Of a stretch of 64,000 bases of DNA, positions 1 to 64,000 are shown piece after piece. The notes under the pieces were generated by a model. That model ran no database searches. It had not been told where the DNA came from and saw only the letters and a program-made list of their open reading frames with translations. Origin of the DNA: Bryoerythrophyllum caledonicum (taxonomy: Eukaryota; Streptophyta; Bryopsida; Pottiales; Pottiaceae); the NCBI GenBank assembly GCA_963971425.1, contig OZ020521.1, forward strand, positions 436,501-500,500. Direction: 5' to 3'. Made by a program: the position numbers and the translations under genes. The stretch's first letter is position 1. Every line of letters begins with the position of its first letter.

Positions 1-963
1 TCAAAGACCTCAAGGTAATACATAGTTACCAATTAGTATTCAATACCCTACACATATTGTATCCTACTAGTAGAAAATACAACTACCTCACTAGTACAAT
101 ACACATAGAAATCCTTACATACTTCAAAACTATATACAAATACGGTTTTTAATACAAATAAAAAATACACACTACACTACGAGGACGCCTACATAATACC
201 CAAATACCTCACCATATACCAAACAAATACTAAATACTATATTCTACATACAAAATACATACACCATAAGGACTACTACCCCAACTACTACACCTACTAT
301 ACCAATTACGAATACCAAATAATAAGTACAAAAAACAATATAAACACATACACACAAACACACAAACATAAATACAATTCCATAACACATTCCCAAACAA
401 AGACACAAAAAACCACATACTTAAGGATTCCAAAAAACACGTATACAAAAACACAAACAAAAAGGACAAAAAATCATAAATACACACACAAGTACTTGCG
501 CATAAATACACGCACATATACAACTATACACAAAACATTAAAAAAACAACAAACAAATATAAACAAAAAGCTACACCATAACATAAACATGAAAAAACAA
601 ACACAAAAATACAAACATAAACAAAAAACATCGAAAAATACAAACGCAAATAAAAACAAAAAAACACGTAAAAACACAACCACACATAACATGCACAACA
701 AAAACAAAACTACCACCATAACCACAAGACAAGACATAATCCCATGCTATAATATAGAAATAAAAACTAAAACACCAAAAAGCCGATATACAACCAATAT
801 TCCTAAGCTCGCCATAACTACAAATATAAATCCAAAAACCCCCTAGAACAAAGGGGTACATAAAATCCCAAAAAAATACAACTCTAAGACCAATAGAAAA
901 CACCAAACAATATCACAAAAAGGAATTACTAGAAAACATACCACTAATCCCAAGCACATAAAG
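1..963 (+). other. LINE copy A inter-ORF linker / leader of ORF2
   Basis: The segment is strongly A/C-rich with almost no G on the plus strand. It is therefore full of apparent valine- and cysteine-rich frames on the minus strand, which I do not regard as genes. Frame 1 is open from about 496 to a TAG at 844-846 and again from 847 into ORF2, encoding a Lys/Asn/Thr-rich stretch. Equivalent A/C-rich linkers precede ORF2 in copy C (28.15-28.69 plus 47.73-48.37 kb) and in copy B (33.52-34.02 kb). It probably acts as the spacer and translation-initiation region of ORF2. Confidence 0.6.
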
Positions 964-1008
964 CTACTACTACTTTTAAGCGGAGACATAGAGACCAACC
1001 CGGGACCC
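964..1008 (+). other. 2A-like (StopGo) motif at start of ORF2, copy A
   Basis: The codons read LLLLLSGDIETNPGP, immediately followed by the first methionine of the ORF2 body at 1009. The D-I-E-x-N-P-G-P core is the established 2A/CHYSEL consensus, which makes the ribosome skip the Gly-Pro bond. The hydrophobic leucine run before it is also typical. The same motif lies at the same place in copies B (34020-34064) and C (48370-48414). Activity is inferred from the motif only. Confidence 0.85.
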
Positions 1009-4000
1009 ATGCCTAATATACTAAAAAGACACCCTACATCACATAAGAAAAATGCCAAATTATACTTCATACCGAATACCATAAAATTCCAACCGGAATA
1101 TAAACACATTGCAAAAACCTTCGCACCCTTCTTCAAAAATACACATACATTACACCACATACAAAACACTACACACCCAAACATTGCCCAATACATACAA
1201 CAAAAAAATACACACCCACCACCCCACATCCTATATGCCCTAATAGTCACTACACATCCACATATAGATGAATGCAACTATCTCCTAAACCCACAAAACT
1301 CAAACACAATCACATGGACCAACACACTACTACAAACTCTAATAAACCTAGAAAACCCCCCAGAACGTCACATACACATCACGCACCCCTATATAAAGTT
1401 TCTTGAAGACAACCAAAATATCATAAACCATGAAACCTCAATACATAAAAACCTATACGATTTTCTACATAGTCAAAACATACCTCCCTCTATTGAAACA
1501 ATAAAACTAAAATTCCCGTACCTTCCCAACAACCTCATAAATGAATTATTAAAATGCTTAGACCCTATTTCAGAATACACCCGTCCCCCACCACCACCTC
1601 CCGACATCCCTCCACAAAACCAAAACAACAATATAAACCAAGAAGATACATACATAATCACATGGAATGCCTCCTCACTAAACACCGTCCTTCCTAGTCT
1701 ACAAAATTTAGTCACAAACACAGACACACCACCGGCCCTCATAGTTGTACAGGAAACAAAACTTACCGCCACAAAATCTACAAAATATATACAAAATATA
1801 TTTCAAGACTATAAACTCGTCTTTAACAACACACTTACACTCACTAGATGCATCCAACAAAGAAGACCATACACACCAGGTCGGGGTGGACTCCTCACAT
1901 TAATACACAAAAAATATGCCTTCCCGGGCAACATCAACAAAATCCCTAGCCCCATGCATATATCACCTTACATCCAAATAATCAAAATCACTAACCACCC
2001 ACTACAACCTTGGTTAATCTTCCACATGTATATGCCATCCCACCCCGAAGATACTAGATATATCATAGACATACAAAATACTATTACTTCTCAAATTAAT
2101 AATAACCCTAATCACACATATATACTATGTGGAGACTTCAACAGAGACATAGCACTAATAGGTCGCCAAAATGGAAATCACAGCAACCCTCCTCAAAACA
2201 TTGACTATCAATGGCGTCATTTCACAGAAAACCTAAACTTCACTTATATCCACACTGACACACAATTCTCTAGACAAGGTAGATACAACCACAGCCATTG
2301 GAGTCTAATAGACGGTTTTTATATAAATACAAACAATAATACACAATACACCTCTACAACAAACATTGATGATACTCTGAACTCGGACCACTCGCCCATA
2401 CGACTGCACATACCAGACAACACATTAATCAACAAAACTCCCACAATACCAAATAATGACACAATACGAATACTCAACCCTATACCAAAAGATAACATAG
2501 AAAAATTCAACACAAAATTTTTTGAAGAAAATTCCATGCAAATAGATTCTCTCACAAACACCCTCGAAAACAATAGTCAACTATCACAAATACAGTGGCA
2601 AGAAGCATGCCACGTCCTAGACACACTCATCAATAAAATCTCTGGCACAATAGAACAAACTTGTAAAGCTCACCCAATACCTATTATGACAAACAGAACC
2701 TCTCAACAAGGCGGGTATCTCCCCCGCAAACTTTCAAAAACTTGGAAACAACACCTCACTACATACCATATTATAAGGAAAACCATTAGAATCGTAAAAA
2801 ACAACCCCCAATGGCGTAATCACCCCATATGCAACGAACTATTAACCCTGCAACACACCCAAATCCCCACTCCACCACCACCGGACCTACCCCACGATAC
2901 ATGGATAAATGACATTGCGCTAATTGCAAAAAATGCCAACACACAAGCCCGTAAAATAACCTCAACATACGCCAAAGATAACATTAAGAAAGCCATCTCA
3001 AAATACAGACAACTATATGAAATTAGCCCCAAAAAAATCAACAGAAAAGTCTTTAAAAACCTTGAATCACCGCCAATGGACTGTATCACAAACCAATACA
3101 ATAATATTCTAACGAGCCCTGAAGACATCGCGAATGAAATATTCAACCAACAAACAAAAAGTAATAGGCCAACAGTACCAACATGTAACTATCAACCACA
3201 ACACCCAAATGAATGCACATGCGTTGTACGCCAATACCCATGGCATGACCTTGATGGATTTACTCTTGACAAACGCGGCGAACCAGAAATCCCACTACAT
3301 AAATACTTTAATATAGCCACATACGACACATGTCTCAGGAACCTTGGTAACAACAAAGCCCCAGGCCCAGACTGCATACCTAACTCTATACTCAAAAACA
3401 TGCCCCCAAGATTTCATAGACTATTATTCCTATTCTTCTCTCAATGCTACAAACAAAAACAAATACCAACGTCTTGGAAATCAAGTACAACAATTCTACT
3501 ATACAAAAAAGGAGACCCATCTATTCTACCTAACCATAGACCAATTGCACTAGCTAACACAATATATAAACTCTTCACTAGTACATTCACCTCTATACTA
3601 TCTTCATACGGTGAAAAATTCAAAATCCTACACGATAGCCAAGAAGGTTTTAGAGCAGAAAGAAGTACCGCACGACAAATACAAACTATAATAGCCGCAC
3701 TAGAAGACGCAAGATTTTCAAACCAAGATATATACATACTACACGTTGACTTCAAAAATGCCTTTGGCTCAATAGACCATGCTAGACTACTAGCAATAAT
3801 GATGGACCTTGGATTCCCAAAAGATGCAACTACTCTTGTAGGAAACATATACTCTCAATCGTCCACCTGCTGTATCGGAGAACACTTCGGGAAAACAAAA
3901 CCCATACCCATTCAAAGGGGGACTATACAAGGAGATACCCTTAGCCCATACCTATTCATTATATTCCTAGAACCACTACTCAGATGGCTAGAACAAGGCT

Positions 4001-7000
4001 ACAATGGATACACTTTTGGCACATCACAAGTCACAATAAACTCTGCCGCATACGCGGATGACCTAGCCACCATAACCAACAAAATTAAATCTATTCAAAC
4101 ACAACTAGATAAAATTGATAGATATTGTAAATGGACCGGTATGGACGTAGGAGTCCCAAAATGTGCTGCTACAAGATGCCCAAATAAATCCAAACTAAAC
4201 CCTACCACTTTCAAAGCATTAATGCAAGCTTCTAACATCAGTTATCGCAATCAACCAATCCCTATACTACATCAAAACGAACCATACATATACCTAGGTA
4301 CCAATCTTGTCCCATCTCTAAAATGGAAAATCCAAATCCACACTACAACAACAAAACTTATCAAACAATGCAATGAACTAACAACATGTCCGGCCACCAT
4401 GAAACAAAAAATAAAAATGGTGGATACTGTAATACGCCCAGGCGTGGCATATAGTTTCTACGGTGTACCATATTCTATGCCTGCCATCAAAAAACTGGAC
4501 AAAAAAATAATAGCCATACAAAAAACAATATGTGGATTACCAAAATGCATGTCAAATGCAATTACCCAACTCCCACACAACCTATTTGGGCTAGAAGCTT
4601 TCTCCCTTAAAAACGCATATCTCCGTTGTATAGGTGAACAACTACAAAATGCCTTAAATGATAAAGGTAGACTTGGAAAAATATACAACGGACTCACCCA
4701 TTATGTCCTTGCCCAATATGGAGGTGCTGAAAACATACCTAGAATTAAAAAAACTGACTGCTTAAGATCTCCTATAACACGAACATTCTTCCTATTAAAA
4801 CACATAGCTAAAATCCACCTTAAAAGTACGCTCCCAAACTTCCTCATTAACCCTACATCACTAGAAATGATATGGCAACAAGAGACATTGAACCACAACA
4901 CAATAAATACCCACCTCTCCCAAAAACTTCTACAAAAACTCCTCTCAAAAAATATCTTTAAACTAAGCCAAATTACTCTACCCAATGGCACACACATCAT
5001 GAACAATGAGGACTTCAAAACATACCACCTCACCCCATCCAAATTACTAAAAAGTGCTCTAAACATTGCCAAACAACTCTTTTGCCACCCAACATGTCCC
5101 ACCACATGCCCTCCTCCTTGCAATATACACCCATACTCCCATATACTTCTAGAACCATTCATCACAATCAACAATAACATCACCCCAAGAAACATCCCCC
5201 CACCAATCTACCCCCCCACCCTCCTCACCCACATCACCCCCGACCTCCAACATTCATCCCCAAAAGTCCTACCAACTACCCCATTAGTAACATTATACAC
5301 CATAAACACATCCAACACAAAGATACAAATAATATACAAAATACCTACACAAAATATTTGTGCCAATGGCATTCATAATGACAACACATACAACAAATGG
5401 CTCCCCCAAAGAGCCATTTTCCCTCGACATAACACCAACACCTCCACACACAACATTGAAAAACTAAAACAATACTACCAAAAAACTCAAAACAAAATTT
5501 ACTCAGATGTCATCCTAGCTCACCACCCCCACGAACAATCCCCAGACTCAAGATCCATAACACCACCAATAATTATTCCACTCCTAAAAATACATACATC
5601 AAAATGCAACCCCGAAAATGACATCCTTGCATTCTCAGACACAATCAAAATTGACAATAACCAAGCACATCTTTACGAAGAAAATGGCCGACATTTACAC
5701 ACTATCCCCGTCACTAGACTTCATTGGTTATGGAATCAATACAACACAAAACTACAAACTCCTACATACATCCAACCAAAGACCCAACCCTTTGAAACCG
5801 AACTAATCTGGCTCTACCAAAGGTATAGATACTGAATACCAAAAAACGACCCCCTCAAAAATGCGCAATACACAATACCCACACCCATTTTAGACTCACT
5901 AATCTCAAACTTTCACATAGAACAATCATATTTTTCCTCTCCAGTCACCTGCTCCACAAAACTAAAAAAATTTTACTCACCCTTTGAAAGAGACAAAATA
6001 TTCGGATCCTTGGGAAAAGCCTTTGACTACAAATGGACCGGTAAAGGGATAGCTCACCCCCACAATGAGAAAGAGATAGAACAAGCACTACACTGGGCTT
6101 GACTCGCCGCCAAAAATGATCCAATTAATACTAACACGATCATCATCATACCAAACAACAAGTGGTACCAAAACAACAACCAACACTCAAACCCATTCCC
6201 AGACTCCCATATCATTGCAATATTCGAAGCAGACTCAATACCATACGAAGAACCTACCATCCCACCCGAGCTAAACAAACCCCGAATCGAGCCATCTACA
6301 CTACAAATACTATGTGTCCACCATCAAAATCAAACCCTTGGCACCCTTGAGCAACTTGCCGAACTTACCTCCATAGCAGAAAATTTAAATATACAAAAAT
6401 TATACACAAAACTGACCTCACCGACACCCCCACAAACCCCTGTTAACCGTAGTAAAAATTGGTCAAAACTAAACTATATCAACTATACACTAAACTACCT
6501 GGTCACATCGCCCCCCCCTCCCAAACTATCCAAATCACACCACACCAAAATTTAACCCTGCATATAGTTACTACACCGATGGCTCCTTTAAACCACCAGA
6601 ACAAATTAGTCCAGGATCTTGGAGAAGAGAAAAAGCTGGCTATGGCATCTACAACTCTATCAAAGAACTCATGCTAGCCAAAAGACTCCATGGACTGCAA
6701 AATATACTCAGAGCAGAACTAATGGCCATTCACAAAACACTACAAATCATCACAACAAAATACAATGATGAACCCGCACATATATTCACCGATTGTATAA
6801 ACGCACTCTACCTACTTAATACTCAAATAACACACCCTACCCTTCACAATAGCCACCCCGACCAAACCATATTAACATCAATGGTACAAATGTTACAAAA
6901 CCGTACACAAATCACAACCCTCCACAAAGTAAGAGCCCATGCCAACATTGATGGCAACGAACAAGCAGACAAGCTTGCAAAAGAAGGCCGAGAAAAAACA

Positions 7001-8032
7001 CACAAAAACGCCAAAGATCCTCACGAACATGCCCATGCCACCCCATACTACTTTCAAAAAGAAGATTGGCCTTCCAAAGAAGATACCCCCGACAAAGGCC
7101 CAATCAGATTTCTGGGCAAATATCTCAAAAAACAAGACCTCTACAACAACCTTGACACAATCTCAGAAAATATTCCTAACATAGAAAAACGGACTAACAA
7201 TAACGACATAGATAATGAACTCTCTACAAACTTTTGGAAAAACCCCATCATCTCAGACTCACAAATAACATGCCTCATCAAATTCCGTACGGGTCAGTAT
7301 ATGGGAAACGCTCGCAAACAACTCTTCTTTGGAATAGAAAGATTTCCATCCATAACATGCCCCATATGCCCCTCAACGGACCCCGACACATGGCTTCATG
7401 TACTACTCAAATGCCAAAACCACCACATTCACTCTCTAATTATCAAAAGACATAATAAAGCGGTATGGGAAATCCGAAAACTAATCACCTCCTACAAAAA
7501 ATCGAGATGTTTCATACTAATGAACGCCGGCACTTTTAATAACAATCCGCAAGAAAACACGGTCCCCCCATGGCTACTTCCATGCTCATGTATGACCCAA
7601 AGATGTCAGTGCAACGCTAGGCTCAAACCGGACATTCTTTGTGTCAAAGGTTTACCATACAATGACCCACCACCCGAGAACATCAACCAAGACTACACCA
7701 TTCAATTCATCGAATTTACATATTGCAACGATAGATTCTCCCCGGAAACAATACAAAACAAAATAGATAAATACCAACCCCTCATAAACGACATCATTGC
7801 CCTCGGTTGGAAAGTGGACCCCCTTATTGTTATCACATCCGGCGCTCGTGCCACCACCTTTATCCCATCTATGAAAACTCTTGAAGATACCTTCAAGATA
7901 CCCATTGATACAATTAAAACTACCTTTAAAAACATCAACACCATCGCTATTCAACATGCCATGTCTATTTTACTACATAAACGCAAAATCGAAAAAAACC
8001 AAGTCCTCCCTGATACGCAAGACCCCCCTTAG
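964..8032 (+). pseudogene. LINE ORF2 polyprotein, copy A (nearly intact)
   Basis: The frame starting at ATG 1009 encodes an apurinic-type endonuclease (TWNASSLN near 1660, QETK near 1750, GDFNRD near 2131, SDHSP near 2386), then reverse transcriptase (NHRPIALANT near 3530, YADD near 4050). It continues through a long connector to RNase H (YYTDGSF near 6570, FTDC near 6787, DGNEQADK near 6950). At the C terminus are a CCHC block (CPIC...H...C near 7360-7415), RHNKAVW, KPD near 7627 and an E-F-T-Y block near 7710. In-frame TGA codons lie at 5833-5835 and 6100-6102, and the frame shifts once between about 6470 and 6560. The span 1009-8032 is accordingly not a multiple of three. Everything else is colinear with the open copy B. 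The product would copy the element's RNA into target DNA. Confidence 0.9.
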
Positions 8033-8291
8033 AAACTTTGCCACCTTGTCTCTTCATGGTTGGCTGCCTGTGTGGTTTTGCTTTTTGTTGTTTAGATTAG
8101 TTTGGTCGTGGTTGGTCGTTGTTGGTTGGTTTCTGGCTACTCGTCACATAGTGTCTATCCTCGAAAGGGGGAAGTAGTTCCAGTTCGCTAATTCCTTGTC
8201 CGGTGGGCATGGTCTTTGCAATGGAACGAACAGACACTTTATTCACGCCGGTTCCCTTCGGAAACCGGCGTTCTTCTTCTTCTTCTTCTTG
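8033..8291 (+). other. LINE copy A 3' UTR with terminal hairpin and (TTC)n tail
   Basis: After the ORF2 stop there is a G/T-rich segment, then a block shared with copy B: ATAGTGTCTATCCTCGAAAG, GGGGGAAGTAGTTCC and CTTTATTCACGCCGG. A GC-rich hairpin follows at 8246-8270 (CGCCGG...CCGGCG) and the element ends in a (TTC)n run. The same hairpin and tail occur in copy B (47674-47699), in the 195-bp insert at 27.6 kb and, reversed, in the SINE at 14.5 kb. By analogy with known LINE/SINE pairs this is the likely site where the reverse transcriptase starts. Confidence 0.85.
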
Positions 8292-8346
8292 CAATCAGTC
8301 ATACTTCCATAGGGATTGAGGTCTTTTACATACAAATATGCGGGTA

Positions 8347-9809
8347 CAGAAAAAAGTAAAGTGAAGTTTAGTCCAAAACTCAGTTTTATTCACACTAGCT
8401 TGAACAAAGTTAAAAATTTGTCTACCTACCCTTAGAAGCTATAACAACTACAATGCACTTAGGCATGCTTCTATACAAGTTTTTACAATCATTGGGAGTA
8501 ATTGAAGCTCAACAATCCTCAACACGCTCCCACAATTCTAACATTCCTTTGGGAGGTCTTTTATACTGGTTCAATCTACGTTTTAAAGTTGCCCACAAGT
8601 GTTTGATCGGATTCAAGTCTGGAGATTGCGCCGGCCACTTCAAAAGAATGAATTCTTGCAAATTCAGTCAACTACGCACACTCTTGGATGTATGTTTCGG
8701 GTCATTATCCCCTTGAAAAATCAAATTGGTAGGATCTAAATTATATGCATGCGGTGTATGAATCAATTCTCGCTCTAAAATTTCTCTATACATGTACTGA
8801 TCAATTCTTCCCTCAATCCTACACATCATACTAGGGCCACTCGGAGTCATGCAACCCCACATCATCACTCTCCGACCTCCAAACTGGACAGTTTATTGCA
8901 CCATTCCAGCACTTCTACTTTGTCCATCACGAAACCAACACCAAGTACGACCAATAGAGCAGAATCGGTTGATTTTTGTTTCATCAAAGAATACTACACA
9001 ATCCCAACCATCATTAGTGCTATGGCAATGACGTCTAGCAAATTCTAATCGTCCCTTAATCTGATGAAGTGTGAGCTTTGGTTTCTTTTGCTTCACTTTT
9101 ACATTTCTAACATGCTTTTAATAATACTCTCCTTACAGTATTGTCACTCATACCAACAAGAAGCTCTTCTCTCAAGTAATTTCCAACTTTGTGTGCAGTT
9201 TCTAAGCCAACTACACTGATTTCTCTCACACAAGCCCTATGATCAACTGCACTGTACACCAAAACAGTTTTTGTGGCCTACCACCAAAACTGCGATTCAC
9301 ATCACTCAACTCACTCAAATGTTGCTTACGAGATTGTACAATCCAACTTTGGGATACTTGTAAGTCTCAACAACATTTCTAGTACTTTCACCTCAACTTC
9401 TCTAAATTAGCTTCTTCTATCTGTAGCAATAGAGAGAGACCTCAATGAAACCATTTTGCTCAATTTGCATACATGATGTGCACTAAATAGGGACACAATT
9501 ATAAATGTAAAGACTAGGAACATGCCCATCCAAAAAATCAAACCCAAAACACCACTTGTGCATGTTAGATTTGTAGCATTCATTGCATAATCCAAGTGTG
9601 AGCGCAACTGAGTTTTAAAGCTAATTTACTTTTCTCTATATCTTTCACAAATTATTTTGCATTGCTGGACTTGTAATTTGGTAGCCACATCATTTACTTG
9701 CATGTATACTTGAACCGTCAATTGATTTGGCATCAAATGCACTAAATTATAAAATATGAATGGCTAAAGGTAGACTAAGCTATTTCTTACTCAATTTTGG
9801 CAGTCACTG
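8347..9809 (-). mobile_element. Tc1/mariner DNA transposon, degenerate
   Basis: A broken transposase of the Tc1 type is encoded on the minus strand. The proposed ends are TA|CAG at 8345-8349 and CTG|TA at 9807-9811, matching a TA target duplication and the CAG terminus usual in the superfamily. The two ends otherwise show little inverted-repeat similarity, so the boundaries are provisional. The length of 1463 bp is close to that of a typical Tc1 element. It sits 55 bp past the end of LINE copy A. Confidence 0.65.
8440..9420 (-). pseudogene. Tc1-type transposase remnant
   Basis: Several minus-strand frames together show the Tc1 DDE domain in order. The first block reads VVFFDETKINRF near 8990 (first catalytic Asp) and ends with RTWCWFRDG. 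WGCM and FQGDNDPKHTSK near 8690-8725 carry the second Asp. The third block is [15 protein letters not shown], near 8600-8640. In the family the last block normally reads NPIEHLW, so the third catalytic residue (Glu) is Lys here. The frame shifts between blocks and an in-frame stop follows the third, so no functional protein is possible. The N-terminal DNA-binding part is not recognisable. Confidence 0.8.
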
Positions 9810-9827
9810 TATATGGCGCCCTCTTAA

Positions 9828-10668
9828 CCCCTAAAGTCGAAATCGACCAGAATGTGGTCGATCTGACTCTGGTCAGGCTCTCAGTTACTAAATTTAGATC
9901 GTATGAAGTTATTACCATGGAAGATTGTAGAGTTTTCCCAGACCTTTAAAATGACACCATTCATGCTTCAAAATTCCTCATACTTTAGGAGATATTCACG
10001 GTCAAAGTTTGAAAACACTGTTAGGGCATGCTGAAATCTGCCCAGAACTGCGGTATATGCTCAATTATTCTCAAAATCTGCCCAAAATCAATTAGATCGC
10101 AGTAACTTCAAAAATTCACCAAAAATTGAGATTTTATTTTTTTTCGAATTTTGTTTTTCGTACATGTAAAATAGGTAGTAAAGCATGATCTCACCGTTTG
10201 GATTTTCAATCGGATAAATTTTTACATGCCTTTTTAATTGTTGAAAATGGGCATTTGTATTTGTATTTCAGCATACCTCCATGTGAAAAATTAAGCATTT
10301 CTTTAGGTTTTATAGGTCCTATGAGGGTAAAAATTATATGGACATATTCCTTACTCACATAGGAACAAGAATTTGAAGAGCCTCATGTCAAATTTCCTTT
10401 CAAAATTGGTTTTTTTGGCCCCCAAAACATTAGTTTTCCATTCTACAGCAAGGAAAAAATCTTTTTTTTCAACTTTGAACATTATGATCTCCCAAATGGA
10501 GAGGAATTTGAATCTAAGATTCGGTATGCATGTACATGTACAAGTTAGGTACTAGATCTTACGGTTACATACTCGAAAATTTGTCAAAAGTTAAAAATTT
10601 TCACCTTGCATTGAAAGAGGGCAGTTTTGAGGGTTTTTGGCAGTTTTGAGGGCTTTCGACTTTAGGGG
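9828..10668. mobile_element. TTAA-flanked short DNA element, family 1 copy 1
   Basis: The element starts CCCCTAAAGTCGAAATCG and ends CTTTCGACTTTAGGGG, giving a perfect terminal inverted repeat of about 15 bp. TTAA lies directly outside at 9824-9827 and 10669-10672. The TTAA target site and a CCC-initial repeat are the hallmarks of the piggyBac superfamily. There is no transposase gene, so it is a non-autonomous (MITE-like) copy of 841 bp. It begins 14 bp past the end of the mariner element. Confidence 0.75.
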
Positions 10669-10672
10669 TTAA

Positions 10673-11519
10673 TTCAACATTACTCTCTATGAGTGGATGG
10701 ACAAATCATCAACCAAAACATGGAGTAAGGTAAGCCCCCCTAAAACCGACAAGTTAAGGAATGTGCATATATGGAGAGAGGAGATAATTATATTATTATT
10801 TTCCAGTGATAGCCAATAGTATTACAATTTCAACTCAAGTGATTTCATATTTTTTTGATGAAAACAGAATTAGTTATGAATGTTCAAACTGTGCAGCCAT
10901 GTTTAGTGGGTGGCCAGCAGTAGGTACCCCCCATAACAAACGACCAAAAGTAAGGGTCTTGACTAATAGCAAACCTCCATATGGAGGTGAGTTGGTGGTA
11001 ATGGGATGGAAGAGGGTTAGATATACCCCAATTTTATAGGCGTTGGCTATGGGTTTTTGTTGTATATGGGGAGGCTTACCTCAGTACAGAGGAGCTAATA
11101 TGTTGAACTGACAATCCAAATTTTTTGAGAAATTAAGAAATTTATTTAAATCTTTTCAAAATAAATAAGATGAAAATCATTACAAGAAGTCTAATTGGCA
11201 CAAAATTTAGTACTGTACAGTACTATGATTCAAAAAAGCAGATAAAGCTGAGGAAACAAACAGCATCTAAACATCTGCTCCCAAATTCGATCTGCCCAGC
11301 ATGCCGTCATTAACCAGTCTTGCGTTAATTTCGTCTCACTACTTAACCTATTTTATAAATGAAGTCTGAGAAGAGACCCCTAGTCGTATCTGCAACCGAA
11401 TAAATGTTTGTAATCCACGGAAACACTAAATTGGAGTTGTAAAATTACTATAAAATAGGTTAATTGCTACTCTGATGCTCACATCATTGACTGGTTCCAA
11501 ATACCAAGACTAAACCTCA
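10673..11519. other. Intergenic region, no gene recognised
   Basis: A few short open frames are present but none has recognisable features or a matching copy elsewhere in the window. The right part, near 11100-11519, should include the 3' UTR and polyadenylation region of the minus-strand Mpv17 gene that ends at 11520. Confidence 0.5.
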
Positions 11520-13348
11520 TCATGAAGTCCCCGCATCCTCTCCTCCCGAATCGATAGCTGATGCTGACGTCTTCGCAGCTTTCTTACCAGCCATGAAAGT
11601 CAGGTAGATAGTCCACAAGAAGGAAAAAGAGTTGCTTACGAGTGGCTGCACACAACAAGTCATCAGGCTTCACACAGTGAGACATATCTAGGCAGGACAG
11701 ACCAAGTCCTATTAAGGCGAAAAGGTTTTAAATCTTTGTAATTAAGGAATTACCATAACCAAAAAAACCATAGTCAGGCATTCCACAACATGATAATTGT
11801 CTGGACTTGTCAAAAAAGAAACAAAGTAGGGCTTTAGGGCCTGCAGCATGAAAGATAACAGAGGGCCTCACAGATGCCATGGACCATAGGCATCAGTCGA
11901 GATGAAAAAGGTACGGTTGTAAATGGTAATAAGACAAACCTGGAGAGGAATGGGTACGTAACGATATGTAACAAAGTCACACGCAGGCCAGTACAGAAGG
12001 CCATTCTTCAAGGTCGGTATCAAGTCTCGCTGTAATCTCGTAGATATCTGTGCACCTCTCTCGCCTTAACAGAACCACCAACAAAAACCATAAAAATGGA
12101 ATGGAATGTTCAGCCACTGACAGACATGAAAAAGGGTGCCTGCTCAACAATAGAAGAATGTGAGCCCAGAGCATAAAAAGACTGTTCGTCACTGAATGTA
12201 AGACGAAGTGATTAAGCTACAAGAGCAGCGATTCACCTTGGGCATAGGCGTTTAGAGTGAAAAACGCAGCACAGAAAGCAGGTCCGAAAAACAACTGTCC
12301 CAGAGCAAGCTTCTTTAGTGTACTTGATATGTCGCGACCGGGGATCATCTTGCCAACTTTACCAAACCACAGATGCAACAAAGGTCCAGACATGAACAAG
12401 CCCACCGCGAGCATTCGTGCACTCCTGCCTGCATCCCAAGATACTGGTTCCGCATCACCTTCATAGAGCGCGGACAAACCCTGCATAGAATCTATGTCAG
12501 ACTGTGCAAGTCTATATTTATGTCTCCAACAAAACTCGGAGACACTGATCGATGAAATCGAAAGATGCACAACATATCATTGTCCTGATAACCACCATAC
12601 ACTTCATTGCAACACTTAGAGATGACCTTTCCAAACAGTGCCGAAGGACTGAACAGTTCTGATGATTCCTGAAATGCTGCATCCTATGTACGAGACCAAA
12701 AGTGAAACCTAAGGCTTCTACAAAAATGTTACTCTAATAGTTACAAAAATTGTTATTCTAAAAGTTAACAAATCTAACCCCATAATTTGGGTAACATCCA
12801 TGGAAAAGAAGGCATCGTGGACCAGGCATGTTGACATTTCCCAGCATCGCCATTCGATCTCACCTCCCTTTCGAGCTAGAAATTACAGAGAAATAGCAAT
12901 ATTTTGTGAGGTGGTTAAGAAATCCAACCTGCGAACAAAGATCAGAGCTAGTGTAAATGGATCCAGCCGTCAGGCTCTTGGTCAAAAGCGGCCGCTCATC
13001 AAGCTTCCGCAGGTACCACGCAACGAAACTCAGCTTCGACGCTGAGCCAGCGGAGGCAGTGGCAGCCTCGACGCCAACATCGGCCTTGCGCGACCCGGTG
13101 ATGGTTCTCCGCCCCCTGCACCTGGCCTCAGCAACAAAATCACGTACGCCGCTCCTTGCGGCCCCTCGCACCTTCACCACGTCGTACAAGCCCGCCAAGC
13201 TAGTCCAATTGACGCCTGCTGCGCTACCCTCCGCCAGGGTTTTGGTCACCTGCCGCGGCGCTGGCGCGGCGCCACCATGATCGAGGAGAGCGCGTGCAAG
13301 GAGCGAGGAGGACTGGTAGCGGGCCCTCCGCGCTGCCAGGCCCAGCAT
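11520..13348 (-). CDS. Mpv17/PMP22 family membrane protein, four exons
   Basis: The exons on the minus strand are 13348-12929, 12501-12237, 12064-11940 and 11645-11520. All junctions are GT-AG and the total of 936 nt is an exact multiple of three, giving 311 residues ending in TGA. Exon 1 gives an Arg/Ser/Ala-rich N terminus (MLGLAARRARYQSS), which suggests a mitochondrial or plastid transit peptide, and ends with WYLRKLDERPLLTKSLTAG and DLCSQ. Exon 2 carries DAGRSARM, GPLLHLWF and GQLFFGP. Exon 3 carries RDLIPTLKNGLLYWPACDF, the family signature, and exon 4 PLVSNSFSFLWTIYLTFMAG. Family members have about four membrane helices and sit in mitochondrial inner, peroxisomal or plastid membranes, where they affect permeability and metabolite balance. 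The start chosen is the first ATG of the transit-like region. The exact orthologue and compartment are open. Confidence 0.9.
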
Positions 13349-14464
13349 CGCTGATCGCACCTGGTAATGGCGGAACCCTAGAGAATTTGTCCGCTAAGTT
13401 TCTCTTGCACATACATGCGCATTGTCCCTTCCCGTCCGAGAGTGCCCGCACTTCACCTGCACTCTTTCCTGGGTCGCTGCATTTTTTGCGTGATGTTCCA
13501 CTTATAGTTTGATGATGATGATACCGGCAAGATACACCTGTCATACCCGCCTTCTGTCAGCCGCTCGTGACGTGGAACGACTCTCCTGTTTGTGGGTTCC
13601 GAGAGCCAGTAACAGCGAAGCCCTAAATCCTCGTCTTACACCTATTTTCACTTGAATAGGAAAATGACACTTATGATGTCTAGGATGACATTTTAGAGAT
13701 TGGTCATATGTACTACATGATGGAATTATAAGTGGTTGGAAATAGGTATGAAAATCCTAAAGTTTCAACCCATCTATTTTCAGCTAGTAAGTGATAAAAA
13801 AAAATTGGCTAACTTCTCACTTGTACAAGTAATCAGGGTGTAAAACATTTCAACCTTGATTGCAATTTGAATGTTAATAAAGAACATGAAATATATGTTG
13901 AATGGATGAATCATAGTCATTTTTTAATCAATTCATCAAAATTTGGTTTTTATAAACAAGTAACTATCTACCCTTATAGATAAGTGTTGATTCAATTATG
14001 CATCAAGCATTCTAAGGTGGTATACCAATCAAACAAATTGACTTATCCATGTCAGCCTTAGCTTACATGGTATAGCCCATTCTACCATACTCCTTGTCAC
14101 TATTTCTTCATCCCAATCATTTGCTTGAAATAACATTCTTCAAATCATCACTTTAATTTTGAGCAAATTGCATATTATTTTCCTTATTATTGAGTAAAAT
14201 ATTTATATTCTTACAAAGCTCATAGAATTTCCTACTTCAAGGGTTTCTTCTTTATTAACCACATTTATTATTGACATATGTGCAAGCCTACCAAAGTTTG
14301 AGGAAATAAAAATCTTTTCTATATGAATGTAACTTGTTCTAAACCTATTGATTAAAATAACTTTCAATGTACAATAGATGGGTAAAACCTTCAGTAATAA
14401 GTTGGATGCTTTAACAATCAACTTGTATAGAAATCAACATTGTCACAGTGAAATTTGTATTACC
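13349..14464. other. Mpv17 upstream region, then AT-rich intergenic DNA
   Basis: The first 200 or so bases are GC-rich and must hold the promoter and 5' UTR of the minus-strand Mpv17 gene. I could not point to a TATA box or other defined element. From about 13630 the sequence becomes AT-rich with many short stops in all frames, and I see no gene or recognisable element. Confidence 0.5.
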
Positions 14465-14830
14465 TAGAAGTAGAAGAACTCCGGTCCCCAACGGGGACCG
14501 GCGTGAATATAGTGTCAATTCATTCTCTTCACTAAGCCTATGGCCACAAGACATAAGATAGTGTAAGAGAACTACTTCCTCTTTTTGAGGGTAAACACTT
14601 TTCTACACTAAGTGCTTCATACGATAAGTGCCTTAAAGACAACCAATATGTTGTCCTCCCAAGGACTATTTGGGTACCTATACAACGAGGTCTTAAGACT
14701 CCCCACTATAATTGGGTGGACTATGGTGGTAGGCACCACGCCGGCATGGGGACTTAAATGCACAACCACCTCACTAGTGTGCCATGACTCAAACCACTAC
14801 ACCAAGGCGGTGGTGCCTTTGGTGTTTCCT
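14465..14830 (-). mobile_element. tRNA-derived SINE with LINE-like 3' tail
   Basis: Read on the minus strand, the head at about 14820-14735 looks like a tRNA. An A-box-like TGGTGTAGTGG lies at 14804-14794 and a B-box-like CATTTAAGTCCCC at 14760-14748, about 34 bp apart, as in RNA polymerase III promoters. The 3' part contains GAGGAAGTAGTTC, then TTCACGCCGG, a hairpin at 14501-14481, and ends GTTCTTCTACTTC. That order and sequence match the 3' ends of LINE copies A and B. A decayed target duplication is possible (GTATTACCTAG against GTGTTTCCTAT) but not convincing. The element is about 360 bp. Confidence 0.75.
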
Positions 14831-14869
14831 ATATACATATGAAGTTTTCTTACTGTGTTGTAATACCCT

Positions 14870-14985
14870 CATGATGTGGTACCCATGTCCCTATAAATTT
14901 TATACTCCGTGATATCCATGACATGGTACCCCTGTCCCTATATATTTTATTCTCCGTGATATCCATGACATGATATCCCAATGAC
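14870..14985. repeat. Short degenerate tandem repeat, about 47-bp period
   Basis: GGTACCCATGTCCCTATA at 14878 recurs 47 bp later at 14925, and the spacer CTCCGTGATATCCATGACAT is repeated with it, giving a little over two units. Isolated copies of ATATCCATGACATGATA continue to about 15075. No function is apparent. Confidence 0.6.
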
Positions 14986-15075
14986 ACCTCTATGGATACC
15001 CATGTGTATGATATGCCCCCTGGATATCATGTGTCCCCATGTAAGATTTCCAGCATAGATATCCATGACATGATA

Positions 15076-16242
15076 CCCCATGAAGTTTAGCTCTATGATA
15101 GCAACTCTTGCTGGTAAGCCTTTGAAGAGCCACATATTTGGTCGCCACATAATTGTTCGATAACATACGCTGAGAGTATGAGTCCAAGCTTGTCGAAGGC
15201 GTCTTTTGTTGAACCATCCTCAGATTTCTCATCATCCTCCACAAGGGCCGTGGGTATCATTTGTGTAGCTTTACTAGACAAGTATCGAATGTATTTCTTA
15301 CTTTTAAAAAAATACAATTTGATACCCAAGTCATGGTCGAGACATGTCCGGAAGGGGTCTCGCACCACATCAAGTATTGGGACTAGGACATGGAAACACG
15401 CTCCCACTAGAAGCCTAAGATTTGCCACATTAATCCCTAAACGCCCAATGTCCCCTCGGGGGACATTTTGAGTTTTGGTAGGGTACCACGTTTTCAACTT
15501 TACACATGATTTTCTCAGATTTTTTATCAAACCGACAACTTTTTATTAGCTTCGTGTAGACATAATTTTCGTAGAAATCCGACTTCCTGTTCAAAGGTTA
15601 CAATTATTTTTCAAAACATACACAAATAGTGCAGTGATTTAGTGCGACATATAACAAATAGTGTGGCAAAACTTTACTTAATCCTAAATTAAATAGATAC
15701 TCGAGTTTTGTCCATTTTTTTTTTTAAAAAAAATCCTCTTGGAAAAGAAATGGATATCTTTGCATCTACCATACAAACTTTCAAATTTAAAAAATATGAG
15801 AAGGATATGATATATGCAAATCTTGAAGTGTATTGTTTATTCTCAGCACATAGTTACATTGTAGAATTTTTAAGGTCATCTTCTACCCCTCTTTTACTTC
15901 TAGAATTGTGGTGCACATGTGCCTAACATGATCCACTTTAAGTTAAAATTAGAAAACCACGGATTGTGATGCAAATAAATGTCATAAGAAGGTGGTCAAA
16001 GCTTATTGAAGGTGTTTAGTATGACCTCAAGAAGAATTTATGTCTCACTTCGTAGGCTGATATCTTTTCAATCCTTGTGGTCAAACTAAACAAATATTTT
16101 AATACATACACTTGTACAATCCTAGTGCAAGATCCTACGATTAGATATGTAAAAATTAGGTTTGTCTGCATTTTGTGTTGAATGCATTGAAACTCGCAGT
16201 TTTTAGTGAGTTTGAGTGCTAAAATGCCTTGGGCTTTTGAGG
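15076..16242. other. Intergenic region with one unassigned 145-codon frame
   Basis: On the minus strand 15530-15093 is open for 145 codons, with segments such as LLVGACFHVLVPIL and HDLGIKLYFFKSKKY. I do not recognise the protein. It lacks a copy elsewhere in the window and has no supporting neighbours, so it may be a fragment of an element or chance. The rest is AT-rich with no feature I can support. Confidence 0.3.
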
Positions 16243-16246
16243 TTAA

Positions 16247-17023
16247 CCCTTTACCGCCAAAATGGGACTACGGAGGTGCTAAAACTCAATTTGCATGAAA
16301 TCCATGAGGAATTAGACTTCAAGATACAAGATTCACATTTGCGCACACATTACATGAACACTCTCCAACAATTGGGACATGATTTGGATTTATAGAACTC
16401 TTGGAATAGCAAAAAATACATCAAATACACTAAAATACAGTGAATATAGTGAATACTATGCCACATACTATGTTGTATTTCACACACAGACACAATGATT
16501 TTGGTCTTCAATTTTAATTGAACTTTGTCTTTAAAACATTCTTCATTGTTTTGTGATTGTTGATCTCTCTCCTCACATACGAAACTTTTGTTTTGATTTG
16601 TATAAGATTGGAACATTTTTCTATACAATCAAGTAGAAAAAAAGCAAAACAATCACCAACAATTGTGTATAAATATTTTCTTCACATATGATATGACAAT
16701 GCAAAGCTATCAACCTAGTGCACATGTGAACTGCTCTAATTCAAAGTAAAAAAATCTTGCAAGAATCTATTGATGGTTAAAGTAGTACATTCTCCAAAAT
16801 CCACAATTTTCATTACCAATATACGGTAACTTTAAACACTATAATCTATTACATCAACCGTTGGATGTTGTACAAAATTTCCCCAACATTCGGGTCATGG
16901 GTTAAGTTCAATTGTGTAAAGTTAGATATTAATATTAGGCATTGTATTTCCGTCAAATCCGGTTTAAATAAAATAATAGAAGAAAACTTGATTTTTCCAT
17001 AAACATACATGGGCGATAACGGG
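16247..17023. mobile_element. TTAA-flanked short DNA element, family 2 copy 1
   Basis: The left end reads TTAA|CCCTTTACCGCC and the right end GGCGATAACGGG|TTAA, a terminal inverted repeat matching at 10 of 12 positions. The length is 777 bp. Most of its right two thirds recurs in a second copy at about 18.5-21.1 kb, where the right end reads GGCAGTAAAGGG|TTAA. There is no transposase, so it is non-autonomous. The TTAA target and CCC start point to the piggyBac superfamily. Its right TTAA is shared with the next element. Confidence 0.7.
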
Positions 17024-17027
17024 TTAA

Positions 17028-17907
17028 CCCCTAAAGGACCACGACCACTTTCGCTCTAAAACCAGTCCAAAACTGCCACTGCCAAAAAGAGACATGAAAA
17101 TCACATTTTAAAGTGAATTTTGGATTTTCAACCGTAAGATCTTTAAATAGACTTCTATGTAAACATGCCGCGAAAGTTTGGTTGCAATCCACCGCACGGA
17201 TTGATAGATTGAGTAGATCAGCAGACTTTGACTTCACTTTGTATCAAATTTTTGCATTGTACAAGGTCTAATTCTTTTACCATTGTCTTAAGCATGATGT
17301 TATTTCCCAACACACCAATTTTTAGAGGTAAAAAAGGGATGTAGCATATTCAATACAAGTGTGCAAGGAGTGGAGGTTCAAAAATTGCCATTTCACGTTT
17401 TATTTTTTTGTGAACTACGTATGTATGCAAATGATAATCCAAATGGTCAATAAGAAGGTTTTCACCACATATTGTTGTTGAAAAAATAAAAAGTGAATAA
17501 TATGAAGATCTCTAGGTTTTATGTAGAAAAGATGAAGTTTTTTTCCCCCGTTGCCCGACAATGTGTGAAAATGTTTGACTTGGAATAAAATGCCTTTTTA
17601 CACTAAAGACAAGATTTTTTTTTGAAAATTTCCAAAAAAGGAAATATTCTTTTTATGTGTGAAAAATCTCAATGTCAATAGAAACTTTTGTCAAAAATTT
17701 TGGAGGTGCCCGGTGTCCCCACTTTTGGCTTTAAGTGGTACTAACTTTCAAACCACAAATCCAAAAAATAAAATAAAAATATGTCCACGAAGCTCTTATC
17801 AGAGGCAATCTAGAATAAGAATTTCACAGAAAAAGGATTTTTTTTCGAATTTTAGGACCTGCACAAAATCATAAATCCCCCCAAAGGAGACTCTGGTCCT
17901 TTAGGGG
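17028..17907. mobile_element. TTAA-flanked short DNA element, family 1 copy 2
   Basis: The ends are CCCCTAAAGGACCA and TGGTCCTTTAGGGG, a perfect 14-bp inverted repeat, with TTAA at 17024-17027 and 17908-17911. The interior is clearly related to copy 3 at 19771-20910: both carry CCAAAACTGCCA, AACCGTAAGATCT-like and TTGCAATCCAC-like segments on the left, and GGTGGTACTAACTTTCAAACC-like segments on the right. It is non-coding and 880 bp long. Confidence 0.8.
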
Positions 17908-17911
17908 TTAA

Positions 17912-18514
<603 letters not shown>

Positions 18515-18885
18515 GCATCTATGTTGTATCTCATACACATGCAAAATGATTTTGGGCTTAAACTTTGATTGAAATTTGTCTTTACGAGATTCTTCATTGT
18601 TTTGTGATTGTTGATCTCTCTCATGGGAGACAAGACTTCCGTTTAAATTCCTACAAGTTTGGAACATTTTTGTATACAATCAATTAGACAAAGGTAAAAA
18701 AATCATCAATAATCATGTACAAATGTTTTTTTTACAAATGATATGTCAATGCGAATCAATAAGCCTAATGCACATGTGAACCTGTTTTATTTAAAGTACA
18801 AGAATTCTTGCAAGAATCTATTGATGGATAAAGTAGTACACCCTCTAAAGTCCACAATTCTCATTACCAATATATGGTATCTTTA

Positions 18886-19760
18886 GGTCTGTGAGGTGGG
18901 AGCGCCGGAGACTGTCATGCACAGATTCTGGGACTGCAAATCTGCTAAGGAGTCCTGGACGTGGAGCGCTAATCTTTTGAACAACATGCTGCCGAGGTAC
19001 GATGTCAATAAGAATACGCGGAAGGTGGTCGACAGCTCGGAGTTTATGAGGAGTCGCAGCTGGCGGAGAAGGAAAGGGGTCCCGAGAAGGGACAACATTA
19101 GTTGGATTAACACTGCGCATGAGGTCCACCCGTCGCCGAGTGAAGGTTCTAGCTGTTCAAGCAGGGCGGAGGAGCTCATCGCCGCCCGGAATGATGAGGA
19201 CGCGCCGCGCGAGCTGGAGATGCCGCAAGGGCTCAGACTGACCTGGAAGCATGGTATCTTCAGGCATAGGATCTCTAGGAAATTCACTCCTATCAGTGGG
19301 ATTTGGATTCTTTTGAGAGGTATTATCTTGTGGCACCTGTGGAGCGAGAGGAATGATGCCATCTTCAATGAGACTATTTGGAACAAGCAGAAGCCTAGGG
19401 CTAAGATCTGGCTCAGCCTTGTTGACTACGGCCGCGCGGCTTGGTCTAGGACTCAGTCGAGATGTACCCAAGCCCCTGAGAAGTGCACGAAGTTTTCGAA
19501 GAGGTTTAAGGAGCTTTGGTGCTGCAACGACATTCTGGCGTCGTGGGTTGATATGAAGCCTCAGTGGCACTGGGTCACGCGTTACCAGTGATTAGTTTCT
19601 AGGACTAACCCCCCTCCTAACCTCTAACCCCGGCCCGGGCTCTCACCCGGCCTCGCCGGACGTGACGGGATCTGCCCGGTCCTCTTGTTTTTCCCCCCCT
19701 CCCCTTTGCAGTAAAGTTTCGCTTTACTTGTGTCAAAAATTTAAAAAAATTAAAAAAATT
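18886..19760 (+). mobile_element. 5'-truncated L1-type LINE fragment with 9-bp target duplication
   Basis: The fragment is flanked by GTATCTTTA at 18877-18885 and 19761-19769. It starts inside coding sequence and ends, after a GC-rich 3' UTR, in an A/T tail (AAAAATTTAAAAAAATTAAA). This is the usual product of incomplete reverse transcription. GC content is much higher than in the surrounding AT-rich DNA. It interrupts family 2 copy 2. Confidence 0.85.
18887..19591 (+). pseudogene. C-terminal zinc-binding region of L1-type ORF2 (zf-RVT)
   Basis: The frame encodes about 234 residues including CEVGAPETVMHRFWDCKSAKESW, the C...H...C pattern of the zf-RVT domain found at the C terminus of plant L1 reverse transcriptases. 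IILWHLWSERNDAIF, another recurrent block of that region, follows. Endonuclease and reverse transcriptase are missing because of the 5' truncation, so this is a dead remnant. The surviving frame is open to the stop codon, which suggests it is not very old. This LINE lineage is unrelated to copies A-C. Confidence 0.8.
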
Positions 19761-19770
19761 GTATCTTTAA

Positions 19771-20910
19771 CCCCTAAAGTTCCTTGACATTTTCTGTCCA
19801 AAACTAGTCCAAAACTGCCATAGTCAAACATGGCCGCAATAATCACAATTTTTAGAAGAATTTTCAACTTTTAACGGTAAGATCTAAAACTAGATTCATG
19901 TATAATAATCCTGTTAAATTTTAGTTGCAATCCACGCACGGATGTGAAGATTATAGTGTTTGAAGTGCACGAAGTAGTTATTTTTCCCTCTTGCCCGACA
20001 AAGTCAGCTCACTTTGACTAAGCATATCTCCTAGTTTTTATAGTACATTGTGTTGGAAATCATAACCAGTACAAAGAATATGATGTTAGCTAAGTGTGTG
20101 CAAAATTTGAGGTCATTTCGAGTGGTACATCATGCTCAAATAAATACTTTAGTGAAAGGGGGTATAAAACAATGCAAATGACTACAAATGAAGTGAGAAA
20201 TTATTTGCTAAATATGAATTTACAAATTTAGAAATCCATACGGTTGAAATGTGGATTTTTTAAAAACTTATTTTAGGGATTTTTTAAAAACTAAATCGGG
20301 TGAAATCTCTAATTTTAATGAATTTATTGAATTATTCAAATATTATAAGTGAGGGCACGGCTTCAAAATGGGGACCCTTCAAGAAATGAAGGGCCACGTC
20401 ATTCACCCACTCCCATGTGCGGGACCCGCGCAGCTCCTCAGGGGTGGCCCGCCACTGCAAGGCGGCGTTGTTTTTTTTTTTTCCCCACACATGCCATCTC
20501 TTTCAGTACCCACAGCCCCTGCCATGCACCACTTTTTGCTATTTTTAAAAGTTTTCTATTTATCCCTTTTCTTGGAATTTATGGGGTCTTCCCTTCCACT
20601 ATTCCTCCCCTTGATTTGGGCTGCCCCACCCTTTCTCCACCCTTTGTGCCCCTAATTACTGCCCCTCTTTCACACTTGCATTTCATTGGTTCCTAGGGGT
20701 GCCCCCACTGCCCATCCTCCCCATTTTTGACAATAGGTGGTACTAACTTTCAAACCGTAAATCCAAATTAAAAAAAAAAAATACCTCCACGAAGCTCTTA
20801 TCAAGGCCGATCTAGAATAAAAGTTAAAAAAAAAAAGGATTTTTTTTCGAATTTTAGGAACCTGCCCAAAATGTGAAATCCCCCCGAAGGAGATTCTAGT
20901 CCTTTAGGGG
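19771..20910. mobile_element. TTAA-flanked short DNA element, family 1 copy 3
   Basis: The ends are CCCCTAAAGTTCC and GGACTAGAATC-complement...CTTTAGGGG, sharing at least CCCCTAAAG, with TTAA at 19767-19770 and 20911-20914. The terminal regions match copy 2 (17028-17907). A GC-rich stretch at about 20340-20720 has no counterpart in copy 2 and looks like foreign or captured DNA. There is no transposase. The 1140-bp element sits in a TTAA internal to family 2 copy 2. Confidence 0.75.
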
Positions 20911-21106
20911 TTAAACACTATAATCTATTCCATCAACCATTGGATGTTTTGCAAAGTTCCCGAGAGTCTAGGTCATGGTTTGAGTCCAATTTTGTGAGGT
21001 TGGAGACAAAAATTAGGCATTCTATTTCCATCAAATTGAATTCAAAGAAAAGAATCAGCGCGTATCTTGGTTTTGGGGAAACATGAGCTGGGCAGTAAAG
21101 GGTTAA

Positions 21107-21384
21107 TAATAGAGATATGTTGTGGAACGAGGGAGAGGCGGCGTCAGCAGGGATGTTGTGGGGCCCAAAGAAAGGAGAGGGAGGGGTGACGTCAGCAGGG
21201 AAGGGGAGTGCAAAACCCTTTTCTGCTGATCTCAACGCGCAACAAGAGCGCGAGGCTCGTTGGCCTTCATCGTCATCATCAGACTGCGCTGCGCGTTGTT
21301 TGTGTGTGTTGTTGTGGAAGCGCTTGCCTTCGGAGCTCACCTCTCTCGCCACATTTTCTCACCTCAACTACTGCGGCGCGCGCT
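21107..21384 (+). promoter_or_regulatory. Presumed promoter and 5' UTR of the copper chaperone gene
   Basis: The DNA directly upstream of the ATG at 21385 is GC-rich and purine-rich, with a CpG-dense stretch (GCGCGAGG, GCGCTGCGCG) that contrasts with the AT-rich flanks. The promoter and leader must lie here because a TTAA element ends at 21102. I cannot identify the transcription start or specific binding sites. Confidence 0.4.
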
Positions 21385-22631
21385 ATGGCTGAGGTATGTT
21401 GCGTGATGTTTTTGAGGTCTTCTGGATCGGCGCGTCTCTTTTTAGATCGCAGATAGGGAGTGAGTGCGTGTGCGCGTCTTTTTTTTAGATTGCGGAGTAG
21501 GGAGTGAGTGCGTGTGTTGTTCTCTGTTTGGATTTTCGAAGTTTGTTTTATTGGTGAGTTCCTGGAGGGGAGGAAACCTTTGGCGGAATAAGGATGTTGT
21601 TCATGCAAGGGTTTTGTAACGCTTCCTTTCTGATCGTGTATTCTTTTCCATTTTTTCTTCGCCAATTGTTTTAGTATTTGTACTTGTGACTAGGCGCACG
21701 TGTATTTATTTTTATTGAGGATCTGTACAACTCTGTTTGCATGATGGAGTAAGTACAGTAGTGTTGCTGTCAGGAACAGAGCGTCAAGAGTCTTATTTTA
21801 GGTATGTTTGGGCTACTCTTGCCGTCAGAAATAGTTGTAATGTGTTTATAGTTGCCGCCCCTTACATATCGTAATCTGGATACTTGTTTGATGCTTTTCT
21901 CGGTGCAAGGAGATTCTTAGATGATGCATAGAGTTTGATATTGTGGTTAATTTCCAGTTTTGGATTAGAGTGTGGTGTTGTATCCTCAGAAGCACTTGAA
22001 ATCTCCTCAGACACCGTTTTTGGTTCTATAGTAAGTGTACAGAGTAGGGGCTGAACCACAAGGTTATTGCATTGTGTGTTTGGCAATCTCGTGGCGAAGG
22101 ACCACTAACCTGTCATTTCAATGACGGATGTGTAGACCACGGTGTTGAAGGTGGCCATGAGCTGCCAGGGCTGCGTAGGAGCAGTCAAGAGGGCCATTGG
22201 CAAGCTGGACGGTAGCTATCCTGAACCTGGACATTGAGTCTTAGGTTTTGCTTCCTTCAGTTTCTAGGAGATTGTCGTTTTATATAGTCGTCACAGGTTT
22301 ACTCTAATTGGCTTTTGCTTGTAGACAATACTTGTGTTTGAGAATATCATGTGCAACTAATTTGTGAATCCAATTTTTCATTGCTCAATGGCTAAATCTT
22401 GATGGCCTTACAGTATATGGAATACTGTGACTCATGATGTGTTTACATTTGGTAGGCGTCGAGAGTTACGACATCGATATCAAGGAACAAAAGGTGACAG
22501 TCGTGGGCAATCTTAAGCCCGAAGTTGTGTTGGACCGCATTTCCAAAACTGGGAAGGCTACATCCCTCTGGACTGATGAGCCCGCAGCCAAGGCTGACAG
22601 CGCACCCGCTGAAGCAGTTGCTGTTGTATAA
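21385..22631 (+). CDS. ATX1-type copper chaperone (HMA domain), three exons
   Basis: The exons are 21385-21393, 22136-22211 and 22456-22631, with GT-AG introns of 742 and 244 bp. The sum of 261 nt gives 86 residues ending in TAA. The protein starts [26 protein letters not shown] is the MxCxxC copper-binding loop of heavy-metal-associated domains, and the beta-alpha-beta-beta-alpha-beta pattern continues with [19 protein letters not shown] and [10 protein letters not shown], where the lysines are typical of ATX1. ATX1 proteins carry Cu(I) in the cytosol to the HMA domains of P-type copper ATPases. A short Ala/Glu-rich tail follows the domain, as in plant homologues but shorter than in the CCH type. 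The first exon of only three codons follows the common plant intron layout of this family. Confidence 0.92.
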
Positions 22632-24019
22632 AACCACTTCGGTGTGGTTTTGTGATCGTAATACTTGGTGCTCTATTGTCTGAGTGCGTTTTTGAACCTG
22701 CACATTCCTATTCATGGACTCATTCTTAGCAGTTTGATGAAACAATTTGTTTCTGAGTTACGGAGTGGCCATTGTAGAGTGTTTGAACGAGTTTTCAGTA
22801 CTTTGCCTTATCCATTCTGAAACTAGTTGTAGGTGTCATTGAGTTTGAAAGTTGTTCGTGTATGAATCCCACAAGGTTAAATTGTAATCCTTCACTTAAT
22901 CTATTAATCTATGCTGTGAATAATGCATTCAGATTGCCACGTGAAAGTAGGTTAAATTGTCATTTCATTGCATGTTGATTTTGTATGATGATTTATGAAG
23001 TTAAAAATGAAGTTTCTTTTCAGTGCAACATGTTTGCAGTCTAAAATAGATGAAAAAAGGATTGAAAAATCATGGAGATAACTAATGGTTCTTAGAGAGA
23101 CTTGCCAGAAATATACACAATATGCAATTGCCTAATCAAAATTGACTCAAACACATTTTAAAACACCTTACAAAAGATGAATTCGTGAAATACATATGAT
23201 TGCAATGAAAATGTCTTCAAGGTGGGATGTATAGTGGAATCAATGTTTCGACAAAGATTACTCAAATAGTATTGTTGGATTCACAGCCTTGAAGTACGTG
23301 ACAAGTCCTTTATAAATGTGCCAATGTTGAATCTTTCCAATAGAATTGATAAACTATGATTGCATAGATTGAAAGATTGTAGTATTGAAAGTGATGAGAT
23401 AGGTTTTTTTTCTTGGCGTTGCGAGGATGTAGGAGATTCTATTTTCAAAACTAAACTTTCTCTAATTAAATTGAACAAAATAAATATTGAAAATGGTTCC
23501 AAATGGCTTTGAATCAAATAATTATTTCATGATTTAATCAATCTGTTTTCAATTTCTGGCTCCCATAATTTTTCTAGTTTGATGTTTTCTGTTTGAGAGA
23601 AATTTGGTATAGTTCTACGGTGATTGGCATTGTTGAGCCAATATGGGTCAAACTAGTAATGTTGACCTGAAAAGATATGTTCGTTATTCAATGGTGTTTA
23701 TAATATGAAGGATTCTATTTGAATATTTCTTCAAGAAGACAATGATCATTTTGTTAACCCATGGTTACAGAAAGTAAATATGTATGGTGAAGTTTTGGAC
23801 GACTTTTATTTGCTATAAACGTAACCAATTCTTTCTACCCACTTGTATGGCTACCGGTCTTCTATTTCATCTTGCCACTTCCCGAGGGCGATGCACCAAA
23901 CTCTTGTATAGCCCATTGTTAGATTTCATACACATATAGCCAAAGATAGGCTTTGAGATTAGTGTGTTTTAATTTCTCATGGTCATTTTACAAGATAGAA
24001 TATTTAGGTGGCTTCCATC
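22632..24019. other. 3' flank of copper chaperone gene and AT-rich intergenic DNA
   Basis: The first few hundred bases should hold the 3' UTR. No gene or recognised element is visible beyond that, only AT-rich sequence with short open frames. Confidence 0.5.
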
Positions 24020-26372
24020 CGAGTTTAGAAGGAGATGGCCCTCTTGTAGAGCTCTACATATCCTGTTGAAGGAAAGCAAGGGACTTAGCACAAGATATGA
24101 GGTTTATGAGCAACAAGGGTGGCTAGCTTGCTAAGAGCCCCAATAAAAGTTAAATCTGTGTTTCTTCTGGAGAGGTCTGGGAAGCAGAGTTCGAGTGTTG
24201 GTGAGGGCTTAGAGTCAGATCTGTAATCAGTTGGTTACAAAACGAGTTTGTGAGATAGATTTCTGAAAGAGGGATCTAAAAAAGGGCGAGCACATCGGTT
24301 GGTGAGCAGATCTAATCTTCCTTCGCTTGCTCTAGACACAAACTATCACACATCTGGAAGCAAAAGAGATCCAATCTACAAACCTCCCACGTTGTCCCTC
24401 CATCTTCCGATCTAGGCGTCCAACACACAAAGATTACAAAGACTCACTCAAAAGCCGCGGAAAGGCAGCACCAGTGCACCATATGAGGCCCACTCTTACT
24501 CTCTATTGTGCATATTTCTTGTTGTCTTATTGACATACGAAGATCAACATGACGCACCACACGTGACCTTGTCGAGACTGCGCACATGCGAGCAACCGAC
24601 ACCATCACAACCGACACCATCACAACAATGACCGAAGCTTCAAATCAAACTAAGTAGCATGAAGCGCAAGATTCCACAAGAGGAGTACAACACCAAAGCC
24701 TCAGCAAGCAATAACCACGGCTATTACGTGAGATAACCTCTTATCCTATTTTGTCACTATAATAGATGTGATGCATGCCTAACACAACCCTATCATAATT
24801 ATATTAAGCTTGATACATGCATTGTTACTAATCCTACAAGCATCCAAAATATCAAATTCAATTTTTCAACCTCAGCTAGTGACAAGCCAAGATTCAGAAC
24901 TCCAGCCCTTGCCAAGCTCAAATCTCAAACAGAAGGAAGTACAACAGCCCTCTTGCGATGTAGTGAAGCAACACCAATTTAGCAAAGCACTCGAACAAAA
25001 GCAAGAGCGACAGCTTTTTTAGGATCCACTGAAGCAGGACCAACTCAGCAAAGCACGGACTGAGGGAAGCAGACACAAAAACGAAACCCCACAAGAGAAG
25101 CTCATCAAACACGTCACAAAATTTACAAGACATCGTCGTCACATGAGCTGATTTCCTTCCACCTCTCTCTCCATTGGATAACATTAAGTGATTGCTTAGA
25201 TCAGTTCGCTCATTAGTACTATGCTCTTATTGTCCACATTACTATAGGCCTAGAAAACACTTACACAACCACCGCACACAGACACAAATAACTTACTAAG
25301 TCGAGATGTAGAGTCTTTCTTGCTATCAGACCTAGAATCCTTCCTGCTCTAAGCTCATAGAAATATTGCTCACACTGGCACACGCAGAAGCACAGCTCAA
25401 ATCCACGGAGATCTCAACCTCCACGAAACACTTATAGGTAAGATATCCACACCCAACATCACACAACACTAGCACCGACACATTGTTCCTTTGGACAAGA
25501 CGAAGACCCAATACTTACTGGGCGAGACGAGCCTCTGGCATATGAGCATTGCCTCACCACCAACGACAATGAGTAGGAGGATTGTGCGGCGTACGAGGAC
25601 TTGGTTGCGCATTAGAACACATCATCAATAATACTCAAGAACATTGTCCCGGCACAGTGCAAAGAACATCACTCCCCATAGTCCACGGCACCTGCAAACA
25701 ACACAAGAAGCACAAAGATTACGGAGCACTACAGTTTGTAGGCGAGCTGCGTCGAAAACTCAACAACCTGAGTCAGCACTCTCCAAGAAGCACTCAACCG
25801 CCCACAGAGTGAGAACCGAACCCACCCATAGTAAGCAAATTGCACCTCAAAAACGAGCACCCGCATGCACTAGAAGAGGAGAGAATGCGCGAACTTGAGA
25901 AGAGGAGAGGACAAGGGATTGAGAGCCCACGCAAATTGCTCCCCAGCAAAGAGAACCCGAGGACTCTAGAAGCGAAGAATACTTGCTCACATGCGGATGT
26001 GGAGCATAGACAATTGTTGATTTAAGGAGGGAATAAGGGATCTCGGAGAAGCGAGTGGAAGCTCAAGTACCGACGAAGACCCAACCTACAAAGACCACAA
26101 TTTGCAACCATACCCGGGCCACCCGCGGTACTCAACCTCGACTTCCACAGCTTGCCAAAGCCCCACTCCACTAATTTGTGTGGGTTCCCGAACGCCTAGT
26201 CTAAACCCTACTCCAACCAGTCCACCCTAAGCCACTTTAACGGTCAGGTAAGCCTAAAATATAAGGTACGTCCTCTCTCTCTCTATTCACTATCTCCCTT
26301 TCTCTCCATACCCCTATTATTCCAATACTCAAAAAACTTCCCTGCATATCACATAATAACCTCCTCGTCACC
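24020..26372 (+). other. 5' untranslated region of LINE copy C
   Basis: This 2.3-kb stretch precedes the ORF1 start and contains no convincing gene. It is C/A-rich, with a pyrimidine run (CTCTCTCTCTATTCACTATC) shortly before ORF1. Its beginning resembles the beginning of copy B at 28691. An internal promoter is expected here for a LINE but is not recognisable by eye. Confidence 0.5.
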
Positions 26373-28147
26373 ATGACAGAAAAGACCAAGAGAAACTTGG
26401 ATACGGAAATGGAGGTGACATCCTCAAAGAAGAGCCCCTTCAAGGCTCAAAGCGCAAAGATGTTAAGGAAAGGAGAGGAAGCAACCAACACCAATAAGAA
26501 GAGTAAGGCGTCTCCCGTAGAAAAAGGTAAGTCGATTCAAGTGCCACAACCAACCAAATTCTTTGGATGGGTTTTCAAGCTATGGAGGCCTTGGCGGTGG
26601 AGGAAGGCAACAAGGAGCTTTACAGTGGAAAATAGTGATGGATATGATGACTAGAGACATGCGAAAGGAGGAGGCGGAAGAGGTATGTAATGCAAGAGTA
26701 GCTTTTCCTAGAATCCCACAAACCCTCTACCCTATGTCAAGGAAGAGAATTGAGGGACAACACTGTCACTTAACTCAAATCCCATTTGGCATTAAGACCA
26801 ATGAAAGCTCCGACCTTTCTCTTAACTACCATGTTGCCATACATTTTGAGCTTTCTAAAACCCCCATCATGCATGACAATGTTAAGAAGATGGTGCATGA
26901 TAGACTTAATAAAATGAATATTGCACTTGGAAAGAACATAGTGGACCCACTAGTAATTCAATACTTGAGTACTAAAAAAAGAGGAATGAAAGGGATATGG
27001 GGGGGAAGTCTTAAAATGCAGTTACTCAAACCGGAATACAATGGTCTATTGCTTCTAAAAGGTATTAGGCCATTTATCCTTGACATTGATGATGAGTTTG
27101 TTATTGGGAAAGTATGCAAGTCTTACCTTGGGATTGCAAAAGGTGCTAACTTTCCGTGAAGGTCGAAAGCAAAAGCTTGATGGAATTTTCGGCCCAAACC
27201 CTCTTTAAAGAGGTCCTAGGGAGTAGCTTCCACCATGGGCATGAATTCAAGGTCTGCAATGCACCAAAAAGCCATGGAGATGCACACGCATTTATAATTG
27301 CCACAACACCTCGACAATCAAAGAAAATATTTGCACACCATGTCACTGTGAGAGGGGAGGTGTTGCAAGCAAAGCAAGTATATGACACCAAGGGAGCTAA
27401 TGGTGTGGTAGAAACCAAAGCAAGGAAAGAAGCTCTAACCTTAACCCTTTCTCTTCTCCCCATCCATCTTGATGTTATGAATACTTCTTATGAGATATAC
27501 AAAATTATGGGTGGAGAAAATGTGAGAAACATTTGGTTCTTCAAGGAAGATGGCAAATGCCACAATGAAAATGCCAACGTCCTATATGCTAACTCCATGT
27601 TACAGTCGGTTTTGTGTGTTTTGGTTACCAGTTACATAGTGTCTACGCTGGAGAGGGGGAAGTAGTTCAATACTACTAATTCCTTGTCTGGTGGGCATGG
27701 TCTTAGTGGTAGAACAAACAAACACTTTATTCACGCCGGCCCCCCTTTAGAAACCAACGTTCTTCTTCATCTTCTTCTTCTTCTTCTTCTTCTTGCTAAC
27801 CCCATAGTGTATAGGACCAGTGTACACAAAACATTTGTCATGAATGGCAACTACGTGGACTTCGCACCGCACCAGAGAAGCTTGGAAGGCATCAACCGCC
27901 CCATTGAAGAGGAAGCGAAGAGCTTTGGTTTTGATGACATCAACACCGCAAGTGTCAACACCATGTCAACCTACAAATTGCAAGACAAGAATGAGACCCT
28001 CACCAAGAAAACATGGTGGAACTCTTGGAGAATAACAATAAGAAGATTAGGAAAGAGACTCGTGAATATACCGACAAAATGCACAAGGAACTCAAGGGAG
28101 AGATGGAAAACCTTTGAGATGCTTTGTTTGAAGTACTCAAAAGCATA
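26373..28147 (+). pseudogene. LINE ORF1 remnant, copy C
   Basis: The frame starts MTEKTKRNLDTEMEVTSSKK, a Lys-rich N terminus, then changes frame and continues as LTQIPFGIK...LNYHVAIHFE, RPFILDIDDEF and GKVCKSYLGIA. These align with ORF1 of copy B (LTQLPCDVE, LDYQVAISFE, RPFILKLDE, GKVCKSFDSIA). After a 195-bp insertion at 27599-27793 it resumes with GNYVDFAPHQRS and FGFDDINTASVNT, and ends in a charged, probably coiled-coil tail. At least two frameshifts are present. ORF1 proteins of LINEs bind the element's RNA. Confidence 0.75.
27599..27793 (+). mobile_element. 195-bp LINE 3'-end insertion in ORF1 of copy C
   Basis: The insert carries ATAGTGTCTACGCTGGAGAG, GGGGGAAGTAGTTC, TTATTCACGCCGG, a decayed hairpin and a long (TTC)n tail, and is thus a 3'-UTR-only copy of the LINE family. 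It is flanked by TGCTAACTCCAT (27587-27598) and TGCTAACCCCAT (27794-27805), a 12-bp target duplication with one mismatch. ORF1 homology resumes directly after it. A tRNA-like head is absent, so it is a severely 5'-truncated LINE and not the SINE. Confidence 0.85.
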
Positions 28148-28678
28148 GTAATATAATCTATTCTACGTATTATAGAATACGAGTATATGGATATATAGCA
28201 GAATACTAATACAAATATACAAAACTCAAAAAGTGTACTAGATACTATATCGAATACAAACTCTATATCAAAAACAAAAACAAAAATTGTATTACATACT
28301 ATACCTAATAGAAAGACTACTCTCAAAACTTTACAAAGGGTATACAAATAAATACAAACATATATGCACTCATGAAATACACATACGTACATACATACAC
28401 ATCCAACAAATAAAACTTAAAACCCACACAAACACCTATAACCACAAGCCCATACACAAAAATACACCTACACATCAAAAACATTCTAACACATACACAA
28501 CACACACAAACAAACTCAATAGAACTGTATATACAAACCACATCATCTCTAAATTACACTTACTTGCCCACAAAAATACATACATGTATATCCACACCTA
28601 CACACATATACACATACATATAAATAACTATGCGTACATACACACAAACAACTACACTTACACACCCCCACAACCAAG

Positions 28679-28690
28679 TGCATACAGAAG
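28679..28690. repeat. Left target-site duplication of LINE copy B
   Basis: TGCATACAGAAG occurs here and again at 47718-47729, bracketing copy B exactly. Perfect identity over 12 bp indicates a recent target-primed insertion. Confidence 0.92.
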
Positions 28691-31600
28691 GGCACTTAGG
28701 AAGGGGGAGGAATGGCTGAGTGAGCTCCACAATTTCAGGTGAAGGGGAAGGATGGACTTAGACTCATTTCTAGCACTCTCAAGCAACAAGAGGTGGCTGG
28801 CCTTGTTGGGAGCTCTTGTTTGTTGCAGATCTGAGTCTACGGAGGTCGTGGGATTGCAGTACATGTGTTGGGTGATGCTCGTAATCTAGATCTGCAAACT
28901 ACCTGTGGAGAAACGTGGAACTCTGGTTTAGACTTGAATAGGTGAATTCTGCAAGCGAGCGACCTTGTGTTGGAATTCAGATCCAAACCAGTTAGACCAG
29001 TTTCGAAGCGGGATCGAGTCCAGATCTGGAATGGAATGATGAGCGGCTGCGGATCTCCTACAAGTCCATTCCTTACCCCGAACCTAACACTCACCTTTAC
29101 AAAATGGAGACGACGTTTAGCATCAACAACTGCAGCAAACACCATCAATATCAGGCTACCTCTTACACCCTTTTTTGCATTTACATCTCATTGCTATCAT
29201 TTCTCACTCATAGTCTGTCATACACACATAATATAGCTATCAGATCTGAAAAAGTTGTACTAGATCAATACACCTTAGATGCACACACCACAACACTCCA
29301 CGATACTACTTGCTGCTACGTCCTAACTTCAGTCTACACGAAGAATCCAAAATACATCTACAGCCTAGGTCGAACATCAGGATCAGGAACACAATCTAGC
29401 TACAATCTAGCTACCCTCTCCCGAATGCTCCGAAGAGACTCACTATCCTTAGAATCTAACCCAAACGTCGTAGATTCTCGGATCTGCAAAACCTCTCCCG
29501 AATGCACTGTCCAGGAGAAAGTTACACTCAGCAACAGAGAATGCACAAGGATGCGCGCGAAACAGCAACGGGAGTGGCAGAAGGAACTTGCCGACAACGC
29601 AACAACACAGAACAGATCAAGTACGGATCCCCCCTGTGAATCCTCTCCCAACTGCACAAATCAAGGTGAAGACACACGAGACAGGAGTAAGCGCGCGCAA
29701 CAACACGAAAGACAACAGAAGATACCTCTCGCCACAACAATGTCCAAATCAAGAGAAGACACTACGTCGACACCTCAAGTCTCTGATTGCAGCGAAGAAC
29801 CAGAGAAGCACGGTTCAGGGAGGAGGAGCTCCAGATCAACAAAAACAGCAACAATACCTCACCGAAAAGTTGTGGAAACAGCACAAGAACTCGCACTTCA
29901 CCCGAGCAGAAGAATCTCATACGTGAAAATCGACGTCGACAGGAGCCCTTTCCAAAGAGACTGCAATCAATGGAGCCTGCAATCGTGCAAGCTCAAAGAC
30001 CAAGCACGACCCGCCAACCACCTCAAGTACCATGACCGAAGACTGACGCCGAACCCTGCAACGACTCCAGCAACGGCAGCATCATCACCACCAAATTTAG
30101 TGCGCAATCGAAGGGTGAGTATCAGCCATCAGGAAGAGATCGTCCGGCCAGGAGAACAATCTACAACATCAAACCCTAAGCAGTTGCGCAGCCAGCCAAC
30201 AAACCCTCAGAAACCTGAAACCCTAGACGGCCAACATCACTACAAATACCAGGCTTGCAGGCGCTTCAAACCCTCTTCAGCTTGCACCATAACTGCTATG
30301 TGCGCTATCTTCTGTACCTCTAGTACATCACCTGCAGAGCCACTGACCAACGAGGTCGTGAACGGCAACACGACAAGGCGGTCCGAACGTCGGAGAGCGA
30401 ACACTTGCGATCCAGCAGGGGAAGGCGGAGTCTACGCAGTGGGCAGTAGAGAGCCAACGCAGCCTGATCGAGGTCCTGGTGGCGACCCCTTCCGTCGTCT
30501 TCGCCAGTGCCGCACCACGTCTACATCACCAGCTCAGCTCCGCTTCGTCGTCGCTGCGCGTCTCCCCGGCGAGCACACACACCACCTGCTCGTTTGTCAA
30601 CATGACCACCCCCACGGGCCGCGCCCACAAACTACGGTGATTATCTTCCTCTTCGTACCATTGCTAAAATGTTTTTCCTTCTTGCAGCCACTACATCCTG
30701 GCGTGCTGCTACTTCCAAACCGTTCTGAGTCTTACAGGAGCAGCCCACTCGTAGGGGTTATTACCCCTTGGAGACACCCAAACAAGGAAGGCCAGGAAAG
30801 ACTCGCGAGGAGCGGCTACAGGGAAAGCATCGTATCAAAGTCGGTTTGGCTGGCTCGTGGAGGAAAGTTCGAAGCGGCGTGCTGCCATCCCGGCTTCCAA
30901 CTGGAAGACCGCCCCTCGACGTGCTGGACGCCTGTGAGCAAGGCAAGCTCCAACCTCGCAAGCACCTCAGTAGAGCCCCAGCAGAGGCAAGGAGTCCGGG
31001 AGCACTCGAATTTGGAGAACTGCCGAACGGTGTGTAAACACCCCCTGTACCAGAGAAGAAAGCCCGAGCTAGTGTGCCCCTATCCGCAGAAGGGACTGTC
31101 CCCACCTCCTACGCCCCAACGCCCAAGTCAACCACTCCTTAATCTGACCTCATCAAACAGGCAGAGAGTATGCTCGCGTCAACAGGTAGGAAGTCTGCCA
31201 AGAGGCAGACAGAACCTCTGGATGACAATGCCGTCAGAATGGAGAGTAATCCCCCTGGAAGTACAGGCAAGAGAACGCTACAAGAAGCCAAGAAAGGAGG
31301 CCAAACCACACACAAGAAACCCACAAGGTTGGTGTTGCTTTGGTAGAAAATTCTTACTTTGTGAGGTTTGTGTAAACCATCATTGTATGTTTTATGTACT
31401 TGATATAGAATTGCACTATGTGGAAAGATACACCATCAAATTCATTGGTGTATCTACAAAGTGTCTCTTTGCAATATGTATTAGAAGTAGCAAACTATGT
31501 AATGATATTTGTTATGTGTCAAGATTAATGTCTAGGAACTCTTTTGATAGTGGTGATAGCATGCATTGTGCGATATGTGATAGTAATAAGGTTGTATGGT

Positions 31601-31900
31601 ATGTCAATTGCCTTGCCAATGTTTGTACACATGTTTGTTTAGTTAGCATTATGAAAGAGCATTGCGACAATAGCAATAGTTCTCTTCGTCAACTATGTTC
31701 AATCAGCAAGTACAGGGAAAGAGGTATCATATTTGATACATTCTTATACCTGAACATATTGCAACAAAAACCTTTCCTAGTCCATTCTCCTCTCCTACAC
31801 AGCCCACAACTTAAATTGTGGAATGGAAGGTTGAATGTATCTAATAGAAATGCCCCTATACTTAACACCTCTTTATATCTCTCCTTTATGTTTCGTAGAA
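28691..31900 (+). other. 5' region of LINE copy B (long open frame of doubtful coding value)
   Basis: A frame is open from ATG 29104 without a stop into ORF1. Its first 900 or so codons have a shifting, low-complexity composition and no recognisable domain. An alternative basic N terminus exists in another frame from an ATG near 31169 (MLASTGRKSAKRQTE). It resembles the Lys-rich start of ORF1 in copy C and runs to about 31325. The AT-rich segment from about 31325 to 31910 differs in composition from its surroundings and has no counterpart in copy C, so it may be an insertion or an intron-like segment. Confidence 0.45.
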
Positions 31901-33516
31901 TATACTCACCAGCTGAAGCGTCTTCTTGCTCCAACAAAGTTGATACGGATGACATGGACGTGACACCTACAAAACAATTACAATTGGAGAAGGAAGCATG
32001 CACATCCCTCGAGGTAATTTCGGTCAAACGTGCGAGACCCCCTTACTGGCTTGGCTTTCATGCTTTGAATGCTTTAGGACAACTTCGTGAGGGTCCTAGA
32101 GTCAAACATCTTAGTGTAAGTGAGATGAAGTTGGAAGGAATGAGTGATAAAGAGGCGCTTGAAGCATGTGAAGCGAATATGTCCTTCCCGTACGTTACAC
32201 AAGAGCAATGGCCCAACTCCAGAGAGGATGGGAAAAAGGGGAACCATCTGAATCTAACCCAACTACCATGTGATGTGGAAGTGGATGATTTTGGTTTTTC
32301 CCTTGATTACCAAGTAGCAATCTCTTTTGAAATTGGAGAGTGTATACTCTCGAAAGATATTGTGCTACAGTTGGTTAAAGAACGACTTGTGCATATGAAA
32401 ATAGCATTGGGGGAACAAATGGCACAACCAATTGCCATAATGTGCCTTCACAAGTCGGACCAATGGAGTGGTGTAGTTAAAATTCATCTAAAAACACCCG
32501 AAATAGATGCATGTAGTCTCCTTACAGGGACTCGTCCCTTCATCCTAAAATTGGATGAAACTCTCTTCGTCAGGGGTAAGGTATGCAAATCCTTCGACTC
32601 TATTGCAATCCAAAGACTCTTATCCGTCAGAATTAGTAGTCCCTCCCTAGAAGACAAAAAGTGGTTTGAGGTCCTCTTTGATATTGTCAATGAAGGGTTT
32701 AAAAGAGGAGTAGATCATGAAGTAACTACGGTGACAAAGAAGGATATAGCAGATTTTGCATGGGTGAAAGCACCAACACCGGATGAAGCTAACAAATTAA
32801 AAAACCAAAAGATTTATGCGGAGAGTGAGGTGTTTATGCCAGTGTTTGCTAAACGGGGAAAAATGATAGAGGATGAGAAAGCCAAGAAGAATGCTGTAGT
32901 TCTAATTGCTCAAAACTTGAACAAAACGAAGTCCACCCATGAGCTAGAGACTGCCATCAAAGGATTTATGGGGGAAGAAAATGTTGTAAGCATCTACTTT
33001 AGACTTGAGAATGATAAACATGTAGGGAGTTGCAATGTGGAGTGCAAAAATGCTGCGGTTTACAAGAAGTATTTAAACAAATGTGAGAAAATGCTTAATA
33101 AGTATGTGGAATTCATTGCGCACCCTCGTAGCATGGATGGAAAACTGAAACCAAGCCCGGAGGAGCTAACAAGGCTAGGGTTCTCGGATATCAATACTGC
33201 CATCGCCAACACAGTAGAAACCCTAAACATCACCACGGGAGAGACCTATAGTAAAAAGGACATTAATAATCTAATTGATGTCGCGATTGCAAGAAGCTCG
33301 AAAGCCACAATGGGAGAAATTCGGCAAGAAATGGATAACCTCAAATAAGTGATTGTTTCGGAGGCCAAGACTTATGTGGATTCCGTGCAAATGGAGCAAA
33401 TCAAAAACACGAGTGCACTCCGCGTAGAGATAAGACTTTTGCAGAATCAAATGAAGTCCTCCATGGCCATCATGGATCAGCTTTTACCGGAAGAATCCAT
33501 GGACCAGACAAACTAG
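29104..33516 (+). pseudogene. LINE ORF1, copy B (one stop near the end)
   Basis: The conserved part begins near 31940 with DMDVTPTKQLQLEKEA and WLGFHALNALGQLREG, and continues with LTQLPCDVE, LDYQVAISFE, RPFILKLDE and GKVCKSFDSIA, shared with copy C. The stretch AVVLIAQNLNKTKSTHELE, then ENVVSIYFRLENDKHVGSC and AAVYKKYLNK has the order of a beta-alpha-beta-beta-alpha RRM-like fold. The C terminus (KKDINNLIDVAIARSSK, IRQEMDNLK) is a likely coiled coil. A TAA at 33346-33348 ends the frame, but the same frame continues as coiled coil (EIRLLQNQMKSS) to a TAG at 33514-33516. The role is probably RNA binding and assembly of the retrotransposition particle. No family name is assigned. Confidence 0.65.
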
Positions 33517-33643
33517 TTTGGACAAATGTAACGGCGGAGAATATAAAACAAAAAATCAACAAAGTATTTGAAAATACTAAGAAAAGACAAAAAAATATCT
33601 ACTTAAATATAGTATTTATAAATACTACAAAAACCTTAGAAAC

Positions 33644-33957
<314 letters not shown>

Positions 33958-34019
33958 AAACACAACTACAACACCCTAGACCCCTCTCACCAGTAACTAT
34001 AAACATTACCCATTGCAAA

Positions 34020-34064
34020 CTACTAATTATACTTTGCGGAGACATTGAAACCAACCCCGGCCCA
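34020..34064 (+). other. 2A-like (StopGo) motif, LINE copy B
   Basis: The codons read LLIILCGDIETNPGP and are followed directly by ATG 34065. The frame is open upstream into the AAC array, with no ATG found, so where translation begins is unclear. Many codons differ from copy A while the core motif stays the same, which argues for selection. Confidence 0.85.
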
Positions 34065-37000
34065 ATGCCAAATGTCTTCCACAACCACCCAAAAATACAC
34101 AAAAGATTATCAAAAATATATTTTATTCCGAACACTATAAAACTACACCCCGAATATCAACACCTAGCATCTTCCTTTGCACCACTCCTAAAAAGTAATC
34201 ACATACTTCACCAAAATTACTCCACCCTCTATCCCAACATTTCCCGCTACATACATCAAAAAAACAACAACCACCCACCCGCACATATCTTATTCGCCAT
34301 AATTACCACCCTTCACCCTTCAATAGACGAATGCAATAACATCACTAACCAAAATTCTACCAACGCAAACCCAACACATTGGACAAATATACTACTAAAC
34401 ACCTTATCCGCTCTAAATAATCCCCCCGAAAGACACATAGATACACTCCACCCATACACTAAATTCCTAGAAGAAAATCAACACCTTCTCGAACACAAAA
34501 CTTCTCTACACAATGACCTATACAACTTTATCCATAGCCAAACCATACCTCCTTCCACCACTGAACTACAACTAAAATTTCCCTACTTTCCACACAATCT
34601 CATCCTTGAAGCACTTAGATGCTATGAACCAATTAATGACTACACACACCCCACCCCGACACCCGCCTACATTCCCCCCTCGCTTTGTAACCATGACAAT
34701 ACAAACAATAGAAATACATATATAGTTACATGGAACGCCTCAACGTTAAACACTGCCTTACCATGCATCCACAATCTAACCGCCCACACCAACACACCAC
34801 CCGCCATAATTGCTATACAGGAAACTAAAATAACAGCTACAAAATCCACAAAATATATTCAAAAAACATTCCCAGACTATAAACTTATATTTAACAACAC
34901 TCACTCTCTCACACGTTGCATCCAACAACGAAGGCCATACACACCAGCAAGAGGAGGTCTACTCATGCTCGTACACCAATCACATGCTTTTCCCGGGAAT
35001 ATTACTAAAATCCCTACCCCGGCCAATATATCACCATATCTCCAGATGATTGAAATTACTAACCGACCCCTCCAACCATGGCTCATTCTCCACCTATACA
35101 TGCCCTCGCACATAGAAGACTCTAGGCTTATTCCGGAAATCCAAAATTCCATCACTTCACAAATAAATACACACCCTAATCATACAATAATACTGTGCGG
35201 AGACTTTAACCGAGATATCGCCCTTATTGGAAGACAAAACGGAGGGATTGTCACTCCTCCACTTGACATAGACTATCAATGGCAAAACTATACGAATAAC
35301 CTAGAATTACATTTAATTCCAACCGATACACAGTACTCCCGACAAGGCGGTCTTAATTACACTCACACTAGCCTAATTGATGGATTTTACATTAAAACAC
35401 CTAACCATACTCGATATACATCTATCACTAATACCTCAACCAACCTAAACTCGGATCACTTCCCAATACAACTTAATATACCTCACAACACCCTTATAAG
35501 TAGACCCCCTACTACCATCCAATCAAATGATATTAAAATACTAAACCCCATTCCAAAAGAAAACCTTGACAACTTTAATACAATATTCTTCGAAAAAAAT
35601 TCACTACAAATAGACTCCCTCACAGATACTCTTTCTAACCACCAACACCTCAGACATATCCAATGGCAAGAAGCCTGCACGACGCTTGACAAACTTATTA
35701 CCAAAATTTCTACTACACTAGAAATGACTTGTAAAGCGCCTCCAATACTACAACTCACACCTAGAACTTCAAAACAAGGGGGGTATCTCCCAAGAAAACT
35801 AGCCAAAAAGTGGAAACAACATCTTGCCGCATACCACACTATTCGCAAAACAATTTATATTGCCAAAACCAACCAAAATTGGCAAACCCATCCCATACTC
35901 TCCGAACTACAAAACCTCCATTATCCCCAAATCCCACAAGTACCACCACCCAACACCCCCCACGAAGACTGGCTAAAAGACATTGCAAACATTGCAAAAA
36001 TTGCCAATAGAGAAGCTCGAAAAATTACTACAAAATATGCAAGGGAATGTGTCAGAAAAGCTATTTCTAAATATCGACAATTATACGAAACTAGCCCAAA
36101 AAAGATTAATAGAAAAGTCTTCAAAGACAACACAAATCTACCACTAGACTGTATTTTAGACCAAAACAATAATATATTAACCAGCCCAGATGACATTGCA
36201 AACGAAGTATATCTTCAGCAATCCATAAACAATAGACCAACCATCCCCCCATGCCATCTTCAACCACAACATACACCAACATGCACATGCGGAGTTAGAC
36301 AATACCCGTGGCATGATTTAGACGGATTTACTATTGATAAAAGAGGCGAACCAACAACACCTCTCCACACATATTATAACAGAGACACATACAACATCTG
36401 TCTAAAAAATCTGGGAAACAATAAAGCCCCTGGCCCGGACCATATACCTAACTCAATTCTAAAAAACATGTCCCAAAGATTCCACGATCTCCTATCATTA
36501 TTTTTCCTTCATTGTTACAAACAAAAATCCATTCCCACATCTTGGAACACAAGTCTAACAATCTTATTATACAAAAAAGGCAACCCATCCGTACTATCTA
36601 ACCACCGACCTATTGCCTTAGCTAACACCATTTACAAATTATATACTAGTACACTCACATCAATACTATCGGCATACGGAGAAATACACCAAATATTACA
36701 CGAAAGCCAAGAAGGGTTCAGAGCCGAGAGAAGTACCAAACGGCAACTTCAAACCCTCATTGCCGCGCTTGAGGATGCAAAATTCACGAATAAAGACATT
36801 TACATACTCTACATTGACTTCAAAAATGCATTTGGCTCCATTGACCATCCTCGATTGTTAGCAGTTATGAGTGATCTTGGGTACCCGGAAGACGCAGTCA
36901 CACTGATTGGCAATATATACTCCCAATCTACCACTACATACGTCGGAGAATATTTTGGTAAAACACGCCCTATCCCCATCCAACGTGGTACCATCCAAGG

Positions 37001-40000
37001 CGATACATTGAGCCCGTACTTCTTTATTATCTTTCTAGAACCCCTATTGAGATGGCTTCAAAGAGGCAATAATGGATACACATTTGGAACCTCCAAAATT
37101 ACAATAAACTCGGCCGCATATGCCGACGATCTAGCAGCCATCTCCGGACGGCTAAAATCACTTCAAATTCAATTAGACAAAATAGACAAATTTTGTCTAT
37201 GGACCGGGATGGAACTTGGGGTCCAAAAATGTGCCGTAACCGGATGCCCAAACAAATCCAAAATAAATCCGACCGCCTTCAAAGCCCTTATCCAAGCTAC
37301 CAATATTCAATATTGCAACCAACTAATTCCGGTTCTCAACCAAAACCAACCCTACATATACCTGGGAATAAACCTAATCCCATCGTTAAAATGGAAAATT
37401 CAAATTCACGCTACTACTACCAAACTTATTAAACAATGCAAGGAACTTACACTATGTCCGGCCACATTGCAACAGAAAATAAAAATGATAGATACCGTCA
37501 TACGTCCGGGTATCTCATATAGCTTCTATGCGGTCCCCTATTCCATGCCCGCCATAAACAAACTTGACAAAAAAATCATAGCCATACAAAAGAAAGTATG
37601 TGGACTCCCCAATTGTACGCCCAATGTCATAACACAACTCCCCCACGAACTATTTGGATTAGAAGCCTTTTCCCTTAAAAATGCCTACCTACGTTGCATT
37701 GGAGAACAACTCCAGAATGCACTTAACGATAAAGGACGACTAGGAATAATTTACAGTGGACTCCTTCGGCACATCCTTGCCATTTATGGGGGAGCACAAT
37801 ACCTCCAAAGACTTAAAAAATCCGATTGTCTGAGATCTCCCATTACCCGCACACTTTTTCTACTCAAAACAGAGGGCAAAACATTTCTAAAAAGCACACT
37901 AGAAGATTTCCTACTAGGCCCCGCACCGCTCGAACAAAATTGGGCAAATGAAATACACAACCTCCCTAGACTTGACCGACAATTATCCGCCAGACTCCTA
38001 CAAAAACTCTTTTCTGTAAACATTACTGATCTAAAACAAATTACACTACCAAACGGAACACACCTTATGGACGACAAGAACTACAAAACACTCTATGGCA
38101 CCCCTCATAAATTAATAAAAAGTGCATTAAATATTGCCAAACAATTATTTTGTCACCCTCCATGTCTCCCTACATGCCCCAGCCATTGCATCGATCATGC
38201 CCCACTGTATACACTTAAAGACGCATACATCATCAATCACAATGATAACCACCCCAACATCAACCCCCCATTAATTCCTCCAAACCCGCCACACCCACGA
38301 TCATATGTTCCTCCGCCACATATATTAAAAAATCCTTCCATATATCCAATAAACAACATAACCGCGCACAAACATAGAAAATACATTGACTCCAACAACA
38401 TAAGCAAACAATACACGTCATACCTATGCCATTGGTTCCACAATAACAATACCTATGCCAAATGGCTCCCACAAAGAAATCTTTTTCCTTGGCACAACCC
38501 AAATACTTCCTTCCATAACACCGATATCCTCACACAATACTACCTTAGAACTCAAAATAATCATTACCTAAATATCATACAAATACACCACCCCCAAGCA
38601 CAACCTCGAGATAGAAGATTTGTTTCGCCTCCTCTTATTATCCCCCTCCTTAACATCTTTACAACCGAATGCAATCCAGAAACGGATATCCGAGTACAAA
38701 CCAATACAATCAAAATACAACAAGACAATGCCCACATATATGAAGATAATGGCAGACATCTAATAACCATACCACTAGCAAGACTTCAATGGTTGTGGAA
38801 CCAATATCACAACGCACTACAAACCCCCATTAACATTGAACCAACACCCCAAACATTTGAAACTGAAATTGTTTGGCTATACCAAAGGTATAACTACCAT
38901 ACACCCAAAAATGACCCCCTCAAAAATGCACACTACACATTACCCGATCCTATTTTAGACTACCTTATTACATCTCTGAATATCACACATTCATACTTCT
39001 CATCCCCCGTTACATGCTCCACAAAAATCTCAAAATTTTACTCTCCATTCGAACGAGATAAGATTTTTGGTTCTCTTGGAAAAGCTTTTGATTATAAGTG
39101 GAGTGGAATAGGCCTTGCACACCCACACAATGAAGAAGAAATACAACATGTAATACATTGGGCACGCCTAGCAGCAAAAAACGATCCCAACCACAACATC
39201 ACCATTATTATTACTCCCGACACTCATTGGTACCAAAACTCCAACCCACATTTAGGCCCATTCCCGGACTCCCACATCATCGCACTATTTGAAGCGGATT
39301 CTATGACTTATAAAGAACCGACTATACCACCTCAAATTCAAGCACCCCGTCTGGAACCAGCAACTCTACGTATCTTATGTATACACCACCAAATAAGGGA
39401 GATAGGTACTCTTGAAAACCTCACTCACCTCACTTTGCTAGCAAAAAATCTAGACATTAACAAGGTATACACCGCAATTGCCCCTCCCACACCTATCTCA
39501 ACCCGTGTAAACTGTAACAAAAAATGGTCTAAAACCCCCCACACAAACACATATGCACTACCAATTACCGAATTGAGCCCCCCACTCCCCAACCACCAAA
39601 TGAATACCGTCCTTAAATTTGACCCCAACTTTAGCTACTACACTGACGGCTCCTTCAAAAAACCAACCGAAATAAGCCCGGGACATTGGCACCGGGAAAA
39701 AGCCGGATATGGGATATACAACTCAACCAAACAAATTAAATTAAGCAAACGACTACATGGACTTCAAAATATTCTAAGAGCCGAAATGATGGCTATACAC
39801 AAAACCCTTAAGATAATCACCACTCAATACCCAAACGAACCAGCTCACATTTTTACAGACTGCATAAATGTCTTATACCTCCTTAATACACACATAAAAC
39901 ACCCCACTCTACACAACAGTCATCCGGACAAAACAACCCCATATTCATTAAAATGAGACAAATCGTGAGATTTGAGACTAAAAGCCTATTACTTCGGACA

Positions 40001-43000
40001 CAAATATCGTGAAAAGTTGTTGCAAACGAAGGCAGACATCATGCATCATACAAGAAACATCCCAAATCCAACAATAAACAACATGATCATTGCGACGCTC
40101 GAAAATTGCATTTCACAAGACATACTAATAATAGATCATCATAGAGAATATAAATCCATCCATAGTCAAAGAGGAGTGAGCACAATGGAGAATAATAACA
40201 CTAAAACTTTATTTTCATGACATCGTTCACCAACATAGGTAATCACAAGCAAATTTCTATTTATAGTAGTCTAGGATCTATACTATCGTCTCTACAACAA
40301 ATCAAGGAAGGACTCCTAAAGCATAGAAACTGTTCCTACTTAGAAGCTCCCCCCTCACTACAAGGAATGGTTGAACCACCTCCTCGTGTCTGGAGAAGCA
40401 AGGCCTCCTGCGCTTTCACTTTCGCATATCCAATCATAATTTCCTTCCTCCGAGAATAGGGTTTATAGTAATCATCCACTTCCGAATAATTCATGGATTT
40501 TCGCAGAGGTGAATGACGTGATTGATGGCACCAACCACTATCAGCCCCAGAACCACCACCTCCACTCAAGCACAATGAATTCCGACGAAACTGTGAAGAT
40601 GCGGATCTCAAAGATCTAGGCATTAAAACCAAAGATTCAGTATGCAATCCCGTTGAACGTAAGGGAGGACTACTAACTCCAACAATACCATCAGATCTTG
40701 AACTTGGACGTCGACTACGCTTAGCAGGGGTAGGAGAAGGCTGGACAGGAATAATTGAAGGCCGAATAATCAAATTGGAAGAGATAGGCTCAGACTCCTT
40801 CACCTCGTGAACATCAATTACACCATTAACATAGAGCTGCCGTTTAGGAGTGCCATCGCCAAGAGGCTCAATAGAAGCACACATCCGCTTGAGCGGCGAA
40901 GGAGATGCCATACAAGGAATTCCAGTCCTCCGCTCAGGAGGGCTATCAACAACACCATCATCGACTTTCTGTGTAGAAAAGTCCATGATAGCAGAGGCAA
41001 CATCGGTTGCAGTGCACATAAGAAACGGCTTTGAATAGTGAGATTGGAAGAAACCTCCAGGAAGAGACCCAGAACACTCAGAAAACGAGCCACAGTTCGA
41101 GGGCGGTTTACTAGGATCACTCCTACAAAGAGGAGGGATAGTAGCCTTCACAACCTACAAAAGACACACGAGGTAAAAGAAGCGATGAGTACGATATAAC
41201 AACATTCACAGCAACCCAACGCATGCTCGACCCGAGGATAAATTTGAAAGCCTAAAGAAAACAATTTACCTTGAAAGCCGTAAGGAAAATAGTTTAACTT
41301 GAATCCATAATAAATAAAATAAGTTCGACTAGAGGATAAACAATAATACTGAAAACAGTGATAAATCCTAGAACCGACCGAAAGATAAATAAAAAAACTT
41401 AGGAAACAAAAGACACAAGACAATGGCAATAAGTTACAAAAAAACTTGTTGTAGTTGAAAAATATATATATATTCAAAATGTACAATGGTGATTACAATG
41501 TCGATACTAAATATCTACTATATTACAAAATAGAAGTCTAAAACTATAAATCCGAAGAGGTATGACCGTCTGGAATATCATAGACAAAACCAACGTTCTT
41601 GTTTGAGAGCGTCATCCCATCTACAATATATCGCATGAAAGGGCTACTACGCGCCAACGGTTGAACTCCAATACGATTGTTATTAACAAAATCATGTAAT
41701 TGCCCAACGGGGCATTCGGAAACCAAACGTTGCAGCCAGGGTACAAGGTCCTGAGTAAGGAACTGGTCATCACAAGCCGCATGTCTCCACGGACGAAGAA
41801 AAATGGCATTTCCAATATGATTACAAACGCTCTTCTCCGGGCTATCGTCGATGAGAAGGGTGTTGTCTGAATCTAAGACCATCAACTCAACTTGGCGCCT
41901 AAACAAAGATGATGACAGGGTTTTCAAGAAGATCATCTTGTTCGAATTATTTGGGTCCATCAAGAACTTATTGGGCGAGATTTCAATTCTCTCACAACTC
42001 TCCTGACCAAGAACCAAAGCTGGAGAAGCCATGTCCGAAAAAAGATACTTCGCAATTTCAACTACGGTGGACTTCTTCATAGAGCTCCAGACGACAATAG
42101 AGTTCGTAATGTTTCTGATTTCCGCCAGAAACGCACGAACTCCTGGGCGAGTATATACAGCTTTGGGACCTATGTACGCAGGGACGGTGCAAGAATACGC
42201 TGCCCGACTCCCTGAGCCTCTAGACAACCCAGGGGCATGCTCTGTCTCGCACAGGATGCCATTAATATCCAGAACAATATTAAGCCACTTCGGTGGCCGC
42301 CGGTTGGGAACAACGGACAAACTCCTCCGCAAACAGTCCTGGGACAGGACGAACACACACTCAAGTCAATGGAAATTACCTGATGAAATGCACATTGAGC
42401 AATATGCAAAGGAAGCGTCACAGATTGCATCAATTCTCCCCCACATAGCGACTTCTGTAAATCATTCCCAATCCGAGGCTTCAATGCAAGAGGTCGATGA
42501 ACAATATCATCCATTCTCATCTGAGAAAACAATTGAAGAAAATTGAATTGTTAAACAATTCTATAAATTATAAACAAAGTCGTATTACAAATATGTACAC
42601 TTCGCCTAATGTACATTAAAACTCATATGGATCCGATTCCTGCAAGCCAACACACCAATATAAGACCTACTGAAGACTAGAAGTAGACATTAAAAAACTA
42701 CACGACAAATGCTGCTGGGACAAGAAAAAAACAGAGGAAAAAACTAGCCAACCTTGTCAGGTTCAGAGGTGCCCTGGTCGACACTTTCCGGAGACGGCTC
42801 GTAATCCACTCGCTCCTCCTCCACCGCACATAAAACATCCGCATCCACAGGATGATTGACAACGCGAGCTCCAACATCGCACTCTTTGGACTGACGAATA
42901 GTTACTGGGAATTGACGTGGCGAGGAAGCAGGAACAGAGGTGGCACCATGATCACGATGAATCATATTTTGGCAAGGCATTATGGTGTCATTGCACTTCG

Positions 43001-46000
43001 GTGGACTTTGCTGAGGACTAACCAGCATTCTATCCTCGGGTCGAGGATAATTCACATCCATTCCTTGGGACGAGGACGGAATGTCGTGAACACCAGGAGA
43101 ACGAGCCGGGGAAGAATGCTGACGAACGACAGAGTCTGGCACGTTCATCGTAATGGTCTGGCAGGGAGTCGACAGAGCAGCACCAGAATTATCTTCGATG
43201 CGAGGATGAACTGTGGACTCTGGCATAAGAGGCTGTGAAGGACCAGATAAAGCAGCACCTGTGGAGAGAGAGGCGGAGGACATCATCTGTGCCAGGTCGG
43301 CCTTCATCTGCAGATGAAGCTCAGCGCGGATACTGGCCGCAATCCGCTCCTTGTCCAAAGCAAACTCCAACTTTTGCTTCTCGAAGGCAGCCTCCATCTC
43401 AGCCTATTTTCGTGTCATACTCTACAGGAAATTGCTACTCTGCATGATATACTTGATGATGCTGCTGATCACAGTCCTAATAAGACTACTACACTTGGCA
43501 CTGGGGAGAAGGTGGTCTCCAAACACCTGCCTGCCTCTTTTCAATGGAGTGGAGTGTTGCCCAAAGTGAATGAGGTGAATTCAAGATTTGGCCTCAAACC
43601 AATATCTTTGTCTGGTCTGAGTCGAATTCGGAGCTCCGAATTTGAACAATACTCTACCAAGAAGCCTGGTGACAACTTTGCTCGCTGCGGAAGATGCGAC
43701 CAACTTAAGCAACTAAAGAAGGCTTGTACAAGGGGGTCTTCCGCATACAAAATGTGGGAAGTCACGCTGCAGTTACACCAGGCCTCTCAACAGACTCATC
43801 GAATTTTATATTATGGGAACCGGAAGAACTCGGAAGAAAAACCGAATGAGGTTGTGTGCATCATCCATGATAAAATGGATCATAGCAAAACCGCATCTCC
43901 TCATTTTTCTCACAAGAATAAAGCGACGGAGTCCTTCATGAAATTGCCTGTGGCTGTAACTGGAATGATTGCGCATGGACATGGAGATGTTCGTTATGCC
44001 CATTATAGTCTTGATATCTTCCCCACCGACTCGAACCACACTGTTGGATCGATTGCGAAGTTACTTCGGGACTTAGAGAGTCCACCGGCGTATTCTTCTC
44101 GTGAATTATTTACCGGAGGAAGAGCTTCTCCTCTCTCTCAGGCTGTGCTTGCGGATGCTAACGTGTGTCTTGGATCCCTTGCTGCTTCACCAGTTGAGCC
44201 TGTTGCTGCAAAACAGTTACCACCAATTCTCCAGATGCAGTTGGATAATGCCACAGGGGACAATAAAAATAGATTTGTGTTTGCTTTCTTTTCCCTCGTC
44301 GTCCATATGGGTATTTTCCGTGAAGTGTATGTCAACTTCTTACTTGTTGGTCATACTCACGAGGATATTGATGCAATGTTTGGGAGATGGAGTTCCAAAC
44401 TAAAGTCAAATAGCTATCCAACGATTCCACTCTTGATGAAATCATTCATGGATGCTGAGAAAATGCCAGTTATTCCACACCTCATTGAAGAGGTGCCCGA
44501 TTTCAAGGGCTTTTTAGAAGGATATTTGTGCATTGGCAAAGAGGCCCTTACAGGTCACACAAAGGGCCAACAATTCAAGTTCTACAAGGGCTCAGATGGA
44601 TTGCCAAAGATGCAGTACAAAATTCTTTGTACAGATAGGGATTGGTTGCCCGAGGAGGAGGGAGGAATCCAGCTGTGGAAAGTGACGGAAGATGGTATGC
44701 CAATTTTGCCTCGTGGTCAGCCGCTTCCTCTCATTCCGCGACGTCATGAGAATTATGATGAGGTTTTGAAGGGTCTCTCTGGGTTTCTAAGTCTTTGGGA
44801 ATCAATGGCTAACGAGGATCTCTCGGGTGAATATAGGAGGAAGAACGAGCATATTATGTATTATTGGAGAGGTGTTAAGGATGCCCTCGAAGGGCCTTTG
44901 GAAGAATCGTCTCTTCTACGAGAGGGATTCTGGCCTCTATCTAGATATGCTCCATCTATGGTGGATGAATATGAGATTGATGGGTCGTTGCGGGAGGAGT
45001 ATGCAGAGGACCCTCCATTCATTGGACAACGTCGTCATTGTCCTCCTCCATCGTTTCGGATTGGTAGAGATGTGTACGAGGGCTATATACTTGCGGTGCG
45101 TTCTGCTGATGGGGATTTGCGCCCATTTTGGATTGCCTTAGCGTTGACTAATCCACATCCGGATCGTGAACATTCTCATGAGATTAAAGTGCAATACTTC
45201 AAACCTGCATCCCAACGTCATGTGGACTTGGAAACGTACCAAGGGTGGGATTCTAATCATGGGAATAATTGGGTTGAAGAGACTGAATCTGAACCAATCT
45301 GGGTGTATATAGATTGTATTTTAACGGCTTGGAAGCCTAGGTTGCGTGGAAACACAAGCTCCTCTAGGTTAAGAATTCCAAAATCACAAGTGGACATAAT
45401 CAAGGCATCTGTAGCTGAATTATAGATTCCATCGGAATTTGTGGTTTTTGGGGACTAGAGTTATTTTACCAATATAAAATAGGGGGGTGCATGTTCTTTT
45501 TTGATTTTTTGTTCTTTCGTGCTGGATATTCTATTAAGTATGTAGTGAATTTGTATCTGTAGAATGGATTTGTACTCTTTAAATGTGCGCATAGCATATT
45601 TGTAGATAGAATTAGATTAGTATTTGTAGTTACATGTAGTGATGTATTGTGTTGCTTTCAATATTATACAACAGAGGCGGGAATTGTGTTTCATCATTGA
45701 TGTATAATGGCGGTTCACATAGTGAGTGTCATAAATTGTACATTTATCTTTGATGCATCGATACTTTCTATTGATAGCAATTATTGAATGGATTGCTACA
45801 ATACATGCTAACTTTTCAACGCTAGGTATTTCAACGACCTTATTGTTTGGAAATAGTAGAATCTCTTGAAATTGGTAATTAATTCTGTTTCAAATGAAAA
45901 GATATGCATTCTAGGTGGAATTTAAATGAGTGTATATGTGTATTTTAGTCCAATTTTAAACCCTACTTAGAGGGGTTATCACATTTATTGCTGCTTCTAT

Positions 46001-47484
46001 TTTCCACAGTAATTTTATTTTCGCAATGATTTTTTTTGGATGTATTAGTTTTTCTTAGGTAATATCCTCCATATCTTGGTACATTTTTTATAATCTATTA
46101 CCTTTACACATACAATTGAATATGATATTCAATTTCATACAAGATGAATTCAACAATCCATGATACAACTAGCTTATCTAGCATTTTCAATGGAGATTAA
46201 GTCTCAATTTAATACATAGTCTCAAATTAATGAAATTATAAATTGACTAAAAAAAGACACCATGATAAATTGAGACTCCGAAATGTCTCATTTTAATGAA
46301 TATGGTGTTAAACTATCCTCACATCGATGGTTGAAATGCTCCAAAATCGCACACAAATCACTACACTCCACAAAGTCCGAGCTCATGCTAACATTGACGG
46401 TAACGAACAAGCTGACAAACTAGCCAAGGAAGGAAGAGAAAAAACCCACAAAAATGCCGAACACTCATACGAACACGCCCACGCCACCCCATATTACTTT
46501 CATAGATATGAATGGCCCTCTATGGGTGAAACTCCTGATAAAGGCCCCATAAGATTTTTGGATAAATACCTCAAAAAACATGACATTATTAATAACCTGG
46601 AAAAACTCACAGAAAAATTCCCTAATATTGATAAATGGACCGGCAACCCAAACATTCACAACACATTGTCCAACAATTTTTGGAAAAACCCCATAATCAC
46701 GGACCCACAAATCACATGCCTAATCAAATTCCGCACCGGACAATACATGGGAAATGCCCGCAAACAACTCTTCTTTGGAATAGAAAGATTCCCTACAATA
46801 ACATGCCCAATCTGCAATACCACGGACCCAGACACATGGCTACATGTCTTACTCAAGTGCCAAAACCCCCATATACACTCACTCATTGTCAAAAGACACA
46901 ACAAAGCCGTATGGGCTATCCGTAAACTACTTGTATCATCAAACAAATCCCGATGCTTCATTCTCATGAATGCCGGTACCTTTAATGACAATCCACAAGA
47001 AAATACGGTTCCTCCTTGGCTTTTACCATGCACATGCTATACTCAAAGATGTTACTGTAATGCAAGATTCAAACCAGACCTATTATGCGTCAGAGGACTA
47101 TCATACAAAGACCCTCCACCAAACCACATTGACCCTAGTCTCACTATTCAATTCATTGAATTCACATATTGCAATGATAGATTCTCACCGGACACTATTG
47201 CAAACAAAACAAATAAATACCAACCACTACTTAACGATATACAAACACTAGGATGGAAAGTAGACCCCCTCATTGTCATCACCGCGGGTGCTAGAGCCAC
47301 CACCTTCATTCCCTCAATTACAACCCTTGAAGAAACATTTAAAATCCCCATCACTTCAATCAAAACCACATTTTCAAATATCAACACTATTGCAATTCAA
47401 CACGCTATGTCGATACTTCTGCATAAACGAAAACTTGAAAAAACCAACCAACCCCTTCCCGACGCCCTGTACCCCCCTCCATAG
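34065..47484 (+). CDS. LINE ORF2, copy B: APE, RT, RNase H and restriction-like endonuclease (split by transposon)
   Basis: The coding parts are 34065-39934 and 46314-47484. Together they give 7041 nt, 2346 residues, all open. From the ATG: an N-terminal region of unknown role (1-215); apurinic-type endonuclease with W223-N224, E253 in QETK, GDFN at 379-382 and SDH at 463-465; reverse transcriptase with NHRPIAL near 845 and YADD at 1019-1022; RNase H with D1861, E1907, D1932 and the NEQADK Asp at 1991. The C terminus has a CCHC block (C2121, C2124), an RHNKAVW motif, KPD at 2210-2212, E2239 and KY at 2258-2259. This is the layout of restriction-like endonucleases in R2-type LINEs. The protein nicks target DNA and primes cDNA synthesis. 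The dual-endonuclease reading of the C terminus is from motif order only. Confidence 0.9.
39935..39959 (+). repeat. Left terminal inverted repeat of the DNA transposon
   Basis: The core CATATTCATTAAAATGAGAC is perfectly repeated in inverse at the right end. GAGATTTGAGACT follows within 20 bp and is a likely subterminal binding motif. Confidence 0.92.
40336..41160 (-). CDS. Ser/Pro-rich disordered open frame, probable 3' exon
   Basis: The frame of about 270 codons contains many SP motifs, basic patches such as KRSRRPSSRSD, and ends EALLLQTRGGGSTIPC. A plausible splice acceptor (TTTTGTAG) lies just upstream at about 41144, so the frame may be the last exon of the minus-strand gene that includes the FCP1-like domain. 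No domain is recognised; it looks like a disordered, nuclear-type protein. The stop lies 376 bp from the left inverted repeat. It may be a captured host sequence or an accessory gene proper to the transposon. Confidence 0.4.
41544..42532 (-). CDS. FCP1/NIF-like HAD-fold protein with altered catalytic motif, inside the transposon
   Basis: The main frame (42356-41544) contains WLNIVLDINGILCETEH, YTRPGVRAFLAEI, IVVWSSMKK, IFLKTLSS and NTLLIDDSPEKS...NAIFLRPW. In order these match motifs I to IV of FCP1/SCP (NLI-interacting-factor-like) phosphatases, which dephosphorylate the C-terminal domain of RNA polymerase II. Motif I is normally DxDGT/V; here it reads D-I-N-G-I, keeping the nucleophile Asp but losing the second Asp. 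Activity is therefore doubtful. Upstream, 42532-42379 encodes MRMDDIVHRPLALKPRIG and ends at a GT, and an AG precedes DCLRRSLS, but the implied intron is only 42 nt. The exon structure is uncertain. Confidence 0.6.
42744..43397 (-). CDS. Coiled-coil plus disordered frame, probable upstream exon of the FCP1-like gene
   Basis: The frame begins MEAAFEKQKLEFALDKERIA, a charged heptad-like helix, then becomes Ser/Pro/Gln-rich. Near its end EPDK is followed by a GT that could splice to the AG before 42532 (intron about 220 nt) without a phase change. Its start overlaps, on the other strand, the first codons of the open frame that contains the transposase. I do not recognise a domain. Confidence 0.4.
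   Translation of the reverse strand: MEAAFEKQKLEFALDKERIAASIRAELHLQMKADLAQMMSSASLSTGAALSGPSQPLMPESTVHPRIEDNSGAALSTPCQTITMNVPDSVVRQHSSPARSPGVHDIPSSSQGMDVNYPRPEDRMLVSPQQSPPKCNDTIMPCQNMIHRDHGATSVPASSPRQFPVTIRQSKECDVGARVVNHPVDADVLCAVEEERVDYEPSPESVDQGTSEPDKVG
43430..45425 (+). CDS. Transposase-like protein, DUF7869-type
   Basis: The frame is open from 43314, but the part before about 43430 is antisense to the coiled-coil frame. A splice acceptor (ACTCTACAG at about 43430) suggests that this is a 3' exon whose 5' exon I cannot place. It encodes a CxxC pair (FARCGRCDQL), then HDKMDHSKT, LQMQLDNATGDNKNRFVFAF and FLLVGHTHEDIDAMFGRWS. The three acidic positions (D in DHSK, D in LDN, E/D in HEDID) resemble a DDE/D catalytic triad. 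I associate these motifs with DUF7869-containing proteins in repetitive loci of plants, algae and cnidarians; that link is from memory and untested. The protein ends at TAG 45423-45425, about 660 residues, with no break. It is the best candidate for the enzyme that moves this element. Confidence 0.7.
45426..46284. other. Non-coding right arm of the DNA transposon
   Basis: AT-rich DNA without open frames, between the transposase stop and the right inverted repeat. It should hold the transposase polyadenylation region and subterminal binding sites. Confidence 0.6.
46285..46309 (-). repeat. Right terminal inverted repeat of the DNA transposon
   Basis: This is the inverse of the left repeat with one mismatch in the fourth base. 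The 110 bp inside it hold several GTCTCA/TGAGACT motifs (for example AGTCTCAAATTAAT and TTGAGACTCC). Confidence 0.92.
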
Positions 47485-47717
47485 ACCACATTTGCACTTC
47501 ACCGTACACGCGACCCTTCTTTTAGAGACTTTTGGGATCTTTGGTCCTTTGCTCTTGGATACTTGTTACTGGATACATAGTGTCTATCCTCGAAAGGGGG
47601 AAGTAGTTCCATACTACTAACCCATGTTCGGTGGACATGGACTTAGTAGTGGAATGAACGGACATTTTATTCACGCCGGCCTCCTTACGGGGACCGGCGT
47701 TCTTCTTCTTCTTCTTC
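47485..47717 (+). other. LINE copy B 3' UTR with hairpin and (TTC)n tail
   Basis: The order is the same as in copy A: ATAGTGTCTATCCTCGAAAG, GGGGGAAGTAGTTCC, TTTATTCACGCCGG, hairpin at 47674-47699 (CGCCGG...CCGGCG) and (TTC)n. The hairpin loop differs from copy A while the stem is kept, which indicates that the structure matters. Confidence 0.88.
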
Positions 47718-47729
47718 TGCATACAGAAG
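47718..47729. repeat. Right target-site duplication of LINE copy B
   Basis: TGCATACAGAAG matches 28679-28690 exactly. LINE copy C resumes immediately to the right with its A/C-rich linker. Confidence 0.92.
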
Positions 47730-48261
47730 TCACTAACATGAACACACACATACACACATAAACAATAACATAAAAATAGATACACATACAAACAATTATC
47801 CAAACACATAAACACATATATACAAAAAACAATCAATTACAAGAGCACATCCACATACACAAACACCTATACAAACATAAATACACTTGTACATCCATAT
47901 ACTAACAAAAATTCAAATATATGCATAGACTTCTATAAAAAAAAGCATACATGTAAGATATACAATATCAAACAAAAAACATACAAAAACCACTCTTCTA
48001 TCAACAAACATCACAACAACCCTAAATACCAATACAAATACAAATAAAAATACAAATACAAATAAAAACAAAAACTCATATATCAACACAACTCTAAACA
48101 CACCCAAAACCAACACTACCACTTTTACAAACACAATTATAACCTCAAAAACTCACACATACAATCAAAAAAACATTAAGACAAAAAAAATGAAAAAATG
48201 AAAAAAAATGTATATATATATATTCCGCATAAATATATAAAAAATAAAAAATAATATATGT

Positions 48262-51200
48262 ATGTCTAAAAAAACCAAAATAAAAAACCAAAAAAATATA
48301 TATGTGTATATTCCACATACATACAAACCAATAAACTTACAACATACCAATAGAAACATTCACCACACACTCCTACTCATACTAGGAGGAGATATTAAAA
48401 CAAACCCCGGACCTATCCCAAACATTCTAAAACATCACTCCGCAATACATAAGAAAAATGCCGAAACATATTTCATCCCTAACACCATCAAACTACAATC
48501 AGAATACCAACACATTGTTAACACCTTTTCACCTCTACTAAAAACCACACACACACACACTACATCACGCCTACAACAACACATACCCACACATAGCCCA
48601 ATACATCCACCAGCAATGCACACATCTTATACGCCATAGTAACCACTATCTACCCATCCATAGAAGACTGTAACTATCTCCTAGCTCTGCATAACTAAGA
48701 TATTACCCAATGGACTAACATCCTTCTAAACACTCTAGCAAATGTCCACAACCCGCCTGAAAGACACATTAACACCTCACACCCTTATACAACATTCCTA
48801 GGGAAAAACCAAAATATAATATTTCACAAAAAATCAATACACAAAAAAATATATGACTTCATACATAGTAAAAACCCACCCCCTAATAACGTCACAATAA
48901 AACAAAAATTCCCATATCTTCCGAATAAGCTAATCAACAAAACATTAAAATGCTTTGACCTTATGCCAGAATATACACACCCACCACCTCCACCTCCTTA
49001 CCACCCTCCACAAAACCAAAATCAAAACATAAACAACAAAAACACAAGTATGATTACATGGAACGCCTCATCCCTCAATACCGCCCTCCCTAGCATACAA
49101 AATCTTACTACTCATACAAACATATCACCAGCTCTCATAGTCATACAAGAAACTAAAATCTCCACCACAAAATCAACAAAATACATACAAAAAATATTTC
49201 CTAACTACAAACTTATTCTTAGCAATACACATGCACTAACACAATGCATTCAACAACGCAGGCCTTACACACCACGACGTGGTCGCCTTCTTACACTAGT
49301 ACATATTAAATATGCTTTCCTGGGTAACATCATAAAAATCCCTACACATCCACACACATATCCTCCTACCTACAAACATAAAGGTTGTTAACCAACCACT
49401 ATAACCATGGCTAATCTTTCATATTTACATACCATCTCACTCCAAAGACATTAGATTCCAAAGGGACATACAAAATACAATTACCTCCCAAATCAACAGG
49501 AATCCTAAACCACACATACATACTATACGGGGACTTTAATAGAGACGTAGCATTAATCAGTTGACAAAACGGAAACTGCACCACCCCCCACAAACAAAAG
49601 ACTTTTAATGGCGCAGCTTTACAAATAATCTAAACTTCAAATACATATAGACAAACACTCAATACACTAGACAAGGGATTACAACTATAGTGACCGGAGC
49701 CTAATTGATGGATTCTACATTCATACACCCAACCATACACAAAATTCTTTGAAGAGAATTCCACACAAATTGACTCCTTGGTTCACACTCTTAAAAACAA
49801 GGCCCAACTCTCCCAATCACAATGGCAAGAAGCATGTCATATCCTTGATCTACTCATCAACATCTACACATCTCAAAAAAACAGAAAAAACACTTAGCCA
49901 TATTCTACACTATAAGAAAAATCATCCGAATTGTAAAAGATAATCCCCAATGGCAAAATCACCCCATCTATAACAAAATACTCAATAACCAACACACCCA
50001 AATCCCAAGACCCCTTCCATTTATCAAATGATATATGGATAAACGATATTGCATTAATCACAAAAAATGCAAACACACAAGACCGAAAAATAACCACAAA
50101 TTATGCCAAGAAAAACATAAAAAGGCATATAAAATATAGGCAACTGTACGAAACCAGTCCCAAGAATACTAAAAGAAAAGTCTTTAAAAGCACTGAATCT
50201 CCACGACTAGAATGTATCACAGACCAATACAACAACATTCTAACTCACCCACCAGAATACAACAACATTCCAACTAACGCATCAAACATTGCAAATGAAA
50301 TATATAACCAACAAACAAAAAACAACCGGCCCACCGTACCTACATGCAACTATTTACTAGACCACCTACCTACATGTACATGTGTGGTAAGACAATATCC
50401 ATGGCATGACCTTGACGGCTTCACTATAGATAAATGTGGTGAACTACAAATCCCACTACACACCTACTTCAACCAAGCCACATATGAGGCATGCCTCAAA
50501 AATCTAGGAAATAATAAAGCCCCAAGATTTGACTGCATTCCAAAGTCAATACAAAAACATATGCCCCCAAGATTCCACAAACTTCTCTTCCTATTTTTTT
50601 TCTTAGTGTTACAAACAAAAACAAATCTCCGCCTCATGGAAAACGAATTCTACAATACTACTACACAAAAAAGGGAATCCCTTAATGCTTCCAAACTATA
50701 GACCAATTGCCTTAGCCAACACTATCTATAAACTATTAACAAGCACATTTACATTCACATTTTCTTCATATGGAGAAAAACATTAAATCATACACAACAG
50801 CCAAGAAGGCTTTCGTGCGGAAAGAAGTACCCATAGACAACTCCAAACCATAATATCCGCACTCAAAGACGCACGATTTACAAACCAAGACATGTATATT
50901 TTATACATAAATTTCAAAAATGCATTTGGATCTATTGACAACACACGAATATTAGCAATAATGTCTGACCTTGGATACCCACTGGCGCAGTTGAACTAGT
51001 TGGAAACATCTACTCTCACTCGTCCACGTCATACGTTGGAGAATATTTTGGAATAACTCGTCCCATCCCAATACAACGCGGAACCATTCAAGGTGATACC
51101 TTAAGCCCATACATATTCATTATTTTCCTAGAACCACTACTAAGATGGATGCAAAGGGGGAATAATGGCTTCACCTTTGGAACATCACAAGTTACCATAA

Positions 51201-51376
51201 ATTTGACCACTTACGCCGACGACCTTGCCGCTATAGCCCGTAAATCTAAATCACTACAAATCCAACTTAATAAAATAAAAAGATTTTGGGATTGGTCCGG
51301 AATGGATGTTGGCACCCAAAAATGAGGAGCCAGGGGATATCCAAACAAATCCAAAACCAACCCCATTGCATTAAAG
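48262..51376 (+). pseudogene. LINE ORF2 remnant, copy C, with 2A-like motif
   Basis: An ATG at 48262 opens a 36-codon leader (MSKKTKIKNQ...) followed by LLLILGGDIKTNPGP at 48370-48414 and the conserved PNILKHHSAIHKK. This is the only copy in which a start codon upstream of the 2A-like motif is clearly in frame. The endonuclease (WNASSLN near 49060, QETK near 49150) and reverse transcriptase (QYPWHDLDGF near 50395, NNKAP near 50510, QRGTIQGDTLSPY-like near 51075, TYADD near 51210) are recognisable, but the frame is broken by numerous shifts and stops. The ORF ends abruptly at 51376. RNase H and the C-terminal endonuclease are absent. Confidence 0.85.
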
Positions 51377-52523
51377 CACCATGAACATGAAGATGAACAC
51401 CATGACATGACCATCATGACAAGGGGAAGACGACCAGCACCTCTTAGGATAGTGAAGATTACAAGTTAAAAAAATTGACCCTAGAGGCACCTCGGTACCG
51501 AGGCCCCTAATTTCTCCAGACTCTGAACTTGTAGAACTAATCCAAATCTACTTAACATGACACGACGACCACCATGAACACGAAGATGAACACCATGAAA
51601 TGACCAACATGACAAGGGCAAGACGACCAGCACCTCTTAGGATAGTGAAGATTACAAGTTAAAAAAATTGACCCTAGAGGCACCTCGGTACCGAGGCACC
51701 TATTCTCTCCATACTCTGAACTTGTAGAACTAATCCAAATCTACTTACCATGACACGACGACCACCATGAACACGAAGATAAACACCATGAGATGACCAA
51801 CATGACAAGGGGAAGACGACCACCACCTCTTAGGATAGTGAAGATTACAAGTTAAAAAAATTGACCCTAGAGGCACCTCGGTACCGAGGCCCCTAATTTC
51901 TCCAGACTCTGAACTTGTAGAACTAATCCAAATCTACTTAACATGACACGACGACCACCATGAACACGAAGATGAACACCATGACATGACCAACATGACA
52001 AGGGCAAGACGACCAGCACCTCTTAGGATAGTGAAGATTACAAGTTAAAAAAATTGACCCTAGAGGCACCTCGGTACCGAGGCACCTATTCTCTCCATAC
52101 TCTGAACTTGTAGAACTAATCCAAATCTACTTAACATGACACGACGACCACCATGAACACGAAGATGAACACCATGAGATGACCAACATGACAAGGGGAA
52201 GACGACCAACACCTCTATGGATAGTGAAGATTACAAGTTAAGAAAATTGACCCTAGAGGCACCTCGCTACCGAGGCCCCGATTCTCTCCAGACTCTGAAC
52301 TTGTAGAACTAATCCAAATCTATTTAACATGAGACGACGATCACCAAGAACACGAAAATGAACACCATGACATGACCATCATGACAAGGGGAAGACGACC
52401 AGCACCATATAGGATAGTGAAGATTACAAGTTAAAAAAATTGACCCTGGAGGCACCTCGGTACCGAGGCCCCTAATTTCTCTAGACTCTGAACTTGTAGA
52501 ACTAATCCAAATCTACTTAACAT
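51377..52523. repeat. 193-bp tandem repeat, about six units
   Basis: CACCATGAACACGAAGATG and its variants start at 51377, 51570, 51763, 51956, 52149 and 52342, an exact 193-bp period. Units differ from each other by a few substitutions. Each contains a palindrome, CCTCGGTACCGAGG, and a run AAGTTAAAAAAATTGACCC. It replaces the 3' part of LINE copy C. Confidence 0.95.
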
Positions 52524-53841
52524 GTGTTGCAGTTTGTAGAGACAGTATTCCTCCGGAATGCTCCTAATCGTCACTAGGAGCTTCCCAAAGTAACCGCTCC
52601 GGTTTCGTTCCCACAGAGACCTAAATATCTTGTTCCCAATACTCCGGATTACTAGACTTAACAAAGCAATTCAGTTACAGGTTAGCTGTAGTCTTTACTT
52701 ACTTAGGTTAGGTCCGGACCCTTCCGGAATCCGGATTACTCACAATGGTTTCCAAAGGGTAGGTTCCGGAAATCTGGAGGGTAGTTTGATTAGTCTTTGT
52801 TCCTCCTCAGAGAGTCTCCTGGAATTTTTAAGCGAGTGGCCGAAGTCCACTGACCCTGTTTTGTGTAAGTGGCTAGGTTTCCCACTGCCCTGTGACTTAA
52901 AGTGGCTAGGCACCCACTGTCCGGAACTTATAGTGACCGAACACCACTCTCCTTACTATGCTAACTGGTAATTTGATTGCTGCTGCCAGACTTCGGCTCT
53001 CACGACATCCGGAAGGCTTTCCAGATGCGGTCACACAGAGACTAATCTGGGCTACAACGACATTCCGGGGGGTATGATTGTAATTCTCCGGAGCAGAGAC
53101 TCACAGTTCGCTATGGTTATTTCATCAAGGTACAAGTATGAGGCTTTTTCCTATCTTAGGGGAGAACTCCGGTATTGACCGGAATCTAGTTTAGCACGGT
53201 TTCTTCCGTAAACTAGAGATTACCAGGAACACCTCTGCAGTTCATCTCCTCCCCTCCTGGCTACTTCCGGACCCTGGGGACTACCAGGAACACCTCTGCA
53301 ATAGCTCTCTCCAGCTCTCCCGGGCGATCTCCTGACACTGCCCTCGACAACTTCCACCTCCGGCAAAACAAGTGGATTACCCTAGTCCGGAAGAATTCCT
53401 CACACAACCATACCCTCAAGAATGGATCCGTCACTCACAGGATCCACACGACCCACAAAACACAAGGTAGCAAATCTAGTGAAAAAGGGGTAGCGTATAT
53501 TTCCGAGTGAAATGAACAAGATGAAGGTTTTCCCAAAACCTCCTACTAAGTACTCTCTGAATTCCCTAAATTCAGATTTCCTTCTACCTATGCCTACGGG
53601 AAATCTGCTAGATCTTATCTAAAAGATCCGAGAAATCCGGAAAAGTCCCAGATCAGATTTTAGATCCTAAAATCTCGGAACAGTTCCTGGACTCCGGACT
53701 TCCTTCTCTAACAAAACCTGGCTATTGATTCTGGTAGCAACCGGGTGCACTTGGGGCCCCATCGTTAGTCGCTGCTGATCCGGACTCTAACCCTGAGAAA
53801 AAGGGAAAAAAAACAAAAAGAAACTTACAACCTAATTAACC
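52524..53841. other. Non-coding region with dense CCGGA motifs
   Basis: No gene is visible. The sequence is rich in TCCGGA/CCGGAA words, a composition it shares with the gag-like fossil to its right. It may therefore be the non-coding 3' part of that minus-strand element. Confidence 0.4.
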
Positions 53842-55905
53842 CTAAGTAGGAGCACCGGGACCCCGATTTCTCCCACTCCGGCGGGAGGGGGAAATCTCCA
53901 CCGGAACGCGCGCCTTGCCCTTCGCCTTCTTGGACGTTGTAGGTGAAAGATCGGTCTTCCGGATTGATGGTCTTGCTGTTGGAGGGGCCGCCACCACCGG
54001 AGTACTAGCGTCTGGCGGTGGAGGGGGTTGTTCCGGTGATCCTTCCGGGACCGGGGATGCTGGTGTTTCCGTAGCAGAAGCTGACCTGGTCTCTTGGACC
54101 AAGTCCCTGTAACTTCCGGAAGGACTCCTGGGTCCGGATGCCAACCTCCGGGAGACGGACCTTGGTGGAATAGGGATGCCGCCTTCCGTCGGAGGATCTG
54201 GTAGGTGCATGTTGTGAGGCAACAGGAGCTCCGAAAGGGTCTTTAGGATCTCGCTCGTACTCGGGTTGGGAAGTACGATGCCCTCCGCTGGCGTCCGGGG
54301 TGACGGAGTGTCCAACAACTCCGGATTTGCTGACGTGCCCGGAGTTGGGGTGGAGTTGGCCGGAGGTCTTGGAGAGGCTGTGGTCTGTACTGGTGTCGTG
54401 GTGCTGTCCGGCCCAGGGGCTGCTGAGTCTTCCGGAGGCTCCACGGTGATGTTGTCCACCAACATCTTCATCTAGTCCCAAGTCCGGCCCATCTTCTCCG
54501 CTTGGTCTAGGAGAAACCGGATGATGTTGGCCCTGGTGACCTTCTCCTTCTTCTCCACCAGTTCGGTGAAGAGCCGACTCCGGTTCACCACGTCGACCGG
54601 AATTTGTAAGGCCGCCCGGACCTCCGTCAGGGCGGCTGCGGAGGCAAGGGCTTTCGCCTCTGCTTCCTTCTAGGCCGTCACCGCCAGGGCTGCTTCGGCG
54701 AGGTAACGCTTCATCTTCTTCTCCATGTCCGTACTGGCCTTGTACATGGAGGAGAGTTGCGTGTGCAGCGCCTTCGCATCCGTCTCCCGGTTCCGGAGCT
54801 CCTCCACCTTGGTGATGGCGTCCTCCAGCCGGTCGACGCCCAGACTCCGGAACATTTGTTCCACGCTGGTGGTGATGATGTAGTTGGTCTCCTTAAGGAG
54901 ACCAACCCTCCAACCAATATCCCGGGTAAGCTCATCCATCAGTTTGAGCTGACCCTTGGAATCGCCCTTGTCGACCTTTCTCCTCTTCCGGCTGGTCCCC
55001 TACGACGGTCCGGACTCGTCTTCTCCGGATGATGCCGAGGAGCTGCGTATTTCCGGACTCTCCGCCTCGGGCTCCTTCCCCCGAGGTCTCTTAGGAGCCT
55101 TCCGGCCCTCCGGAGTTCCCGTGATTCCTGTTTCCGGCACCGCCTCCTTCTCTCCAGACTCCTCTTCCTCCGACTCATCTCCCCCATAATTCTGGAAGTT
55201 AAGCACTTTGCCGTAGTGCCGGACTTCCGCCTGATTGAGTTGCTGGTGGTGCGCATAAAGATGCACCACGTACTAGGCCAGCGGCGTTGCCGATTTCTTT
55301 ACCTTCTAGAGATTGGCGACCAACCGGTTGATTAGGTCGGTCATCAACGTTCCCCAGTCGACGACGATCTTTCCCTGGAGTGCTCCGAGGAAAGTGCAGG
55401 CCCACTTCGCCACCACCCGTTTCGGCTTTTCCGGATGGAATATGGGGTTTAAAAACCCTAGCACGAGCAGGGCATCCTGGTGCCGAAGGTCTTGGAGGTT
55501 GTAGCCATCCTTCAGGTCTGCCGGTTCTCTGAACTCCTCCGCCAAGAACTCATCCCGCCGTTCTACCACCTTGGTGCGGCCAGCCCGGAAATCGTAGGCC
55601 TGAGACCACTCCGGGACTTCCCAGATTTCCGGATGGGCTCTCATCAGGCACTTGTACTTCCCATCTGGCGTCCTGACAAGCTCCCGGACGTAGACCTCCT
55701 CTCGGATGCCCCACGGAACCTCCACTAAACCCTCACAGCCCATATACTTCAGGCTGTTCTTCAGCATACTGAGGTCCTCCGGGTCTTCTGGAATTTCCGG
55801 TAGGACGCGGGTTAAGGGGGGCATTGCAACTTTCGGCTCCTCGTCTCTCCGGCTGCGCCCGTTTCTGTCCGTTTTCTTCTTCTTGGCCATCGGTACAGAC
55901 TTCAT
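53842..55905 (-). pseudogene. Gag-like retroelement protein fossil
   Basis: One minus-strand frame of about 690 codons is recognisable across this span but is broken in roughly five places. The N-terminal half has a folded region (LSMLKNSLKYMGC, YDFRAGRTKVV, WACTFLGALQGKIVVDW) similar in layout to the gag-like or plant-mobile-type proteins found in plant retroelements. An acidic, Ser-rich segment follows, then a helical coiled-coil part (VEQMFRSLGVDRLED), and a long Pro/Thr-rich tail ending in a basic patch. No protease, reverse transcriptase or integrase is attached, so it is either a non-autonomous LTR-type element or a severed part of one. Family and age are uncertain. Confidence 0.5.
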
Positions 55906-56816
55906 GGAGTGAGACTATCACCTCACTATCTCTCGAGGTTGTCCCTGCACGCACCGTCCTCACACAAACCCTCCCTAACGGACGCACGTCCGTTCTAACT
56001 GTCTGATTCTCCAAACCGTAACGGCAAGCGGTTCGGAAGATCGTAAGAGGGAGAGTGTAGAATGTGTAATTAGTTTTTGTGTTCACATGCGGATTAGAAT
56101 TGGTTAGTTTCGGAAGTTAGCAAGTTAGTTTTGTAGTTCAGTAGTAACATTAGGAAGCTACGTGAAAAGTTGGTTAAGAAGCAAATGTGGCATTTGGAAT
56201 CTGGAAGTTAGGTTCGGTTTTTTTTGGATAAAGACTTTGTGGAAGATGGATTCGGGGCCAGACTGTGATAGTCGTAAGCCGGGGCAAGCTTGGTGCTACC
56301 TCTTTGTTTCTTTTGATTTTGTTATTTTCTTTTGTAGGATTGTGATTAAGATTAAGTATGAATGGAATTGGAGTTAAAGAACTGTGATTGTGTGATTGGA
56401 GATGAAGTTTATGAGCATTGTGTGAGAACTGTGAAGATAGAAAAGTTAGAGAATGGAATTATGAAAGTGAAGAGATTGTAATCTCTGTGAAAGAATTGGT
56501 TGTTGAAAGTGATTACGGGAAGATAATCACATATAATTGAGTATACTGTACTGTGATTACAGTGAAGAAAATAGAAATTGACATGATTATGAGATCATGA
56601 AGGAAGAGAATTGGAAATGTTAGGTTTAGAGTGATGCAAGAGAGAGTGATTGAGTGTTGATAATTGTTAAGAGAAGTTAGGACGCAAGTGTGTAATCAAT
56701 CGTGACAATAACATAGTGGCATTCATATAAACAATCTTTCCCCGCGAACGAATCCACCTATACTGATTTGGTACTTTGGGTTTATTTCCAAGCCAACCAA
56801 AACGATAACTACATTT
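55906..56816. other. Region holding the probable 5' LTR of the Gypsy element
   Basis: No gene is visible. The LTR must end directly before the primer-binding site (…AACTACA at about 56813), but its left end was not found because no matching 3' LTR lies in the window. The leftmost 200 bp may instead belong to the promoter of the minus-strand gag-like fossil. Confidence 0.45.
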
Positions 56817-56834
56817 TGGCGCCGCTGCCGGGGA
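56817..56834 (+). other. Primer-binding site of the Gypsy element
   Basis: TGGCGCCGCTGCCGGGGA is nearly identical to the complement of the 3' end of plant tRNA-Asp, the primer used by Athila and Tat retrotransposons. It lies directly after the presumed end of the 5' LTR. Confidence 0.85.
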
Positions 56835-57039
56835 AGGATATTATTATGAAAAGTTAAGAATTGTTTAAAAGAAAATATAAATAAAAATATATTACAAGAA
56901 TCGGTCTTCGGTTATAATTTTATGGAGTATAAAGTGGCGTGTTATAGATTATGTATGGAAGAAATGAAGGATTATGAGTAGTGATAATGAAGACAATTTA
57001 CAAAGAAGGAATCGATAGATTAAAGAAAGATACGATAGA

Positions 57040-58870
57040 TTGTGCTTAAGGGAGTCGTTACGAAAATTAAAGGAAAGAACTCAACGAGAAAAACTTAGGA
57101 GAGTGACATCATTTTCGTGTTCGAGAAGTGGACGTAGTAAGAGTCCAGAAGGATTGGAAACAAGTGATAGTTCTTCAGACGAAGGTTTAAATAAAACCAG
57201 AAGTAAAGGAAGAGGAAGTATTCGAGTAGATATTGCAAGAAAACCAATAATACAACCAATGGCTGAAGCGGCACCTGAAGTCCCGATTGCGGTAGCAATG
57301 GGAGCAGTAGGTGATCGCACCACCAGTGTTGCACCATTGCCAACATTTAGTGGTTGGCCAGGTTCAGATCCAGATCATCATTTGTCTCAATTTTTGACAG
57401 CTTGTGTAGCCAATAATGGAAGAACTGAAGATATATGGCTGAGATGGTTTCCTGCCACGTTAAAAGATACGGCATTTGAATGGTATAATCGTCAAACAGT
57501 TGGTCAATTTCCAAATTGGGAAGCTTTAAAAAACGCTTTTCTAACGCATTTTAGGCCAATTGGATTTGAAAATCGTCTCCGAGAAAGTTTAATGACAAGC
57601 AGAATGTTTTTAGGCGAACCAGTTCAGTCTTATTATGGGAGAGTTGCAGATATACTTCGCAAATGGCCGAATAATCAAATGCTGGAGTCATTTATATTGT
57701 CAATAATAACGAATGGTTTGAATCCACAGGAATTGAAAATGTTTGTAAAGGAGGCTCAACCAGCCACCGTAGGAGCATCTTTAGAATGTGCAAAGATATG
57801 GGAAGAATGTCATTATGATCAATTGTTACCTGTAGGCCCTACGTTGATTCCCAATTCGGTGAATCCACAAGTACAAAGAGGAAATACATTAATAGGAAGT
57901 TATCCATGGGCTGTGAATGCGGCTCAAGGGGCTACCAATTTACAAAGAGTGATCAATGCAACGCCGTTGCAATCAGTACCGCCCACAGCAGTAGTACCGT
58001 ATGCTTCGGCATTGACTTATCCCCCACATGAATTACCAATTTCAAATGCTGCACCAAATTCGAATGAGACGTTATTATTAAATCTTACAAAGAAAATGGA
58101 AGAATTGGCGGATAATATGGCCAAAGAAAAAGAAAAACGGCAAAAGCCTACCAATACAAGACCCAATGTATGGTGTAATAATTGTAAGGGACAGGGTCAC
58201 TTTGATACGGAATGTCCGTCCCCTCGACAAACTGGAGTACAATACAAGTGTTGCGGTGGAAAACATCCTACCGCTAAATGTTGGTATTTAAATGGTCAAC
58301 CGCAATTTGGCGCTCAGACAATGATTCAACCAACTCAATGGGATGTTAATCAAGTGCAAACTGGAAATATGGGAAATTGGGACGGTAATCGTTCCAATCG
58401 ACAAAATAGAGGTGGTGGAAATTTTTTAAATCCAAATTTTAACCCAAATTATGGATCCAATATGCAAAATTGTAGCAACAACCAACAAGGCAATTTCCAA
58501 GCTATGCCAAATCAACAGCCCAATACAACATTTGTTGCGACTGGACAACCAGGATCTTTTACTGAAGCTACATGGAATCAGCCTAGTCGTTATATACCCG
58601 TTGAGACACCCAATATGCCAGGTGGTTCACGAAGAAAGATAGTTCGTTGTTTTCGATGTCGGCAGTTGGGGCATTATGCCAGTGATTGCCCAAATCCAAA
58701 ATTTGTAGAAGATTATGCACCAGTTTGCGGAAATTGTAAGTAATCTGGTCACCAATATTTCCAATGTAATGCTCCATTTAATCCCAATAACAGGGATCAA
58801 CAGGTACCAACTACAGTACAAATTGTGGAAGAGAACCCTAAAACTAATCAGGAATCACCAGTGCATAGAG
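57040..58870 (+). mobile_element. Gypsy gag region
   Basis: The retrotrans_gag-type core is seen in WLRWFPATLKDTAFEWY, LKNAFLTHFRP and ESLMTSRMF. It is followed by two CCHC zinc knuckles (CNNCKGQGHFDTEC and CFRCRQLGHYASDC), with further Cys-rich sequence around them, and an Asn/Gln-rich spacer between the knuckles. Gag forms the particle shell and the knuckles bind the RNA genome. Part of the fossil described above. Confidence 0.85.
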
Positions 58871-58929
58871 TAGAAGTCGACCAAGCCCTACTTACAAGGA
58901 ATCAGTAGAAAAATATCGAATCCAATCCA

Positions 58930-59760
58930 ATATTGGAGAAACCAATAGATGAAGATCAACCAATACCAATTCAGAATGGTGAATCCATTCCAGTAATAGG
59001 GGTGAATATTCATCCCAAACCAACTACTATATTGGGTCGATCACCAATTCTCGAAAAACCAATATTGTCCCAGTTGCCAAACCAATCTTATGTATTGAAA
59101 GAACCAATGTTAGTGGTTTCGCCGAAACCAGTTAAGGAACCAATTGGAAAGATCAATTTACCAATAATGGAAACCAAAATGGGAAAGAAGAAACGAGCAT
59201 TGGGTATTACAACCAATCTGGAACCGTATGATATTTTAAAGGAGTTAAGTACAATTCAACCTACAATTTCCATGAAACAATTGTTGGCAATTGCACCGGA
59301 TTGTCGTAATACATTAAACTCGTCGTTAATTCGACGCCGATCATGTAATAAGGAAATTAGAGAGGTCAGTTTGAATCTCGATCCAGGAGCTCCAACCATT
59401 GATGTTTCTATTGACGGTGTGTTAGTTCCAGGTGTACAAGTTGATGGTGGTTCTAGTGTAAATTTGATGAACGCTGATACAATGGATGAATTGGGTTTGG
59501 ACCAATTGTTACCTACAACAGTAGTATTGCGAATGGCAGATTCCAGTCGAGTTAAACCTATGGGTACACTAAGGGGAATTGATACCGTTATTGCCGGCAT
59601 TACTTACAAAATTGATTACATTGTATTCAGAGTGCAAAGTTCCATATTGTCTTATCCAGTTCTGTTGGGGAGGCCATGGTTATATCAAGCAAAAGCTCGT
59701 AATGATTGGGGTAGAGGCACATTGACAATTGGAGCCGGGAAAGATAAAATTGTACTCTAG
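58930..59760 (+). mobile_element. Gypsy protease region
   Basis: A Pro/Ile-rich spacer leads to a retropepsin-like domain with VQVDGGSSVNLMN as the active-site block (D-G-G-S in place of the commoner D-T/S-G) and YPVLLGRPWL as the second conserved block. Retropepsins cleave the gag-pol polyprotein. Part of the fossil described above. Confidence 0.8.
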
Positions 59761-62700
59761 ATGTATCCAGTTCAATATCATGGGGAAACACAGGTTGCTA
59801 ATTTTGAATTCACGTCCGACTGTGAAGATGAATCGTTAGAAGATGAACTGGAAGATTTCAATTGCATCCATATTGATAAACCGGTTAGTGCAGAATGTAA
59901 TCCCGTTAATTATCAATGCACCGGATTGGGTGAATATTTAGTTGATCCAGCTGCTAATGATGATTCTGATCATATAATTGTACAATGGATGAATCCCCAT
60001 GAAGTTCATCAAGTAAGTGCTATGGAACCTAAACTGGAAAGTTCTAATTTGTCTGATTTTATGAAAGAATCGGATACCGAGCATAAGGTTATTCAAGAAG
60101 TTTTTAAAACTCCAAAGTGTCAATCCATGAATTTGGGTAATGAGACTGATCCCAAAAATATTCGAATTTATGATGGTATAACGGGTGAAGAAAAAGCAAT
60201 TTGGCATTCCTATTTTATGAGGCATAAGTCAGCATTTGCCTGGTCTTATGCGGATTTAAAGGGTATTCCAGCCGAAGTCTGTGAACACCGAATTATACTG
60301 GAAGATAATGCTGTACCAGTTCGTCAAAGGCAACACCGACTTAATCCGAAATATTCGTTATTGGTTAAAGAAGAATTGGATAAGTTACTGAATGTGGGAT
60401 TTATATACCCAGTACCCTATAGCGAATGGGTTTCACCAATTGTTATGGTTCCAAAGAAAAACGGGAAAATTCGTATTTGTCAAGACTTTCGGAAATTGAA
60501 TGCGGCAACTAAGAAGGACTATTTTCCATTACCGTTTACAGATAGTATATTAGATGCTGTAGCTGGACATGAATGTTACTCGTTTTTAGATGGATTTTCC
60601 GGTTATAATCAGGTGAAAATTGCTAAAGAAGATCAATTGAAGACTACTTTTACAACGGATTGGGGAACGTTTGCGTACAAAGTAATGCCATTTGGACTTT
60701 GTAATGCACCTGCCACATTTCAACGGGTGATGACACAAGCATTTCAAGATTATTTGAGAATTTCTATGGAGATATTTTTAGATGATTTTTGTACATTTAG
60801 TACCAGAGCAAGACATTTGGAATGTTTGGGAAAGTGTTTAGAACAATGCGCAAAATATGGCATCTCTCTAAATACGGATAAATGTCAATTCGGGGTACCC
60901 TCTGGTAAATTATTGGGCCACATAGTTTCAACTGTTGGTTTTGCTACGGACCCTGATAAAGTTAAGCTTATATTAAATTTACCACAACCGGATACAATAA
61001 CGGGAGTCCGTGGTTTTGTTGGCCATGTTAGTTATTATCGGAGATTTATCCATTCCTTTGCAGTTATCTGCCAGCCATTAACCAATCTTCTAAAGAAACC
61101 TCCAAAAGATGGTACTAGTCCAATTTGGACTAAAGAATGTACAGTAGCTTTCGAAACGTTAAAACAAAAATTGGCCAGTGCACCAATTCTGGTGGCACCA
61201 TGCTGGAAAACCCCATTTCATGTTTATGTGGATGCGTCCAATGTAGCTATTGGTTCTATTTTAAGCCAAAAAGATGTTAGGGGATTTGATCATCCAGTTT
61301 ACTATGCTAGTCGTCAATTGGTTGCCGCAGAACGCAATTACACTATGACTGAACGAGAAGCATTGGGAATGATTTATTCTGTACAAAAGTTTCGACATTA
61401 TTTGCTTGGATATAAATTTGTATTTCATGTGGACCATGATGCTCTCAAGTATATGATTAATAAACCTCAGTTGAGTGGACGTATTGCGAGATGGGTGTTG
61501 TTATTACAAGAATTTGATTTCACTATCAATGTACGCCCTGGGAAGGCTCATGCCAATGCAGATCATTTATCTCGTTTAACCAATGTATTGGGAAATGAAC
61601 CAATTGACGATGCGTTACCTGATGCCCAATTATTTGCAGTGGATGTAATTTCTGAGGAATATAGTGAGTTGCTCCAGTATTTAACATTTCAAACGTTTCC
61701 TTCACATTTTACGGAGAAACTTAAACGCCGTCTTATTTTAAAGAGTGCACCATATACAATGATTGGCGAAGCTTTATATAAGCAAGGAAAGGATGGAATT
61801 TTACGCCGTTGTATTTATCAACATGAAGTTTGTACTATATTGGAAGGCTGTCACTTGGATAGCTGTGGTGGGCATTTTGCTGGAGAAAGTACTGCACGGA
61901 AGGCTTTACAGGCTGGCTATTGGTGGCCAACATTATTCGCGGATGCGCACCAATTTGTAAAACGCTGTGATCCATGTCAGAGAATTGGACGGCCAACTGG
62001 TACTTCAGCCATGCCATTAGTACCAATTCTTGCCGAAGCACCGTTTGAAAAATGGGGTATTGATTTTGTGGGCCCAATTGCACCTGCTTCGCGGATTGGA
62101 CAAAAACGTTATATATTGGTAGCCACTGATTATGTTACAAAATGGGCTGAAGCTTCTGCAACAAAGACTGATAATGCCAGTACAGTGGCTACATTTTTAT
62201 ATGAAAATATTATTACTCGTTCTGGATGTCCAAAGGAATTGGTTAGTGATCGTGGGACTCATTTTATAAATAGTACAATTGAAGCATTAACAGCAAAATA
62301 TGAGATTAAACATCAAAAAACTACTCCGTATCATCCAAGAGCAAATGGACAAACCGAGAAGACCAACGGTATTCTATGCAAGATTTTAACGAAGACAATT
62401 TCAGGAGCGGGTACAGATTGGGATACCAAATTGTTTGCTGCTCTCTGGGCGTACCGTACTGCATTTAAAATTACTACCAATGCTACACCTTTTCAATTAG
62501 TTTATGGACAAGAAGCAATTTTACCAATAGAATTGGAAGTGCCCAGTTTACGAATCGCTATTGATAATCGATTAGGGGATTCCGAATCATTGGCACACCG
62601 GTTAATGAAATTAGAACAATTGGATGAAGTCCGTTTGAATGCTTAATTTACAATGGAAACTACTCAAAAGAGGCGAAAACATTATTATGATAGTAAATTA

Positions 62701-62907
62701 CGGCCAAAGTCTTTTATGCCCAATGCTTTAGTATTACTTTATGATAGTCGTTTTAAAAATTTTCCAGGCAAATTTCAAGTTCGTTGGCATGGCCCATATC
62801 GCGTTATTGAAGGATTTCCCAATGGTTCAGTGCAATTGGAAGATTTTACGGGCACTAAATTTACTACTCGTATTAATAGCAATCGGTTACGGCTTTATAA
62901 TACGTAG
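59761..62907 (+). mobile_element. Gypsy pol region: RT, RNase H, integrase
   Basis: Reverse transcriptase: FLDGFSGYNQVKIA, PFGLCNAPATFQRVM and IFLDDF (60.3-60.9 kb). RNase H: VYVDASNVAIGSIL, TEREALGMIYSVQKF and HVDHDALKYM (61.2-61.5 kb). Integrase: HHCC zinc finger (CHLDSCGGHF...CDPCQ), then WGIDFVGP, LVSDRGTHFINS and HPRANGQTEKTNG (61.8-62.4 kb). A C-terminal DNA-binding module with GPYRVIEGFPNGSVQLED follows (62.65-62.9 kb). No chromodomain is seen. Part of the fossil described above. Confidence 0.9.
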
Positions 62908-62963
62908 TCAGAATTGGACTTCAAATAATAATAGAACATTAAAAACCCGAGACGGGTTTAGTT

Positions 62964-62974
62964 AAAAAGGGAGG
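62964..62974 (+). other. Candidate polypurine tract
   Basis: AAAAAGGGAGG lies about 60 bp past the end of pol, where the plus-strand primer of an LTR element is expected. The sequence to its right does not match the DNA before the primer-binding site. Either a 3' LTR is not here or this is an internal tract. Confidence 0.5.
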
Positions 62975-63242
62975 TAGGTCGTTTAGTTGTGATGATGGAT
63001 TAGTACGTGTGAGGTGAGTGAAAGAAGTGGTAATGATGGGAATAGAGACAGTTAGGGTAATGTAAGCTGTCAAAGTTAATGGAGTAGGTCAGTTCATTAT
63101 GAGGTATTGTGAGAGGGAAGAAGAAAGACCATTGTAGAAGCCAGAAGTGGGACTCTTGTAAACATTGTGAGTTTGCATGAATTATAGTGTGTTGGAGTGT
63201 TTGAGAGAATCGTTGAGTGAGTAAACTTGTCTTTGTGAGTAA

Positions 63243-63946
63243 TGGCGATGGAGCGTAGCAAGAGACAGTCCAATAGGGAGGAGAGATAGCGCAATGTGAG
63301 GCGTAAGGAAGATCTGCCACCGTTAGAGTGTATTATTGTCACGAATATGGAGCCTATTCGGTTAGAGGTTTGTTGGTCGAAGGAGAAGCAGCAGTGTTTT
63401 CGTGAGGCGCACATGCACGGTTTCATTCGGTTGTCGCAGAACTTGCCACCGATTGATGTAGATTTGTTAGCAGAGTACTTGAAGAATTACGATCTTGCGG
63501 ATGGGTCGAGTGTAGTGAAAGGGAAGATTATTGGTATAGTCGAGACAGTGCTTAACAAGGTGCTGTATCTTCCGTTGGGTGAGCTGCCGGTGTCTGGCGA
63601 TTTGGAGTCGGATTTTGTACCTGGCAGTTACTTCAAGTCAGGAGAAAAGACGTTTGAGAAGGGCCAAGGATGGAAGACAGGAGAAGCTCTTATGCCGGAG
63701 CTGGGTGAATGGATGCGCTTCGTGCAGAAGAGGTTGGCGCTGAACCGACACTCGACGTACATGGCGAAGAAGTTGCTGCTTTCGACGGTGGCGACGTTGG
63801 AAGGTATGGTGTTTAATTGGGCAGCGTATGTGGCGACAAGGATCCACGCGGAGTTGGAAGCGAAAAGGAAGATGGGGAAGGTGACGACGTTGTCGTGTAG
63901 AGAGGGGAGCGCCTTAAGAATTCGCAGGGAATCTGGCTGCGACTAG
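63243..63946 (+). pseudogene. Gag-like open frame at the right edge
   Basis: About 220 codons encode LECIIVTNMEPIRLEVCW, LLAEYLKNYDLADGS and KKLLLSTVATLEGMVFNWAAYV followed by a Lys-rich helix. The last block resembles WACTFLGALQGKIVVDW in the gag-like fossil at 55.4 kb. The ORF may be an extra 3' ORF of the Gypsy element, as some Athila/Tat relatives carry, or the start of another element. It looks lightly broken and the window ends shortly after it. Confidence 0.4.
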
Positions 63947-64000
63947 AGATTGTTTGCTAGGGAATCCAATCGTATCTTCAAATCTTCAGGTCTTCAGTCT

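What the first reader, a model, noticed from the sequence alone, without database searches (positions are those of the whole stretch)
34065..47484. One LINE protein with two different endonucleases
ORF2 of copy B has an apurinic-type endonuclease at residues 220-470 and, after RT and RNase H, a C-terminal block with CCHC, RHN, KPD (2210-2212), E2239 and KY (2258-2259). That block follows the motif order of the restriction-like endonuclease of R2-type LINEs. Established knowledge: dual-endonuclease LINEs (Dualen/RandI) were described in Chlamydomonas. Finding this plan with RNase H in a plant-like genome, in three copies, is unusual. The protein from copy A shows all the same motifs.
Basis: partly seen in the sequence, partly recalled or inferred. 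Interest (0 to 1): 0.88.

Follow-up and report, generated by a model that had tools for sequence, protein, structure and literature searches.

The report
Plant jumping gene with two DNA cutters
A land-plant genome carries many recent copies of a very long LINE jumping gene whose one large protein appears to hold two unrelated DNA-cutting enzymes, a layout reported so far mainly from green algae, plus extra modules not expected in such elements.

Summary
ORF2 of copy B (from 34065) reads N-terminal domain, APE, RT, PCIF1-like domain, RNase H, CCHC knuckle, R2-type RLE block. A 6.4-kb DNA transposon (39935-46309) splits it, but two relatives read in full have one open 2345-aa ORF2 in which Pfam finds APE, RT, PCIF1 and RNase H above cut-off. 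The C-terminus has most R2-type RLE features in order: CCHC, RHN, K2210-P-D, E2239, K2255-x2-K2258-Y2259; GxW is missing. Shuffles: 0 of 300,000 match. CCHC+RLE has the lowest dN/dS of the domains (0.052; APE 0.112). The PD-(D/E)XK fold is unproven: AlphaFold with two rows failed (pLDDT 39.6) and fold search was off. An RT tree with Dualen was impossible; the RT scores higher with three R2 chains than with L1, but R2Bm scores lower. New here: a land-plant host (WRKY and NAC gene sets), where a 2022 review names only L1 and RTE LINEs; a PCIF1-like domain; a 2A-like peptide before ORF2; a structured 3'UTR with TTC tail; 11-12-bp target duplications; 12.7-kb length; different ORF1s on similar ORF2s. 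Verdict: Dualen/RandI-type LINE, new variant of a known kind.

The parts
28679..28690 (+). target-site duplication, 5' copy (12 bp)
   Evidence: identical 12-mer after the 3' tail at 47718
28691..28706 (+). 16 extra bases between the duplication and the shared 5' end of the element
   Evidence: not shared with L039, which has 14 other bases here
28996..33348 (+). ORF1 of copy B (stop to stop); its stop lies 168 nt before the place of the L039 ORF1 stop
   Evidence: open frame 1450 aa; in-frame stops at 33346 and 33514; 98% identical to L039 over the last 445 aa; 100 shuffles of the matching L039 region reach at most 217 aa
33645..33973 (+). AAC-type microsatellite between ORF1 and ORF2
34038..34064 (+). 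2A-like peptide GDIETNPGP directly before ORF2
   Evidence: also in copy A at 982 and in L039, L040, L042
34065..39934 (+). ORF2 of copy B, first piece: N-terminal domain, APE, RT, PCIF1-like, start of RNase H
34719..35468 (+). apurinic-type endonuclease, ORF2 residues 219-468
   Evidence: PF14529 E 1.9e-07, 31.4 bits over cut-off 27.4; WNAS, QET, GDFN, SDH
36576..37373 (+). reverse transcriptase
   Evidence: PF00078 E 5.9e-29
38832..39221 (+). PCIF1-like domain between RT and RNase H
   Evidence: PF12237 E 1.4e-10, 41.5 bits over cut-off 31.1; 12 of 12 aligned copies match, 9 of them picked by that match
39633..39934 (+). RNase H, first part
   Evidence: in L039 PF00075 E 1.9e-12 at residues 1857-1998
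39935..46309 (.). DNA transposon inserted in copy B; not part of the LINE
   Evidence: inverted ends AAC[CA]CCATATTCATTAAAATGAGACA, duplication AAAC; holds a DUF7869 ORF and a NIF-phosphatase ORF
46312..47484 (+). ORF2 of copy B, second piece: end of RNase H, CCHC, RLE, stop
   Evidence: PF00075 tail, E 0.0002, 22 bits, below cut-off 25.8 for this piece alone; 99% identical to L039
46804..46860 (+). CCHC knuckle CX2CX9HX4C
   Evidence: C2121, C2124, H2134, C2139
46894..47433 (+). R2-type restriction-like endonuclease block (RHN, KPD 47071-47079, E 47158-47160, KX2KY 47206-47220)
47572..47702 (+). conserved structured 3'UTR
   Evidence: 39 pairs, 97.4% of cells paired, 29 double-change cells against 12.7 in shuffles
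47703..47717 (+). TTC-repeat 3' tail
47718..47729 (+). target-site duplication, 3' copy
982..8029 (+). copy A: 2A at 982-1008 and ORF2 from 1009 (stops at 5833 and 6100, frame change near 6512-6522); RNase H and RLE at 6494-8029
48415..51376 (+). copy C: decayed APE and RT, cut off at residue 1073; no RLE

Best explanation
This is a two-ORF, about 12.7-kb non-LTR retrotransposon of the Dualen/RandI type, multiplied recently in a land plant. Shown from sequence: ORF2 carries APE, RT, a PCIF1-like domain, RNase H and a C-terminal CCHC-RLE block; the copies end in a conserved structured 3'UTR and a TTC tail; three full-length insertions are flanked by 11-12-bp duplications, and the flanks read are unrelated to each other. 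Inferred: the protein binds the 3'UTR, one endonuclease nicks the target, RT primes on the nick at the TTC tail (target-primed reverse transcription), RNase H removes the RNA, and the other endonuclease or the same one cuts the second strand 11-12 bases away. By analogy with R2, where knuckle and RLE sit at the melted site, the RLE is the better candidate for the first nick. The 2A-like motif would release ORF2 protein from whatever is translated upstream in its frame. The PCIF1-like domain lacks the NPPF motif and so is more likely a binding than a methylating module.
For: Pfam domains in two intact ORF2s; motif positions; KX2KY and RH as described for LINE RLEs (PMC5678591 and PMC10499050 passages); shuffle test 0 of 300,000; dN/dS between L039 and L040: CCHC+RLE 0.052, RNase H 0.056, RT 0.066, APE 0.112, PCIF1 0.181; duplications in B, L039 and L040; 3'UTR structure; 29 different flanks at 29 loci after the tail; RT scores highest with R2 chains in the PDB.
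Against: The RLE profile has no significant match in the PDB (best E 0.73, a phage tail sheath protein). Pfam gives nothing over cut-off for 12 of 12 rows: only DUF3501 in 3 (best E 0.024) and L_protein_N in 1 (E 0.014, 15.8 bits, cut-off 27). The AlphaFold model is too poor to read. No GxW motif follows the fourth strand. D2212 and E2239 are 27 apart against 13 in R2Bm; the knuckle is one residue longer than the published range. No cysteine protease was found in ORF1 or ORF2, though Dualen is recalled to have one. R2Bm scores below L1 with the RT. No duplication was found for A or L041, and the L042 test was void.
Confidence: 0.85

Rival explanations
1. An ordinary plant L1 with APE and RNase H whose C-terminus is only the CCHC knuckle that APE LINEs share with RLE LINEs; the RLE resemblance is chance.
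For: APE LINEs also end in a CCHC knuckle (PMC5678591 passage); plant L1 carry RNase H (PMC4640811 passage); no PDB or Pfam match to the RLE over cut-off; R2Bm scores below L1 with the RT.
Against: Three R2 chains score 102-117 bits and L1 70.5; the tail is TTC, not poly(A); the RLE motif string is absent from 300,000 shuffles; the CCHC+RLE stretch of 265 residues has the lowest dN/dS of the domains.
Confidence: 0.07
2. A real RLE-fold domain that no longer cuts, kept as a binding platform as recalled for Prp8, with the APE doing all nicking.
For: Prp8 keeps an RLE fold next to an RT-like core (PMC5678591 passages; that it does not cut is recalled); the D-E spacing is unusual and GxW is missing.
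Against: The residues named as catalytic in R2 (D, D or E, first K of KX2KY) are present: D and E in 12 of 12 rows and K2255 in 11 of 12.
Confidence: 0.2
3. A composite: an APE-RT LINE and an RLE LINE fused by chance in the assembly or in one copy.
For: Copy B is interrupted and copy A is frame-broken, so neither window copy shows one ORF.
Against: 38 of 106 scored copies, on many contigs, have open frames of 2400 codons or more around the RLE match; the two read in full hold all domains.
Confidence: 0.01

Closest known systems
Dualen/RandI LINEs of Chlamydomonas and relatives
   Same: APE and RLE in one element (PMC4640811 and PMC3636483 passages) and RNase H (PMC4640811 passage); SINEs paired with RandI have short-repeat 3' tails, (ATT)n or (CTTT)n (PMC3747384 passage)
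   Different: land-plant host; PCIF1-like domain; 2A-like motif before ORF2; TTC tail; no cysteine protease detected (its presence in Dualen is recalled from the 2005 abstract, paper not held). Whether Dualen has PCIF1-like or 2A parts was not tested
R2 and other RLE LINEs
   Same: CCHC knuckle then RH, KPD, D/E, KX2KY; three R2 chains are the best PDB matches of the RT
   Different: also has APE and RNase H, no fixed target seen, D-E spacing 27 against 13, no GxW
Plant L1 LINEs
   Same: two ORFs, APE, RNase H, land-plant host
   Different: RLE block, structured 3'UTR with TTC tail; RT scores lower with L1 than with three R2 chains
PCIF1 (cap m6Am methyltransferase, PF12237)
   Same: domain over Pfam cut-off; PCIF1 chains are the only PDB hits up to E 1 (E 0.34 and 0.6, not significant alone)
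   Different: sits inside a LINE protein; AHPHN where PCIF1 has NPPF

Membership tests
Dualen/RandI group | APE domain upstream of RT | tested here: met
   PF14529 over cut-off and catalytic motifs
Dualen/RandI group | RLE downstream of RT | tested here: inconclusive
   motif order met; fold not settled
Dualen/RandI group | RNase H | tested here: met
   PF00075 E 1.9e-12 in L039, D-E-D-H-D residues
Dualen/RandI group | cysteine protease (recalled from the 2005 abstract) | tested here: not met
   no Pfam protease in the ORF1 stretches scanned (copy B 28996-33345; first 1187 codons of L040's ORF1) or in ORF2; absence by Pfam is weak evidence
Dualen/RandI group | RT groups with Dualen between R2-type and later clades | not testable with these tools
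   no Dualen RT sequence held; only R2 and L1 scores
R2-type RLE | CCHC knuckle CX2-3CX7-8HX4C | tested here: inconclusive
   CX2CX9HX4C, one residue longer
R2-type RLE | RH before the first helix of the fold | tested here: met
   R2151-H2152, invariant in 12 rows; the helix itself not shown
R2-type RLE | PD and D/E catalytic residues | tested here: met
   K2210-P-D2212 and E2239, 12 of 12 rows; spacing 27 against 13 in R2Bm
R2-type RLE | catalytic K as first K of KX2KY | tested here: met
   K2255-x2-K2258-Y2259; K2255 in 11 of 12 rows
R2-type RLE | GxW just after the fourth strand | tested here: not met
   the last W is 2271, before the presumed fourth strand
Plant L1 | poly(A) tail | tested here: not met
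   TTC tail in the copies read
Plant L1 | RT within L1 | tested here: inconclusive
   three R2 chains score above L1, R2Bm below it; no tree

The most novel reading that the evidence does not exclude
A land-plant branch of dual-endonuclease LINEs that has built a PCIF1-derived, no longer catalytic cap- or polymerase-tail-binding module into its replicase, uses 2A to part its proteins, and swaps whole ORF1 modules at a microsatellite, with the two endonucleases each cutting one strand at non-specific sites.
Probability: 0.25. Interest if true: 0.78.

Novelty: new variant of a known kind. Interest (0 to 1): 0.58.

Why it matters
The position of Dualen is read as showing that LINEs exchanged a restriction-like endonuclease for an apurinic one (PMC4640811 passage). 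Here the plan is found in a land plant as a young, many-copy family, with both endonucleases under selection. It gives a system in which the question of which enzyme nicks which strand can be asked on one protein. The PCIF1-like module, the 2A-like motif and the structured 3'UTR are further testable parts.

Tried and rejected
RLE fold: AlphaFold on the two window copies gave pLDDT 39.6 and I draw nothing from its strands and helices. PDB profile search found nothing significant for the RLE, and Pfam nothing over cut-off. One weak row, L_protein_N in L049 (E 0.014), is of a domain that I recall to be a PD-(D/E)XK nuclease; at 1 of 12 rows and below cut-off I do not count it. A full-length ORF2 query was tried so that HMMER might print an RLE stretch under the R2 hits; it printed only the RT. 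Relatives in viral contigs: none confirmed with the RLE or RT alignment. Frameshift signal: no X-XXY-YYZ heptamer (Y = A or T) in the 230-nt (L039) and 110-nt (L040) stretches scanned at the ORF1 end, so how ORF2 is reached is open. Rfam: 0 matches in the window at gathering scores. Considered and rejected: assembly chimera and plain plant L1. RT tree: dropped for want of Dualen, RTE and I sequences.
Full report
What the window holds. Stop-to-stop frames and repeats were listed first. The window lies in a 437-Mb genome of 894 contigs. Copy B of the LINE runs from 28707 to 47717. Its ORF2 starts at 34065 right after a 2A-like GDIETNPGP, and is open to 39956, just beyond an insertion point at 39934/39935. 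It resumes at 46310 and stops at 47484. The 6375 bp between are a DNA transposon with inverted ends and a 4-bp duplication. Copy B's ORF1 has a stop 168 nt before the place of the L039 stop. Copy A (2A at 982, ORF2 from 1009 to 8029) has stops at 5833 and 6100 and a frame change near 6512-6522. Copy C (48415-51376) keeps only APE and RT in several frames and ends at residue 1073.

Number and youth of copies. A search of the own genome with the last 390 aa scored 106 of 9865 first-look candidates. All 106 are at least 93% identical to copy B, and 38 of the 106 lie in open frames of 2400 codons or more (recounted). The rest of the candidates were not scored. With PF12237, 150 of 2614 candidates were scored and all 150 passed the cut-off; 33 of the 150 share one score (50.6 bits) and one frame length (3087) (counted by reading the table). 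L042, one of these, belongs to the subfamily of copy A (87.7% DNA identity) and carries a second, decayed 2A-like stretch, GGDINTRPN, 98 codons before the intact one. Of the four long loci read, L039, L040 and L042 have an open ORF2; in L041 a stop leaves 2093 codons open.

Domains. In L039 and L040, ORF2 is 2345 aa and Pfam finds four domains above cut-off in each: Exo_endo_phos_2 (E 8.4e-07 and 7.8e-07), RVT_1 (7.6e-30 and 2.7e-28), PCIF1_WW (1.5e-10 and 3e-08) and RNase_H (1.9e-12 and 1.1e-12). In L042, read as a 3086-aa frame, only RVT_1 and PCIF1_WW passed E 0.01. In copy A's first frame the two APE families stayed below cut-off (23.7 and 23.6 bits). Catalytic residues of APE, RT and RNase H are present; which residues are catalytic is established knowledge, recalled. 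The RNase H has the histidine form of the fourth residue.

The RLE block. Reference features are from passages of PMC5678591 and PMC10499050: CCHC knuckle CX2-3CX7-8HX4C, RH at the first helix, PD and D/E, catalytic K as the first K of KX2KY in the second helix, and GxW after the fourth strand; in R2Bm D996, D1009 and K1026. Here: CX2CX9HX4C at 2121-2139, R2151-H2152, K2210-P-D2212, E2239, K2255-x2-K2258-Y2259. D to E is 27 residues (13 in R2Bm) and E to K is 16 (17 in R2Bm). No GxW follows. In 12 aligned rows (copy B, copy A and 10 of the fetched loci) D2212 and E2239 are invariant and K2255 is kept in 11. These rows are 79-99% identical to the first, so invariance alone means little. The motif pattern, whose spacings I set after seeing the sequence, was matched by 0 of 300,000 shuffles of the domain, and by 2 of 300,000 when the CCHC was left out.

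Selection. Nei-Gojobori dN/dS between L039 and L040 (dS 0.28-0.65): CCHC+RLE 0.052, RNase H 0.056, RT 0.066, spacer after RNase H 0.070, linker before RT 0.102, APE 0.112, after RT 0.121, N-terminal domain 0.128, the two stretches around the PCIF1 domain 0.159 and 0.160, PCIF1-like 0.181. The differences among the lowest are small. Pairs with L042 are saturated or nearly so (dS 1.35 or more, or not computable) and were not used for ratios. Both endonucleases are thus kept.

RT affinity. Against the PDB, L039 ORF2 scored 117, 102.5 and 102 bits with three R2 chains (9nl2, 9nl3, 9dou), 70.5 with 8c8j (the same as LINE-1 chain 9k6g in the aligned part), and 61.4 and 57.3 with 8gh6 and 8ibw, recalled to be R2Bm. 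A four-row RT profile gave the same order. This suits an intermediate RT but is not a tree.

PCIF1-like domain. All 12 of 12 members of an alignment match PF12237; 9 of the 12 had been picked because of that match, so the count is not independent. A profile of them had only two PDB hits up to E 1, both PCIF1 (E 0.34 and 0.6), not significant alone. In the alignment the NPPF of PCIF1 meets AHPHN. That NPPF is catalytic is recalled.

Ends and insertion. Full-length copies with 12-bp duplications are B (TGCATACAGAAG) and L039 (TAGATCACTCGC); L040 has 11 bp, TTGTAAGAGTT, of which the first two letters could belong to the tail. B and L039 have 16 and 14 unrelated extra bases at the 5' junction. No duplication was found for A or L041; the script mis-parsed L042, so that test is void. 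Thus 3 of 6 tried. After the TTC tail, one search printed 31 flanks of 32 loci tried (L011 was not parsed). L021 was mis-parsed and is left out, and L010 and L039 are the same place, leaving 29 loci with 29 different flanks. No fixed target is seen.

3'UTR. In 41 aligned sequences (40 distinct) a 39-pair structure holds in 97.4% of cells. Double changes occur in 8 pairs and 29 cells, against 4.4 pairs and 12.7 cells in shuffles (6 of 500 and 0 of 500 shuffles reach them). Slid versions pair 35-47% of cells. The structure was derived from this same alignment, which favours it, and the copies are related.

ORF1. L039 and L040 have ORF1 frames of 1523 and 1596 codons; 100 shuffles each of the regions reach at most 217 and 224. 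Only the last 490 or so residues are alike (46.7%); nothing else was alike at E 1e-3, while ORF2 is 90% identical. The DNA match between L039 and L040 begins only within the microsatellite. An exchange of ORF1 modules at the microsatellite is the simplest reading; it rests on these two copies. In L039 the ORF2 frame has no methionine codon before the 2A, so ribosomes would have to enter it from ORF1 or without AUG. No standard slippery site was seen. That the 2A works was not tested.

Host. 49 WRKY matches and 31 NAC matches, counted exon by exon, which I read as some 26 and 17 genes. Sets of this size point to a land plant (established knowledge, recalled). The species was not identified.

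Comparison with print. A search for Dualen found 8 papers, of which I opened passages of 6; one for RandI found 8, of which I saw passages of 2. None of these passages reports them from land plants. PMC4438587 lists Dualen/RandI under green algae, PMC12747079 reports them in cryptophytes, and PMC9033089 says plant LINEs belong to L1 and RTE. PCIF1 with non-LTR found one paper, on human LINE-1 m6A; wider searches showed none whose listing describes such a domain in a LINE (listings, plus passages of PMC9033089 and PMC5890265). No paper on 2A in LINEs was opened (listing). Repbase and closed papers were not searched, so prior entries may exist. Kojima and Fujiwara 2005 is not held; its content is cited from passages of other papers or recalled.

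Verdict. The two-endonuclease ORF2 is real at the level of sequence. The RLE fold and the clade are still to be proven. As a Dualen-type LINE it is a known kind; host, PCIF1-like module, 2A-like motif and ORF1 exchange make it a new variant.

Noticed in passing
39935-46309: DNA transposon inside copy B with inverted ends alike over 26 bp but for one base, 4-bp duplication AAAC, a DUF7869 ORF (43251-45425 +) and a NIF-phosphatase ORF (41544-42365 -). The 4-bp duplication recalls Sola1, not tested.
   Followed up: partly
L042 (G000:C12:478000-487999), 2A sites at L042:2342 and 2636: Two 2A-like stretches in tandem in the copy A subfamily, the first decayed (GGDINTRPN), the second intact.
   Followed up: no
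L039 and L040 5' parts; window 28996-33645: ORF1 modules about 47% alike over the C-terminal third and unlike before it, joined to ORF2s that are 90% identical, with the change at the AAC microsatellite.
   Followed up: partly
27624-27778 (+) and 14466-14599 (-): Tail-only copies: the conserved 3'UTR and TTC tail with no ORF2 match beside them. They may be short 5'-truncated copies or SINE-like riders. The first lies between two pieces of another ORF1 remnant (26698-27138 and 27798-28055).
   Followed up: no
51377-52641: 193-bp unit repeated about 6 times; copy C breaks off exactly where the array starts.
   Followed up: no
18131-18333 (-): GTT/GTCGTG microsatellite, reverse complement of the LINE's AAC stretch (89-95% complementary); no LINE ORF2 match was found beside it.
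   Followed up: no
57019-62646: Gypsy-type LTR retrotransposon reading frames (gag, RT, RNase H, integrase; protease only below cut-off).
   Followed up: no
28691-28706 and the same place in L039: 16 and 14 extra, unrelated bases between target duplication and element 5' end, as if added without template at second-strand joining.
   Followed up: no
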